Below, piece by piece: positions 1-50,594 of a DNA stretch of 50,594 bases. Position numbers and translations under genes: made by a program. Origin of the DNA: Candidatus Cloacimonadota bacterium (lineage in GTDB: Bacteria; Cloacimonadota; Cloacimonadia; Cloacimonadales; Cloacimonadaceae); contig JAHDQK010000026.1 in NCBI GenBank assembly GCA_018433885.1, positions 1-50,594 on the forward strand. Reading direction: 5' to 3'. The notes below the pieces were generated by a model. It worked only from the letters and a program-made list of their open reading frames with translations, was not told where the DNA came from and did not search any database. The stretch's first letter is position 1. Every line of letters starts with the position of its first letter.

Positions 1-156
1 AGAGTAAAGCTCCGGATCTCTCATTGCCTTACTGAAGAACTCGGTTTTTTGTTCTTCAGTTGGTTCCACATTGTACTGAATAATTGACACTGGCGTTGAA
101 TATGCTGCTCCCCATATGAGAAGCCCCAGCAGAAATAAGGACAGCTTTCTCATCAT
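1..156 (-). CDS. N-terminal fragment of a secreted protein (runs off the window)
   Basis: An open frame begins at ATG 156 on the minus strand and is still open at base 1, so only the first 52 codons are visible. An excellent Shine-Dalgarno (AGGAGG) lies 5 nt before the ATG. The first ~20 residues (MMRKLSLFLLGLLIWGAAYS) are a typical signal peptide: basic start, hydrophobic core, small residues before a likely cleavage after AYS. The mature part is charged and rich in Glu/Lys. The family cannot be recognised from this piece. It is most likely an exported protein in the same direction as the next minus-strand genes. Confidence 0.6.
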   Translation of the reverse strand, partial: MMRKLSLFLLGLLIWGAAYSTPVSIIQYNVEPTEEQKTEFFSKAMRDPELYS

Positions 157-253
157 CTCAACCTCCTTAACTTTCTTGAAAATACCTACTTGTCTCAAGA
201 TATAGCTACTTTATATCAATATAGTTTAAGCTTGCTGTATATCCAAATTCGGA

Positions 254-1081
254 TTAAGGATTAAGCCAATCCCGATCCGGTCTGCAGATCAACCGTGCAT
301 CAATGTAAGCCATATCCATTGTCAGGATAGTTGATATCCTATAAATCTTCATGGATGCGTCTTTGTCTGCCACTAAAGCAAGATCAGCCTTGTTTTCATT
401 AGTTAAACAAAGTGGAAGGAGCAGCTGGATTTTACCATTGTACCAATGGGGTATGGCAACCTTGTAATTGCGCTTGATTTTCTCCCTCACAAGGTCTTTC
501 TGACCATTAAGGGCTGTAATTGCTAGTGTTCTGTTCTCACGTAATACCTCGGGAAGTCTCTCACTGTTATTATCAATGATGTGGGCAGTGTTGATTTCAA
601 TATCATACTTAACATCAAACACTAAATCGGTAGAGTCAGTGATATAGGTTGGAATTTCTGGGGTTTTACCGTAAGGTTTCAAATCCGATGAATAAGAATC
701 TACAAATTTATAGAATGACCAATCAGGCTTATCATTTTCGGTAGCGTTCTTTGTTTTATAGAATAGCGCGAAAATGTCCTTTTCATTTTGGGTTTGTAGA
801 CCAGTGTTAAAACAAGCATAATCAGGATCACTCGAATAGCATACCTTCCCTTGTTCAAGAGCTCTTAAAAAGGTATAATTGAGATAGTTGACTAGAATCG
901 GATAGTTTCTCCCTTCTTTTTTGAACTCCTGATTTATGAAATCCCAAGGTTCACTTTTCGCCATTCCCGATAAGTCTTGGTAAATGCAATCCCAAGTTTG
1001 TCCCTCTGGTGTCCAATATTGCGCAAAACACTCTTTGTTCGGTTGTTCGCGGTACAATCGAAACAATGATTTGTAACCCAT
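254..1081 (-). CDS. DUF3825-like protein
   Basis: A 275-residue soluble protein with no signal peptide or membrane segment. The motif FNTGLQT (about residues 92-98) followed by a short acidic stretch and IFALFYK resembles the conserved block of DUF3825 proteins; the C-terminal half has further blocks (WYNGKIQLLLPLCL) fitting the same family. Its biochemical function is unknown to me; the family is found in accessory regions, sometimes near nucleases or RNA-binding domains. It is the last of three minus-strand genes, 70 nt after the 72-residue protein. The family assignment is from memory of motif shape and is moderately secure. Confidence 0.6.
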   Translation of the reverse strand: MGYKSLFRLYREQPNKECFAQYWTPEGQTWDCIYQDLSGMAKSEPWDFINQEFKKEGRNYPILVNYLNYTFLRALEQGKVCYSSDPDYACFNTGLQTQNEKDIFALFYKTKNATENDKPDWSFYKFVDSYSSDLKPYGKTPEIPTYITDSTDLVFDVKYDIEINTAHIIDNNSERLPEVLRENRTLAITALNGQKDLVREKIKRNYKVAIPHWYNGKIQLLLPLCLTNENKADLALVADKDASMKIYRISTILTMDMAYIDARLICRPDRDWLNP

Positions 1082-1151
1082 ATAATTCTCCTTGATCGAT
1101 ATGTTCTATTGTCTGTTTCCAACTTTTAATAGGTAGGAAACCATTTTAGTG

Positions 1152-1370
1152 CTAAGATTCACGTTTAATGATCTCATCTAGTCTATTTCGATCTCGATTT
1201 GGATCCCCTTTGGACTCTGGCGTCGCTGACAATAAATTTGCTCTAAAAAATTCTAGTTGAAGACTGCTTCTGGATCTTTCATCAATAGCGGTGCTATTTT
1301 TGATATCTTCTTGTTTAAAGGACGAGCGTAAAGTGTAACTAACAAAGCTTCCTGCAAATGACGGGCACAT
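1152..1370 (-). CDS. small hypothetical protein between protease and DUF3825 gene
   Basis: A 72-residue, Ser/Arg-rich polypeptide with no recognisable domain. It begins 9 nt downstream of the protease stop codon, and an AGGAG ribosome binding site overlaps that stop codon at correct spacing from ATG 1370. Tight packing in the same direction and the good ribosome site are the reasons to call it. The C-terminal half is very polar (residues with PNRDRNRLDE). It could be a small partner of either neighbour. Confidence 0.45.
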   Translation of the reverse strand: MCPSFAGSFVSYTLRSSFKQEDIKNSTAIDERSRSSLQLEFFRANLLSATPESKGDPNRDRNRLDEIIKRES

Positions 1371-1379
1371 TGATATCTC

Positions 1380-2357
1380 CTATTCTTGAATCCAACAACC
1401 CTCTGTTGGCAAATTAGCGAAAGGATTGTTTGGATTATTGGTAACTACAGCTTTACCCTTTTGCATAAAACAATAATTATTTTGCCCTGTGCTCTCTAAA
1501 ATACAAAGCTTAAGATCATAATCATGTGACTGCTGTCCATTTATCAATGGTGATATGGGCATAAACGGAGTACTTAACTGAAGTTCATCGTGAAAATCAT
1601 CATAAAGTGATTTCAACATTTCATAGAGCGGATCATCTGGTTTTTCTATATTGAGTCGCAGAATATCTCTCGCCTCACGTCTATTTATCGTATAATCATG
1701 ACTACCAGAATCAGAACATAGAAAACTCACTACATTTGCTCTAACATCAAGATCTGTATATGAAAGTGATAAAAGTCTATCGGCTATACGCTTTATCTGC
1801 GAGTTCGTTTTGTGTACTTGTCCAAGTACTAATGGATGAATTTTATCAGCAAGTTGCTCTATCAGACGGGCTTTGTGAGCCTCGTTGATGATTTGCTTCG
1901 ATTCGAGCAACTGAAAATAAGCATTTACCTGTTCTACTGATACTGGGTAAGGCTCAGGAAGAAACTGAGATACAGGATTTAATGGGCAATTGTAACTTGG
2001 ATCAATAGGCCCCAAAGTTGCTTGTTTAGTCATAATGATCTCATCAGCCCCCAAGCAAATAATCGTCCCTGCACTATGACAATGAAATGGCACAATGACA
2101 GTAAACTTATTGCAAAAACTTCTTATGAGGTTAACGACACTCCATGCAGCCATTATATCGCCACCTCTAGTGTAAAGAATTAATGCAATATGATCTGTTA
2201 CCCCGATTTCATCTAGGACTTTAACAAAAAAAGGTAACACATCCCCGCTTAATTGTGCTTGAGCATTCTGCCTATCTCCAGTAACATAGGCAATTATTTT
2301 GCAGGCCAGTTTTTCTTCGATCCGCTTGTATATCTCTTTTCTAGAGACGCAGCTCAT
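1380..2357 (-). CDS. SDH/ClpP-fold serine protease family protein
   Basis: A 325-residue protein of the crotonase/ClpP fold, resembling the SDH (serine dehydrogenase proteinase) family. Visible signatures are the oxyanion-type loop LYTRGGD (about residue 62), the nucleophile motif CHSAGT (Ser near 95) and a GADEI..T..ATLGPIDPS block typical of the family's substrate groove. The C-terminal half is helical and ends in an unassigned domain. There is no signal peptide or membrane helix. AGGAG directly abuts ATG 2363 but is 6 nt from ATG 2357, so the second ATG is preferred. It heads a three-gene minus-strand group divergent from the BREX operon. Substrate unknown. Confidence 0.75.
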   Translation of the reverse strand: MSCVSRKEIYKRIEEKLACKIIAYVTGDRQNAQAQLSGDVLPFFVKVLDEIGVTDHIALILYTRGGDIMAAWSVVNLIRSFCNKFTVIVPFHCHSAGTIICLGADEIIMTKQATLGPIDPSYNCPLNPVSQFLPEPYPVSVEQVNAYFQLLESKQIINEAHKARLIEQLADKIHPLVLGQVHKTNSQIKRIADRLLSLSYTDLDVRANVVSFLCSDSGSHDYTINRREARDILRLNIEKPDDPLYEMLKSLYDDFHDELQLSTPFMPISPLINGQQSHDYDLKLCILESTGQNNYCFMQKGKAVVTNNPNNPFANLPTEGCWIQE

Positions 2358-2630
2358 ATCCATCTCCTGTTAGCAAGTCCTTAATAAATAGGACATTAAT
2401 TCCTTGGTTTTCATCAATTCTATTACAGAGAGCATGCTGATATCATATGGATTTTCGTCAATCAAAACTTTTCCTTGTGTTATTTATAAGCCAGTTCCCA
2501 AAAAACATGATTGCGAAGATTTAGGCATAAATCATCCATAATCTGAATTCAGGAAAGCGATTGTAAAAGTTAAAATTTCATTTTTCATTTAGAATCACTG
2601 CCAAGACTAAGGTCACTATAGATTTGGTTA

Positions 2631-2658
2631 TTGACAATTTAATCCCTCTCTTTATACT
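2631..2658 (+). promoter_or_regulatory. sigma70-type promoter of the BREX operon
   Basis: A perfect -35 TTGACA (2631-2636) is followed after 16 bp by TATACT (2653-2658), a one-mismatch -10. Transcription would start near 2665, giving a leader of about 75 nt before the HTH gene. It is the only strong promoter seen for the ~19.5 kb operon. Confidence 0.75.
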
Positions 2659-2705
2659 GGTTTTATTCCAATTTGATCCCATTTTGTACCATTTCTGATG
2701 GGGTC

Positions 2706-2727
2706 TCCAGATACGATGGAATCTGGA
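2706..2727 (+). promoter_or_regulatory. inverted repeat in the BREX leader, next to the ribosome site
   Basis: TCCAGAT (2706-2712) and ATCTGGA (2721-2727) form a 7-bp inverted repeat with an 8-nt loop. The right arm touches the AAAGGAG ribosome site of the HTH gene. It could be an operator for that HTH protein (autoregulation) or an mRNA hairpin masking the ribosome site. Both are inference. Confidence 0.45.
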
Positions 2728-2740
2728 AAGGAGTAGAATT

Positions 2741-2932
2741 ATGGAAGACAGATGGCTTTCAGTTGACGAGATCAGTATTTATCTTGGGGTAACAAGGGAA
2801 ACTGTGTATAAATGGCTTAGCGAGAAAAAACTACCAGCACATAAGGTGGGTAGGCTATGGAAGTTTAAAAAGGAGGACGTGGACCTGTGGGTAAAGAAAC
2901 AGGCAAAAACAATCGGCAATCCCAAGAAGTGA
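2741..2932 (+). CDS. excisionase/MerR-type helix-turn-helix protein
   Basis: A 63-residue protein that is almost entirely one HTH_17 (AlpA/Xis-like winged helix) domain: WLSVDEISIYLGVTRETVY, then KWLSEKKLPAHKVGRLWKF and an acidic EDVDLWV helix. Such proteins bind DNA as small regulators or recombination directionality factors. GGAG lies 8 nt upstream of ATG. As first gene of the BREX operon, just after a hairpin/operator, it is probably the operon's regulator; no integrase is nearby to suggest an excisionase role. It is not the WYL-type BrxR regulator described for some BREX loci. Confidence 0.8.
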   Translation: MEDRWLSVDEISIYLGVTRETVYKWLSEKKLPAHKVGRLWKFKKEDVDLWVKKQAKTIGNPKK

Positions 2933-3522
2933 ACAACTACAGCTTCGGTTTCACCGCTGCAGCTCTGCTCTACCGCGATTCCGTGCTGCTGGCTCAACTG
3001 TATCTGGAATATAGAGACTGGAATGCGGTCAAGGATGCTGTAATCAAGGACAACCTCCTGCAGATAAGAACACTGGCAGCGCAGAAGAGGATCTATTCTG
3101 AAGCCTATACCAGAGTTAAGCAACTATCTGAAGAAGCGATGGAGATTTTGGCAAACGGAAGCAGGGAAGAGCAGTGTCAGATCATCTGGTATGCCATCTG
3201 CATGAAATACGATTTTGTTAGAGAGTTCGCACTTGAGGTCTTGGCTGAGAAAGTGAAACGGCACGAATTTGATGTCAATATCTCTGATTTCAATCTCTAT
3301 TACAACACCAAGGCAGAACTCCACGAAAAATTGGCAGGCATCGCTGAGGGAAGCAGAAAAAAGCTTCAGACCAATCTATTCAGAATGCTGGTTAGCTCTG
3401 GGATCACAGATTCGGAAATGAAACTGCGGCTGTTGATCGTGAGTCCCAGAGTGCGAGAACTGATCATCAAGGAAGGGGTTCTAACTCCCGCTATCTTTCC
3501 TTCTGTGGTAATGGGTTACTGA
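2929..3522 (+). CDS. brxA: BREX protein BrxA (DUF1819)
   Basis: A 197-residue helical protein matching the BrxA/DUF1819 family in length, position and N-terminal pattern (FGFTAAALLYRDSVLLAQLY). BrxA is a small DNA-binding component of type 1 BREX, a phage-resistance system that methylates host DNA and blocks phage replication. The frame is open from GTG 2887, but GTG 2929 overlaps the HTH gene's stop as GTGA (4 nt) and places the family motif at the N-terminus, so it is preferred. No clear Shine-Dalgarno is present, which suggests translational coupling to the HTH gene. Confidence 0.85.
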   Translation: MNNYSFGFTAAALLYRDSVLLAQLYLEYRDWNAVKDAVIKDNLLQIRTLAAQKRIYSEAYTRVKQLSEEAMEILANGSREEQCQIIWYAICMKYDFVREFALEVLAEKVKRHEFDVNISDFNLYYNTKAELHEKLAGIAEGSRKKLQTNLFRMLVSSGITDSEMKLRLLIVSPRVRELIIKEGVLTPAIFPSVVMGY

Positions 3523-3523
3523 T

Positions 3524-4132
3524 ATGGCGATCATCAACGAATATCACGAAGCCCACGTCCGTTTTGAGCATCTGCTCAAGCTCATGTGCAGCAGAAAGTT
3601 CCTCGATATGACCGGACCTTCGAACGATATACCCTATTACATCTGCCCTTTTCGGGTGGAAGAGACCATCCAGGTATACCAGCACATCGGGCAGCTAAAA
3701 GGTGCTCTGGAACTCAAGCAAATCAAAGTATTGGACATTAACCTGTATCGGCTTTGCATTGAGCACTTTAGCGCCCTTGGAGTACTGGATGGATTTATTG
3801 CTGATGAAACCAGGACGCCGAGGAATGTTTTCTTCGAATCGATCTCAGGTTTGACTGATACCGAGGAGTTTATCTGCCCCTTGATAATTGAGAAGATAAA
3901 CAGAGATATACCCGACATCATCTTTATTACCGGCGTTGGAGAAGTCTATCCCTACATAAGATCACACAAGATACTATCCACAATGGAAAGCAAATTTACT
4001 GAGAAACCCTTGGTTCTTTTCTTTCCGGGTAAATATGAAACTGACAATGTGAAGGGTTCTAACCTAACCCTATTTGGCATCCTCGACGATAAATACTACC
4101 GGGCTTTCAATATCTATCACTGCGAGCCTTGA
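3524..4132 (+). CDS. brxB: BREX protein BrxB (DUF1788)
   Basis: A 202-residue protein of the BrxB/DUF1788 family. Supporting features are its length, its place between brxA and brxC, and the conserved C-terminal stretch with LVLFFPGKYE followed by a short LTLFGILDD...YYRAF ending. It starts one base after the brxA stop, so translation is probably coupled. BrxB is an essential small component of type 1 BREX with no known enzymatic activity. Confidence 0.85.
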   Translation: MAIINEYHEAHVRFEHLLKLMCSRKFLDMTGPSNDIPYYICPFRVEETIQVYQHIGQLKGALELKQIKVLDINLYRLCIEHFSALGVLDGFIADETRTPRNVFFESISGLTDTEEFICPLIIEKINRDIPDIIFITGVGEVYPYIRSHKILSTMESKFTEKPLVLFFPGKYETDNVKGSNLTLFGILDDKYYRAFNIYHCEP

Positions 4133-4145
4133 AGAGGGAGATCTA

Positions 4146-7100
4146 ATGCAAATCAAAGAATTGTTCCAAAAAGATATCGAACGTAAGATCGCCGGAGTCA
4201 TAATGGCAGATGACGATCGTAATATCCAAACAGAGATTGACGAGTATGTGTTAACGCATGAGATCAAATCACAACTGGATAAGCTACTGGAATCATACAT
4301 CAATAATGATAGCCTGCCGGGGGTATGGATATCCGGTTTCTTTGGTACAGGTAAATCTCACTTGCTAAAGATGATTTCCCTGCTCTTGGAGGGTTGGCAT
4401 CATGATGACTTTCATATAGCTGATGTTATGATGCAAAAGTGCGATGATGACAAGATTCTGAAAGCAAATATCGGCAAAGTAAAATCAATTCCCGCTCAGA
4501 GCATTCTCTTCAATATCGATCAGAAAGCTGATACCGGGACCCCAAAAGGGACTGATGCCATCCTGAACGTGTTTGTGAAGGTGTTCAATGATGCCTGTGG
4601 TTATTATGGGAAACATGCCTACATCGCCAAATTCGAACGTGATCTGGATCGAGAAGGTCTCTTGGAGGCATTCAAAACTGAGTATCAAAAGATCTCTGGC
4701 AAAGACTGGAAAGTTGGAAGAGCGATGGCTACAATGGAAGATCACAATGTATCCAAAGCCTATGCAAAGATCAAGAATGCCCCTGAGGGAAGCTTCAATT
4801 CTCTGCTGAGTAACTTGTCCTATAATTACAAGGTTTCAATAGAGGACTTTACCAACGATGTTGCTGAATATATCGCTAAAAAGGGCAAGGACTTTCGCCT
4901 GATTTTCTGCGTGGACGAGATCGGGCAATTCATAGCTGACAATACGAAACTAATGCTAAATCTTCAGACCATCTCAGAAAGCTTCTATTCGGTATGCAAG
5001 GGTAAGGCATGGATCATGGTAACCTCGCAATCTGATTTGGAAACAGTAGTAGGGCAATTGAAGCAATCCCAGAGCACAGAATATGGAAGAATCACTGCAA
5101 GATTCCCCATCAAACTCAATCTGGGAGGAGCCAACGTGGAAGAGGTAATTCAAAAGAGGCTCTTACTCAAGAAGAAAGAGCATGAAACAGAACTTCTTAA
5201 GCTCTATCATAAGCATGAGAATAGCATGCGCACTTTATTCCACTTCACCGATGGTGCCAGAACTTATAGAACTTTTCGTGATTCAGAGGATTTTATCGGT
5301 TCCTATCCATTCATACCATATCAGTCGTTTCTCCTTCAATCTGCCTTTATATCGCTCTCGGAGCATGACGCCTTCCCCGGTAAATATACGTCAGTAGGCG
5401 CCAGAAGCTTGCTCTCCATCTTCCAGTTTGTCTTGATCCAAGTTGCAAATGAAGGGGTCGGAGGCATTGCCGGATTTGATCTGATGTATGACGGTTTGAA
5501 GCCCATGGTCAAGCCCCATCTGCTACATACTATACAAACAGCTGAGGCCTCGATAACTGATGCTTTTGCCCTTCGAATCCTGAAAACCCTGTTTATCCTC
5601 AAATACGTAAAGGACTTCAAAGCTACCATCCGCAATATCCGCATCCTGCTTCTGGAAGACCTGCAAACAGATCCAGAAACCTTGAATGAAAAAATCAAGC
5701 AAGCCCTTGACTTACTGGAGCGTGAGACCTACATTGAACGTAACGGAGAGGAGTATTCCTACCTTACCAGTGACGAGAAGACCATTGAACAGCAGATCAA
5801 AAACACACAGATCGAGGATTCCGCGATCTCGGATGAACTCGATAAGCTGATGTTTGGCTACAACGACTTTTTGAAAGCCAAGATCCGCCATATTGAAAGT
5901 GATCAAGACTTTGCTTATTCCCGAAAGGTAGACGACAGGACTTATGGCAAGTCCCAAGAATTGACTATCCAGCTTATCACACCAAATTACCAATATTACG
6001 ATAACGAGATCCAACTCAAGGCAAACTCGATGGGTAAGGCAGAATTACTAATCGTACTTCCTGCCGATAACCGTTTTTGGGAGGATCTAGCCCTGTATAA
6101 AAAAACCGACAAATACTGTTCCCAACAGGCCATGACTTCGATCAGCGATAGCACCAGATTGATAGTGGCAGCCAAACAACAGCAAAACACGTCCCGGATG
6201 AGGGCTATCAAAAAACGCTTCAATGAACTGATCTCCGGCTCCAAACTGATCCTGAGGGGTGACCTGTTTAATGCCAGAAGCTCGGAAGTCGTAGCAAAGG
6301 TAAACGAGGCTGCACAAGCCCTGATCTCCCGGAGTTATCCCAATCTGGCTATGATCAAAACCGTGAAGGATCAGGACTTTGGCACGGTGATCCTGAACCC
6401 CCAACTAAACCTGGATGAACTGGTGGAGCTCAATGAAGCAGAGAGGGATATGCTGGGTACCATTAACCTGGCTCAAGGTAACACCCAAAAACTCAGCCTG
6501 TCTACGCTGCTTATCAAATACTCCAAAAATCCCTATGGCTGGAGCGAATCTGCCTGCCTCTACATACTTGCCAGGTTAATCTCACTGGGTAAAGCAGAGG
6601 TTTTCGCTCAGGGCAGAGTGCTGGAAAAGGCAGAATTGGTAAGGGAACTAAGGCAAAAGGGCAAATATGCTTCACTCATCATCCAGCCCCAAGCGGAGAT
6701 TTCCCAGGCTGACTTCCTTCACCTCAAGAAAACTGCCGAAGAACTGATGGGACATCCAGCCACGAGTAAAGACGCCAAAGACCTGATCAAAGAACTGAAA
6801 GAAGCTCTAAAAACAGAGGCGGACATACTGGACGCTTACCTGCTTAAAAAAGATGTGTATCGTTTTCTGGAGTCCTTGGAGGATGCGATAAAAGAGTATC
6901 GGGAGATTTCTGCGAAACCCGTTTCCTGGTTCTTTAATGAGTTTAAAGTGCAGGAAGCCGCAATCCTAAGACAAAAGCATGATCTGATAGATCCCATCAA
7001 ACGGTTTATGGAAAGCCCTCAAGCAGACATCTACAATAGTATATTCGCTTTTCTAAGGGACAATAAGCCCAATCTTAGCAGTTTGGATCAAGAGGCAGTG

Positions 7101-7604
7101 GCAGCCCTCCAAACCCTCATGGCGGATGAGAAAGTGTATATTGGAGGTAAAATCAAAGATGCCAAAGCCAAACTTGGGCTCCTGGAAGACCAGCTCAAAC
7201 GCATCCTCAAACAAGCAAAAGAGAAGGCTCTGGCTGAGATAAAACCCCTTTATGAATCACTTAAAACCAAAGCTGTGGGTAAGCAGGAGATTTTGAATAA
7301 GATCGAAACCGCTTATCAGAAAGTATCGACATCGATCTCACAAGAGACTATGATCCCGATGATCGTTTCACATTTGGCGGATTTCGCGGATCGCACCTAT
7401 TTGGATTTGCTGAATGAAATAGAACTTGTGCATACACCTGAAAGTGGAGGCAAACCCAGATCCAAGATCATTAATGCCAAGAATCTAAGGCCCCGGTTTG
7501 CTAAAGAGATTATTGAGTCCGATTCTGATCTGGAGGAGTATCTCAAATCCCTAAAAGAGGCCTTTCTGAACGAACTTGGCAAAGGCAACAGGATTAGGGT
7601 TTAG
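4146..7604 (+). CDS. brxC: BREX ATPase BrxC
   Basis: A 1152-residue P-loop ATPase. The Walker A motif GFFGTGKSH is at about residues 64-72 and the Walker B-like block IFCVDEIGQ near residue 255. The long helical C-terminal half (900-1150) fits the ~1200-residue BrxC/PglY family. BrxC is thought to power the BREX complex with PglX and PglZ. ATG 4146 (MQIKELFQKD) is chosen because GAGGGAG lies just upstream; the 24 codons of open frame before it overlap brxB. The stop codon TAG is the first part of a TTAGGTG repeat array. Confidence 0.9.
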   Translation: MQIKELFQKDIERKIAGVIMADDDRNIQTEIDEYVLTHEIKSQLDKLLESYINNDSLPGVWISGFFGTGKSHLLKMISLLLEGWHHDDFHIADVMMQKCDDDKILKANIGKVKSIPAQSILFNIDQKADTGTPKGTDAILNVFVKVFNDACGYYGKHAYIAKFERDLDREGLLEAFKTEYQKISGKDWKVGRAMATMEDHNVSKAYAKIKNAPEGSFNSLLSNLSYNYKVSIEDFTNDVAEYIAKKGKDFRLIFCVDEIGQFIADNTKLMLNLQTISESFYSVCKGKAWIMVTSQSDLETVVGQLKQSQSTEYGRITARFPIKLNLGGANVEEVIQKRLLLKKKEHETELLKLYHKHENSMRTLFHFTDGARTYRTFRDSEDFIGSYPFIPYQSFLLQSAFISLSEHDAFPGKYTSVGARSLLSIFQFVLIQVANEGVGGIAGFDLMYDGLKPMVKPHLLHTIQTAEASITDAFALRILKTLFILKYVKDFKATIRNIRILLLEDLQTDPETLNEKIKQALDLLERETYIERNGEEYSYLTSDEKTIEQQIKNTQIEDSAISDELDKLMFGYNDFLKAKIRHIESDQDFAYSRKVDDRTYGKSQELTIQLITPNYQYYDNEIQLKANSMGKAELLIVLPADNRFWEDLALYKKTDKYCSQQAMTSISDSTRLIVAAKQQQNTSRMRAIKKRFNELISGSKLILRGDLFNARSSEVVAKVNEAAQALISRSYPNLAMIKTVKDQDFGTVILNPQLNLDELVELNEAERDMLGTINLAQGNTQKLSLSTLLIKYSKNPYGWSESACLYILARLISLGKAEVFAQGRVLEKAELVRELRQKGKYASLIIQPQAEISQADFLHLKKTAEELMGHPATSKDAKDLIKELKEALKTEADILDAYLLKKDVYRFLESLEDAIKEYREISAKPVSWFFNEFKVQEAAILRQKHDLIDPIKRFMESPQADIYNSIFAFLRDNKPNLSSLDQEAVAALQTLMADEKVYIGGKIKDAKAKLGLLEDQLKRILKQAKEKALAEIKPLYESLKTKAVGKQEILNKIETAYQKVSTSISQETMIPMIVSHLADFADRTYLDLLNEIELVHTPESGGKPRSKIINAKNLRPRFAKEIIESDSDLEEYLKSLKEAFLNELGKGNRIRV

Positions 7605-7640
7605 GTGTTAGGTTTTAGGTGTTAGGTGTTAGGTGTTAGG
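7591..7640 (+). repeat. TTAGGTG heptamer array at the brxC/DUF1016 junction
   Basis: Five or so TTAGGTG-like units (one variant TTAGGTTT) run from the last brxC codons to the AGGAG ribosome site of the next gene. The brxC stop codon TAG lies in the first full unit, and the last unit contributes part of the following Shine-Dalgarno (TTAGGAG). Confidence 0.9.
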
Positions 7641-7647
7641 AGATATG

Positions 7648-8799
7648 ATGAGTGATAGAGATAGAGCCAAGCTGGAGTTCTCGGGTTTGGTCGAGAAGAT
7701 TCAGAGTATACACCATGAGTTAAAAAGATCAGCACTAAGGTCAGTAAATACTATGCTCACCATACGCAACTGGCTGATAGGATACTATATTACTAACTAT
7801 GAAATGCAAGGCGCAGATCGCGCTCAGTATGGTGAGCGACTTATGGATTCGATCTCCCTCGAACTACAGCGTCTCAAAGTCCCTCGCTCTGCCAAACGCG
7901 AATTACAGAGGTTCTGCCAGTTTTATCGCACTTATCCGCTGATTGTGCGTTCACTGAACGCAGAATTGGGCAAAGTGGTCTGGGGTGATATCAAGCCAGA
8001 GATCACTGTAACTGCGGACTCTTCAGTGTTTTCACCAAAAGTGCGTTCAGTGAACGCACAATTGGCAAAACTCTCAAGCCGGCTATTAAACAACCTGTCA
8101 TATGCTCACTTTGAAATTCTGATAACCATAGAGGATGAGCTCAAGCGCCGATTCTACGAGTTGGAATGCCTTAAAGCCAATTGGTCGGTCCGCGAACTTC
8201 GCAGGCAAGTCTATTCCCTCTTCTATGAGAGAACTGCTCTGTCCAGGGATAAGGATAAGCTGGCTGAGCTTGCAAATGCAGAATCTGAAAGCTTTGACCC
8301 CGTTTTAACGATCCGAGATCCCTATGTGTTTGAGTTTTTGGGAGTAAAATCCGATAGTTTGCTAAGTGAATCCGATCTTGAAGATCAGCTTCTGGATAAC
8401 TTACAGGAATTCCTCCTGGAATTGGGACACGGCTTTTGTTTTGAAGCACGTCAGAAGCGAATTCTGATCGGAGACACTCAGTTCTACATCGATCTGGTCT
8501 TTTACCACCGGGTCCTCAAATGCCATGTCTTGATCGAACTCAAGGTGGCTGAATTCAACCATGAAAACATTGGCCAGCTCAATACTTACGTTAGCTGGTA
8601 CCGGACAAATGAAATGCGAGAGGGAGACAACCCTCCCGTCGGCATACTGCTCTGCACAGGCAAGGACAGCACCCTTGTGGAATATGCCCTGGCAGGCATG
8701 GACAACAATCTCTTCGTCTCCAAATACCTCCTGGAACTGCCTTCCAAAGAAGAAATGCAAGCCTTCCTCGAGAAATCTCTGAAACAGGAACTACTATGA
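7648..8799 (+). CDS. DUF1016 (YhcG-type) PD-(D/E)xK nuclease-like protein
   Basis: A 383-residue protein with an N-terminal helical DUF1016_N domain (about 10-170) and a C-terminal PD-(D/E)xK domain (about 230-350). The nuclease core shows FYIDLVFYH, then HVLIELKV with the D...ExK spacing, and IGQLNTYVSWY behind it. Such proteins occur near restriction-modification and BREX genes; a DNA-cleaving role is inferred. The AGGAG at the edge of the repeat array is 5 nt from ATG 7648, so this start is preferred over 7645 or GTG 7633. The gene's TGA overlaps the pglX ATG (ATGA). The linker at ~100-142 carries two palindromic repeats encoding VRS(L/V)NA. Confidence 0.85.
   Translation: MSDRDRAKLEFSGLVEKIQSIHHELKRSALRSVNTMLTIRNWLIGYYITNYEMQGADRAQYGERLMDSISLELQRLKVPRSAKRELQRFCQFYRTYPLIVRSLNAELGKVVWGDIKPEITVTADSSVFSPKVRSVNAQLAKLSSRLLNNLSYAHFEILITIEDELKRRFYELECLKANWSVRELRRQVYSLFYERTALSRDKDKLAELANAESESFDPVLTIRDPYVFEFLGVKSDSLLSESDLEDQLLDNLQEFLLELGHGFCFEARQKRILIGDTQFYIDLVFYHRVLKCHVLIELKVAEFNHENIGQLNTYVSWYRTNEMREGDNPPVGILLCTGKDSTLVEYALAGMDNNLFVSKYLLELPSKEEMQAFLEKSLKQELL
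7945..8069 (+). repeat. two palindromic direct repeats inside the DUF1016 gene
   Basis: A near-palindrome GTGCGTTCACTGAACGCA (7945-7962) with trailing GAATTGGGCAAA recurs at 8041-8069 as GTGCGTTCAGTGAACGCAC plus AATTGGCAAA. Each has ~9-bp arms. Both are read in the same frame (VRSLNAELGK, VRSVNAQLAK) and lie in the linker between the two halves of the N-terminal domain. Confidence 0.75.
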
Positions 8800-11700
8800 T
8801 CGATAAACAGACCAATACACGCCTGAAACGCTTTGCTCAAGATGCCCGTCGGTACCTGATCGACCAGGTGAATACCAAACTCAGCGAAGTGCTAGCCCCC
8901 GATAGCGATGCCGCCACTTATGAAAAGACCAAACCGCTTTATAACGCTTTGCTTAAAGAAGTATTAGGTGTTAGAGATGGTGAAAGCGGCGAAGCCGCCC
9001 TAAAACCTAAAACCTCACACCTAACCCCTAACACCTATAACCTAACACCTATTGCAGAGCGCGTCGCTTACACCTGGTTCAACCGCCTGACGGCCCTCCG
9101 CTACATGGACTTGAAACATTTCAATCCGGTTGGTATCATCAGTCCCCAATCTGGAGATACCCTTCCCCAGATCCTGGCTGAGGCAAAACTTGGTATGATA
9201 GATAGCTCCTTGATAGACCCAAGTGATCGGGATAGAGCCCTGGGCTTGCTCTCCGGAACGATTGCCAGTACTTATCACAAGGGTGACGCTCAGAGCGAAG
9301 CCTATCGTATATTGCTGCTGAGTGCCTGCAACCACATCGGCAAATCCCTTCCCTTCCTCTTCAAGCCAATCAAGGACTGGATGGAACTGCTGCTGCCGGA
9401 CGACCTTCTGGGTGAGCACGGTATCCTGGCTATGATCCGCGAAGTGATGACAGAAGATGCCTGTCAGGACGTGGAAGTGATTGGCTGGCTCTATCAGTAC
9501 TACATCTCGGAGAAGAAGGACGAAGTCTTCGCCAATGTCAAGAAAGGCAAGAAAGTGCAGAGCGCTGAGATTCCTGCTGTCACCCAACTCTTTACCCCCC
9601 ACTGGATCGTAAAATACATGGTGCAAAACTCATTGGGCAGGTTGTGGCTGGACAGTCATCCCCAATCGTCTTTGAAAGCCAAGATGGAGTATTACGTAGC
9701 GCAGGATGCCAATCCTGCGGAACCTGTAATCTCGCAGGATCAGAATCCTGCGCTACAGGTCAAATCACCTGAGGAGATCAAGTTTTGCGATCCCTGCTGC
9801 GGTAGCGGACATATCCTCACCTATGCCTTTGAACTGCTCCATGAGATATATAGTGAAGAGGGCTATGATCCCATCGATATCCCCAGGCTGATCATAAGTA
9901 AAAACCTCTATGGCATCGAGATCGATGAGCGTGCTTCCGAACTTGCCGCCTTTGCCCTGTCCATGAAAGCCAGAGAGAAAGACAGGCAGTGGTTCTCCCG
10001 GGCGATAGACCCCAATATCTGCGGTTTGGAGAATATCAGCTTTACAAATGACGAGATCGAGCCCTATCTGGACAAATGCGGACGTGACATATTTACCCTC
10101 AACTTTGAACGCATGCTCTCACAATTCGAACACGCCGATACCTACGGTTCGCTTATTGTTCCTCATGAGCAGGATATCGAAGGCATTCGTGAGCTGCTGA
10201 ATGCCAAAGACTTCAGCGGGGATGTATTCCTTGCCCCCACTCACAACAAGGTGCTTAAGCTGATCGAACAGGCAGATTACCTCAGCACCAAATATCAGGT
10301 GGTGGTTACCAATCCACCCTATCTAGGAACTTCAGGATTTGGTAAGGGAAAGGAAGATTGGTTCAAGAGCAATTATCCTAATAGCCGTACTGACTTCTTT
10401 GCTATGTTTATGGAACGATGCCTGAGCTTATCTGTTAAGCAAGGCTACATTGCCATGATCAATATGCAAAGCTGGATGTTCTTAAGTTCGTACGAAAAAC
10501 TAAGGAAGCATCTGGCAAAGAACTATGAGTTTGTGACTATGGCACATCTGGGACCTCGTGCCTTTGACTCAATCGGAGGCGAAGTGGTATCAACAACTTC
10601 TTTTGTGATGCAGAACAAAGCGCCTGGCTCACAGCCGGGAGCATACTTTAGATTACTCGAGGGCAGGAGTGAAGATGAGAAAAGCAAGCTATACCTGCAA
10701 GCCATCGCTAATCCCGACTGTGGCTGGTTCTTCCGTTGTAAAACTTCAGAATTCAACAAAATCCCGGGAGCACCGATTGCTTTTTGGGTGACAGAATCAG
10801 TCTTGTCGTTGTACAGCAACGAACCATTAGTCAACTCGGTAGTGTTTAAAGAAGGAATAACGACTGCAAATAACGATTTATTTCTACGACAATGGTACGA
10901 GATAGATAAGGAAAAAACCGCTTTTCAGGGTCAAGACATTAGTAGTAATATTTACTGGGTACCCTATAACAAAGGAGGATCGTTTAGAAAGTGGTATGGA
11001 AACAGAGATTTTATCATCAATTGGTGCGATAATGGTGGTCTAATAAAAAAATACCCAGGATCGTCACTCAGAAATTTGTCTTTTCAAAGAAAGTTCGGAG
11101 GCACGTTTTCAGCCTTAAGCAGCAGCAAGTTCTCCGCGAGGTTTTCTGGCTATGGTTTCGCATTTGACAGCAAGGGTACTATGTTCTTTAGTGAAGATAT
11201 TGAGATAGTTATTGCATATCTGAACTCAAACCTTTTTTCGCATCTCGTGGCTGTGTCTTGCCCTACTCTCGATTTCAGATTTGGTGTTATTGAGAAGCTA
11301 CCCTATCTCAAATCAAACAAGACTGACATCAAAGACTTGATCAAGCTGTCAACAATAGATTGGGACTCCTACGAAACCTCATGGGATTTTCAGCACTTAC
11401 CCTTGTTAGGGGTTAGGTGTCAGGGATTAGGTGTTAGGGAGTGCTATGTGAAACTGAGAGAGCAGTGGATAGAAGACACTCTCAAGATGCAGGAGCTGGA
11501 AGAGGAGAATAACCGGATATTCATAGAAGCTTATGGTTTGGAGGATGAGATCAAGCCGGAGGTACCGCTGAGGGAGATTACTCTTACATGCAATCCCTAT
11601 TACCGTTACGGTGTAAACCCCGAGGTGTTAGGTGTTAGAGCTTTAGGTGTTAGGGAGTTTCCGCTTAACGCTGAATTGGAGAAGCGGCTTTTGGCAGACA

Positions 11701-12497
11701 CCATGAAGGAGCTGATCTCCTATGCGGTTGGCTGTATGTTTGGCAGGTACTCTCTGGATAAACCTGGATTGATATTGGCGAATCAGGGTGAGGGGCTGGA
11801 CGACTACGTCGTCAAGGTGTTAGGTGTTAGCGGGTTAGGTGTTAGGGGTCAGGGGTTAGGTGTTAGGGATAGCGGAAGCGGCGAAGCCGCCCTAAAACCT
11901 AATACCCAAAACCTAAAACCTTCTTTCATGCCTGATAAAGACAATGTAATCCCCATCCTGGAGGGAGAGTGGTTCGTTGATGATATAGTCAGCCGCTTTA
12001 CTGAGTTCCTGAAAGTAGCATTTGGAACTGAGAAATACTCTGAAAACATCAGCTTTATTGAGGAAGCCCTGGGTAAAGATCTGCGGGTATACTTCCTGAA
12101 AGACTTTTATAATGACCACGTGAAGCGCTATAAAAAACGTCCCATCTACTGGCTCTTCAGCAGCCCTAAGGGGAGTTTCAATGCTCTGATCTACATGCAC
12201 CGCTATACTCCGGATACGGTCTCGATCCTGCTTAATGGCTACTTGAGAGAGTATATCCACAAACTCCGGGCTAAGGTCACGCAATTGGAACATCAGTTGG
12301 GATCAGGCAGCCTCAGCGAACGTGAGAAGATGCTCACCCGCAAGGAGATTGAGCGCCTGAAAGACGTGATCATTGAACTGGAAGCCTGGGAGAGCAAGGT
12401 AATCCTGCCCCTGGCGGAGAAACGCCTGGAGATCGATCTTGATGATGGCGTAAAGGTTAATTACGCTAAGTTTGGCGAAGCATTGAAGAGGTTTTAG
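8796..12497 (+). CDS. pglX: BREX adenine-specific DNA methyltransferase PglX
   Basis: A 1233-residue N6-adenine methyltransferase, the modification and specificity enzyme of BREX. The SAM-binding motif I (FCDPCCGSGH) is at about residue 329 and the catalytic NPPY motif (VVTNPPYLGTSG) near 506; the C-terminal half holds the predicted target-recognition and helical domains. Its ATG overlaps the upstream nuclease stop. The coding sequence carries at least five in-frame repeat insertions: residues ~56-87, ~301-321, ~870-882, ~943-954 and ~1007-1042. They encode low-complexity LGVR and LKPNT runs, and none disrupts the frame. The TAG stop lies in a TTAGGTG array. Confidence 0.92.
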   Translation: MIDKQTNTRLKRFAQDARRYLIDQVNTKLSEVLAPDSDAATYEKTKPLYNALLKEVLGVRDGESGEAALKPKTSHLTPNTYNLTPIAERVAYTWFNRLTALRYMDLKHFNPVGIISPQSGDTLPQILAEAKLGMIDSSLIDPSDRDRALGLLSGTIASTYHKGDAQSEAYRILLLSACNHIGKSLPFLFKPIKDWMELLLPDDLLGEHGILAMIREVMTEDACQDVEVIGWLYQYYISEKKDEVFANVKKGKKVQSAEIPAVTQLFTPHWIVKYMVQNSLGRLWLDSHPQSSLKAKMEYYVAQDANPAEPVISQDQNPALQVKSPEEIKFCDPCCGSGHILTYAFELLHEIYSEEGYDPIDIPRLIISKNLYGIEIDERASELAAFALSMKAREKDRQWFSRAIDPNICGLENISFTNDEIEPYLDKCGRDIFTLNFERMLSQFEHADTYGSLIVPHEQDIEGIRELLNAKDFSGDVFLAPTHNKVLKLIEQADYLSTKYQVVVTNPPYLGTSGFGKGKEDWFKSNYPNSRTDFFAMFMERCLSLSVKQGYIAMINMQSWMFLSSYEKLRKHLAKNYEFVTMAHLGPRAFDSIGGEVVSTTSFVMQNKAPGSQPGAYFRLLEGRSEDEKSKLYLQAIANPDCGWFFRCKTSEFNKIPGAPIAFWVTESVLSLYSNEPLVNSVVFKEGITTANNDLFLRQWYEIDKEKTAFQGQDISSNIYWVPYNKGGSFRKWYGNRDFIINWCDNGGLIKKYPGSSLRNLSFQRKFGGTFSALSSSKFSARFSGYGFAFDSKGTMFFSEDIEIVIAYLNSNLFSHLVAVSCPTLDFRFGVIEKLPYLKSNKTDIKDLIKLSTIDWDSYETSWDFQHLPLLGVRCQGLGVRECYVKLREQWIEDTLKMQELEEENNRIFIEAYGLEDEIKPEVPLREITLTCNPYYRYGVNPEVLGVRALGVREFPLNAELEKRLLADTMKELISYAVGCMFGRYSLDKPGLILANQGEGLDDYVVKVLGVSGLGVRGQGLGVRDSGSGEAALKPNTQNLKPSFMPDKDNVIPILEGEWFVDDIVSRFTEFLKVAFGTEKYSENISFIEEALGKDLRVYFLKDFYNDHVKRYKKRPIYWLFSSPKGSFNALIYMHRYTPDTVSILLNGYLREYIHKLRAKVTQLEHQLGSGSLSEREKMLTRKEIERLKDVIIELEAWESKVILPLAEKRLEIDLDDGVKVNYAKFGEALKRF
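8963..9057 (+). repeat. composite palindromic element A inside pglX
   Basis: Forward TTAGGTG units (8963-8974) lead to a hairpin core GCGGCGAAGCCGC (about 8986-8998), followed by reverse-complement units (CCTAAAACC, CACACCTAACCCC, CCTAACACC) to 9057. It is read in frame as LGVRDGESGEAALKPKT and a run of NxxLTP. Element B at 11816-11920 has the same architecture and frame. Confidence 0.85.
9696..9756 (+). repeat. double-hairpin palindromic element inside pglX
   Basis: An outer 12-bp inverted repeat, GTAGCGCAGGAT (9696-9707) with ATCCTGCGCTAC (9745-9756), encloses two hairpins, CGCAGGAT-GCCA-ATCCTGCG (9700-9719) and CGCAGGAT-CAGA-ATCCTGCG (9733-9752). It is read through in frame as VAQDANPAEPVISQDQNPA, just upstream of methyltransferase motif I. 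Confidence 0.85.
11406..11439 (+). repeat. TTAGGTG array inside pglX
   Basis: Five consecutive 7-bp units: TTAGGGG, TTAGGTG, TCAGGGA, TTAGGTG, TTAGGG. They are read in frame as LGVRCQGLGVR in the C-terminal half of PglX. Confidence 0.85.
11624..11655 (+). repeat. short TTAGGTG array inside pglX
   Basis: About four degenerate 7-bp units (TTAGGTG, TTAGAGC, a TTTAGGTG variant, TTAGGG) read as VLGVRALGVRE. It lies ~190 bp upstream of the larger element at 11816. Confidence 0.8.
11816..11920 (+). repeat. composite palindromic element B inside pglX
   Basis: Seven or more forward heptamers (GGTGTTAG and GGGTTAG variants) run from 11816 to 11868. They are followed by GCGGCGAAGCCGC (about 11879-11891) and reverse-complement units CCTAAAACC...CCTAAAACC to 11920. 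The encoded peptide GVRDSGSGEAALKPNTQNL closely matches the peptide of element A, in the same frame. Confidence 0.85.
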
Positions 12498-12553
12498 GTG
12501 TTAGGTGTTAGGGGTTAGGGGTTAGGTGTTAGGTGTTAGGTGTTAGGTGTTAG
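12493..12553 (+). repeat. TTAGGTG array at the pglX 3' end
   Basis: About eight tandem heptamers (TTAGGTG with TTAGGGG variants). The pglX TAG stop is inside the first unit and the array ends immediately before the AGAAGGAG ribosome site of the S23-like gene. Confidence 0.9.
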
Positions 12554-12565
12554 AAGGAGAAAGAG

Positions 12566-12952
12566 ATGAGTAAGATTTTGAGTTATAAAGATCTGATAGT
12601 ATGGCAAAAGGGAATGACCCTTGCTGAGCAGGTATACCTGATAACTGCCGGATACCCCAAATCTGAGCTGTATTCTCTTACCGATCAGATGCGCAGGGCA
12701 GCGGTATCCATAGTATCTAATATTGCTGAAGGAAAAGGCAGGGAATCAAAACAGGAGTACTTGCACTTTCTTGCTATATCACAAGGTTCACTCACCGAAC
12801 TGGAAACCCAAATACTACTGTCAATCAGGCTTAGATATCTCAGTGAGATAGATGCTGAGACTCCATTATCTCTATGTGACGAAATTGGACGAATGCTTAA
12901 CACCATGCGCACCAAGCTAAAAGCTGCCTCCCAGCTAACACCTAACCCCTAA
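12566..12952 (+). CDS. four-helix-bundle protein, S23/23S rRNA intervening-sequence family
   Basis: A 128-residue helical protein with the family's hallmark pattern: YKDLIVWQKGM near the start, LTDQMRRAAVSIVSNIAEG in the second helix, and SLTELETQI in the third. Members are found inside 23S rRNA intervening sequences, beside diversity-generating retroelements (Avd), and as scattered solo genes; their function is unclear, although Avd binds nucleic acid. AGGAG lies 6 nt before ATG. The gene is not part of canonical BREX and is flanked on both sides by heptamer repeats; its last codons (SQLTPNP) and stop codon are made of the reverse-complement repeat, as if it came in as a cassette. Confidence 0.85.
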   Translation: MSKILSYKDLIVWQKGMTLAEQVYLITAGYPKSELYSLTDQMRRAAVSIVSNIAEGKGRESKQEYLHFLAISQGSLTELETQILLSIRLRYLSEIDAETPLSLCDEIGRMLNTMRTKLKAASQLTPNP

Positions 12953-12965
12953 AACCTAAAAGCTA
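12934..12965 (-). repeat. inverted TTAGGTG array at the S23-like gene 3' end
   Basis: Reverse-complement units (CTAACACCTAACCCC, TAAAACC) cover the final codons and TAA stop of the four-helix-bundle gene. The orientation is opposite to the array that precedes the gene, so the gene is bracketed by inverted copies. Confidence 0.85.
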
Positions 12966-12975
12966 AGAGAGAAAA

Positions 12976-15447
12976 ATGAACAAGATTGAGCAGATAATCA
13001 CCAAGCAGTTCGATAAACACCGCATTCTGTTCTGGTATGATCCAGAGCAAGAGTTTAGGGATGACTATTGGGCATTGCAGCTACCGGTCGGATGTGAAAA
13101 GATCGAAGTGGTGCATGATGAGTTCGGAGTGAAGCACCGCATCTTGATTCTGGAACCTGAAAGTAAGTTCCTGCTCTACTTTGCCTACGCGGAGCCAAGC
13201 CATCAGGAGAACTGGCTACTGGACCTGCAACTTTCCGAGGGGATGGTTCACATAGACCAGGGATCGTTATGGCTGCAGGAATTGGGTTTGGATCGCAACC
13301 GTTTCCTGGAGATTACCAGGGATCACAAGCACTTCTTCAAAGCTGGCAAGCGGTTGGAATTACTCAGGGGACTTGTGGTTAAGGATCAGGAGTCACACAC
13401 TTCCCTACGCTTGAAGATGCTGGCGGTGTGCGCTGCTAGTGAAGCCCGCTGGGAAGAGCTGCTGCTGGCGCTCCTGGTAGAATTTGCCCATGCTAAAGAT
13501 GATAAGTTCAACCTGATCTCCAAATGCGGATTGGCTGCGTTTCTCTGGGAGCAGATGGTGATAAACTTCGGCTACAAAAGCCAAGAGCCAAACTTCAAGA
13601 GCTTGGTGATAGAGCTATTCGAAAGTTCAGCTCAGATCAAGGAACACAAGATCAACCGGGATGGCATCCACGTATTGAAGCTGTTGAAGGACATGAGCCA
13701 GCACCGGGAAGCCTTTGAAAAACTCAGTGCCAAATGCTCTGAATGGATAGACGCTCCCGCCTGGCTGGAGAAGCAATCTTTGGAAATCCTGACTGAGATA
13801 GATCAGTTTGAATACGCGGAGCGCTTGATCATAAGAAGCCTGGTTGATGATTTGGAAAACAGCCAGATCAGCGATAAGGAACTGCAAAGCATCATACAGA
13901 ACCGCCGGGGAAGTCATTGGTATTCTCGCTATGAGACCGAGTATCAATGCTTGGGATACGCCTCAAACTACCTTGATAGCTCATCCTCAATAAAAGTGGA
14001 GTTACACAGTCTGGAAAGCGGTTTCAAAGCCTACAGCGGCGGCTTGTACGAGATAGATCAGTATTATCGTAAATTCTGCCTGCACTACTCACGTTTAAAA
14101 GAAAACAAATTCTTTGAAAAGATATCCCGCAAGATCGAGGATCACTATGGCAATAACTTTATCTTCAAGCTGGGGACATCCTGGTCGGCATTGATGCAGC
14201 AGCAGGAGAAATGGCATAGTCATAATACACAGTTGAAATTCTGGAAGAGCCAGATTGTGCCATACATCCAGCAGAGCAAGAAGATCTTTGTGATTATCTC
14301 CGATGCCCTTCGTTATGAAGTTGCTGCCGAACTGATGAGCCTGATCCGCAAGGAAGACCGCTTTGAAGCGGAGCTGAGTGCTATGGCTGGGACCTTACCG
14401 AGTATCACATCTGTAGGAATGGCAGCACTTTTACCACATGAGACAATCAGCTTCGATACTAAGCATAATGTGCTGGTAGATGGACTCAGTAGCAGCGGCA
14501 CTGAGAACCGGATGAAAATCATGAACAAGTATCATCCGGATAGATGTCTTGCTCTGAGGGCAGAGGATGTCCTGAAGATGCCCACAGACCAAGCCAGAAC
14601 CCTGTATCGGGATTATGACGTGATCTATGTCTATCACGATGCCATCGATATAGTCGGAGACAAGAAAGGATCTGAAGTCAGGGTCTTTGAAGCCGTGGAG
14701 ACAGCTCTATCTGATCTGCTGACTCTGGTACGCAAGATGAGTTCTGCCAATGCCAACAACATCATCATCACCGCTGATCATGGCTTCTTGTACCAAAGAG
14801 ACGAGCTGAGCGAGGATCAATTCCTGGATGATAAGATCAAACTGGGCGAGAATGACCTGAAACTCAGACGATGCATCATTGGCAGCAAGATTGAGGACAA
14901 TCCCAATCTGCTGATCTATAAAGCGGAAGATCTGGGCCTCGGTGGAGATGTGCAAATTGCCATACCCTATGCCGGTCAGAGGATGAGACAAGCTGGATCG
15001 GGAAGCCGATATGTGCATGGCGGAGCGTCTCTGCAGGAGATCTGCCTGCCCCTCTTGCAAGTAAGTAAGAAGCGTGTGAGCGATGTGGCGCAGGTAGATG
15101 TGGAGATCAGGCGCAGCGGAGGTAAGACGATCAGTTCCGGAGTTTTGGTCTTCAGGCTGTATCAGGTGCAACCTGTGAGTGAGAAAATGCAGGGCAGGAC
15201 TCTGCGAGTGGCTTTATATGATAGTGCCGGAGAAGCCATATCCGAGCTTAAAACTATGATCTTCGATTCCGGGGAGATCAGTGATAAAGCCCGCGATATT
15301 GAATGCAGACTAACGCTTACTACTAAGGCAGATAAAGCGGGAGACGCCATCCTCAGACTGGATGAACTGATCCCCGGGACAGATAAGTACAAAGAGTATC
15401 GTAGCGAGACTTACACGATCTCGCGGATGTTTGAGATTGATTTTTAG
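12976..15447 (+). CDS. pglZ: BREX alkaline-phosphatase-like protein PglZ
   Basis: An 823-residue protein of the PglZ family. The alkaline-phosphatase superfamily domain occupies about residues 430-690: the metal-binding block VIISDALRYEVAAEL is near 438 and IITADHGFLYQRD near 598. The N-terminal ~400 residues are helical, and a beta-rich domain closes the protein. PglZ is essential for BREX and contacts PglX; the phosphatase-type metal site suggests hydrolysis of a phosphoester, but its substrate is not established. The ribosome site is weak (AAGAGAG). The TAG stop lies in another heptamer array. Confidence 0.92.
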   Translation: MNKIEQIITKQFDKHRILFWYDPEQEFRDDYWALQLPVGCEKIEVVHDEFGVKHRILILEPESKFLLYFAYAEPSHQENWLLDLQLSEGMVHIDQGSLWLQELGLDRNRFLEITRDHKHFFKAGKRLELLRGLVVKDQESHTSLRLKMLAVCAASEARWEELLLALLVEFAHAKDDKFNLISKCGLAAFLWEQMVINFGYKSQEPNFKSLVIELFESSAQIKEHKINRDGIHVLKLLKDMSQHREAFEKLSAKCSEWIDAPAWLEKQSLEILTEIDQFEYAERLIIRSLVDDLENSQISDKELQSIIQNRRGSHWYSRYETEYQCLGYASNYLDSSSSIKVELHSLESGFKAYSGGLYEIDQYYRKFCLHYSRLKENKFFEKISRKIEDHYGNNFIFKLGTSWSALMQQQEKWHSHNTQLKFWKSQIVPYIQQSKKIFVIISDALRYEVAAELMSLIRKEDRFEAELSAMAGTLPSITSVGMAALLPHETISFDTKHNVLVDGLSSSGTENRMKIMNKYHPDRCLALRAEDVLKMPTDQARTLYRDYDVIYVYHDAIDIVGDKKGSEVRVFEAVETALSDLLTLVRKMSSANANNIIITADHGFLYQRDELSEDQFLDDKIKLGENDLKLRRCIIGSKIEDNPNLLIYKAEDLGLGGDVQIAIPYAGQRMRQAGSGSRYVHGGASLQEICLPLLQVSKKRVSDVAQVDVEIRRSGGKTISSGVLVFRLYQVQPVSEKMQGRTLRVALYDSAGEAISELKTMIFDSGEISDKARDIECRLTLTTKADKAGDAILRLDELIPGTDKYKEYRSETYTISRMFEIDF

Positions 15448-15489
15448 GTGTTAGGTTTTAGGTGTTAGGTTTTAGGTGTTAGGTTTTAG
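15443..15489 (+). repeat. TTAGGTG array at the pglZ/brxL junction
   Basis: About six units alternating TTAGGTG and TTTTAGGT run from the pglZ TAG stop to the AGAAGGAG ribosome site of brxL. The layout (stop in first unit, ribosome site after last) is the same as at 7601 and 12493. Confidence 0.9.
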
Positions 15490-15500
15490 AAGGAGAGATG

Positions 15501-17576
15501 ATGAATAGATTGGATGAGAAGATCAATGAGCATTTTCAGGGCTTGGTAGTCCGGAAAGACCTGGTCAAAGCCGTAAAGGGCAATGCCATCGTACCTACCT
15601 ATGTGCTGGAATACCTATTGGGGCAGTATTGTGCCACTTCTGATGAAGCGGAGATTCAGGCTGGAATCGAGACAGTTAAAAGCATCCTGGAGAAGCATTA
15701 CGTGCACAGACGGGATGCCGAACTAACCAAGTCCAACGTGCGTGAATCACGGATCAATAAGGTGATAGACAAGATCGCCGTGACCCTCAACGAGAAGAAG
15801 GACTGCTATCAAGCAAGCTTTTCCAATATGGGGATATCTAAAGTTGTGGTGAGTTCCGAGATCGTGAAGAACCATCCCAAGCTTTTGGTGAGCGGAGTGT
15901 GGTGCATCGCTGAGCTTGAATACAGCTATACCGAGGATAGAGACAGCAGTCCCTGGCTACTGAACTCTATCAAGCCGATCCAGATGTCCCGCTTCGATAT
16001 GGATAGCTTTCTACAGAAACGCTCTGAGTTTACCAGTGATGAGTGGATAGATCTATTGATCCAAAGTATCGGCTTCAATCCGGAGTTCATGAGCAGACGC
16101 TTGAAACTGATGCAGCTAACCAGGCTGGTACCATATTGCGAAAGGAACTACAACCTGATCGAGTTGGGTCCCAAAGGAACCGGTAAGTCGCATATTTATT
16201 CTGAGTTCTCACCCCATGGTATATTGATTTCTGGAGGTGAGGTCTCAGTCCCCAAGCTCTTTGTGAACAATTCCAACGGCAGAATAGGATTGGTGGGATT
16301 CTGGGATGTGGTGGCCTTTGATGAGTTTGCAGGACGCAAGAAGAAAGCAGATAAGGCCTTAGTAGATATCATGAAGAACTACATGGCTAATAAGACTTTC
16401 TCCCGTGGTATTGAAACCTTGGGTGCAGAAGCTTCCATGACCTTTGTGGGTAATACTCAGCATAACGTGGCCTACATGCTGAAGCACTCTGATCTGTTTA
16501 GTGAACTGCCGGAGCAATACTATGATTCCGCCTATCTGGACAGGTTGCATGGTTACCTGCCGGGCTGGGAAGTGCCTATCATCCGTGGTGAGATGTTCTC
16601 TTCCGGTTATGGCTTTGTGGTGGATTATCTGGCAGAGATCCTGCGTGCCTTTCGCAATCAAGATTTTTCTGCCCTTTATCGTGAACATTTCGAACTGGTT
16701 TCAGACATTTCCACTCGTGACCGGGATGGGGTGCAGAAGACCTTCTCTGGCTTGATGAAGGTGATCTATCCCAATCAGGTGGCATCAAAGGACGAGATCA
16801 CGGAACTGCTTGAGTACGCAATGGAGAACCGCAAGCGGGTGAAAGACCAATTGATGCGTATAGACAAGACCTATGAAGCCGTGCGCTTCGCTTATACAGA
16901 CAAGGAAGAGAAACTGCATTTCGTGAAGACTGCCGAGGAGATTCAGTATCCATCCTACTACTATGGCAAGGAAGGCCCCACAGAAGACGATAAAGAGCCC
17001 CAGGGAGAGCAAACAAGCGAAACTGGTGGTAGCGAAATTCTTAGCGGTAATAATGAAAGTGACAAAGAAGATCTAAAACCTAACACCCAAAACCTAACAC
17101 CTCAAAACATCGCCATCCAGGATAACCAGACCGGGATCTCCTATCGCAGGCTCTTTGCCAGGTATCTGAAGGGCTCCAAGAGGATCGAGATCAAAGACCC
17201 CTTTATCGGCTCCTTCTACCAATGCCGCAATCTGATGGAATTCATGGAGGTGGTGGCTGCCATAAAGAGCGATGCCGATGAGGTTGCAGTCCATCTGATA
17301 ACCAAACACAGCGAGTATCAGGACTCCAATCAAGAGGAGTATTTCCGCCAGATAGAAAGCTCCTGCAGCAAGGTTGGAATCACTTTCACCTACGAAATCG
17401 ATGATACCATCCATGATCGCTACATCAAAAGCGATAATGGCTGGAAGATCGTATTGGGTAGGGGCCTGGATATTTTTAACAAATTCGACGACAAAGACGC
17501 CTTTGCGATTGAGAACAGGAATCAAAGATACCGAAAGTGCCGAGCGTTTGAAGTGACGTATGTGAGGTTATCATAA
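15501..17576 (+). CDS. brxL: BREX Lon-like ATPase BrxL
   Basis: A 691-residue AAA+ protein of the BrxL family, the type 1 BREX signature, in the usual last position. The Walker A motif LGPKGTGKSH is near residue 222, with the Walker B block VVAFDEFAG near 275. A C-terminal Lon-protease-like domain follows a low-complexity linker (about 490-530) that contains a heptamer-repeat insertion (LKPNTQNLTP). AGGAG is 5 nt from ATG 15501, which is therefore preferred to ATG 15498. BrxL forms ring-shaped DNA-binding assemblies in studied systems. The TAA stop overlaps the RecQ start as TAATG. Confidence 0.92.
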   Translation: MNRLDEKINEHFQGLVVRKDLVKAVKGNAIVPTYVLEYLLGQYCATSDEAEIQAGIETVKSILEKHYVHRRDAELTKSNVRESRINKVIDKIAVTLNEKKDCYQASFSNMGISKVVVSSEIVKNHPKLLVSGVWCIAELEYSYTEDRDSSPWLLNSIKPIQMSRFDMDSFLQKRSEFTSDEWIDLLIQSIGFNPEFMSRRLKLMQLTRLVPYCERNYNLIELGPKGTGKSHIYSEFSPHGILISGGEVSVPKLFVNNSNGRIGLVGFWDVVAFDEFAGRKKKADKALVDIMKNYMANKTFSRGIETLGAEASMTFVGNTQHNVAYMLKHSDLFSELPEQYYDSAYLDRLHGYLPGWEVPIIRGEMFSSGYGFVVDYLAEILRAFRNQDFSALYREHFELVSDISTRDRDGVQKTFSGLMKVIYPNQVASKDEITELLEYAMENRKRVKDQLMRIDKTYEAVRFAYTDKEEKLHFVKTAEEIQYPSYYYGKEGPTEDDKEPQGEQTSETGGSEILSGNNESDKEDLKPNTQNLTPQNIAIQDNQTGISYRRLFARYLKGSKRIEIKDPFIGSFYQCRNLMEFMEVVAAIKSDADEVAVHLITKHSEYQDSNQEEYFRQIESSCSKVGITFTYEIDDTIHDRYIKSDNGWKIVLGRGLDIFNKFDDKDAFAIENRNQRYRKCRAFEVTYVRLS
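17073..17102 (-). repeat. inverted heptamer repeat inside brxL
   Basis: CTAAAACCTAACACC followed by CAAAACCTAACACC is read in frame as LKPNTQNLTP in the linker before the C-terminal domain. It corresponds to the right half of the composite elements in pglX and uses the same reading frame. Confidence 0.8.
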
Positions 17577-19684
17577 TGAATACGGAGCAGATTCGTGATA
17601 GGGCTAGGCAGTTAATCAAACAGATGTTTGGCACATCTGCGGAATTCCGTCCTGGACAACTTGAGGCTATTGAGCATATCCTTAATAAAAGTGGCAGGCT
17701 TCTGATCGTACAGAAAACTGGCTGGGGTAAGAGTGTAGTCTATTTTATCATGACCAAGATAAATCGAGAACTTGGTAAAGGCCCCACATTAATCATATCA
17801 CCGCTCTTGGCACTGATGCGTAATCAGATCTATAACGCCAATAAACTTGGTTTGAGAGCCGCTACCATCAATTCATCAAACACCAAGGAGTGGGAGCAGG
17901 TTCAAAATGGTCTTAAAAATAACTTATATGACCTCCTGCTAATATCACCAGAACGTTTGTCCAGTCAGAACTTTCTACCAGAGATCGTTCCAGCAATAGG
18001 CAGGATTGGTGCGTTTGTTGTTGATGAAGTTCATTGTATATCGGATTGGGGACATGATTTTAGGCCGGATTATCGGCGTATCAAGAGTATCATTAGCAAT
18101 GTATTCACCGGTATTCCTATTGTTGGCACAACAGCCACGGCCAATAACAGAGTTGTAAAAGATTTGGAAGATCAACTTGGATCAGGTTTTACAATTATGA
18201 GGGGTAAGCTTAACCGGTCGGGATTGAAACTTCAGAACATCGTTTTACCAACTATAGCCGAAAGGCTTGCCTGGCTCGCTGATACCATACCTAAACTAAA
18301 AGGGTCTGGGATTGTTTACTGCCTAACCCGGGGAGACGTATTTAGGGTTTCGAACTGGTTGAAACAATGTGGTATAGATTGCCATCATTACTGGGGTGGG
18401 GATGTGCTTGATGACAACAAACAGGATCTTAGCCCAATTCTTGAGCAAAAACTGCTCGATAACAAAATCAAGGTTCTGGTAGCCACCTCAGCTCTAGGGA
18501 TGGGATATGACAAGCCAGATCTGAATTTCGTTATCCATTACCAGGCTCCAGGCTCAGCAATAGCATACTATCAGCAAGTTGGCAGAGCTGGCCGTGAATT
18601 GCCTGAATCTTACGGTGTATTGCTGCATGGTAGTGAGGAGGACGAGATCCTGGATTACTTCATGCGGGAAGCCTTCCCCACCGAAGATGAGGAAAGAGCA
18701 GTTTTGGGTTTTCTTAACACTTTAACCTCGGCAACACAGGGGCAAATCTGCAGAAAGCTAAACATGAGATCATCCCGGCTGGAAAAAGCATTGAAACACC
18801 TGTTAATCGATGGTTATATTGAAAAAAACAAATCTAATTACAGCAGGACGGTGAAGGCATGGACATACGATCAACAGAGGAAGGATCAAGTACAAGCTAT
18901 CCGCATTCGGGAAAGAGAGAGGATGAAAACTTATATCTCTCATGATGGATGTTTAATGAGATTCATTGCAAATGAATTAGACGACCCAACCACTCAGGAT
19001 TGCGGTATTTGTGTGAACTGCAGACAAGGGTTGCTACCAACAAAACCTTCACAAGACACAGTGCAGAAGGCTCTTGAATTTCTGCATCAGGATTATGTAA
19101 TAATAGATCCTCGCAAGAGGTGGCCAAATGGGCTGGAATTGAGTGTGAATTTGCAGAGCAAACCAACAATTGTGATCCCCAAAGATGAAGTTATTGAACA
19201 AGGAAGGGCATTGGGATATTTGGAAAATGCTGGATGGGGAAGTGTTATCAGAAGATGCATCAAGGACAATTCAACTGTGCCCGAGGATGTTATTAACGCA
19301 GCATATTATCTACTAACCAAACAATGGGCTCCAAGTCCCTTTCCTGAATGGATTACTTTTATCCCATCAGTCAATAGATCAAGAGTCATTGTTGATTTTG
19401 CTAAACGACTCGGAGCAAAACTCAGGATCCCGGTCTTGGATGTCATAGCAATTTCAAATTCGTCGAAAATACCCATCTACAAATATGAAAACAGCCAACA
19501 GCAGGTGGAAAACAGTATTAACAACTGGACAGTAAAGTCTCCTATCCGCCAGTCCCCTGTGCTGTTAATAGATGATTTTGTTAATACAAGATGGACATTA
19601 ACAATTGTGGGCAGAATGCTTCGGATCAATGGAACTGACAAAGTATATCCGTTCACGCTAGGGAGTGTAAAAGATACCAAATGA
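17576..19684 (+). CDS. RecQ-family helicase fused to a ComF-like phosphoribosyltransferase domain
   Basis: A 702-residue protein. Residues ~1-340 are a RecQ-type SF2 helicase: FRPGQLEAI (Q-motif region), Walker A-like QKTGWGKS (46-53), DEVH box (150-153), TTATA, motif V ATSALGMGYDKPD and motif VI QQVGRAGRE. A four-cysteine cluster (DGC, then DCGICVNC) is the RecQ zinc site. The last ~150 residues resemble ComF-type phosphoribosyltransferases: IPS...R....AKRLG, LRIPVLDVI, and the PRPP-binding loop LLIDDFVNTRWT (663-674). The start overlaps brxL (TAATG), so it is co-translated with BREX. It is a DNA-unwinding enzyme by family; the role of the transferase domain is unknown. Confidence 0.85.
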   Translation: MNTEQIRDRARQLIKQMFGTSAEFRPGQLEAIEHILNKSGRLLIVQKTGWGKSVVYFIMTKINRELGKGPTLIISPLLALMRNQIYNANKLGLRAATINSSNTKEWEQVQNGLKNNLYDLLLISPERLSSQNFLPEIVPAIGRIGAFVVDEVHCISDWGHDFRPDYRRIKSIISNVFTGIPIVGTTATANNRVVKDLEDQLGSGFTIMRGKLNRSGLKLQNIVLPTIAERLAWLADTIPKLKGSGIVYCLTRGDVFRVSNWLKQCGIDCHHYWGGDVLDDNKQDLSPILEQKLLDNKIKVLVATSALGMGYDKPDLNFVIHYQAPGSAIAYYQQVGRAGRELPESYGVLLHGSEEDEILDYFMREAFPTEDEERAVLGFLNTLTSATQGQICRKLNMRSSRLEKALKHLLIDGYIEKNKSNYSRTVKAWTYDQQRKDQVQAIRIRERERMKTYISHDGCLMRFIANELDDPTTQDCGICVNCRQGLLPTKPSQDTVQKALEFLHQDYVIIDPRKRWPNGLELSVNLQSKPTIVIPKDEVIEQGRALGYLENAGWGSVIRRCIKDNSTVPEDVINAAYYLLTKQWAPSPFPEWITFIPSVNRSRVIVDFAKRLGAKLRIPVLDVIAISNSSKIPIYKYENSQQQVENSINNWTVKSPIRQSPVLLIDDFVNTRWTLTIVGRMLRINGTDKVYPFTLGSVKDTK

Positions 19685-21081
19685 TAATGAATAATGACGC
19701 ACAGGTAATATTTCTCCTAACTTACAAACATTCCAGATCGGATTTGTTGCCCTTAACTGCCCAGGAATATTCAAAGATTGCCTACAAGATCAGAGAAATG
19801 GGATTACCTGGGCCTCAAGCCCTTTTCGGCATGAATGTTGAAGAGATAGCTAAGACAATTGCTGATGATAATGATATGGCTCAGAGAATAAGAAATCTGC
19901 TTGATTTTGGAGGGACAGCCTCGCTTTATACAGAGCGTATTTTCAATCAAGGTATAAAGTTGATCACGAGGACTGATCAGCTTTATCCAGTAAAATTCAA
20001 AATCGTGTTGAGAGACAACACTCCGCCTTATCTATGCTCTGTTGGTAACCCGGAGTTGCTAACCGAATTTCAGAAACCCTACATCGTATCTGCGGATGAT
20101 GTTACCAAGCTCTCTTCTATGAAGATTCCAGAAAATCATGATAATCTGATCTGTCTGATTTCGTCGATAAGATACTGCAAACAGCTTGCTGAAAGGACGA
20201 AATCTTGGGGGAATGTCATCATTATCAGCTCAATCGGTCTCAACAAACTGATTCGGCAACCAGCCATTCGGGAAGCAATACAGAATGGTAAAACTTTTAT
20301 TATGTCCACCAATGTAGTTGATGCCGAAGAGCCAAACTACCATTATCTGTACTTGTATCTAATGGCTTTTACGATATCAACTTCCAGCACGGTAATCCAC
20401 CAACAACACAATGCTAGGGTAACGCAAGTGTTAGATCAAATCCGAAGTTATGAGCATCTGAAAGCAAGACTAGTTTTGGACAAGGAACCAACTATTACTG
20501 GCGGTATCGCAGTAGTCAAAGTAGCCCAGTACGAAAATGAGCAGCCTTCTGATCCCATTGGTGAGATATCTGATTCTCGGAAAGCAGAAATCTACACCAT
20601 TGGCCACAGTAATCATGACGTAACTAAATTGTTGGAATTGCTTGAACTTAATAAAATCGAAATCCTCGTGGATATTCGTTCAGTACCAAGCAGCAAGTAC
20701 GCTACTCAATTTAATCAACAGCAACTGAAACTAAGTCTGAAAGATATTGGCATCAAGTATAAATACATGGGTTCTTCTTTGGGAGGTCGCCCAGAAGACA
20801 AGAGTGTCCTAAGTTCAGATGGTAAAATCATTCGTGAGTACATAGAACAAAAGGACTGGTATCAGATAGGAATCCAGGAGTTGATCAACTTGGCACAGAC
20901 TGGCAAAAAAGTGGCTTTGATGTGTAGCGAAGAGGACCCTACTCATTGCCATAGAGGTTATATTGTGAGCAATACGCTAATTGATAAAGGAATCCAAGTC
21001 TTACACATAAGGGCAAACGGAGAAGCCCAGGACCTGGGACATATAAGTTCACCTACTGATCAGATGGAGATACCGTTATGA
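19681..21081 (+). CDS. DprA-like/DUF488 fusion protein
   Basis: A 466-residue two-domain protein. The N-terminal ~290 residues resemble DprA (DNA-processing, ssDNA-binding, Rossmann-like): LPLTAQEYSKIA near the start, then GIKLITRTDQLYPVKFK and TPPYLCSVGNPELL. However, the usual GSR.....G nucleotide-binding loop after GN is not recognisable. Residues ~303-450 are a DUF488 domain: YTIGHSNHD, VDIRSVPSSKYA, then CSEEDPTHCHR near 415-425. The ATG overlaps the RecQ stop (ATGA). The association with a helicase-transferase suggests handling of foreign or single-stranded DNA; this is inference. Confidence 0.75.
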   Translation: MIMNNDAQVIFLLTYKHSRSDLLPLTAQEYSKIAYKIREMGLPGPQALFGMNVEEIAKTIADDNDMAQRIRNLLDFGGTASLYTERIFNQGIKLITRTDQLYPVKFKIVLRDNTPPYLCSVGNPELLTEFQKPYIVSADDVTKLSSMKIPENHDNLICLISSIRYCKQLAERTKSWGNVIIISSIGLNKLIRQPAIREAIQNGKTFIMSTNVVDAEEPNYHYLYLYLMAFTISTSSTVIHQQHNARVTQVLDQIRSYEHLKARLVLDKEPTITGGIAVVKVAQYENEQPSDPIGEISDSRKAEIYTIGHSNHDVTKLLELLELNKIEILVDIRSVPSSKYATQFNQQQLKLSLKDIGIKYKYMGSSLGGRPEDKSVLSSDGKIIREYIEQKDWYQIGIQELINLAQTGKKVALMCSEEDPTHCHRGYIVSNTLIDKGIQVLHIRANGEAQDLGHISSPTDQMEIPL

Positions 21082-21521
21082 AAAAGCAGATAACCCTTTA
21101 CACGATAGGGTTTGCCCAAAAGAAAGCTAAAGAGTTTTTCACTATTCTAAAAGACAATAACATCAAGACCCTGATAGATGTTCGGCAAAGCAATACAAAT
21201 ATATATGCTGGATTCACAATCAGAGACAACTTGCAGTATTTCCTGAAAGAGATTTGCGATATTGAATATGTAGAGAATAAGATCTTCGCTCCGACAAAAG
21301 AGCTTAGGGATCAGTATCACAAAGATGAAGATTGGCATAAATACGAAAATGGGTATTTGAATTTATTAGAAAGTCGTAACGCTATTGCATCTATAGTCAC
21401 TGACCAAATCGATTCAGCAGTTCTATTATGCTCAGAGCCTGTTGCTGAACATTGCCATCGCAGGCTGGCAGTAGAATACATTGGCAAGCATCTTAATAAT
21501 GTCAGGATAATTCACCTATGA
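21078..21521 (+). CDS. stand-alone DUF488 protein
   Basis: A 147-residue DUF488 protein: LYTIGFAQKKAKEFF, LIDVRQSNTN, and the cysteine/histidine block LLCSEPVAEHCHRR near the C-terminus. The same fold forms the C-terminal half of the preceding gene, but the two are clearly diverged in sequence (SNTNIYAGF here against VPSSKYATQF there). DUF488 proteins have an unproven, possibly nucleic-acid-related, function. The start overlaps the preceding stop (ATGA). Confidence 0.85.
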   Translation: MKKQITLYTIGFAQKKAKEFFTILKDNNIKTLIDVRQSNTNIYAGFTIRDNLQYFLKEICDIEYVENKIFAPTKELRDQYHKDEDWHKYENGYLNLLESRNAIASIVTDQIDSAVLLCSEPVAEHCHRRLAVEYIGKHLNNVRIIHL

Positions 21522-22165
21522 TTTGTCGAATCATTATAACTGGTATTACAAATATGAGTATAGGCTATATTTGCGTAAGCGGTTACGATATGGCTGCGAG
21601 GAAATACATTCGACCAATTATACCAGGTTCACATATCATGGAGTCGTTTCTTAGTTCTTTTAATACTCCGATTGATCTTGGTAGTACAATAGAACTAGAC
21701 TTGTCTTGTACTGAAACACTAGCTTCGCCACCGCACATAGAGGATAATCCCTTTGATACTTCAACTGTGAAAGTCTTGGATTCAATGTCCAGAGTCCAGT
21801 TTCGTAGCTTTATTGAGTCTATAGCAGACGAATCTGTTGAATCCATCTTTGGATATGAAATAGAGTTAATTAACGGGCAACCGATACTGCCAGAAGGATC
21901 AGGAACCAGATCATTAGGTGCTATAATGGGTCGAAAGTGTACTGTTTATTGTGATCACATGGGTAAGTCAAGATGCGATTTTGTTGACCAATCCGGTTAT
22001 GAGTATCGTCACTTACCAATTGTAGGAAGAGATGAATGGATCAAGAAACCAGGAAACTACCTAGATGTTCCGATAAGACTGAGTTTAACGAGGCTGTTTC
22101 AGAAAGACGATGATTCGGAGCCAGTGTACTGGATGCAGGTCAGCGGAGTTATTGCCGCACAATAA
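21518..22165 (+). CDS. probable dual-OB-domain protein, last gene of the module
   Basis: A 215-residue beta-rich protein. The N-terminus (CRIIITGITNMSIGYICVSG, then KYIRPIIPG) and the C-terminal LDVPIRLSLTRLF resemble dual-OB (DuOB) proteins that accompany conflict-system genes. Two OB barrels would give nucleic-acid binding. The start overlaps the DUF488 stop as ATGA, so all four genes of the module are translationally coupled. The family call is from pattern memory only; without it the protein is a conserved hypothetical. Confidence 0.5.
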   Translation: MICRIIITGITNMSIGYICVSGYDMAARKYIRPIIPGSHIMESFLSSFNTPIDLGSTIELDLSCTETLASPPHIEDNPFDTSTVKVLDSMSRVQFRSFIESIADESVESIFGYEIELINGQPILPEGSGTRSLGAIMGRKCTVYCDHMGKSRCDFVDQSGYEYRHLPIVGRDEWIKKPGNYLDVPIRLSLTRLFQKDDDSEPVYWMQVSGVIAAQ

Positions 22166-22316
22166 TATGGCTCCATCTTTGTTTATCCCTTCCATATTGT
22201 AAGCATGATATGCTTGCGTTTAAGTTTCGCATATCGGCCGCACATATAATTGACCGTACCCCATTTTATAGACCAGTTTGTAATGGTGATTCGCTTTGAC
22301 GTTATAGGCATCAATA
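22166..22316. other. spacer after the defence operon
   Basis: About 150 AT-rich bases. AAGCAT-GAT-ATGCTT (22201-22215) is a short hairpin that could end the operon transcript, but there is no good T-run after it. No gene is visible. Confidence 0.4.
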
Positions 22317-22466
22317 ATGGAAAAAGTAGGCATCCAAGTTAGAGCAAAGCAGCTAATAAAACAGATGTTTGGCACATCTGCGGAATTCCGTCCTGGTCAA
22401 CTCGAGGCTATTGAGCATATCCATTTAATAGCTGCCCAAGATAAAAACCCGGCAGAACCGGGTTAA
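22317..22466 (+). pseudogene. truncated 5' remnant of a second RecQ gene
   Basis: ATG 22317 opens a 49-codon frame whose residues ~10-35 (RAKQLIKQMFGTSAEFRPG and on to EHI) match the N-terminus of the RecQ gene at 17576 almost perfectly. DNA identity is very high from 22351 to 22422 with a few changes, three of them synonymous; the first eight codons differ (MEKVGIQV against MNTEQIRD). Homology stops abruptly at 22422. The remaining codons run into the terminator of the opposite gene. It is therefore the broken end of a diverged paralogue, not a functional gene. Confidence 0.8.
22441..22464 (-). terminator. rho-independent terminator of the 133-residue gene
   Basis: On the minus strand AACCCGG-TTCTG-CCGGGTT is followed by TTTAT. 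It lies 22 nt after the stop codon of the gene at 22486-22887. Confidence 0.75.
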
Positions 22467-22485
22467 TCTGGTAGATAGTGATTCG

Positions 22486-22887
22486 TTACTTCTTTTCGAG
22501 CCTGCAGATCAGCTCAGCCATCAGGTTGATCACTTCCTTGTAGTCTCCGCACTCCCAAGCATCATCGGCTCGGGTCTTGATCTCTTCCTCGGTCATCTTC
22601 TCCGACTGCAGCCAGGGTCCCCGGAACTGATTCCACCAGCTTTCATAGTAGAAGTCATCTGCGTCTGGATCATCAACCACCGGATCGTCATCAGCTTCAT
22701 CCAACCCAGTCTTATCCATCTCAATCACTCGCATGGTTGATCCTAACTTCAATACCCCAGTATTCTCTGCCAGGGCTTCGATTGGCTGCTCAGAACCATC
22801 TTCTCTCATCAATACGATCTGGCTGCCTGATTTCGCCATCTGCTCTAGCGTTACCTGCTCTTTGCGATTCTTGTTTTGCTTGGTCAT
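22486..22887 (-). CDS. acidic hypothetical protein
   Basis: A 133-residue protein with a basic N-terminal ~30 residues and a very acidic centre (DEADDDPVVDDPDADD near 65-80), followed by a Trp-rich block (YYESWWNQFRGPW) and a helical C-terminus. No known family is recognised. A strong AGAAGGAG ribosome site precedes ATG 22887 and a good terminator follows, so it is very likely a real gene with its own transcript, convergent to the defence operon. The acidic, DNA-mimic-like composition is notable but proves nothing. Confidence 0.7.
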   Translation of the reverse strand: MTKQNKNRKEQVTLEQMAKSGSQIVLMREDGSEQPIEALAENTGVLKLGSTMRVIEMDKTGLDEADDDPVVDDPDADDFYYESWWNQFRGPWLQSEKMTEEEIKTRADDAWECGDYKEVINLMAELICRLEKK

Positions 22888-23070
22888 CTTGATCTCCTTC
22901 TCGGTTACCCGACTGTTAATTTATGGGTCTACTGTACACCCATCGCAACCGTGGTCAAGTCCTTTCCGCTCAATATGATAAAGAATGTGCAAGAATCTTC
23001 ATTGACAGAAATGCAGCATCATCTCACATTGAAAACAGCCTACAGACCCTACATAGAATGCCCTCCGAGT

Positions 23071-23108
23071 CGTGGGGACACCGCCCGGTGCTCCCCACGG
23101 TTTTTTTA
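23071..23108 (+). terminator. strong rho-independent terminator with no obvious gene
   Basis: CGTGGGGA, a GC-rich loop, TCCCCACG, then G and seven T residues: a textbook terminator on the plus strand. No plus-strand gene ends nearby. A TTGACA (23002-23007) lies ~65 bp upstream, so a short non-coding transcript is possible. Confidence 0.75.
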
Positions 23109-23136
23109 TACTTCAATCTGAGACTGATGAACTGCC

Positions 23137-23345
23137 ATTTGCAGAAATCGTGATATTTTCGTGCTCTTATGGGTACAAACATCAGTTTGGCATCAATATT
23201 CTTCTAACAGACTTGTATGCATGAAGTTGAGGAAAATCATTTGCAGAATTCAGTGAAACTCCATTTGCAGAAATCGTGATACTCGCTCTCCGCTGTTTCA
23301 GCCGATTTGCAGCCAATGTGATAAGATTTGCAGATTTAAGTGAGA
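23137..23345 (+). repeat. five copies of an ATTTGCAG...GTGA motif upstream of gdhA
   Basis: Copies start at 23137, 23239, 23263, 23305 and 23326. Copies 1 and 3 are identical over ATTTGCAGAAATCGTGATA; the others vary in the middle but keep ATTTGCAG and a GTGA eight to ten bases later. The last four are packed within ~107 bp just before the gdhA promoter. Confidence 0.7.
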
Positions 23346-23393
23346 CTCTATAACAGCGAGAAAGGTGAAGCATTTCTTATGCTACGGATTTCC

Positions 23394-24792
<1,399 letters not shown>

Positions 24793-24815
24793 ACCTATAC
24801 CATAAATTGCAATAT

Positions 24816-24844
24816 GGGCGGGATATTTCCCGCCCTTTCTTTTC
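24816..24844 (+). terminator. gdhA terminator
   Basis: GGGCGGG-ATATTT-CCCGCCC followed by a T-rich tail, 23 nt after the gdhA stop. Confidence 0.9.
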
Positions 24845-25164
24845 CTCTCCGAATCATTTAACCTTGAACATTAACTCCAGATCCAGATCTACCCCATTGC
24901 CCGAAGGAATCGCCAAGCTTGATCCAAGCAGTGGATACTGCATCAAGTCAGCTTGGACACTTTCTGCCGACTCGCGTGGTGAAAGAGTGAAACCATGATT
25001 ACCCAAACCGAGTAAATCCGCAGGATATAGCTTACCATCTGGTATATATTTAATAGAAAATCCACTCACAATTTGAGATCAAGCTTGACAATTGGGCTAA
25101 TCTCTGAAAGGAGTACCCTCAGGGTGGTGAGCTTATGGCTGTAATTTAGATTTTGAGGTATATG
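24845..25164. other. intergenic region, possibly with a decayed minus-strand gene
   Basis: About 320 bases. A minus-strand frame from GTG 25069 to 24854 would encode 71 residues ending in a regular alternating stretch (VDLDLELMFKVK) that looks like the last beta-strand of a protein. It has no ribosome site or proper start, so it may be a gene remnant. Nothing else is seen apart from the GAGG ribosome site of the next gene. Confidence 0.35.
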
Positions 25165-26406
25165 ATGAAGAGAATCGGTATTAACCTGATCTTATTGCTC
25201 CTGTGTTTGATGGCGGGATTAGCTTCCTGCGCCCGTAACAAGAAACTCCAAAATCAAGCAGAAACCATGTATCGCAAAGGCAACTATGAAGCCGCCGCAT
25301 TCTATGCCGTGGAATCCTTGAAATTGAAACCAGACTATCGTAAAGCTCAGATCACTTTGAAAGAGACCTGGCCAAAAGCTGTGCTGGAGCGTTCAGAGCG
25401 GGTAATGCTCCTAAGAGAGAGGCAGGACGACGAAAAGTGGGAAGCACTTCTTGGTGAATATCTGGCTTTGGAAAAACTGAACAATGGGATACGCTCATTA
25501 CCCCCATTAACAGACGCTGAAACCGGACTAAGAATCAATTTTGACCTGCGCGACTACAGTTCCCAAATTAGCGAAGCCAGAGAAAATACTGCCGCAAGTT
25601 ATTATCAGAAGGGGATGCATCAAAGCAGAATGGATACATCCAAAGCTGGACAACGCATTGCCGCGGAGTATTTTAAGAAAGCCATGAACATTCTGCCCAA
25701 CTATCTTGATAGCGCGGCAAGGTACGAGACTGCCCGCCAAAATGCCGTTACCCGCATTGCGATCCTGCCCTTCGAGGATAAATCCGGAACGATGAAACGT
25801 TATGGCTCGGTACCGGATATCCTGGGAGATATGATCATTAGTGATCTGATGCAACAAGGTGACAAGCTTGAATATACAGAATTGATCACCCGTGATCGAA
25901 TCGATCAGGTGATCCAGGAACAGCAACTTGGAACTTCCGGTTTGATCGACGAGAACAGCGCAGCTACTATTGGTCATCTTTTGGGAGCGCATGCCATCCT
26001 GAGCGGAAACGTGTTACAAATAAATCACGAATCCCCCCGCACGATCAACCGGGAACAGGTTGCCAAGGCAGAAATCGAGGAAGATGGCAAGGATGAACCA
26101 ATCAAGATATCCTGCACCTACACGAAATTTACCAGAAGCTGCGGGTTTCAGATCCTGGCATCATATACACTGTTGGATGTGAGTTCCGGAAAGATTCTTA
26201 CCCACAAGAGCTTTAACCCAAGCTACGATTGGGAAGAAAGCTGGGCAAGGATCGTAGATGGAGATGATAGAGCTCTTAGCGCGGAAGAGCTTGAACTGGT
26301 GAAGAAACCGGAACCGCTGCCACCTTCTGCCACCAACATGTTTAACCGTGTTCTGCAAAACCTAAGCCGGGAGATCGTGAATCATGTGATGGGAAACATC
26401 AGATGA
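25165..26406 (+). CDS. CsgG-like lipoprotein with TPR-type N-terminus
   Basis: A 413-residue lipoprotein. The signal peptide ends in the lipobox LASC (Cys about 22). It is followed by two helical TPR-like hairpins (QAETMYRKGNYEAAAFYA, then an EYFKKAMNILPNY motif near 170-190) and a CsgG-like domain from ~198 (RIAILPFEDKSG, GDMIISDLMQQ, ITRDRIDQVIQEQQLG, GAHAILSGNVLQI). CsgG-like proteins sit at the inner face of the outer membrane and assist export or assembly of surface components. GAGG lies 6 nt before ATG 25165. The stop overlaps the start of the next lipoprotein (ATGA), so the two likely work together. Confidence 0.75.
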   Translation: MKRIGINLILLLLCLMAGLASCARNKKLQNQAETMYRKGNYEAAAFYAVESLKLKPDYRKAQITLKETWPKAVLERSERVMLLRERQDDEKWEALLGEYLALEKLNNGIRSLPPLTDAETGLRINFDLRDYSSQISEARENTAASYYQKGMHQSRMDTSKAGQRIAAEYFKKAMNILPNYLDSAARYETARQNAVTRIAILPFEDKSGTMKRYGSVPDILGDMIISDLMQQGDKLEYTELITRDRIDQVIQEQQLGTSGLIDENSAATIGHLLGAHAILSGNVLQINHESPRTINREQVAKAEIEEDGKDEPIKISCTYTKFTRSCGFQILASYTLLDVSSGKILTHKSFNPSYDWEESWARIVDGDDRALSAEELELVKKPEPLPPSATNMFNRVLQNLSREIVNHVMGNIR

Positions 26407-27722
26407 AGAGTTTGTCCATTTGTTTGGTTGCCATTGTTTTTCTTGCCTCTTGCACAGCTAATAAAGCAACCCCAGATTGGATCGATTCATTTGAATACAA
26501 CCCGGCATATTTCAGCTCTCTGGTAAAGGTGCGCACCAATCAACCCGGATACCGTGAACAAGCGCGAGATATCGCGGCATCTGAGATTGCTATGCAGATC
26601 AGCACCGTAGTGGAATCCGACATCCGGCTTACTCAAAGCGAAGTAATGGGCATTCCCGGCAGCGAATATGTATCCCAAATCCGGAGCTTCAGCGACGCCC
26701 GACTCAAGGAACTGGTTCCGGTGCATACGCATGAATCCGGCGGTTATTACTATGTGCTGTACCGTTTACGCAAGGCGGAATATTATGCTCAGAGAACCAA
26801 GCAAAAGGATTTGGCTGTAACCGGAGCGGCTGAGTTACTCAGCCAATACGACCTTCATAGGGCGAATCCTGCCATCGCTATCCCTCACCTCGTGAGCGCA
26901 TTGAACCTTATCTCCCCCTTTTTGGATATGGAGCTCTACTTTCAGGAAACCGATCTCGCCTCGGAAGTATATTCCAGATTACACCAACTGCCAGGATTAA
27001 TAAATTATAAATGGAGTCACGACGTGATAAACGCTAAAGCCAAGGTGAAAGACAGCTTGATCCTGGAAGGTAGTGCCTGGCTGACCGATTCCTCAAACCC
27101 CGTAGTCAACCTTCCTTTAAAAGCCATCTCTTCGACCATCTCCATCAACAATCCTGTGTTCACGGATAGCCAGGGAAGCTTCAACTTCGTGATCAGCAGG
27201 ATCGAAAATACCGAGCCTGAACAAAGCGTGGATCTTGGTTTCGACCGGGATTACTATCTGGATCTGATATCAAATCCTGCTGCCCGTAAGATCTGGCAGA
27301 GCATCAACTTCAGCACTTCGAGAATGAGAGTGGCAGTGCAAAAACCTATGCTCTTTCTGGAATATGCCTACATAAGTGGGTTTCAGAGCGGATACCGGGA
27401 TACAGTTTCGGGAGCGATTGCCAGCCTGGGAATGGGAACTACGTCTCACCTACCTGAAGCGGATTATATCCTAAGGGTCCGGGTTGAAGTAACCGGAGGT
27501 GAGTATCTGAACAGCATGCGTTACTACACCGCTCTCTCGGAAATCCGGTTGAGCTTGATCGAAGCAAAAAGCCGCGTAACCCTGAATTATCTGGAACACT
27601 CCAACTTGAAAAGCGGTGGCAACTCCCGTGAAGCTGCAGAACGTAATGCTGAACGTGACGCTGCCAAATTGATTGGTGACACCCTGCTCTACCGATTGCT
27701 CTACCAAGAGTTGTTGAAATAG
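26403..27722 (+). CDS. LPP20-like lipoprotein
   Basis: A 439-residue lipoprotein with lipobox LASC near residue 17. The N-terminal part (PDWIDSFE, then AASEIAMQISTVVES and SFSDARLKELVPV, YYYVLYRLRK) resembles LPP20-family lipoproteins often encoded next to CsgG-like genes. The middle is beta-rich and unassigned. A C-terminal helix rich in Ala/Glu/Arg (SREAAERNAERDAAK) closes the protein. It shares a 4-nt overlap with the CsgG-like gene. The substrate or partner is unknown. Confidence 0.65.
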   Translation: MKSLSICLVAIVFLASCTANKATPDWIDSFEYNPAYFSSLVKVRTNQPGYREQARDIAASEIAMQISTVVESDIRLTQSEVMGIPGSEYVSQIRSFSDARLKELVPVHTHESGGYYYVLYRLRKAEYYAQRTKQKDLAVTGAAELLSQYDLHRANPAIAIPHLVSALNLISPFLDMELYFQETDLASEVYSRLHQLPGLINYKWSHDVINAKAKVKDSLILEGSAWLTDSSNPVVNLPLKAISSTISINNPVFTDSQGSFNFVISRIENTEPEQSVDLGFDRDYYLDLISNPAARKIWQSINFSTSRMRVAVQKPMLFLEYAYISGFQSGYRDTVSGAIASLGMGTTSHLPEADYILRVRVEVTGGEYLNSMRYYTALSEIRLSLIEAKSRVTLNYLEHSNLKSGGNSREAAERNAERDAAKLIGDTLLYRLLYQELLK

Positions 27723-28028
27723 AATCAGATCATCCTATTTAAACTGGATTACGAGGGGCTTTGGGGTGCATCTATGAACTGGAGCATGGAGTCCAAAAAA
27801 GCCTTCCCCGTCTTACATTTACCTCTTGTTTCGCGACTTCTTGGACTTCATGATTTCGTTGAATGCCATGATTTAAGTCTAATACCTTGTGTCGCCCATG
27901 AAGAGCTCTAGGGGTGTGAGTTCGCACCTTTCGAGGGGCTCCGCTACGCTTCGCACCCTCGCTATTGGTAGTGTCGCTCCTGGCGGGGCTAATTCTATTG
28001 TCACGTCATTCTGGCGTTCCATCATTAT

Positions 28029-28109
28029 GAGGATTGGAATCCTCCGTTACATCGTATCGTAGCATTCCGATGCTACGGTCAAGAATATTCGGAGCTTCGG
28101 AAAGCTCCG
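28029..28109. repeat. cluster of three short palindromes
   Basis: GAGGATT-GG-AATCCTC (28029-28044), CGTAGCAT-TCCG-ATGCTACG (28058-28077) and CGGAGCTT-CGGA-AAGCTCCG (28090-28109). Arm length, loop size and the GGATT/AATCC core resemble the double-hairpin element inside pglX (9696-9756). Confidence 0.75.
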
Positions 28110-28263
28110 ACACAAAACCGAAATCGGATTTCAAAAAACGGATTACTTAACAACCCAATTCGGATGGACTGAGTTGATTGCATCAGTAAACAATCCAGCA
28201 CAGCTTCATTCGTTTGTCGGGACGGGTATTTAGCAGACAGCAGCATCGACTGCTAATTTACTC

Positions 28264-28291
28264 TTGACAGAATAAAGCACTTGGCTATTAT
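28264..28291 (+). promoter_or_regulatory. htpG promoter
   Basis: TTGACA (28264-28269), 16-bp spacer, TATTAT (28286-28291), 36 bp before the htpG ATG. No CIRCE-type inverted repeat is visible. Confidence 0.7.
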
Positions 28292-28327
28292 ATCTCCATA
28301 AAGATTATTATACAAGGAGTTTAGAAT

Positions 28328-30328
28328 ATGGCCACCAAGAAAAGAGAAACTGGATCATTGAGTATCCATACCGAAAACATCTTCCCCATCATCAAGAAAT
28401 GGCTTTATTCCCAACATGATATATTCCTCCGGGAGTTGGTATCCAACGCGGTGGATGCAATATCCAAGCGCAAATACGCGGATCCTGATTTCCAGCCGGA
28501 AGACATGAAGATCGAGATCAAGCTGGATAAATCCAAGAAGACATTACAGGTAATCGATACCGGAATTGGCATGACAGACGAGGAAATCCGCAAATACATC
28601 AACCAGATTGCGTTTTCGGGTGCCGAAGAATTTGTAAACAAGTTCAAAGATGTTCAGACCAGTATCATTGGGCACTTTGGTTTGGGGTTCTATTCCTCAT
28701 TTATGGTCTCGAAAAAAGTTACCATCGATTCGTTATCTGTAACCGAGGGTAGCAAAGCCGCATATTGGGAATGCGATGGCAGCACAGAATATACGATGGG
28801 AGAGGGAAAACGCAAAGAGATCGGCACAACGATCACCCTGCACTTCAATGAAGATTCCAAGGACTATGCCGAGGATGCCAAAATTAGGGAGATCCTGGAG
28901 CGTTATTGCAATTTCATGCCGATCCCCATCATGTTTGACGGTAAGCAGATAAATCAGACCGAAGCCTTGTGGAACCGACAACCAAAGGATGTAACGCGGG
29001 AAGAATATATTAAATTCTATCAGGATGTTTTCCACGATTATAAGGAACCCGTGTTCTGGATTCATCTGAATGTGGATTTCCCCTTCAATCTGAAGGGCAT
29101 CCTGTATTTCCCCAAGCTTCGCAACGAGCCGGAGTTTTTTAAAGGTGAGGTTAAACTATTCTGCAACAACGTGTTTGTGGCAGACAACCTGGAAGATCTG
29201 ATCCCGGAGTTCCTGCTTCTTCTGAAAGGTGGCATCGATATCCCGGATATCCCTTTGAATGTATCGCGAAGCTTTCTCCAAAACGACACTCAGGTGCAAA
29301 AGATATCCAAGTACATAATTAAAAAAGTGGCAGATCACTTTAACGCGACCTTCAAAGAAGACCGTAAGAAATATGAGGAATATTGGGAAGACATCCACAC
29401 TTTCATCAAGTTTGGCATGCTGAAAGAGGACGAGTTCTTCGACGCCATGAAGGATATCGCCATCTTCAAATCTGCCAATGGAGACTATCTCACAGTGGAG
29501 GAATACAAACAGCGCAACGCCACTCAGAATGAAGAACAAACCCGCATCTGGTACGCTGCCGGAGAGGATACTCAGGTAAGCTATCTGAATCTAATGAAAG
29601 AGCAGGGTATCGAAGTAGTGTTCCAGAACTCGCCTTTGGATATCCATCTTTTCCAAAAACTGGAAGGAAAACTGGAGAAGATAGAGTTCATCCGGGTGGA
29701 TAGTGAAGTGAACGACCTTCTGGTGGATAAAGCCGGAGGCAGCTCATCAGCCGCCGATAAGGACAGGCTGCAGAAGATATTCTACAAAGCCTTGGATCAA
29801 AAACTGGAAGCCTCATTCAGTGAGGAAAGCCTGAAGGATTTCTTCAAGAAATTCCCCCAAGCAAGCACGATTCTGAGTCCATATCAAACCCAAAACGACA
29901 AACAAACCATCATCGACCTGCTGGCTCTTCCCCACACTGTGACCGAGGAGCTGGGAGAAGAAGCCATCAAGGAGCTGAATAATCATGCCTACACCGAAAT
30001 GAAGGTGGAAGTAAAGAACCTGAAGACAAAAGAGATTCCCGGCATGATCGTCTTCAGCGAGTTTATGCGCAGATGGCACGATATGGATATGGTTTCCCGC
30101 ATGGGAGGAAGCGGAGATATGCTGAAGCATCACAGTTTGGTGATCAACAGCGAGAATCCGGTAATCCAGAAGATCCTGGAGCTGGATGGTTCCGGCAAAG
30201 AAGAGGAAGTAAGAACCCTGTGCGGATATATTCACGATCTCTCGCTATTAGAGCAAAAAGCCTTTAGTGGCGACGAGCTAAAAGCCTTTATCGCAAAAGC
30301 GAACAAGGTGTTATCCTACATCCAATAA
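28328..30328 (+). CDS. htpG: molecular chaperone HtpG (Hsp90)
   Basis: A 666-residue bacterial Hsp90, an ATP-dependent cytoplasmic chaperone. The GHKL ATP-binding motifs are present in order: FLRELVSNAVDAISK (about 37-51), DTGIGMT (near 78) and GHFGLGFYSSFMV (near 117). The middle-domain catalytic block with SRSFLQND and the C-terminal dimerisation domain follow, giving the complete length (E. coli HtpG is 624). A strong AAGGAG ribosome site precedes ATG. Monocistronic, with promoter and terminator of its own. Confidence 0.97.
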   Translation: MATKKRETGSLSIHTENIFPIIKKWLYSQHDIFLRELVSNAVDAISKRKYADPDFQPEDMKIEIKLDKSKKTLQVIDTGIGMTDEEIRKYINQIAFSGAEEFVNKFKDVQTSIIGHFGLGFYSSFMVSKKVTIDSLSVTEGSKAAYWECDGSTEYTMGEGKRKEIGTTITLHFNEDSKDYAEDAKIREILERYCNFMPIPIMFDGKQINQTEALWNRQPKDVTREEYIKFYQDVFHDYKEPVFWIHLNVDFPFNLKGILYFPKLRNEPEFFKGEVKLFCNNVFVADNLEDLIPEFLLLLKGGIDIPDIPLNVSRSFLQNDTQVQKISKYIIKKVADHFNATFKEDRKKYEEYWEDIHTFIKFGMLKEDEFFDAMKDIAIFKSANGDYLTVEEYKQRNATQNEEQTRIWYAAGEDTQVSYLNLMKEQGIEVVFQNSPLDIHLFQKLEGKLEKIEFIRVDSEVNDLLVDKAGGSSSAADKDRLQKIFYKALDQKLEASFSEESLKDFFKKFPQASTILSPYQTQNDKQTIIDLLALPHTVTEELGEEAIKELNNHAYTEMKVEVKNLKTKEIPGMIVFSEFMRRWHDMDMVSRMGGSGDMLKHHSLVINSENPVIQKILELDGSGKEEEVRTLCGYIHDLSLLEQKAFSGDELKAFIAKANKVLSYIQ

Positions 30329-30341
30329 TCACACTGAAACA

Positions 30342-30371
30342 AATGCCCCGGCACGAAGCCGGGGCATTTTT
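30342..30371. terminator. bidirectional terminator between htpG and the coiled-coil gene
   Basis: ATGCCCCGGC-ACGAA-GCCGGGGCAT with TTTTTG on the plus side and TTGTTTC on the minus side. It can end both convergent transcripts. Confidence 0.9.
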
Positions 30372-30390
30372 GTATGGTGAAGATTACGCG

Positions 30391-31263
30391 TTATAGAAGC
30401 TCAATTACGAGGAATTTTTGTTTACGGAAGTTCTCCTTATCGGTAACGGTCAAAACATATTCGTCGTCCTCTTTTTCCACTTTGTAGGTGGTGGCGACAT
30501 GGTTGGACAGAATGCTGTAGCCTTTGTTGGTAGCTTTGAAAGAGATTTCCAGGGTATCTTGCAGATTGATTTCCGTGAACTTCTCTGTAGCAAGCTGTCT
30601 GTTCACAGTGGTAACTCTACCGATTCCCAAAATACCACCCTTGCGATCCACAATGCCTTGATCCATTAGCTGTTTGCGAGTGCCCACCACATAATAAATG
30701 GTATTCGCGGCGCGTTCAGCATCCTTCAAAGCCTGTTCACGTTCGGCGATGGTTTGTTCTCTTTCGGCTATTGCCATCTGGTTTTCTCTGCGTTCAGCTT
30801 CGATGGTTTCGTCCAGAATCCCCAAACGTTCCTGGAGTTCTGCCATGATCCGCTCTTTATCTTCCAAAGAAGCTTTCAGGCGGGTCACCATATCCTGAAC
30901 ACCGCGCAATTGGGTTCTGGAATTTGCCAGTTGAGATTCCAGCTGGGAGATTTTCTTTTTGTCCGCTTCGATCTGATCTCTCATGTTTGCAATGGAGCTG
31001 ATGATGCGCTCACGTCTGTCCGCAGGAGATGCATTGGGGATCTCGGATTGAGAAAAGAGCTGACCGGAAAGATCCTGATCCAAGGCTTGCAAGCTTTCTT
31101 GAATCTCGCTGATAGTTGCGGTAGAAGATTCATAAAGATTCTGAAGATCCTCGTTGCTTTTGATGAGTGCTTTATTCTCTTTGGAGGCGTTCATCCAGAC
31201 GACACCAAAAACAATGGCCAAAATGGCCAGGATGACGGTGATTACTATTTGGGCTATTTTCAT
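30391..31263 (-). CDS. membrane-anchored coiled-coil protein
   Basis: A 290-residue protein with one N-terminal membrane helix (residues ~5-24) and a long coiled coil (~25-185) rich in Glu, Gln, Arg and Leu. A globular C-terminal domain begins with IYYVVGTRKQLMDQG and includes GIVDRKGGILGIGR. This C-terminal pattern resembles proteins annotated as Cbp1-family collagen-binding adhesins in Bacteroidota, but that name says little about the role here. It probably faces the periplasm. Convergent with htpG. Confidence 0.7.
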   Translation of the reverse strand: MKIAQIVITVILAILAIVFGVVWMNASKENKALIKSNEDLQNLYESSTATISEIQESLQALDQDLSGQLFSQSEIPNASPADRRERIISSIANMRDQIEADKKKISQLESQLANSRTQLRGVQDMVTRLKASLEDKERIMAELQERLGILDETIEAERRENQMAIAEREQTIAEREQALKDAERAANTIYYVVGTRKQLMDQGIVDRKGGILGIGRVTTVNRQLATEKFTEINLQDTLEISFKATNKGYSILSNHVATTYKVEKEDDEYVLTVTDKENFRKQKFLVIELL

Positions 31264-31350
31264 ACTTGACTCCTATCGCGTTTTTCTATGAATGTCATTT
31301 TCAGAATACGCTGTTTTTGTGTCAAGGCAAATGCAGATTGGGGATGATTG

Positions 31351-32775
31351 ATGAAATATAGATTTTTGGCAGCTTGGGTAAACGAATTCCGGAACTTCAC
31401 GGCTGTTTTGGATAAACTGGTGTTGTATCCAAACATGATGTATCTGGCTCTGGTAAAACACGCCCCCCTAGTAATCGTATTAAGCCCGCAGGACAGTTTC
31501 ATATATCTTGCTGCTTCGGACATTCTTCCGGAGGGCGGACGCGAGATATGGCAGCAGCTAAGGGGAGCAAGGATATCTTGCATAGACATCAAGGAGGACG
31601 ACAGGATCATAACCATCTCGCTAAACCAAAAAGACATCTACGGCGAATCCAGATACACTTCCATAGTCTGCGAAATGATGCCCCCCAAGCCCAATCTGAT
31701 CTTGGTAAAAAGCGATGGATTGGTGTTGGACGCTTTACATAAATATTCTCTGGCAGATAACCCCATGCGCATGATTCTGGTGAATCAACCCTATTATCCC
31801 CCCAAAACGGGATTCAAGCCAGAAGCAGATCCTGTCGCAACGATCCCCCCAGACTTTCAGGTGGCTACCTTCAATGAGTACTTCCAGCAGAAACATCTTC
31901 AGAACTTGATTCCTCAGGATCACCAAAATAGCACGGAAGCCAAGTTGAGACTTCTAAGCAAGGAGATGAAACGGCTCTCCAAGAAGCTTCTGGCTCAGGA
32001 GAGTGATCTGAAAAATGCCATGCTGATAGATCAATATCAAGCATACGCTGAAGGCATTAAACCGAACATGCATCAGATCAAAGCTGGACAAACAGAGCTG
32101 GTAACCACAAACTATCTGGATCCATCTCTGGCACAGATTTCGATCCCCCTGTTTCCGGATAAAAACCCCCAACAAAACCTGCAATATTATATCAAGAAAT
32201 ATCAGAAAGCTAAAAACGGAAAAAGCATCATTGAGATCAATCTAAAACGTACCAGAGACGAGATCCTGGCTCTGAACAACTTGATCTTGAGAATTCAAAG
32301 TGGCGAAGACATCGATGTGGAGAACAAGGACAAGGTGAGCTCGATCACTCATAAAGTGAACCAAGCAGATCGCATCTTGCAATTCCGGATCGATTCCAGC
32401 TGGCATATCTATATCGGACGTAAAGCCAAAGAGAACGATTTCATCAGCACCAAGCTCGGCAAGGCACAGGATTGGTGGTTTCACAGCCGAATCTATAGAG
32501 GTGCACATGTGCTTTTAAGAAACTATCGGAAGGTGGAACCTCCGGCAGAATTGATCCGCGCTTGTTGTTCACTCGCCGCGTGGTACTCGCAGGCAAAGTT
32601 CTCCGTAAACGTTCCCGTGGATTACACTCAAATCCGTTATCTCCGCAAACCCAAAGGCAGCGCCGCGGGATTCATAACTTATACGAACTTCAAAACGATC
32701 TTTGCCAATCCGAAGGATCTCCGGACCATCCGGGAAGAGCTGACCAATGATCAAGACTCTCGGAATAATCAGTAG
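31351..32775 (+). CDS. NFACT-family protein (RqcH/FbpA-like)
   Basis: A 474-residue protein of the NFACT family: an N-terminal NFACT-N domain (NLILVKSDGLVLDALHKYS near 110-130), a central coiled-coil region (~190-320), and a C-terminal NFACT-R domain (SWHIYIGRKAKENDF, WWFHSRIYRGAHVLLR near 350-395). RqcH proteins bind stalled 50S subunits with peptidyl-tRNA and direct C-terminal alanine tailing of stuck nascent chains. The usual GRHSN-type block of NFACT-N is PPKPN here, so activity may differ. ATG 31351 follows a GGGGATGA ribosome site. The end overlaps recO by 29 nt. Confidence 0.8.
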   Translation: MKYRFLAAWVNEFRNFTAVLDKLVLYPNMMYLALVKHAPLVIVLSPQDSFIYLAASDILPEGGREIWQQLRGARISCIDIKEDDRIITISLNQKDIYGESRYTSIVCEMMPPKPNLILVKSDGLVLDALHKYSLADNPMRMILVNQPYYPPKTGFKPEADPVATIPPDFQVATFNEYFQQKHLQNLIPQDHQNSTEAKLRLLSKEMKRLSKKLLAQESDLKNAMLIDQYQAYAEGIKPNMHQIKAGQTELVTTNYLDPSLAQISIPLFPDKNPQQNLQYYIKKYQKAKNGKSIIEINLKRTRDEILALNNLILRIQSGEDIDVENKDKVSSITHKVNQADRILQFRIDSSWHIYIGRKAKENDFISTKLGKAQDWWFHSRIYRGAHVLLRNYRKVEPPAELIRACCSLAAWYSQAKFSVNVPVDYTQIRYLRKPKGSAAGFITYTNFKTIFANPKDLRTIREELTNDQDSRNNQ

Positions 32776-33484
32776 CATCATCCCCTTCGGAGATACCAGC
32801 TTGATTTTAAAAGCTCTTAGCTGGGATAAAGGACAGATATCGATCCTTGCCAAGGGCTGGCGCAAGAAACAAGAGCCAGTATTGAGGTTCTGTGAGTATG
32901 AATTCACCCTCTATGAACCTAAAGAAGAAGGTTTGCATTTGCTAAAAGAAGCCAGTGTTCTTCAGGATTTTACGCAATATCCTAGCACGGAGATATGGGC
33001 GGCAGCGGAAGCAGGGGTGGAGTTACTTTCCAAGATCATAATCCCAAGCAACGAATCCCACGACTACTATACAGTGCAAAGAGAGTATCTTGCCTACCTG
33101 CAAAAGACACACATCAATGGGATATTGATATTCTGGAGGTTGTTTTTAAGAGTGTTCAAGCTTCTGGGCATAGAAAGCCAGCTAAATACGTGCCGAATCT
33201 GCGGAAACAAAAGAGCTTTATATGCCATCGATAATGCTGTCGGGCATATCTGCCAAGAGTGTTTCGAAGACCTTTCAGAAAGCGGGCAATATACTCTTCT
33301 TAGCCAGAATGCCACAGAGATCCTGCGCCTGCTCCCAGAGATCGGCATGCATTTGGATAGGATAAAAGTATCCACTGTTGCGGTTTCAGAGCTTAACCGC
33401 TATTTCCTTCAATATTATCAAGTACATCAAAAACAAACGCTCAAGCTGAAAAGCCTGAGCGTTCTATGTCAATTCTACGATTAA
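32747..33484 (+). CDS. recO: DNA repair protein RecO
   Basis: A 245-residue RecO protein, which helps load RecA onto SSB-coated ssDNA in the RecFOR pathway. The N-terminal OB-fold (GIISSIIPFGDTSLILKAL), the helical middle and the zinc finger CRICG...CQEC (about 148-172) are all present. Translation begins inside the last codons of the NFACT gene (29-nt overlap), with GAAGAG upstream. The 3' end of the coding sequence contains a hairpin that serves as terminator for the opposite ferritin-like gene. Confidence 0.9.
   Translation: MIKTLGIISSIIPFGDTSLILKALSWDKGQISILAKGWRKKQEPVLRFCEYEFTLYEPKEEGLHLLKEASVLQDFTQYPSTEIWAAAEAGVELLSKIIIPSNESHDYYTVQREYLAYLQKTHINGILIFWRLFLRVFKLLGIESQLNTCRICGNKRALYAIDNAVGHICQECFEDLSESGQYTLLSQNATEILRLLPEIGMHLDRIKVSTVAVSELNRYFLQYYQVHQKQTLKLKSLSVLCQFYD
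33429..33463 (-). terminator. terminator of the ferritin-like gene, lying inside recO
   Basis: Read on the minus strand, AACGCTCA...TGAGCGTT is followed by TGTTTTT. The hairpin is built from the last codons of recO; the two genes are convergent and abut without spacing. Confidence 0.7.
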
Positions 33485-33988
33485 TCAGAACGGTTCGAAG
33501 CTGTTCATTTCCCAATAGAAACGTTCAGCTTCCTTTTGAATATCCACCAATTCTTCGTAATGCTTCATCTCCCATTTACCCAGTAGAGCATAAAACGATT
33601 TTAGGGTAAGGATATCGGTCTCCTGCTCGCATTTCCGATAGTGGTCGATAGCATCCTTTTCCAAGAGCAACGCGGTGGAAATTGCCGAAAACAGAGCTTG
33701 ATCCTCTCCAATGCGGCGGATGAAGGATTCAGAAAAAATGCTCTTCTCCAAGTTTTCGCGTTCGAGTTTCTCGGAGATGTCTTCCGGCTGAATATCGCTG
33801 GAAAGCTGTTGATAATAATCCAGCAGATAGTTGTAGTGCCTACGTTCCTCTTCCCTGCGTAATAGGAAGAATTCCTTTACTTCAGGATCGCCGCTCTTCT
33901 CCGCTGCATTCTGATAGAGATTCACACTATCCATTTCGCCTTGCATCGCTTTTTTGATGGAACTTATCAGATTCTCTTTGATCGCCAT
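33485..33988 (-). CDS. ferritin-like (rubrerythrin-type) diiron protein
   Basis: A 167-residue four-helix-bundle protein with the diiron ligand pattern of rubrerythrin-type ferritins: GEMDSVNLY (helix 1), EEERRHY (helix 2), LEKDAIDHY (helix 3) and WEMKHYEE (helix 4). No C-terminal rubredoxin domain is present. Such proteins reduce peroxide or handle iron in anaerobes. ATG 33988 is preferred over the upstream ATG 34015 because GTGAGGA sits just before it and family similarity starts at MAIKENL. Cytoplasmic. Confidence 0.85.
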   Translation of the reverse strand: MAIKENLISSIKKAMQGEMDSVNLYQNAAEKSGDPEVKEFFLLRREEERRHYNYLLDYYQQLSSDIQPEDISEKLERENLEKSIFSESFIRRIGEDQALFSAISTALLLEKDAIDHYRKCEQETDILTLKSFYALLGKWEMKHYEELVDIQKEAERFYWEMNSFEPF

Positions 33989-34435
33989 AACATCCTCACT
34001 TCTGTTATTTTTCACTTAAGATAGCTTAATCCCTTTGAACAATGTGCCAAACCCAATTTATACGTAGCCCTGTGCTTATCATAATCCCTTTTAGGATTCC
34101 CTCGTTCCACTGGCATCTTTATATTTGCGGTTGCGATTGAGGTTTCGACACAGACACCAGCAGACCCCGGTGGACGGTTCATGTAATAACAAGCCCTCAT
34201 TCTGGGTGCATTTACGACCTTATATTCAAGCTTTACTTCTAAAGCCCCTAACACAACTGAGTGTGATGAATATCATCCACATCCTACGAAGGTGTTTCTC
34301 GCACTACAGTGTTGAACGACATAAGCTTATCGTGGCCGGAAGAGCTAACCAAACAAATTTACAGAATCTTTGCTATTGACACAGTCACCACTACTGGATT
34401 ATATTGTAACAAATGAAAACAAGGAAAATCTTTGT
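33989..34435. other. intergenic region before the Rnf operon
   Basis: About 450 bases. Only the Rnf promoter (34376-34405) and an AAGGA ribosome site are recognised. Short frames on both strands (for example 34012-34254 minus) lack ribosome sites and look non-coding. Confidence 0.6.
34376..34405 (+). promoter_or_regulatory. promoter of the Rnf/Nqr-type operon
   Basis: TTGACA (34376-34381), 18-bp spacer, TATATT (34400-34405), about 30 bp before the first start codon. Confidence 0.65.
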
Positions 34436-35359
34436 ATGTTTGAAAGAATTCTGAAGCAGCAGATGATGAATCGGGTTCTCTATGCTTTGATTCCGATTGT
34501 TATTTTTGCTGTTTACCTTTTCGGTCTCAGAGTCCTGGCTGTTGTGGCAGCGGCGAATATTGCGGCATATATCAGCGAATACCTGTTTGTGCGCAACAAG
34601 AAACCGGGCAAGGTGACTATGGCTGTCTTTGTGACGGGTACATTAGTCTCTCTTACCCTCCCCCCCACCATTCCCTTGTGGATATCTGCGCTCAGCGGAG
34701 TAATATCCATAGTATTCGGTAAAATGGTGTTTGGCGGTTTCGGTGCGAACATCTTCAATCCAGCTATTCTGGGCAGGACCTTCGTATATATCTCGTTCCC
34801 GAACCAGATGACGATTTCTTGGCTAAAGCCATATCTGCTAAAAGATTTTCCCGGTGGCTTCGCTCACTGGTCGCCAGAGACATCCATGCAAACTGGAGCT
34901 ACTATTCTCAATAGTTTCCGAGCCAGCGGTGAAGAACTATACCCCATGATGGATGCCTTCACCGGCTTTGTTTCCGGTTCGATGGGAGAGACATCAGCTC
35001 TATTGATAATCCTGGCAGGCATTTATCTGATAGTTACAAAAACAGCAAAATGGCAAGCTATGCTTTCCACGATACTTTCTTTAGCCATCTTCACCTGGGC
35101 ATTCTACCCCACCCAGAATCCTTTGTATTTTCTGGTATCCGGGGGGGCAATGTTTGGCATAGTATTTATGGTTACAGACCCTGTCTCAAGCCCTAAAGGA
35201 ACTTGGGGAATTTGGATTTACGGACTTTTGATCGGTTTTCTAACCGTGTTCATTCGCCGTTATTCTCTTTTTGCGGAAGGCTTTATGTTTGCCTTGCTAC
35301 TAACAAATGCGTTTATTCCTCTCATAGAATACGGGCTGGAGAAAGTGGGGAAGAAATGA
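34436..35359 (+). CDS. rnfD: Rnf complex subunit D (NqrB/RnfD family)
   Basis: A 307-residue integral membrane protein with about nine hydrophobic helices. It belongs to the RnfD/NqrB family, membrane subunits that carry flavin and help couple electron transfer to Na+ or H+ export. The QTGATILNS stretch (about 152-160) is a likely covalent-FMN site (S/T-G-A-T type, modified by ApbE). At 307 residues it is the length of RnfD; NqrB is ~410. ATG 34436 follows AAGGA at 10 nt; upstream codons lie in the promoter. First gene of a five-gene operon. Confidence 0.88.
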   Translation: MFERILKQQMMNRVLYALIPIVIFAVYLFGLRVLAVVAAANIAAYISEYLFVRNKKPGKVTMAVFVTGTLVSLTLPPTIPLWISALSGVISIVFGKMVFGGFGANIFNPAILGRTFVYISFPNQMTISWLKPYLLKDFPGGFAHWSPETSMQTGATILNSFRASGEELYPMMDAFTGFVSGSMGETSALLIILAGIYLIVTKTAKWQAMLSTILSLAIFTWAFYPTQNPLYFLVSGGAMFGIVFMVTDPVSSPKGTWGIWIYGLLIGFLTVFIRRYSLFAEGFMFALLLTNAFIPLIEYGLEKVGKK

Positions 35360-36021
35360 AAGACAGCTTTTGGTTTCCCATAGTCTTCATGTTGATCATC
35401 GTGATCATTTTCGCAGGTATCCTGAGTGTGATGTATCGTACCAGCCAACCAAAGATCGAAGCATATCAACAAGAGACATACCAGAAACTAATCCTCGGAA
35501 CTGTAGCAGCGAAACTGGCAGAAGTTACCGGAGAAACTCAACAGATTATCATGGATAGCTATCCGGAATCATATCAAACCCATGTGCAAGAGCTTGATAT
35601 TCCAGGCTTGGAGCGCAGAGCTTTTCGGGCAGTGGTTGCAGACAGCACAATTGCCTACTGTTTTGAAATAGGCGGCAAGGGGCTTTGGGGCACGATGCAG
35701 GCATTGGTCTCCACTAGTACCGACTTTCGAACAATACTGGATCTGGCATTAGTAAGCCAGCAGGAAACACCCGGATTGGGCGCGCGCATTGAGGAGGACT
35801 GGTTTTTGGCACAATTCCGCAACCGCCTCTTTGTAATAAACCCTGAATCTGACACAGATGTAACAGGCAGCTACGAATTCATCGCCGAGACTCAGGTTCC
35901 TGAGAACGACGGTCAACTCAAGCGGGTAACCGGAGCTACGATCACATCTGACGCAGTTCTCAAAATGCTGCGGGATGAGATGAACCACATCTACAACTAT
36001 CTGCGGAATAAAAGCTTATGA
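35356..36021 (+). CDS. rnfG: Rnf complex subunit G (NqrC/RnfG family)
   Basis: A 221-residue protein with one N-terminal membrane helix (about 5-27) and a periplasmic FMN-binding domain. The flavinylation motif VTGATITS (about 195-202) carries the threonine that receives covalent FMN from ApbE. ETPGLGARI (about 139) is the second conserved block. The ATG overlaps the rnfD stop (ATGA). It passes electrons between flavins in the complex. Confidence 0.88.
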   Translation: MKDSFWFPIVFMLIIVIIFAGILSVMYRTSQPKIEAYQQETYQKLILGTVAAKLAEVTGETQQIIMDSYPESYQTHVQELDIPGLERRAFRAVVADSTIAYCFEIGGKGLWGTMQALVSTSTDFRTILDLALVSQQETPGLGARIEEDWFLAQFRNRLFVINPESDTDVTGSYEFIAETQVPENDGQLKRVTGATITSDAVLKMLRDEMNHIYNYLRNKSL

Positions 36022-36614
36022 CAAAGAAAGAAATATTTCTGACCGCTGCCTTCAAGGAGAACTCGATTTGGCGGCAAATCTTGGGGATCTGCTCTGCATT
36101 GGCAGTTACAAATCTGATGATGAACAGCCTGATTATGGGGTTAGGCGTGATCTTCTCCCTCGCTTTGGCAAACTTCAGTATCTCGATCATCCGCTTTTGG
36201 ACTCCCAGAAGTGTGCGAATGATGGTGCAGACTTTGATTATCGCCGCTTATGTGATAATCGTGGACATCTTTCTGAAAGCCAATATGCCCGAGATTAGCA
36301 AGCAATTGGGACCTTATGTGGGGCTGATTATCACAAATTGTATTCTGATGGGTAGAGCGGAGGCATTTGCATCGCAGAACAATCCTCTGGATTCCATGGT
36401 TGATGGCATCGGAGCAGGAGTGGGCTATACTCTCGTGCTTTTGGTGATCTCATTCTTCCGAGAGCTGTTTGGCTTTGGTTCTGTCTTCGGCATCAAGGTC
36501 TTCGGAGCTTGGTGGACAAACTGGAGCATTATGGTAATGGCGCCCAGTGCGTTCTTCCTTTTAGCGATCTTGATCTGGATCATAAACACTCATTATTACA
36601 AGGTAAAAGCATAA
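36018..36614 (+). CDS. rnfE: Rnf complex subunit E (NqrD/RnfE family)
   Basis: A 198-residue protein with six membrane helices. The family motifs are intact: ALAVTNLMMNSLIMGLG with paired Asn/Ser positions near residue 30, and TNCILMGRAEAFAS near 105, whose cysteine is a ligand of the intramembrane iron centre. The start overlaps rnfG (ATGA) and the stop overlaps rnfA (TAATG). Confidence 0.9.
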   Translation: MTKKEIFLTAAFKENSIWRQILGICSALAVTNLMMNSLIMGLGVIFSLALANFSISIIRFWTPRSVRMMVQTLIIAAYVIIVDIFLKANMPEISKQLGPYVGLIITNCILMGRAEAFASQNNPLDSMVDGIGAGVGYTLVLLVISFFRELFGFGSVFGIKVFGAWWTNWSIMVMAPSAFFLLAILIWIINTHYYKVKA

Positions 36615-37201
36615 TGGATATCAGCGCATTTGTTCTGTTTTGGGCAGCAATCTTCACCAGCAATATACTTCTTACAAACTTCTTGGGCATGTGTTCGTAT
36701 CTGTCTGTATCGCGTGAATTGGAATCAGCCTTGGGGCTGGGTACGGCGGTGATCTTTGTGCTTACAGTTACTGCGGCTCTGAACTGGGTGGTATATCACT
36801 ATCTGCTGGTTCCATTTGGCATCGTCTATTTGCAATTCATCGTGTTTATCATTGTTATAGCGGCGTTTGTGCAGTTTTTGGAGCTTTTGATAGAGCGCTA
36901 TGCTCCTGCCTTGTACTACACCTTGGGTATCTTCCTGCCTTTGATCACGGTGAACTGCGCCATTTTTGGGGTCAGCTTGTTCATGATTATTCGGGATTAC
37001 AACTTCCTTCAATCTGTGGCGTTTGGAGCAGGAAGCGGTATTGGTTGGCTGTTGGCAATCCTGATGCTGGCGGGTATCCGCAGAAAGCTGAAAGAGAAAC
37101 TTGTTCCGATAGGTCTGCGTGGTGCCGGCATCAGCCTGATCATTACGGGAATTATGGCCCTCGGTTTTGTTGGGTTTTCTGGCATAGTGCAGATTCAATA
37201 G
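36614..37201 (+). CDS. rnfA: Rnf complex subunit A (NqrE/RnfA family)
   Basis: A 195-residue six-helix membrane protein paired with RnfE in inverted topology. FTSNILLTNFLGMCSYLSVS (about 14-33) and LPLITVNCAIFGVSLF (about 108) hold the conserved cysteines that share the intramembrane iron cluster. The TAATG junction with rnfE indicates coupled translation. Confidence 0.92.
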   Translation: MDISAFVLFWAAIFTSNILLTNFLGMCSYLSVSRELESALGLGTAVIFVLTVTAALNWVVYHYLLVPFGIVYLQFIVFIIVIAAFVQFLELLIERYAPALYYTLGIFLPLITVNCAIFGVSLFMIIRDYNFLQSVAFGAGSGIGWLLAILMLAGIRRKLKEKLVPIGLRGAGISLIITGIMALGFVGFSGIVQIQ

Positions 37202-37210
37202 GGGAAGATG

Positions 37211-38314
37211 ATGCTTCAAAGAATAGTTACAGATATCTTACTGATGAGTGGGATTGGCGTAGTGCTTGCCTTCATTATGGTGATTGCCCAAAGATGGCTC
37301 AGCAATTATGGGGAAGTGAATTTAAACATCAACTCCAAGCGTGATATGAAGGTGACAGGAGGCAACAGCCTGCTTGCAACCCTCAGTGACAGCCAGATAT
37401 TCATTCCTTCCGCTTGTGGCGGCAGAGGTTCTTGCGGAGCATGTAAATGTAAGGTGATCGATGGCGGTGGCCCACTTTTACCTACAGAAAGACCGCTCTT
37501 GACCAAGGCTGAGCAAGCGGATAGCATCCGCCTCGCCTGCCAGGTGAAAGTAAAAAGCGATATCAACATCCAGATACCCGAAGATATATTTAACATCCGC
37601 CGCTTCAATACGGTGATCGAAGAAATCGTGGATTATACTTACGATATCAAAGGGATAGTATTTAAGCTCCAAAATGGAGAAACCATCGATTTTAAAGCTG
37701 GACAGTATGTCCAATTAGAAACAGTGCCCTATGCCAAGGTAAAGCAGAAAGTAGTTAGAGCTTACTCTATCTCTTCCAAACCGGAGCTGAACGATAGGAT
37801 TCAATTGATCATTCGCTTGGTTCCGGAAGGGATTTGTACCACCTGGGTGCATAAGTTTCTAAAAGTGGGGGATAAAGTCAGTTTCACCGGACCCTATGGG
37901 GATTTTTATCTGCGGGATACAGATGCGGATATCCTGTTTGTTGCCGGTGGTTCAGGAAAAGCACCGATCAAATCTATGTTGGAACATCTACAGGAGGTTG
38001 GCACAAAGCGAAAGATGACTTACTTCTTTGGTGCCCGGACTACCAAAGATCTGTATTTGACAGATGAGTTCAGGGTATTCGAGAAGCACTTTGATGATTT
38101 TTCATATGTACCGGTACTATCCCACGCAAGTCCGGAGGAGAATTGGGATGGGAAGACCGGATTTGTAATGCCATACTTTAAAGATGCGATAAGAGACCCC
38201 AAGAACACCGAGGCTTACCTGTGTGGCAGCCCCGGAATGATCTCGGCGGTTACCAAATCTTTGATCGAATATGGCTTATCGGAAGAGAAAATCTATTACG
38301 ATAGTTTTGGGTGA
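37211..38314 (+). CDS. nqrF: NqrF-like NADH:acceptor reductase subunit
   Basis: A 367-residue NqrF-type protein: one N-terminal membrane helix (about 5-25), a [2Fe-2S] domain with CGGRGSCGAC (about 68-77) and a fourth ligand in RLACQV, an FAD domain with RAYSISS (about 178), and an NADH-binding domain with VAGGSGKAPIKS (about 238), ending YYDSFG. It takes electrons from NADH and feeds the membrane flavins. GGGGA lies 5 nt before ATG 37211. Its presence at the end of an Rnf D-G-E-A operon, where neither RnfB/RnfC nor NqrA is encoded, is unusual. Confidence 0.9.
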   Translation: MLQRIVTDILLMSGIGVVLAFIMVIAQRWLSNYGEVNLNINSKRDMKVTGGNSLLATLSDSQIFIPSACGGRGSCGACKCKVIDGGGPLLPTERPLLTKAEQADSIRLACQVKVKSDINIQIPEDIFNIRRFNTVIEEIVDYTYDIKGIVFKLQNGETIDFKAGQYVQLETVPYAKVKQKVVRAYSISSKPELNDRIQLIIRLVPEGICTTWVHKFLKVGDKVSFTGPYGDFYLRDTDADILFVAGGSGKAPIKSMLEHLQEVGTKRKMTYFFGARTTKDLYLTDEFRVFEKHFDDFSYVPVLSHASPEENWDGKTGFVMPYFKDAIRDPKNTEAYLCGSPGMISAVTKSLIEYGLSEEKIYYDSFG

Positions 38315-38318
38315 TATC

Positions 38319-38771
38319 ATGAAAAGAACTCCGCAAGAATCCAGAATCATAGCAAAAATGCAGCCCGGAGTGATCACATTGGGTGGTTTTCTGGGAACAG
38401 ACAAAAGAGATTTTACGCAGATAATTGCCGATGATGAAAAAACCCTTGAGAAGTGCGGTAAAACTGCCGAAGAAATCGCGGAAAGGCTGGAGTACTTTCA
38501 ACAGCAGAGTTTTGATGCTTTTGAGAGCAACACAATTGTGGACAATAAATACAAGGTGGAAACCGAGGTAGTGCGCGGTTACCTCCCGTGTCCTTTCAAC
38601 CATCAGGGGATTTATCGTAAAAGCTATACTACGGTAACTAATCTGCAAAGCGGGAAATCTTTTACTTTTTCCGCGCTAAACATTCACTTGATAAGAGCCC
38701 ATCATTTTTTTGAGGGGAAGAAATCGCATTTCCGTTTGGAACCCGATGAAGTGATCAAGGAGCTATTCTAG
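38319..38771 (+). CDS. conserved-looking hypothetical protein
   Basis: A 150-residue soluble protein I do not recognise. It starts 2 nt after the nqrF stop region (ATG 38319, with GGGTGA upstream), so it is probably co-transcribed with the pump operon. The sequence has an N-terminal PGVITLGGFLGTDKR block, a helical region rich in Glu, a PCPFNHQGIY motif near 88-97 and a C-terminal ALNIHLIRAHHFFEG block with several His. The Cys/His content could bind a metal. No membrane helix. Confidence 0.6.
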   Translation: MKRTPQESRIIAKMQPGVITLGGFLGTDKRDFTQIIADDEKTLEKCGKTAEEIAERLEYFQQQSFDAFESNTIVDNKYKVETEVVRGYLPCPFNHQGIYRKSYTTVTNLQSGKSFTFSALNIHLIRAHHFFEGKKSHFRLEPDEVIKELF

Positions 38772-38802
38772 AAAAATAATCATTGACTGTAAGCAGGCTT
38801 CG

Positions 38803-38836
38803 TCAAACATGGTACTCTCACAATAGACATGTTTGA
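38803..38836 (+). promoter_or_regulatory. 9-bp inverted repeat upstream of the zinc-ribbon gene
   Basis: TCAAACATG (38803-38811) and CATGTTTGA (38828-38836) are perfect reverse complements 16 bp apart, 24 bp before the start codon. It may be an operator or a leader hairpin. Confidence 0.4.
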
Positions 38837-38859
38837 GTAATGAATAAAAGGAGTCCCAA

Positions 38860-39036
38860 ATGGCGAAGAATAATCGTGGTAAAACTCTCAGAAGCTTGCC
38901 ATTTCATGCGCGTGGTGAATGTCCGCATTGCCATCGTACAGGCGTGAAGCTTATGTATGAGATCAAAGCACAGGACAAGACCGTAAAAGTCTGCAAGACC
39001 TGTAAAAGCACACCAGCCGAAAAGCTCAGTGCCTAA
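38860..39036 (+). CDS. 58-residue zinc-ribbon microprotein
   Basis: ATG 38860 opens a 58-codon frame preceded by AAAGGAG at 7 nt and followed by a good terminator. The product is basic (MAKNNRGKTLRSL) and carries CPHC (about 22-25) and CKTC (about 45-48), a classic two-knuckle zinc ribbon resembling small ribosomal or ribosome-associated proteins. The function is unknown. Basic charge and size fit an rRNA- or nucleic-acid-binding protein. It has its own leader with an inverted repeat. Confidence 0.8.
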   Translation: MAKNNRGKTLRSLPFHARGECPHCHRTGVKLMYEIKAQDKTVKVCKTCKSTPAEKLSA

Positions 39037-39053
39037 GGCATGTAGCATAGTTT

Positions 39054-39079
39054 GGGAGAGCGTAGCTCTCCCTTTCTTT
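39054..39079 (+). terminator. terminator after the zinc-ribbon gene
   Basis: GGGAGAGC-GTA-GCTCTCCC followed by TTTCTTT, immediately upstream of the rsmA ribosome site, so rsmA needs read-through or an own promoter. Confidence 0.8.
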
Positions 39080-39093
39080 ATAAGTAGGAAATT

Positions 39094-39876
39094 TTGAAGG
39101 CCATCAAAGAACTGGGGCAACACTTTCTAACGGATCCGGCAATCGCTTCCGCGATCGCGGAGCTGGGTGAGATATCTGCCGGAGACAGAGTATGGGAGGT
39201 AGGTCCGGGACCCGGTATTCTAAGTGCAGAGCTGATAAGAAGAGGAGCAAAGCTGGAGGCTTTCGAGCTGGACAAGCGGATGGCTGATATCCTTAAAAGC
39301 CGCTTTGGCGACGCGATTGACCTTACGCTAATCGATATTTTGCGCTTGAACTGGAAGGAGCAGATCTCGCATGGCTTGTTTCCGCTCAAGATCATCGCCA
39401 ACATCCCTTATCAGATCACATCACCCTTACTCTATATGATTCAGGAACATAACGAGGATTTTAACTTGGTTGTTCTGATGGTTCAGAAGGAGGTAGCGCA
39501 AAGGCTTTCTGCCAGCCCTGGCAGCAAGGATTTCGGTCCCCTAACCATCAAACTAGGTCTTGCCTACTGCATTCATACAGAATTCATGGTGGGCAGGGAG
39601 TTCTTTGATCCTGTTCCCAAGGTAGATTCCGCCGTGATTGTAATGCGGAGAAGAACAGATACTCCTGTGATCAAAGACCGTGCTTTTTTTTCCAAATTGC
39701 TTACTTCCGCTTTTGCGCATCGACGCAAGACCTTAAGAAACAATCTTCTGGCTGTTTTCGGCAAGAACGGCACTGAAGAATTGGAAAATCGCTCCGGGAT
39801 CAACTTTGGCAGACGCGCGGAGACACTGAGTGAAAAAGAATTCATTCATCTGGCTGATCTCGCTACTGATCTTTAG
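39094..39876 (+). CDS. rsmA: 16S rRNA dimethyladenosine transferase RsmA (KsgA)
   Basis: A 260-residue SAM-dependent methyltransferase that dimethylates two adjacent adenosines near the 3' end of 16S rRNA during small-subunit maturation. GQHFLTD at the N-terminus, VGPGPGIL (SAM motif I, about 34-41), NIPYQITSPLL (catalytic NIPY, about 106) and the C-terminal FAHRRKTLRNNL block are all present. Initiation is at TTG 39094, with TAGGAAA upstream; no ATG is available near the conserved start. The 3' end overlaps the next gene by 47 nt. Confidence 0.93.
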   Translation: MKAIKELGQHFLTDPAIASAIAELGEISAGDRVWEVGPGPGILSAELIRRGAKLEAFELDKRMADILKSRFGDAIDLTLIDILRLNWKEQISHGLFPLKIIANIPYQITSPLLYMIQEHNEDFNLVVLMVQKEVAQRLSASPGSKDFGPLTIKLGLAYCIHTEFMVGREFFDPVPKVDSAVIVMRRRTDTPVIKDRAFFSKLLTSAFAHRRKTLRNNLLAVFGKNGTEELENRSGINFGRRAETLSEKEFIHLADLATDL

Positions 39877-41617
39877 TTCAGCCTTAGCGGCACAATCCAA
39901 CGGAATCGAGTTTTACCATTTTAACAGCGATAACATTCGCATTTTGGAATCCATCCTCCAATACAATGCTAGCCCCTTGGCGGGGACAAATGTAAGTGTT
40001 TTGGGGCAAAGTTCCTGGGAAGACCGGCTGAACTTCAACCAGGATATCCGCAGATCCCTATTGGGAAGCAGTTTTTCATATCTGGGCAGACACTTCCACC
40101 ACACCATGATGATGGATTACGAATCCTATTACGACGTAAGTGACCTGGAGCCAACCGCGTATATCAATAAAAACGGAAGATTGGGCTATCAACTATATTG
40201 GTCTCCGGCAGACAGCCTCAGCTTCAGCTTGGCTACCCAAGGGCTTATCCGAAATGAGCAGGATCGCTATCTTCAGGATACTTTTCGTCATAGCGACGGT
40301 TTGCACATGAGTGCAAATTCGTCCTACCAGTTTGAACATAGAGCCGTTGGTGCCGGAATTCACGCCAGTGCCGAGCGCAAAGATATGGATTGGGAAGCAT
40401 ATCAGAATGTCTCGCTGGGAGCAAGTATCAACGCGCATACCAATAGTATCCTATGGGATAGTAGTTTTAACATTAGCAGACGCTTGGATGATATCTTTAA
40501 CTTGATGCAAGACCAAAGCGATACCCGTAGTTTCTACCAAAAACAAGATGAACAGAAACGTACAGGTTTAAACATCTCAACAAATTTCCAGTTTTATCCT
40601 AATGACAAGCTCAGCATCATACTGAGGGAAGACTACAGCGAAAAGCGCACTATCTTGAAAGAGAACACTATCCGCAACAACGGGGAATTCTTCAACGACA
40701 TGAATCTGGGAATAAGTTACGACATCATGCCAAACCTGAACTTCAATATCTCGGCAAACCATTTGTATTCCATCAAAGATTTTAACATTGCACAAAATAT
40801 GCGGCATGTGGAAAACAGGATATTGAACATCAGCAGCGGATGGGAATATAGTCCATACGATTCACTTTTTGCCGGATTGGGTATCAGCTTGCAACGCACA
40901 AGTTTCCCTGAAAATGAAGACTGGGACAACGACCTCCGCAATAAAAGCGCCAGGTTGGGCTGGAAGCACTACTATCGAGACCACGTCCGGTTTGCCAATT
41001 GGTTTATATACTCATATCGAGAGGATGTCTATACCAGCGGCTTGCTATCCGCTAACAATCACAATCTGGAAAGCTTCAGCTACCAGCCCGCAGCCACCAT
41101 CCTCTTCGGAGATCGAATCGCCTTTTCCCAAGAGTATCAGATCCGAACAGATTATACGGACTATATGTTCCATGAGAAGCGTACAGACTTGCTGTTTCGC
41201 CAACTCGCCTGCAGGTATAATCTGGTATTCGACAGTTATCCCTATGTGGCGCGTAGTGGAGATGATCTTTGGTTTGCAATGCCTTATCGCTCAAACAAGG
41301 GTAGTGCTCTCCTTACAGATTTGGGTTTCTCATACGAGGAAAACCAATCTGCCCAAAAAGAACTGGATTACTATGATATTAACTACAAAAACCGGAAGTA
41401 CATCGGCAATTTGACCATCAAGCACGACGTTGGGGATTTCTATTACTTCGTTCAACCCCAATACAGCTGGGGAACCTGGCAAGAGTACTCGCTAAAAGCA
41501 GGCACCTTCTGGAATTTTGACAACGGTAGCTATCTGGAATTCAACCTGACCCCCATCTCAGAAGACCTCAAAGAGATAGATTGGCGTAGCTCCGTGAACC
41601 TCTCAATCATCTTTTGA
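39830..41617 (+). CDS. outer-membrane beta-barrel protein
   Basis: A 595-residue exported protein. It begins at GTG 39830 inside rsmA and has a good signal peptide (VKKNSFIWLISLLIFSSALA, cleavage before AQS). The mature part is a long series of alternating hydrophobic/polar strands rich in Tyr, Trp, Phe, Asn and Ser, and it ends in Phe (SSVNLSIIF), as expected for a protein folded by the BAM machinery. No named porin or TonB-receptor family is recognised. The overlap with rsmA is unusual in a functionally unrelated pair. Confidence 0.75.
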   Translation: MKKNSFIWLISLLIFSSALAAQSNGIEFYHFNSDNIRILESILQYNASPLAGTNVSVLGQSSWEDRLNFNQDIRRSLLGSSFSYLGRHFHHTMMMDYESYYDVSDLEPTAYINKNGRLGYQLYWSPADSLSFSLATQGLIRNEQDRYLQDTFRHSDGLHMSANSSYQFEHRAVGAGIHASAERKDMDWEAYQNVSLGASINAHTNSILWDSSFNISRRLDDIFNLMQDQSDTRSFYQKQDEQKRTGLNISTNFQFYPNDKLSIILREDYSEKRTILKENTIRNNGEFFNDMNLGISYDIMPNLNFNISANHLYSIKDFNIAQNMRHVENRILNISSGWEYSPYDSLFAGLGISLQRTSFPENEDWDNDLRNKSARLGWKHYYRDHVRFANWFIYSYREDVYTSGLLSANNHNLESFSYQPAATILFGDRIAFSQEYQIRTDYTDYMFHEKRTDLLFRQLACRYNLVFDSYPYVARSGDDLWFAMPYRSNKGSALLTDLGFSYEENQSAQKELDYYDINYKNRKYIGNLTIKHDVGDFYYFVQPQYSWGTWQEYSLKAGTFWNFDNGSYLEFNLTPISEDLKEIDWRSSVNLSIIF

Positions 41618-41646
41618 TTGACAAAAAAAGCCCCATAGGATCGTAT
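41618..41646 (+). promoter_or_regulatory. probable SRP RNA promoter
   Basis: Perfect TTGACA (41618-41623), beginning just after the barrel-protein stop, with a poor -10 (TCGTAT, 41641-41646) at 17 bp. The SRP RNA starts ~7 nt later. Confidence 0.45.
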
Positions 41647-41652
41647 GCTCAC

Positions 41653-41743
41653 GCCAGGTACAGCCAATGTCTGAATGTGAACCATGTCAGGTCGGGAACG
41701 AAGCAGCATTAAGCAATCTCAGATATGTGTGTTGCTGCCTGGC
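41653..41743 (+). ncRNA. ffs: signal recognition particle RNA (4.5S type)
   Basis: The conserved apical domain GTCAGGTC.GGAA.GAAGCAGC is present (about 41687-41706). The ends pair GCCAGG (41653-41658) with CCTGGC (41738-41743) to give a ~91-nt small bacterial SRP RNA hairpin, followed directly by eight T residues that act as terminator. It binds Ffh to target nascent membrane proteins to the translocon. Confidence 0.92.
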
Positions 41744-41827
41744 ATTTTTTTTGGGTTTAGGCTTCGATATTGCTTCATTCCACAATACATTGATACAGCT
41801 CTTGGAGCTGTTGAATAAAGGATTTTT

Positions 41828-44671
41828 ATGAAGAACCTATTGCTTTGCGCTGCTCTGGTTTTCTGCAGCATTGTCCTGCACGCATACCCGGTCCGGATCG
41901 CCAGCTGGAATCTCGATCGTGACGTGAAAACTATCAATGATCTGAGAATCTGCATCGATTCTGTAAGTCGTAGCGATGGCTCGATCATAGCCTATGTAAG
42001 GGACGAAGCGGAACATAATCTGCTGTTAAGTGCTGGTTTAGATGCGATTCGCATCCCGGATCTCGCTCGAGATCAATATAACCTGCTATCTGGAGCTAAT
42101 CGCGACGATGGCGACCCCATGCATCAATACTACAGCATCGCGGAATTTCAGGCTTTTATGCAGACAACAGCCGCTGCATATCCCGAGATATGCGAACTGC
42201 AGCAATTCGGTAGCTCCGTGCAAAACCGTCCACTGTATTTTATGAAAATCTCGGATAACGTTAGCCAAAACGAAGCTGAGCCTGAAGTTAAGTTAGTCGG
42301 AAGCATTCATGGCGATGAAACGGTTGGTTTTGTAATGCTTACCAGGCTTATCCAACTGCTTACTGAGCAATATGCAACGGATCCTCGCATCGCCAACATC
42401 GTGAATAACACCGAAATATGGATCGCACCCCTGATGAATCCAGACGGTTATGCCAACGGAGAGCGTTATAACGCTGCCGGAGTGGACCTGAACAGAAACT
42501 TCCCCATGCCAAACGGTGTAACCAACCCTGATGGCAACCCCACTGCCACCGAAAACCTTGCTATGATCGACTTCAGTAATCAACATAATTTCTGCATCGG
42601 GATCAATTTTCACGGTGGCGCATTAGTGATAAATTACCCTTGGGATTACTCTCATGTCCTTACACCAGATGACGCGATGATCCGAGAGCTATCGCTTACC
42701 TACTCCCGCAACAACTCCCCTATGTTCAATAGCACCGAGTTCCCTCAGGGCATCACCAATGGCGCAGCTTGGTATGTAATCACCGGGAGCATGCAGGATT
42801 GGAATTATGCATTTACCAGCAATATCGAGCTGACCGCAGAGATCAGTACTGTAAAATGGCCCCCGGCCTCCACCTTGGATGGTTATTGGAACGATAATCG
42901 GGAATCGATCCTGGCATTTCTCGAGTTTGCTCAAAAAGGAATCAAGGGAACTGTTGCCAACGCTCAAGGCCCCATTCCTGCCACCATCAAGATCCTGCAA
43001 ACCGGTAAAAACATTGCAAACGACACCACGCTTGGTGATTATCACAGAGTTCTTATGCCCGGCACCTACACCGTCGTGGTATCAGCTGCCGGGCATATCC
43101 CAGAAAGCCGAGAGGTGGTGGTTCCCACAGTGGGGCACAGCGTTCAAAACTTCATATTGGAACCGGCTCAGATCATGAGTGTTTCCGGCATCGTGCGTGA
43201 TTCCGATGGATACCCGGTGGGGAATGCCGCAATATCGCTAAATACAGACCCTGAGATAACAACCGTATCTGACGCAGATGGTACTTTTACAATTCCACAA
43301 GTGCTTGAGGGTGATTATCTGATAAGTGTAACCGCCACTACATATGCCGCCTACCAAAGCCAGCTCAATCTTCGTCAAAGTGATCCTGAATTCAAGATTG
43401 CCATCCTGCTAAATGAAAGCCTTTTCGCGGAGGATTTTGAAACAGACCTAGAAGCTTGGAACGTTGCCAGCCCCTGGGCTAGAATTCAACTGGATGGTAG
43501 CTGGGTACTTACAGACTCCCCCAACGGGAATTACAACAACAATGCAAACCGCTCCATCAGATTGCAGAACCCGGTGTCTCTGCAAAACATCGACTTCCCA
43601 TCCTTGAGTTTCAGGGCCAAGTGGGATTTGGAAGCAGGTTACGACTATGTATATGTGGAAGGCTCTACCAATGGTTCTGAGTGGAACCAGATCGGAAGCT
43701 TCACCGGACAACAATCCACATGGATCAATCAGACCTTCGCCTTGAATGCTGTTACAGGGCAAGACTTTTATCTGCGTTTTAGAATTCGTAGTGATTGGTC
43801 TCAAACCGCGGATGGGGTATACATCGACGATATATATATATCGGGAAGGAACAACAATATTCCGCTTTGGGGCGATGCCAATGGAGACAAAAGCGTGGAT
43901 ATCAATGATATCAGCGCCATCCTGGATCATAGCGTTGGGATTTTGCTGGAACCGGAAAGTATTAGTGCTGCCGATGTGGATGGAGATTCTGTAGTTCATG
44001 CACTGGACGCCTATCAAGTATGGCTCTATCTTTCTCAGCCAGAGTATCTCTTCCCCGTCCAGAACCAACAGCCCTTTGTTCTTCCAGAAGCCAACATCAC
44101 CGCCAGCCATCAGGGCGGGATTCTCAGTTTGATGTTACCGGAAGACTTGCGCAGCTTGGATCTTACCCTGCCCTTCCCCATCGAAGCTCCAGCGTCCGGA
44201 GATTTTATCCATTCCGATGATGCCAGTGCCGGAAGATTGAGCTTGATCTTTCCCTTTACCCACCAGCCAAACACCCTGATGCTCTCCCTTGAGGATCACC
44301 CCGATACTTTCTCTATCGCTGCAATGGTAAATGGATATCCGCGCACAATTACGGTGGTCTCAAGTTCCAATCAGGATAATGCCAGCCCAGAGCTTTCCTT
44401 CAAGTTATTGCAAAACCATCCCAATCCCTTTAATCCTGAAACTGGAATCAGCTTCAGCCTTCCGGAAGGTGGTGATACTAGCCTGAAGATATTCAATCTA
44501 AAAGGTCAGTTAGTCCGAATCCTTCACAACGGATTTATGGAACCCGGAAATCACTCCTTGGTCTGGAACGGTAAAGACGATTCCGGTTCCGATATTGGCT
44601 CCGGTGTTTATCTATATCGTCTGGAAAGTCCAGCCGGAACAAAGACAAGGAAAATGGTGCTCAGTAAATGA
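41828..44671 (+). CDS. secreted M14 zinc carboxypeptidase with dockerin-like and FlgD-like C-terminal domains
   Basis: A 947-residue secreted protein. A signal peptide (about 1-19) precedes an M14 metallocarboxypeptidase domain (~95-370) with zinc ligands HGDE (161-164) and His 262 (NFHGG), the VDLNRNFP substrate block and catalytic Glu 338. Two carboxypeptidase-regulatory-like beta domains (~375-530), a jelly-roll-like adhesion domain (~535-675), a dockerin-like pair of EF-type loops (GDANGDKSVD and ADVDGDSVVH, ~680-740) and a FlgD-like C-terminal domain (NHPNPFNPE, ~857-947) follow. The last domain is typical of surface-exported proteins in this kind of bacterium. Confidence 0.9.
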   Translation: MKNLLLCAALVFCSIVLHAYPVRIASWNLDRDVKTINDLRICIDSVSRSDGSIIAYVRDEAEHNLLLSAGLDAIRIPDLARDQYNLLSGANRDDGDPMHQYYSIAEFQAFMQTTAAAYPEICELQQFGSSVQNRPLYFMKISDNVSQNEAEPEVKLVGSIHGDETVGFVMLTRLIQLLTEQYATDPRIANIVNNTEIWIAPLMNPDGYANGERYNAAGVDLNRNFPMPNGVTNPDGNPTATENLAMIDFSNQHNFCIGINFHGGALVINYPWDYSHVLTPDDAMIRELSLTYSRNNSPMFNSTEFPQGITNGAAWYVITGSMQDWNYAFTSNIELTAEISTVKWPPASTLDGYWNDNRESILAFLEFAQKGIKGTVANAQGPIPATIKILQTGKNIANDTTLGDYHRVLMPGTYTVVVSAAGHIPESREVVVPTVGHSVQNFILEPAQIMSVSGIVRDSDGYPVGNAAISLNTDPEITTVSDADGTFTIPQVLEGDYLISVTATTYAAYQSQLNLRQSDPEFKIAILLNESLFAEDFETDLEAWNVASPWARIQLDGSWVLTDSPNGNYNNNANRSIRLQNPVSLQNIDFPSLSFRAKWDLEAGYDYVYVEGSTNGSEWNQIGSFTGQQSTWINQTFALNAVTGQDFYLRFRIRSDWSQTADGVYIDDIYISGRNNNIPLWGDANGDKSVDINDISAILDHSVGILLEPESISAADVDGDSVVHALDAYQVWLYLSQPEYLFPVQNQQPFVLPEANITASHQGGILSLMLPEDLRSLDLTLPFPIEAPASGDFIHSDDASAGRLSLIFPFTHQPNTLMLSLEDHPDTFSIAAMVNGYPRTITVVSSSNQDNASPELSFKLLQNHPNPFNPETGISFSLPEGGDTSLKIFNLKGQLVRILHNGFMEPGNHSLVWNGKDDSGSDIGSGVYLYRLESPAGTKTRKMVLSK

Positions 44672-45153
44672 ATAAGATAATTATGGTGTCTCTCATGATT
44701 CTTGCAGGTTTAGTAAGCCAATCTTGCAAAGCAAAAGTAGAAGAAAGCCCCCGCAGCGTAGTCCCCGAGTTTCGTAAAGATGGCGTGTTGGAGATCCATG
44801 GTTCCGACGGCAGTTTGAAAGCCACTTTTGAGATCGAGATCGCCCAGAAAGAGAGCGAGTTGATGCGCGGACTTAAGTATCGAGACAAGATGCAAGAGAA
44901 CCAGGCAATGCTCTTCATCTTCGAATTTCTGGACTACCACTCTTTTTGGATGCAGGATACCTATCTAAGCTTGGACATGATCTTTATAGATCACAACAAT
45001 CAAGTGGTGCATATTGCAAAAAACACTACACCCTACAGTGAAGAACAGATATACCCCGAGAAACCTAACAAATATGTACTGGAAGTACTTGCCGGCATTT
45101 CAGATAAATATCAAATCAAAGAAACGGATATTGTAACATGGAAAGAAAACTGA
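44668..45153 (+). CDS. DUF192-family exported protein
   Basis: A 161-residue exported protein. The N-terminus is a signal sequence ending in SQSC, an atypical lipobox, so lipidation is uncertain. The DUF192 domain (~35-155) shows the family blocks RGLKYRDKM, MLFIF, HSFWMQDTYLSLDMIFID and a VLEVLAG ending. Function unknown; DUF192 proteins are small periplasmic beta-barrels. ATG overlaps the M14 stop (ATGA) and the end overlaps the next gene by 16 nt. Confidence 0.85.
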   Translation: MNKIIMVSLMILAGLVSQSCKAKVEESPRSVVPEFRKDGVLEIHGSDGSLKATFEIEIAQKESELMRGLKYRDKMQENQAMLFIFEFLDYHSFWMQDTYLSLDMIFIDHNNQVVHIAKNTTPYSEEQIYPEKPNKYVLEVLAGISDKYQIKETDIVTWKEN

Positions 45154-46025
45154 GTTTTATCCTGCTGCTCATGCTGCTGATTTTTGGTTGCAAAGGCAAA
45201 CCAGAAACGCAGACGGATGCCTCCCAAGAAGATCAAGTGGTGTATGAAGAGACCACCGAGCCTCAAGAGCCAGAACCTGCAGATTCCACACCCCAGAAAT
45301 CCCCATTGAGCAAATACGAATACACTTGGAGTGGTTCCGATGATATGCCTGATATCGTGATCATAGTAGATGATTTTGGCAATAGCGGCGGAAAGCTGCT
45401 GGAAGATTTTGCAGATCTCCCCCAAGAAATCGTGTTTGCCGTTCTGCCAGATCTGTCTCATAGCAAAACAGCCGCGGAAATTGCCGCCCGCAAGGGTCAC
45501 GAAGTAATAATCCATGTCCCCATGGAAGCCGAAAATAGTAGCGTAAGTCCCGGCAAGAAATTCATCTCCAAAAACATGGAAGAAGATGCAATACAAGATG
45601 TCTTGGACGATTTTATTGCCCAGATGCCGATGGCGATAGCGGCAAACAACCACATGGGAAGTGCCGCTACGGCGTCGCTATCCACGATGAACCATGTAAT
45701 CGGCCACCTAAAAGCGAAGGGTCTCTTCTATATCGATAGCGCGACCACGGCGCAGAGCGCAGTATTCTCTGCCACCAAACAAAATAACGCTTTCAGCGCT
45801 CGAAGGGATATCTTCTTGGATGTGCCGGACAACAGTGATGCTACTTTGGCAGACAAGATCCAAAGCCTGGGTAAGTATAAAGGTCGCCGTGAACCGGTGA
45901 TCATCATCACCCATTGTCACAACCGGGAGAAGCTGGATGCGCTGCGCAAGTTCATCACCCAGGTAGAAAGCATGGGGATCAGGATTGTATCCCTGAGAGA
46001 CGCCTTCCCCCAAGCACGCACTTGA
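45138..46025 (+). CDS. divergent polysaccharide deacetylase (YibQ/DUF610) lipoprotein
   Basis: A 295-residue lipoprotein: signal with lipobox IFGC (Cys 18), a Glu/Pro/Gln-rich linker (~22-60), and a NodB-like domain with IVIIVDDFGNSG (about 72-83), AVLPDLSHS, EVIIHVPMEAE, NNHMGSAATA and a final VIIITHCHNRE block. The family is called divergent polysaccharide deacetylase; it keeps the Asp-Asp and His positions. Substrate unknown, probably a cell-envelope glycan. Confidence 0.85.
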   Translation: MERKLSFILLLMLLIFGCKGKPETQTDASQEDQVVYEETTEPQEPEPADSTPQKSPLSKYEYTWSGSDDMPDIVIIVDDFGNSGGKLLEDFADLPQEIVFAVLPDLSHSKTAAEIAARKGHEVIIHVPMEAENSSVSPGKKFISKNMEEDAIQDVLDDFIAQMPMAIAANNHMGSAATASLSTMNHVIGHLKAKGLFYIDSATTAQSAVFSATKQNNAFSARRDIFLDVPDNSDATLADKIQSLGKYKGRREPVIIITHCHNREKLDALRKFITQVESMGIRIVSLRDAFPQART

Positions 46026-46166
46026 TGTAAGGTAATCGTAGCGATAAGTAAATATTGTGTGCAGGAAACCTGCAGGCTGTGGAGTAATTTCCTCAGAGCC
46101 TGGAATTGGTTCCGATTTTGCTTGACAGGAAGCAATACATAGGCAATGTGACCCAAAGAGGTAATT

Positions 46167-46886
46167 ATGACAAAGTACTTAATAATGATGATCCTGATCG
46201 CAAGCGCGTTTACATCCGCTTGGAGCCTCTCCATATATGATATTCAATACACTACCTTCCCCGGTAGCGACAATACATATCCCTCTTTATATGCCGGTAA
46301 AAGCGTTAGCACCGAAGGCATTGTAACCGCGGTTGATTATAAATCCGGTGGGTTTTTCATTTCTGAAGCTCTAGCCGGGCCTTATTCCGGTATTCTGGTA
46401 GTGGAACGTCGCTCTGATATCCAGGTGGGAGACCGGATCCGTCTTACCGGAGTGGTTCAGGAAAGCTTTGGTATGACTACCTTGCAAGATATTTCCGCTC
46501 TCAGCATATTAGAACGCAAGCACCCTCTGCCCCGCCCGGTGAATCTTACCACTGCCCAGCTCAGCCATGCTGTGGAAGCGGAAGCTTACGAAGGTGTTTA
46601 TGCCCGCATCCAGGGTGCTGGCAACACAGGAAGAAAAAGTAGCGCAAACCGCATTATGGTGAGCGATGGAACCAGCCCCTGCAGCGTGATTCTTGGCAGT
46701 TTTGCCGGCTTCAACTACAAGGCTGCAGCAAAATCCAATGCTCAGTATTCTTCTATCACGGGGATCGTGACCTTTAGCTTTGGTGAGTTTTCACTAAATC
46801 CCGTAAACAACTCAGATATCGAAGTGAATCAGCCTGTCTCGGTGCAAAACCGTAGCTGGGGAAAGATCAAATCCATCTACAAATAA
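46167..46886 (+). CDS. secreted OB-fold protein
   Basis: A 239-residue protein with a signal peptide (~1-20). Two beta-barrel segments resembling OB folds of secreted nuclease-associated proteins follow: the first with STEGIVTAVDYKSGGFFIS and VGDRIRLTGVVQESFGMTTL, the second with YARIQGAG, SITGIVTFSFGEFSLNP. No nuclease domain is present. It is probably periplasmic or surface-bound; the ligand is unknown. Confidence 0.65.
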   Translation: MTKYLIMMILIASAFTSAWSLSIYDIQYTTFPGSDNTYPSLYAGKSVSTEGIVTAVDYKSGGFFISEALAGPYSGILVVERRSDIQVGDRIRLTGVVQESFGMTTLQDISALSILERKHPLPRPVNLTTAQLSHAVEAEAYEGVYARIQGAGNTGRKSSANRIMVSDGTSPCSVILGSFAGFNYKAAAKSNAQYSSITGIVTFSFGEFSLNPVNNSDIEVNQPVSVQNRSWGKIKSIYK

Positions 46887-46898
46887 CGAGGTTAAATA

Positions 46899-47267
46899 AT
46901 GAAAAAGTTCTTCAAAGCTCTGCTCTTTATCGGTGGAACAGCCGCTGCCGCCCACTTTGGCATGAAAACCTATCGCCGCATCAACGGCACGGTTAAGCTC
47001 TCCAAATCCCTTCCGGAATTTCTTTCCAATGTGTATGGCGAATATCCCAAAGTTGATGTTAACCAGACCATGAGCTATCTCTCATTAAAGATTCGCTTCA
47101 GCCAAGAAATCATCGACAAACACGATGATATCGAAAACACCATCCGCGAATACATCGATGATTTCTATCCCGAAGTAGCCAAATGCTCCGTAGATATCGA
47201 TGTTCAAGCCAAAGGCGAAGAAGAGGTAGCCGAAACCAACGAAGAAGAACCGGATTCTGAAGCTTGA
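46899..47267 (+). CDS. hypothetical protein with N-terminal membrane helix
   Basis: A 122-residue protein with a hydrophobic N-terminal segment (about 5-21) and a small alpha/beta domain (KVDVNQTMSYLSLKIRFS). The C-terminus is a highly acidic tail (EEEVAETNEEEPDSEA). It begins 12 nt after the OB-fold gene, with GAGGT upstream, and ends before a terminator, so both form one unit. Not recognised. Confidence 0.65.
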   Translation: MKKFFKALLFIGGTAAAAHFGMKTYRRINGTVKLSKSLPEFLSNVYGEYPKVDVNQTMSYLSLKIRFSQEIIDKHDDIENTIREYIDDFYPEVAKCSVDIDVQAKGEEEVAETNEEEPDSEA

Positions 47268-47294
47268 TAAATGACAATCTCTGATACAACATCG

Positions 47295-47322
47295 GGTGGA
47301 GTTTTGATGCTCCACCTTTTTT
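47295..47322 (+). terminator. terminator after the 122-residue gene
   Basis: GGTGGAG-TTTTGATG-CTCCACC followed by six T residues. Confidence 0.88.
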
Positions 47323-47339
47323 GTAGGCATTTCTTGTCT

Positions 47340-47368
47340 TTGTCTGCAAATTACTTATCATTTATATA
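47340..47368 (+). promoter_or_regulatory. promoter of the cupin/aminopeptidase unit
   Basis: TTGTCT (47340-47345), 17-bp spacer, TATATA (47363-47368), 24 bp before the cupin start. Confidence 0.55.
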
Positions 47369-47392
47369 TAAAACAAATCCTGGAGGTACCCC

Positions 47393-47788
47393 ATGAAAGT
47401 AGTACACTTCGATAAAGTGGAACTGGAACCCGTCTATGCCGAAGGCGCTCAAGGCGCGCAAATTCGCTGGCTTATCAGCCAAAAGGATGGCGCACCGAAC
47501 TTTGCCATGCGCATGTTTGAAGTAGAGCCCGGCGGCCACACTCCCTACCATCAACACGATTGGGAGCATGAACTTTATTGCCTATCCGGTAATGGCGCTT
47601 TGGTCACCGAAAATGGTGATATCCCCTTTACCGAAAATGATATAATGTACGTAGATCCCGGTATGATGCACGCCTTCAAAAATGTGGGAAAGGATACTCT
47701 GAAGTTTCTCTGCTTGATCCCCCACGAAGAGCCTGTTGTGAAAAAGACCATGAACCCCTTTGCTGATGAAGAAGCAAACAATTGCTAA
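47393..47788 (+). CDS. cupin-domain protein
   Basis: A 131-residue single-domain cupin. The metal-ligand motif HTPYHQHDWEHELY (about 48-61) gives the classical H-x-H-(x)-E set, and the second motif (MYVDPGMMHAFKN) supplies the last His. It probably binds a divalent metal; the reaction is unknown. GGAGG precedes ATG at 6 nt. It is followed after 9 nt by the aminopeptidase gene, likely in one transcript. Confidence 0.85.
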   Translation: MKVVHFDKVELEPVYAEGAQGAQIRWLISQKDGAPNFAMRMFEVEPGGHTPYHQHDWEHELYCLSGNGALVTENGDIPFTENDIMYVDPGMMHAFKNVGKDTLKFLCLIPHEEPVVKKTMNPFADEEANNC

Positions 47789-47797
47789 GGAGTTTGG

Positions 47798-48856
47798 ATG
47801 AACAAGGCTAATAAAGAATACCTCTACAGGCTGCTCAGCGTTCCCAGCCCTTCCGGCTTCGAAAGTAAAGCACAAAAAATCACCAGAGAATTTCTCCGCG
47901 GCACTTGTGACGACATTTCCACAGACATCAACGGCAACCTGATCTCATTCAAACGCGGTAGTGGAGATCTGAAGGTAATGATCGTGGGTCACGCCGACGA
48001 GATCGGATTCATGATAAACTACATCGACGAAAGCGGCTACATATATGTTAAGCCTCTGGGAGGATTTGATGTGAACCTGCTTCCCGGTTTGCGCTTGGAT
48101 ATCCACCACGGAGATCAGATTGTCCGGGGGGTAATAGGAAAAAATCCGCCCCACATGACACGGGGTGATTCCGATTCTCCCAAACTTAAAATGGAAGATA
48201 TCTGGATAGATATCGGTGCCAAGGATAAAAAAGATGCCGAAAAGCGCGTTTCGATAGGCGACATCATCACTTTCAGCAGCCAGATCGAAGAGCTTGGTGA
48301 TGATGTGTTGGTGAGCAAAGCCACCGACAATAAAGTAGGCGTATATATCGCCGCTGCCGTCATGAAAGCCCTCGCCAAGACCCAAATTGCCGCAAATTAC
48401 TATGCTGTCTCTTCGGTAGGAGAAGAAACCACGATGAAGGGTGCCCGCACAAGTTCCTATAAGATCGAACCGGACATTGCCATTGCTGTGGATGTGACCT
48501 TCACTTCGGACGTTCCAGGGGCGGACAAACGCAAGTTTGGAGATGTCAAACTGGGTAAGGGACCCACGCTGGCACTTGGCGCTGCAGTACATCCCGGTCT
48601 AAACCAGATGATTCAAGACTTGGCAAAGAAACATAAGATTCCGCTTCAACTGGAGATCGCACCCGGATACACAGGTACCGATGCCGATGCCATCCACTCT
48701 CAGCGCAACGGAGTTGCCACTGCGGTTCTTAGCATTCCAAACCGCTATATGCACTCACCCAATGAGTTCATCAGCCTCACCGATCTCGATCATGCGGTAA
48801 AGCTACTCACAGAGCTGATCAAGATTCTGAACGATAAAACCGATCTGAGCAGATAA
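47798..48856 (+). CDS. M42-family metalloaminopeptidase
   Basis: A 352-residue M42 (glutamyl aminopeptidase/endoglucanase-type) peptidase, forming large cytoplasmic tetrahedral assemblies that trim peptides. Metal and catalytic positions are visible: GHADEIGFM (His ~67), TDNKVG (Asp ~176), VGEETTMKGA (Glu-Glu ~207-210), VDVTFTSD and the final RYMHSPNE His. GDIGAKDKKDA-like surface loops interrupt the apical domain as usual. Fits a proteolytic, amino-acid-fermenting life. AAGGAG upstream of ATG. Confidence 0.92.
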   Translation: MNKANKEYLYRLLSVPSPSGFESKAQKITREFLRGTCDDISTDINGNLISFKRGSGDLKVMIVGHADEIGFMINYIDESGYIYVKPLGGFDVNLLPGLRLDIHHGDQIVRGVIGKNPPHMTRGDSDSPKLKMEDIWIDIGAKDKKDAEKRVSIGDIITFSSQIEELGDDVLVSKATDNKVGVYIAAAVMKALAKTQIAANYYAVSSVGEETTMKGARTSSYKIEPDIAIAVDVTFTSDVPGADKRKFGDVKLGKGPTLALGAAVHPGLNQMIQDLAKKHKIPLQLEIAPGYTGTDADAIHSQRNGVATAVLSIPNRYMHSPNEFISLTDLDHAVKLLTELIKILNDKTDLSR

Positions 48857-48879
48857 ATTATCATCCAAAACCTACAAAT

Positions 48880-48905
48880 GGCGGCTATAAAAGCCGCCCT
48901 TTTTG
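48880..48905 (+). terminator. terminator of the cupin/aminopeptidase unit
   Basis: GGCGGCT-ATAAA-AGCCGCC, then C and a T-run. Confidence 0.88.
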
Positions 48906-49092
48906 TTGTACAGATGCTGCATTACAGTTAATGTGATTACAAGAAAGAAATTAATTGCATAACTTCCGATGCTCATATGATATGCGATTTCCTGGGAAGA
49001 AAGCGATAAGCCCCTGTTGGAGCGTAAACGCCCCCCAAAGCCCTGCTTGCAGAATTGGGCTTTAAGTTACATTCATGTAAGCTTCAACTATG

Positions 49093-49530
49093 TTACTCAG
49101 GCTCTGCAAACTCAAGTATCAAACCACCCACATAATCATCGTATATATACAGGATCCTTCCTTCTCCCATATCGATATAGTCTATCTCAGCTTCCCAATC
49201 TGAATAATACGGGTTTCCATACCACTCGTGAACAAAATCGACTGTCTGTTGTAACCAATCAATATCATCTTCATAATACAGAGTTATCATCCAGGATTTC
49301 ACATTCCCTTCGGCATTGCTATATAGCTTTATCTCTACCTCTCGATACTCAAACTCACCCTCGAAAGTGTTTACCTGATACGTTTGTGCTACTTCTCGAA
49401 ACGCATCCTCCAGCAACAGTGCTTTAGCTTGCTCCAATGGCATGTCATATTGAATTCCCCACATCGATACCTGAGCAAAGCTCAGCCCAATTGCAAACAT
49501 CCAAACCAGAATCAAAACTGTTCTCTTCAT
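49093..49530 (-). CDS. small secreted hypothetical protein
   Basis: A 145-residue exported protein: signal peptide (MKRTVLILVWMFAIGLSFAQ) and a mature acidic alpha/beta domain rich in Tyr, Trp, Asp and Glu (GEFEYREVEIKLY, WMITLYYEDDIDW, GRILYIYDDYVGG). GAAAGGAAATG gives a plausible ribosome site. No known family is recognised; composition suggests a periplasmic or secreted protein. Confidence 0.65.
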   Translation of the reverse strand: MKRTVLILVWMFAIGLSFAQVSMWGIQYDMPLEQAKALLLEDAFREVAQTYQVNTFEGEFEYREVEIKLYSNAEGNVKSWMITLYYEDDIDWLQQTVDFVHEWYGNPYYSDWEAEIDYIDMGEGRILYIYDDYVGGLILEFAEPE

Positions 49531-50594
49531 TTCCTTTCCTTCTACCCAAATATACGGGTATGTTTATTACGTTTATATACTAAACATTTCCAATGAATGT
49601 GCAAATATTCCTTTGATGGGCGGCAAATTCCCAGTATCATACACATATGGCTGATCGATCCCCATTCCCCAAAGCAATCTCCATGGCGTCTCCCAGCAGT
49701 GTGGACTGCATCAACAGCGCATGCCAATTGCCTCGGAAAATGGGTTAGCCTGACCAGAATTCTACGGGATAATAGCGTAATCATGAGTTGTTACAGTTAT
49801 GAGGCACCTGCTGCTCATGCCTCACATTTCATTATATATTAAGCTTTTACACATCTGAATCCCTGTTAGATGCCATCATTTTTCTTTCAACTGGAAGGTA
49901 CCAAACTCAGGATTCCATTAATGGTCTCCGGTTTCTCTCATCTATCCTATGTGCTCCCCCAAAAAAACCTGAACCTGTAAATGCCCTACAAAGTTGCATC
50001 AATAAAGATTAAACATCCTCTGTGTAGATATTTATCCACAGAACTAGCAGTTGCTTGTCTTCATTTCCTTGTTTTCTTCAAACTTTATTGTTGAAAGCTT
50101 GATTTATACAGCTTTCCTGTCCCGCCTGCAGAACTTTGAGCACGACAATCCTGACAGAAAATCCGTTTGAATTATCGTTCATAAACGCCGAATATTTGAT
50201 TGATTTTCATAGTTTTAGTGCATCTCTTTGTTCAACTGAGGCAAGGTAGATTATTTATGAAAAAGAACTTGACTTGGATTAGCAAGATGAAAACAATGCA
50301 ATTGGTCGCTTGGCCTTACATAGATTGTGAGTAACGAGGGATATCAGATGCCCTCAAACAACCAGAGAAACAATGAGTTGGAATTTACACCAACATTTGG
50401 GACTCTACAACCACGGCTGTAACACTATAAGACCATTGCATAAACCATCGATGCATGTATTGAGATGAATTTGTTCTGTTGCCGCCCGCCATTTTCTGTC
50501 TCGAAGTGACCTTTTTGGTCTATTTTCTCAATTATGCCTCATAAAACCCCTCTTTTGAAGCCCTTTTTGGGTCTGTTCCAAAAATCTGGGCAGA
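49531..50594. other. ~1 kb without a convincing gene
   Basis: No frame here has both a ribosome site and coding character. A 25-codon frame at 50258-50335 (MKKNLTWISKMKTMQLVAWP and on to a TAA) has a weak AAGGTAG upstream and could be a short peptide, but support is poor. An inverted repeat TGAGGCA/TGCCTCA lies at 49800-49824. Otherwise AT-rich spacer. Confidence 0.5.

Follow-up and report, generated by a model that had tools for sequence, protein, structure and literature searches.

A Putative Hybrid of the PsyrTA Toxin-Antitoxin Pair and the Candidate Cassette PDC-M45 Behind a BREX Operon

Here, a module of four genes located directly behind brxL of a type I-like BREX operon is described. 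It appears to combine the PsyrTA (RqlHI) pair with the PDC-M45 cassette, each of which is known on its own, and this identity is well supported by the family matches and folds of the predicted proteins. The module was found in a stretch of 50,594 nucleotides from a Candidatus Cloacimonadota bacterium (contig JAHDQK010000026.1), which is called the window throughout.

PsyrT and PsyrA are the same proteins as RqlH and RqlI. RqlH is toxic through its phosphoribosyltransferase (PRTase), and RqlI binds the PRTase region of RqlH and thereby restrains it (PMC4670107). For the ShosTA pair, a disturbed purine metabolism and an altered nucleotide pool have been reported as effects of ShosT, and DNA binding has been reported for ShosA (reviewed in PMC12593503). 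Furthermore, a DprA-PRTase pair guards against phage (PMC9122126). For PDC-M45, a candidate system of PADLOC, no description of the mechanism was found in the literature searched, and no paper in this search linked BREX or RecQ with DUF488. In a paper on rhodanese-phosphatase and DUF488 proteins, Burroughs and Aravind reportedly predict a role in conflict systems, namely the processing of DNA ends. The initial annotation of the window did not recognize the module as a named system. This has to be revised, since RecQ-PRTase plus DprA is the PsyrTA/RqlHI pair and DUF488-DUF488-DuOB is the PADLOC candidate PDC-M45.

Layout of the Module

The module lies on the forward strand (17576-22165) and comprises four intact open reading frames of 702, 466, 147, and 215 amino acids, each with one terminal stop. 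The TAA of brxL and the ATG of gene 1 have 1 nt in common at position 17576 (TAATG), and 4-nt ATGA overlaps join genes 1-4 at 19681, 21078, and 21518. The tight coupling to BREX by overlaps of 1-4 nt, which had been claimed before, is thus present at every joint. Likewise, the claim holds that none of the four genes belongs to the BREX core. The overlaps suggest that the module and the BREX operon form one transcription and translation unit.

Downstream of the module, a second 5′-end stub of psyrT (MEKVGIQVRAKQLIKQMFGTSAEFRPGQLEAIEHI...) is present on the forward strand (22316..22423), 4.7 kb behind the first copy and with 90% amino acid identity to the start of psyrT. On DNA level, positions 22340-22422 and 17599-17681 share 92% identity over 83 nt. 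The stub thus forms a direct repeat flanking the module and is perhaps a recombination scar.

The PsyrT and PsyrA Homologs

Gene 1 (17576..19684, forward strand) is a psyrT/rqlH homolog with a RecQ helicase (residues 1-490) and a C-terminal PRTase (residues ~541-702). It matches the PADLOC PsyrT model with 802.6 bits over residues 7-698 of 702, which is full length. Pfam detects the DEAD and Helicase_C domains, and the helicase motifs are intact, with Walker A KTGWGKS at residue 47, DEVHC at 150, and QQVGRAGR at 333. In addition, CGICVNC (residue 476) and the PRPP-loop LLIDDFVNTRWT (residue 663) are present. An AlphaFold model based on a 26-sequence alignment reached a pLDDT of 86.5 and a pTM of 0.86 and resembles the solved RecQ cores 4tmu/1oyw; rows from plasmid records were excluded from the alignments of both structure models of this study. 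The PRTase of the window copy gave no Pfam call and was found by homology over the full PADLOC PsyrT model, and a profile of the C-terminal region gave a weak match to HGXPRT and PRPP synthetase structures (E ~3e-4). The RecQ motifs with a PRPP-loop domain, read before from the sequence, are therefore confirmed, and the PRTase fold, which had been named as the point to check, is supported by the full-length PsyrT match, the C-terminal profile, and the AlphaFold model. An identity as DpdF was dropped, as the NCBIfam DpdF match of 133 bits stays far below the cut-off of 550.

Gene 2 (19681..21081, forward strand) encodes a fusion, as had been proposed. Its N-terminal part (residues 1-~270) has a PsyrA/ShosA/DprA fold devoid of the SLOG motifs, and a DUF488 domain of the PDC-M45B type follows at residues 303-451. 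The N-terminus matches the PADLOC PsyrA model with 85.8 bits (residues 1-210), and the C-terminus matches PDC-M45B with 147 bits (residues 302-451). The PsyrA domain shares just ~20% sequence identity with other PsyrAs, and Pfam barely registers its DprA part (E = 0.15). Modeled as residues 1-300 (pLDDT 78.8), it is closest to ShosA (8zva, E = 1.4e-7) and also resembles DprA (3uqz), the Foldseek probability for the ShosA/DprA fold being 1.00. The DUF488 domain scores 76 bits in Pfam and harbors the active-site-like block CSEEDPTHCHR at residue 415.

The PDC-M45 Genes

Gene 3 (21078..21521, forward strand) encodes a DUF488 protein of the PDC-M45C type (PADLOC, 164 bits; Pfam DUF488, 70 bits, and DUF488-N3a, 31 bits). 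A similar block, CSEPVAEHCHR, is found at residue 118, so that the active-site-like C..E/CHR residues are intact in genes 2 and 3. Gene 4 (21518..22165, forward strand) encodes a putative dual-OB (DuOB) protein, assigned to PDC-M45A by position. Its match to Pfam DuOB is weak (19.9 bits, E = 8.5e-4, below the cut-off of 27), covering model positions 13-210 of 210, and PADLOC, PDC-M45A included, gave no match; one PDC-M45A model run against the genome of the window was likewise negative. Here, the assignment follows from the place after M45C, where its relatives stand in many M45 cassettes. In these relatives the third gene is a strong match to both DuOB and PDC-M45A, and PDC-M45 can therefore be read as DuOB (A), DUF488 (B), and DUF488 (C). 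The earlier description of a second DUF488 and a beta-rich dual-OB protein is in line with this, firmly for gene 3 and by a weak DuOB match for gene 4. Profiles of DUF488-C and DuOB found no relative among solved structures.

The BREX Operon and the Slot Behind brxL

The type I-like BREX operon (2887..17576, forward strand; Pfam BrxA, BrxB, BrxC domains, BrxL and PglZ, and PADLOC) has the order brxA, brxB, brxC, PDC-S02/DUF1016 nuclease gene, pglX, four-helix-bundle gene, pglZ, and brxL. The DUF1016/YhcG nuclease gene (PDC-S02) after brxC lies at 7633-8799 and the 23S-IVP-like four-helix-bundle gene before pglZ at 12566-12952. Tandem 7-nt TTAGGTG/TTAGGTT repeats fill the intergenic gaps of the BREX operon and also occur inside pglX (forward strand: 7594-7635, 12494-12549, and 15444-15485; reverse strand: 9018-9031 and 12939-12959); none are present in the four-gene module.

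The nearest BREX operon in the family of the window has a BrxL 89% identical, and the DNA identity of 87% stops at the brxL stop codon; no module follows in the ~220 bases remaining on that contig. In another, related BREX operon (genome G011, locus L309, 528-7442), brxL ends with a TAATG joint as well, here followed by three genes that match no family and then by a Drt1a reverse transcriptase. Since the identity ends at the brxL stop and other genes are present there in G011, a slot of variable content seems to exist behind brxL. The module in turn looks like an insert, because its GC content is 41% compared to 46% for BREX.

PsyrTA pairs also occur elsewhere in BREX operons. On an Acinetobacter plasmid (L167) the order pglX-psyrT-psyrA-DUF262-pglZ places the pair amid the core genes, and in three further loci (L226, L231, L264) it stands after brxC and before pglX. 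On the tree, at least five separate gains by BREX operons were counted, the window included. Furthermore, type I R-M operons hold PsyrTA in five loci (L164, L214, L229, L237, L174). One of these, on an E. coli plasmid (L164, NZ_OX030731.1, 37352-40869), has PsyrTA between hsdS and hsdR, and its PsyrTA DNA is present in 53 of 5426 complete E. coli genomes. M45 for its part lies between pglX and pglZ-brxL in two BREX operons (L117 and L088). The recurrence of PsyrTA in BREX and type I R-M operons suggests a general scheme, the joint expression of a modification-based defense and a guard that kills the cell.

Distribution and a Second Merger

Within the 125 genomes of the window's phylum, PsyrT + PsyrA pairs as well as M45 cassettes are present, and they are joined in the window only. 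M45 is often found there divergent from an ordinary RecQ (L070, L071, L073, L075, L077, L079), a second M45-RecQ link. Relatives of M45C are widespread, with hundreds of matching stretches in bacteria and archaea, and the 80 relatives in GTDB genomes that are nearest to the M45C of the window are spread over archaea and many phyla of bacteria. One of these 80 loci (L126, 7303-12315, a Clostridia MAG) contains ShosTA, with the order ShosT, ShosA, HAD-like phosphatase, M45B, M45C, and a 617-aa M45A-containing protein; its ShosA keeps the motif SGLAKGCD and is unfused to DUF488.

PsyrT was sampled in four more taxa (369, 388, 392, and 395 genomes). A second merger was found in the Verrucomicrobia phylum (L236), where a PsyrT-DuOB fusion of 929 aa is followed by DUF488-B, DUF488-C, and PsyrA. 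This hybrid sits between two V-ATPase subunit genes and has no BREX nearby. Eleven genomes of the family to which its genome (G712) belongs have PsyrT-like matches, and the DuOB fusion is present in G712 alone. Scans of viral contigs revealed three M45 loci and two PsyrT loci, no hybrid, and gene 2 in none. Matches in phage records were restricted to the helicase region, none with 80% coverage. In tblastn searches of plasmids, gene 2 gave no match with 80% coverage and, among the matches listed, mostly the DUF488 half was hit; the L236 fusion retrieved PsyrT and never DuOB.

The two mergers thus make up 2 of the ~50 PsyrT loci examined, and PsyrT is nearby in 0 of the 80 nearest M45C relatives of the window. 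Rare co-occurrence had been named in the initial annotation as a finding that would speak against its proposal, and for the four-gene set it largely applies. Yet the second case is independent and shows the same changes, so that the set is not meaningless for being rare.

Independence of the Mergers and Shared Motif Changes

Concerning INDEPENDENCE and the shared changes, the PsyrTs of the window and of L236 are separate on a 51-row PsyrT tree. One clade of both was rejected (AU p = 0.0006), a value to be read with the long branch of the window in mind. Linkage to M45 appears as two separate changes on this tree, and the fusion partners differ (PsyrA-DUF488 and PsyrT-DuOB, respectively). The M45C tree had too few columns to place the window or L236.

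Comparison of the motifs, which is a post hoc one and rests on two linked cases, revealed that the SLOG motifs GSR and SGxAxGxD are lost in 2 of 2 M45-linked PsyrAs and kept in 50 of 50 unlinked ones (Fisher p = 0.0008). GGTWxG is likewise missing in both linked proteins. Within the PRPP loop DDxVN[S/T]xWT, both linked PsyrTs keep the DD and have an asparagine at the third acidic position, which is D in 39 and N in 0 of 44 other PsyrTs. In HGPRT, the aspartate at this position is the general base. The lysine of the QK motif is missing in both linked PRTases and in 5 of the 44 others. Overall, 10 of 34 conserved PRTase positions are changed in the window and 1 of 34 in L236. Judged by the loss of its SLOG motifs, the window module is a PsyrTA-derived variant and not a canonical PsyrTA. 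The changed D and the missing lysine could also indicate that its PRTase is impaired as a toxin and not fully functional.

Proposed Function and Alternative Readings

Our leading reading, held tentatively and at a little below an even chance, is that of a PsyrTA + PDC-M45 hybrid behind BREX, which acts as a second-line toxin-antitoxin guard with DUF488 and DuOB in the role of SLOG. Here, PsyrT would be both sensor and effector, with the helicase engaging DNA. Release of the PRTase would damage the nucleotide pool or the DNA of the cell and abort the infection; it is considered toxic because the PRTase is the established toxic part of RqlH and because ShosT reportedly alters the nucleotide pool. 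The PsyrA-derived scaffold may still bind and restrain the PRTase, and the OB-folds of DuOB together with the attached DUF488 enzymes would have taken over the handling of nucleic acids or nucleotides, which in ordinary PsyrA is the task of the SLOG pocket. We infer this takeover together with a place in the second line. Co-expression with BREX is suggested by the gene overlaps, and if it occurs, the module might fire upon failure or inhibition of BREX. The hybrid as such needs no BREX link, since L236 lies in a V-ATPase operon.

A decaying PsyrTA, in which the SLOG and PRPP-loop changes reflect loss of function and M45 is a separate working cassette fused by chance, seems rather unlikely to us. 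The motif losses, the 10 changed PRTase positions, the truncated psyrT stub adjoining the module, and the rarity of the merger would all fit. However, the four tightly overlapping frames and the helicase motifs are intact, L236 has lost these motifs too, with 33 of the 34 conserved positions of its PRTase retained, and two separate fusions with different partners have formed. That PsyrTA and M45 are independent accessory defenses, stacked in the variable slot behind brxL, would agree with both sets occurring mostly alone, with the other genes in this slot of G011, and with the unfused ShosTA beside M45 in L126; this is an unlikely account, as two distinct fusions join the sets and the loss of SLOG is confined to the merged cases.

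A module that works only with BREX, e.g., by processing BREX-modified or BREX-arrested DNA, would explain why both halves are repeatedly embedded in BREX operons. We regard it as quite improbable, because BREX is missing near the L236 hybrid and near most loci of PsyrTA and M45, and PsyrTA also occurs within type I R-M operons. Least probable of all is the competence-like set for ssDNA processing in defense that the initial annotation had in mind. A DprA fold, OB-folds, and a helicase would suit the handling of ssDNA, but RecQ is not ComFA: the Pfam, NCBIfam, and PADLOC matches listed contain no ComFA family, and the helicase is of the RecQ/PsyrT type. The DprA-type motifs are lost and the module is devoid of competence genes. 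Moreover, RecQ-PRTase with DprA is the toxin-antitoxin pair PsyrTA/RqlHI and the PRTase its toxic part (PMC4670107), which renders the competence comparison largely misleading. The further suggestion that the set might act on DNA exposed by BREX is a conjecture, and BREX is missing from the second merger.

Returning to the hybrid, the usual binding site of the antitoxin is lost in both mergers, and this suggests a new hybrid defense system. With slightly more reserve, we propose that at least two mergers have led to one composite machine, in which DUF488 and OB-folds replace the SLOG pocket of a DprA-like antitoxin. If true, the toxin would be controlled by a chemistry unlike that of any described PsyrTA or ShosTA. 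The fusion predicts that DUF488 and DuOB share a substrate or partner with the SLOG domain of PsyrA, and such a natural fusion to a partly understood toxin-antitoxin pair provides a handle on the widespread PDC-M45.

Comparison With Known Systems

The module directly follows the genes brxA-brxB-brxC-pglX-pglZ-brxL of a type I BREX system; its four genes do not belong to the BREX core, and within the sequence available for the closest BREX loci they do not follow brxL. With ShosTA it shares a PRTase toxin and a DprA-like antitoxin, and the N-terminus of gene 2 matches ShosA (8zva) best, whereas ShosT has no helicase, unlike the PsyrT of the window. The likeness to PDC-M45 comprises DUF488-B and DUF488-C, followed by a putative DuOB gene as in the common order B-C-A; in contrast, a fusion with PsyrA carries B, the putative A has diverged strongly and gives no PADLOC match, and psyrT lies upstream. 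PsyrTA/RqlHI is resembled in the full-length PsyrT, the PsyrA-type N-terminal fold, the order T before A, and the 4-nt overlap. The window differs from it by a PsyrA with a DUF488 attached and none of the SLOG motifs, by the D to N exchange in the PRPP loop, and by two extra genes.
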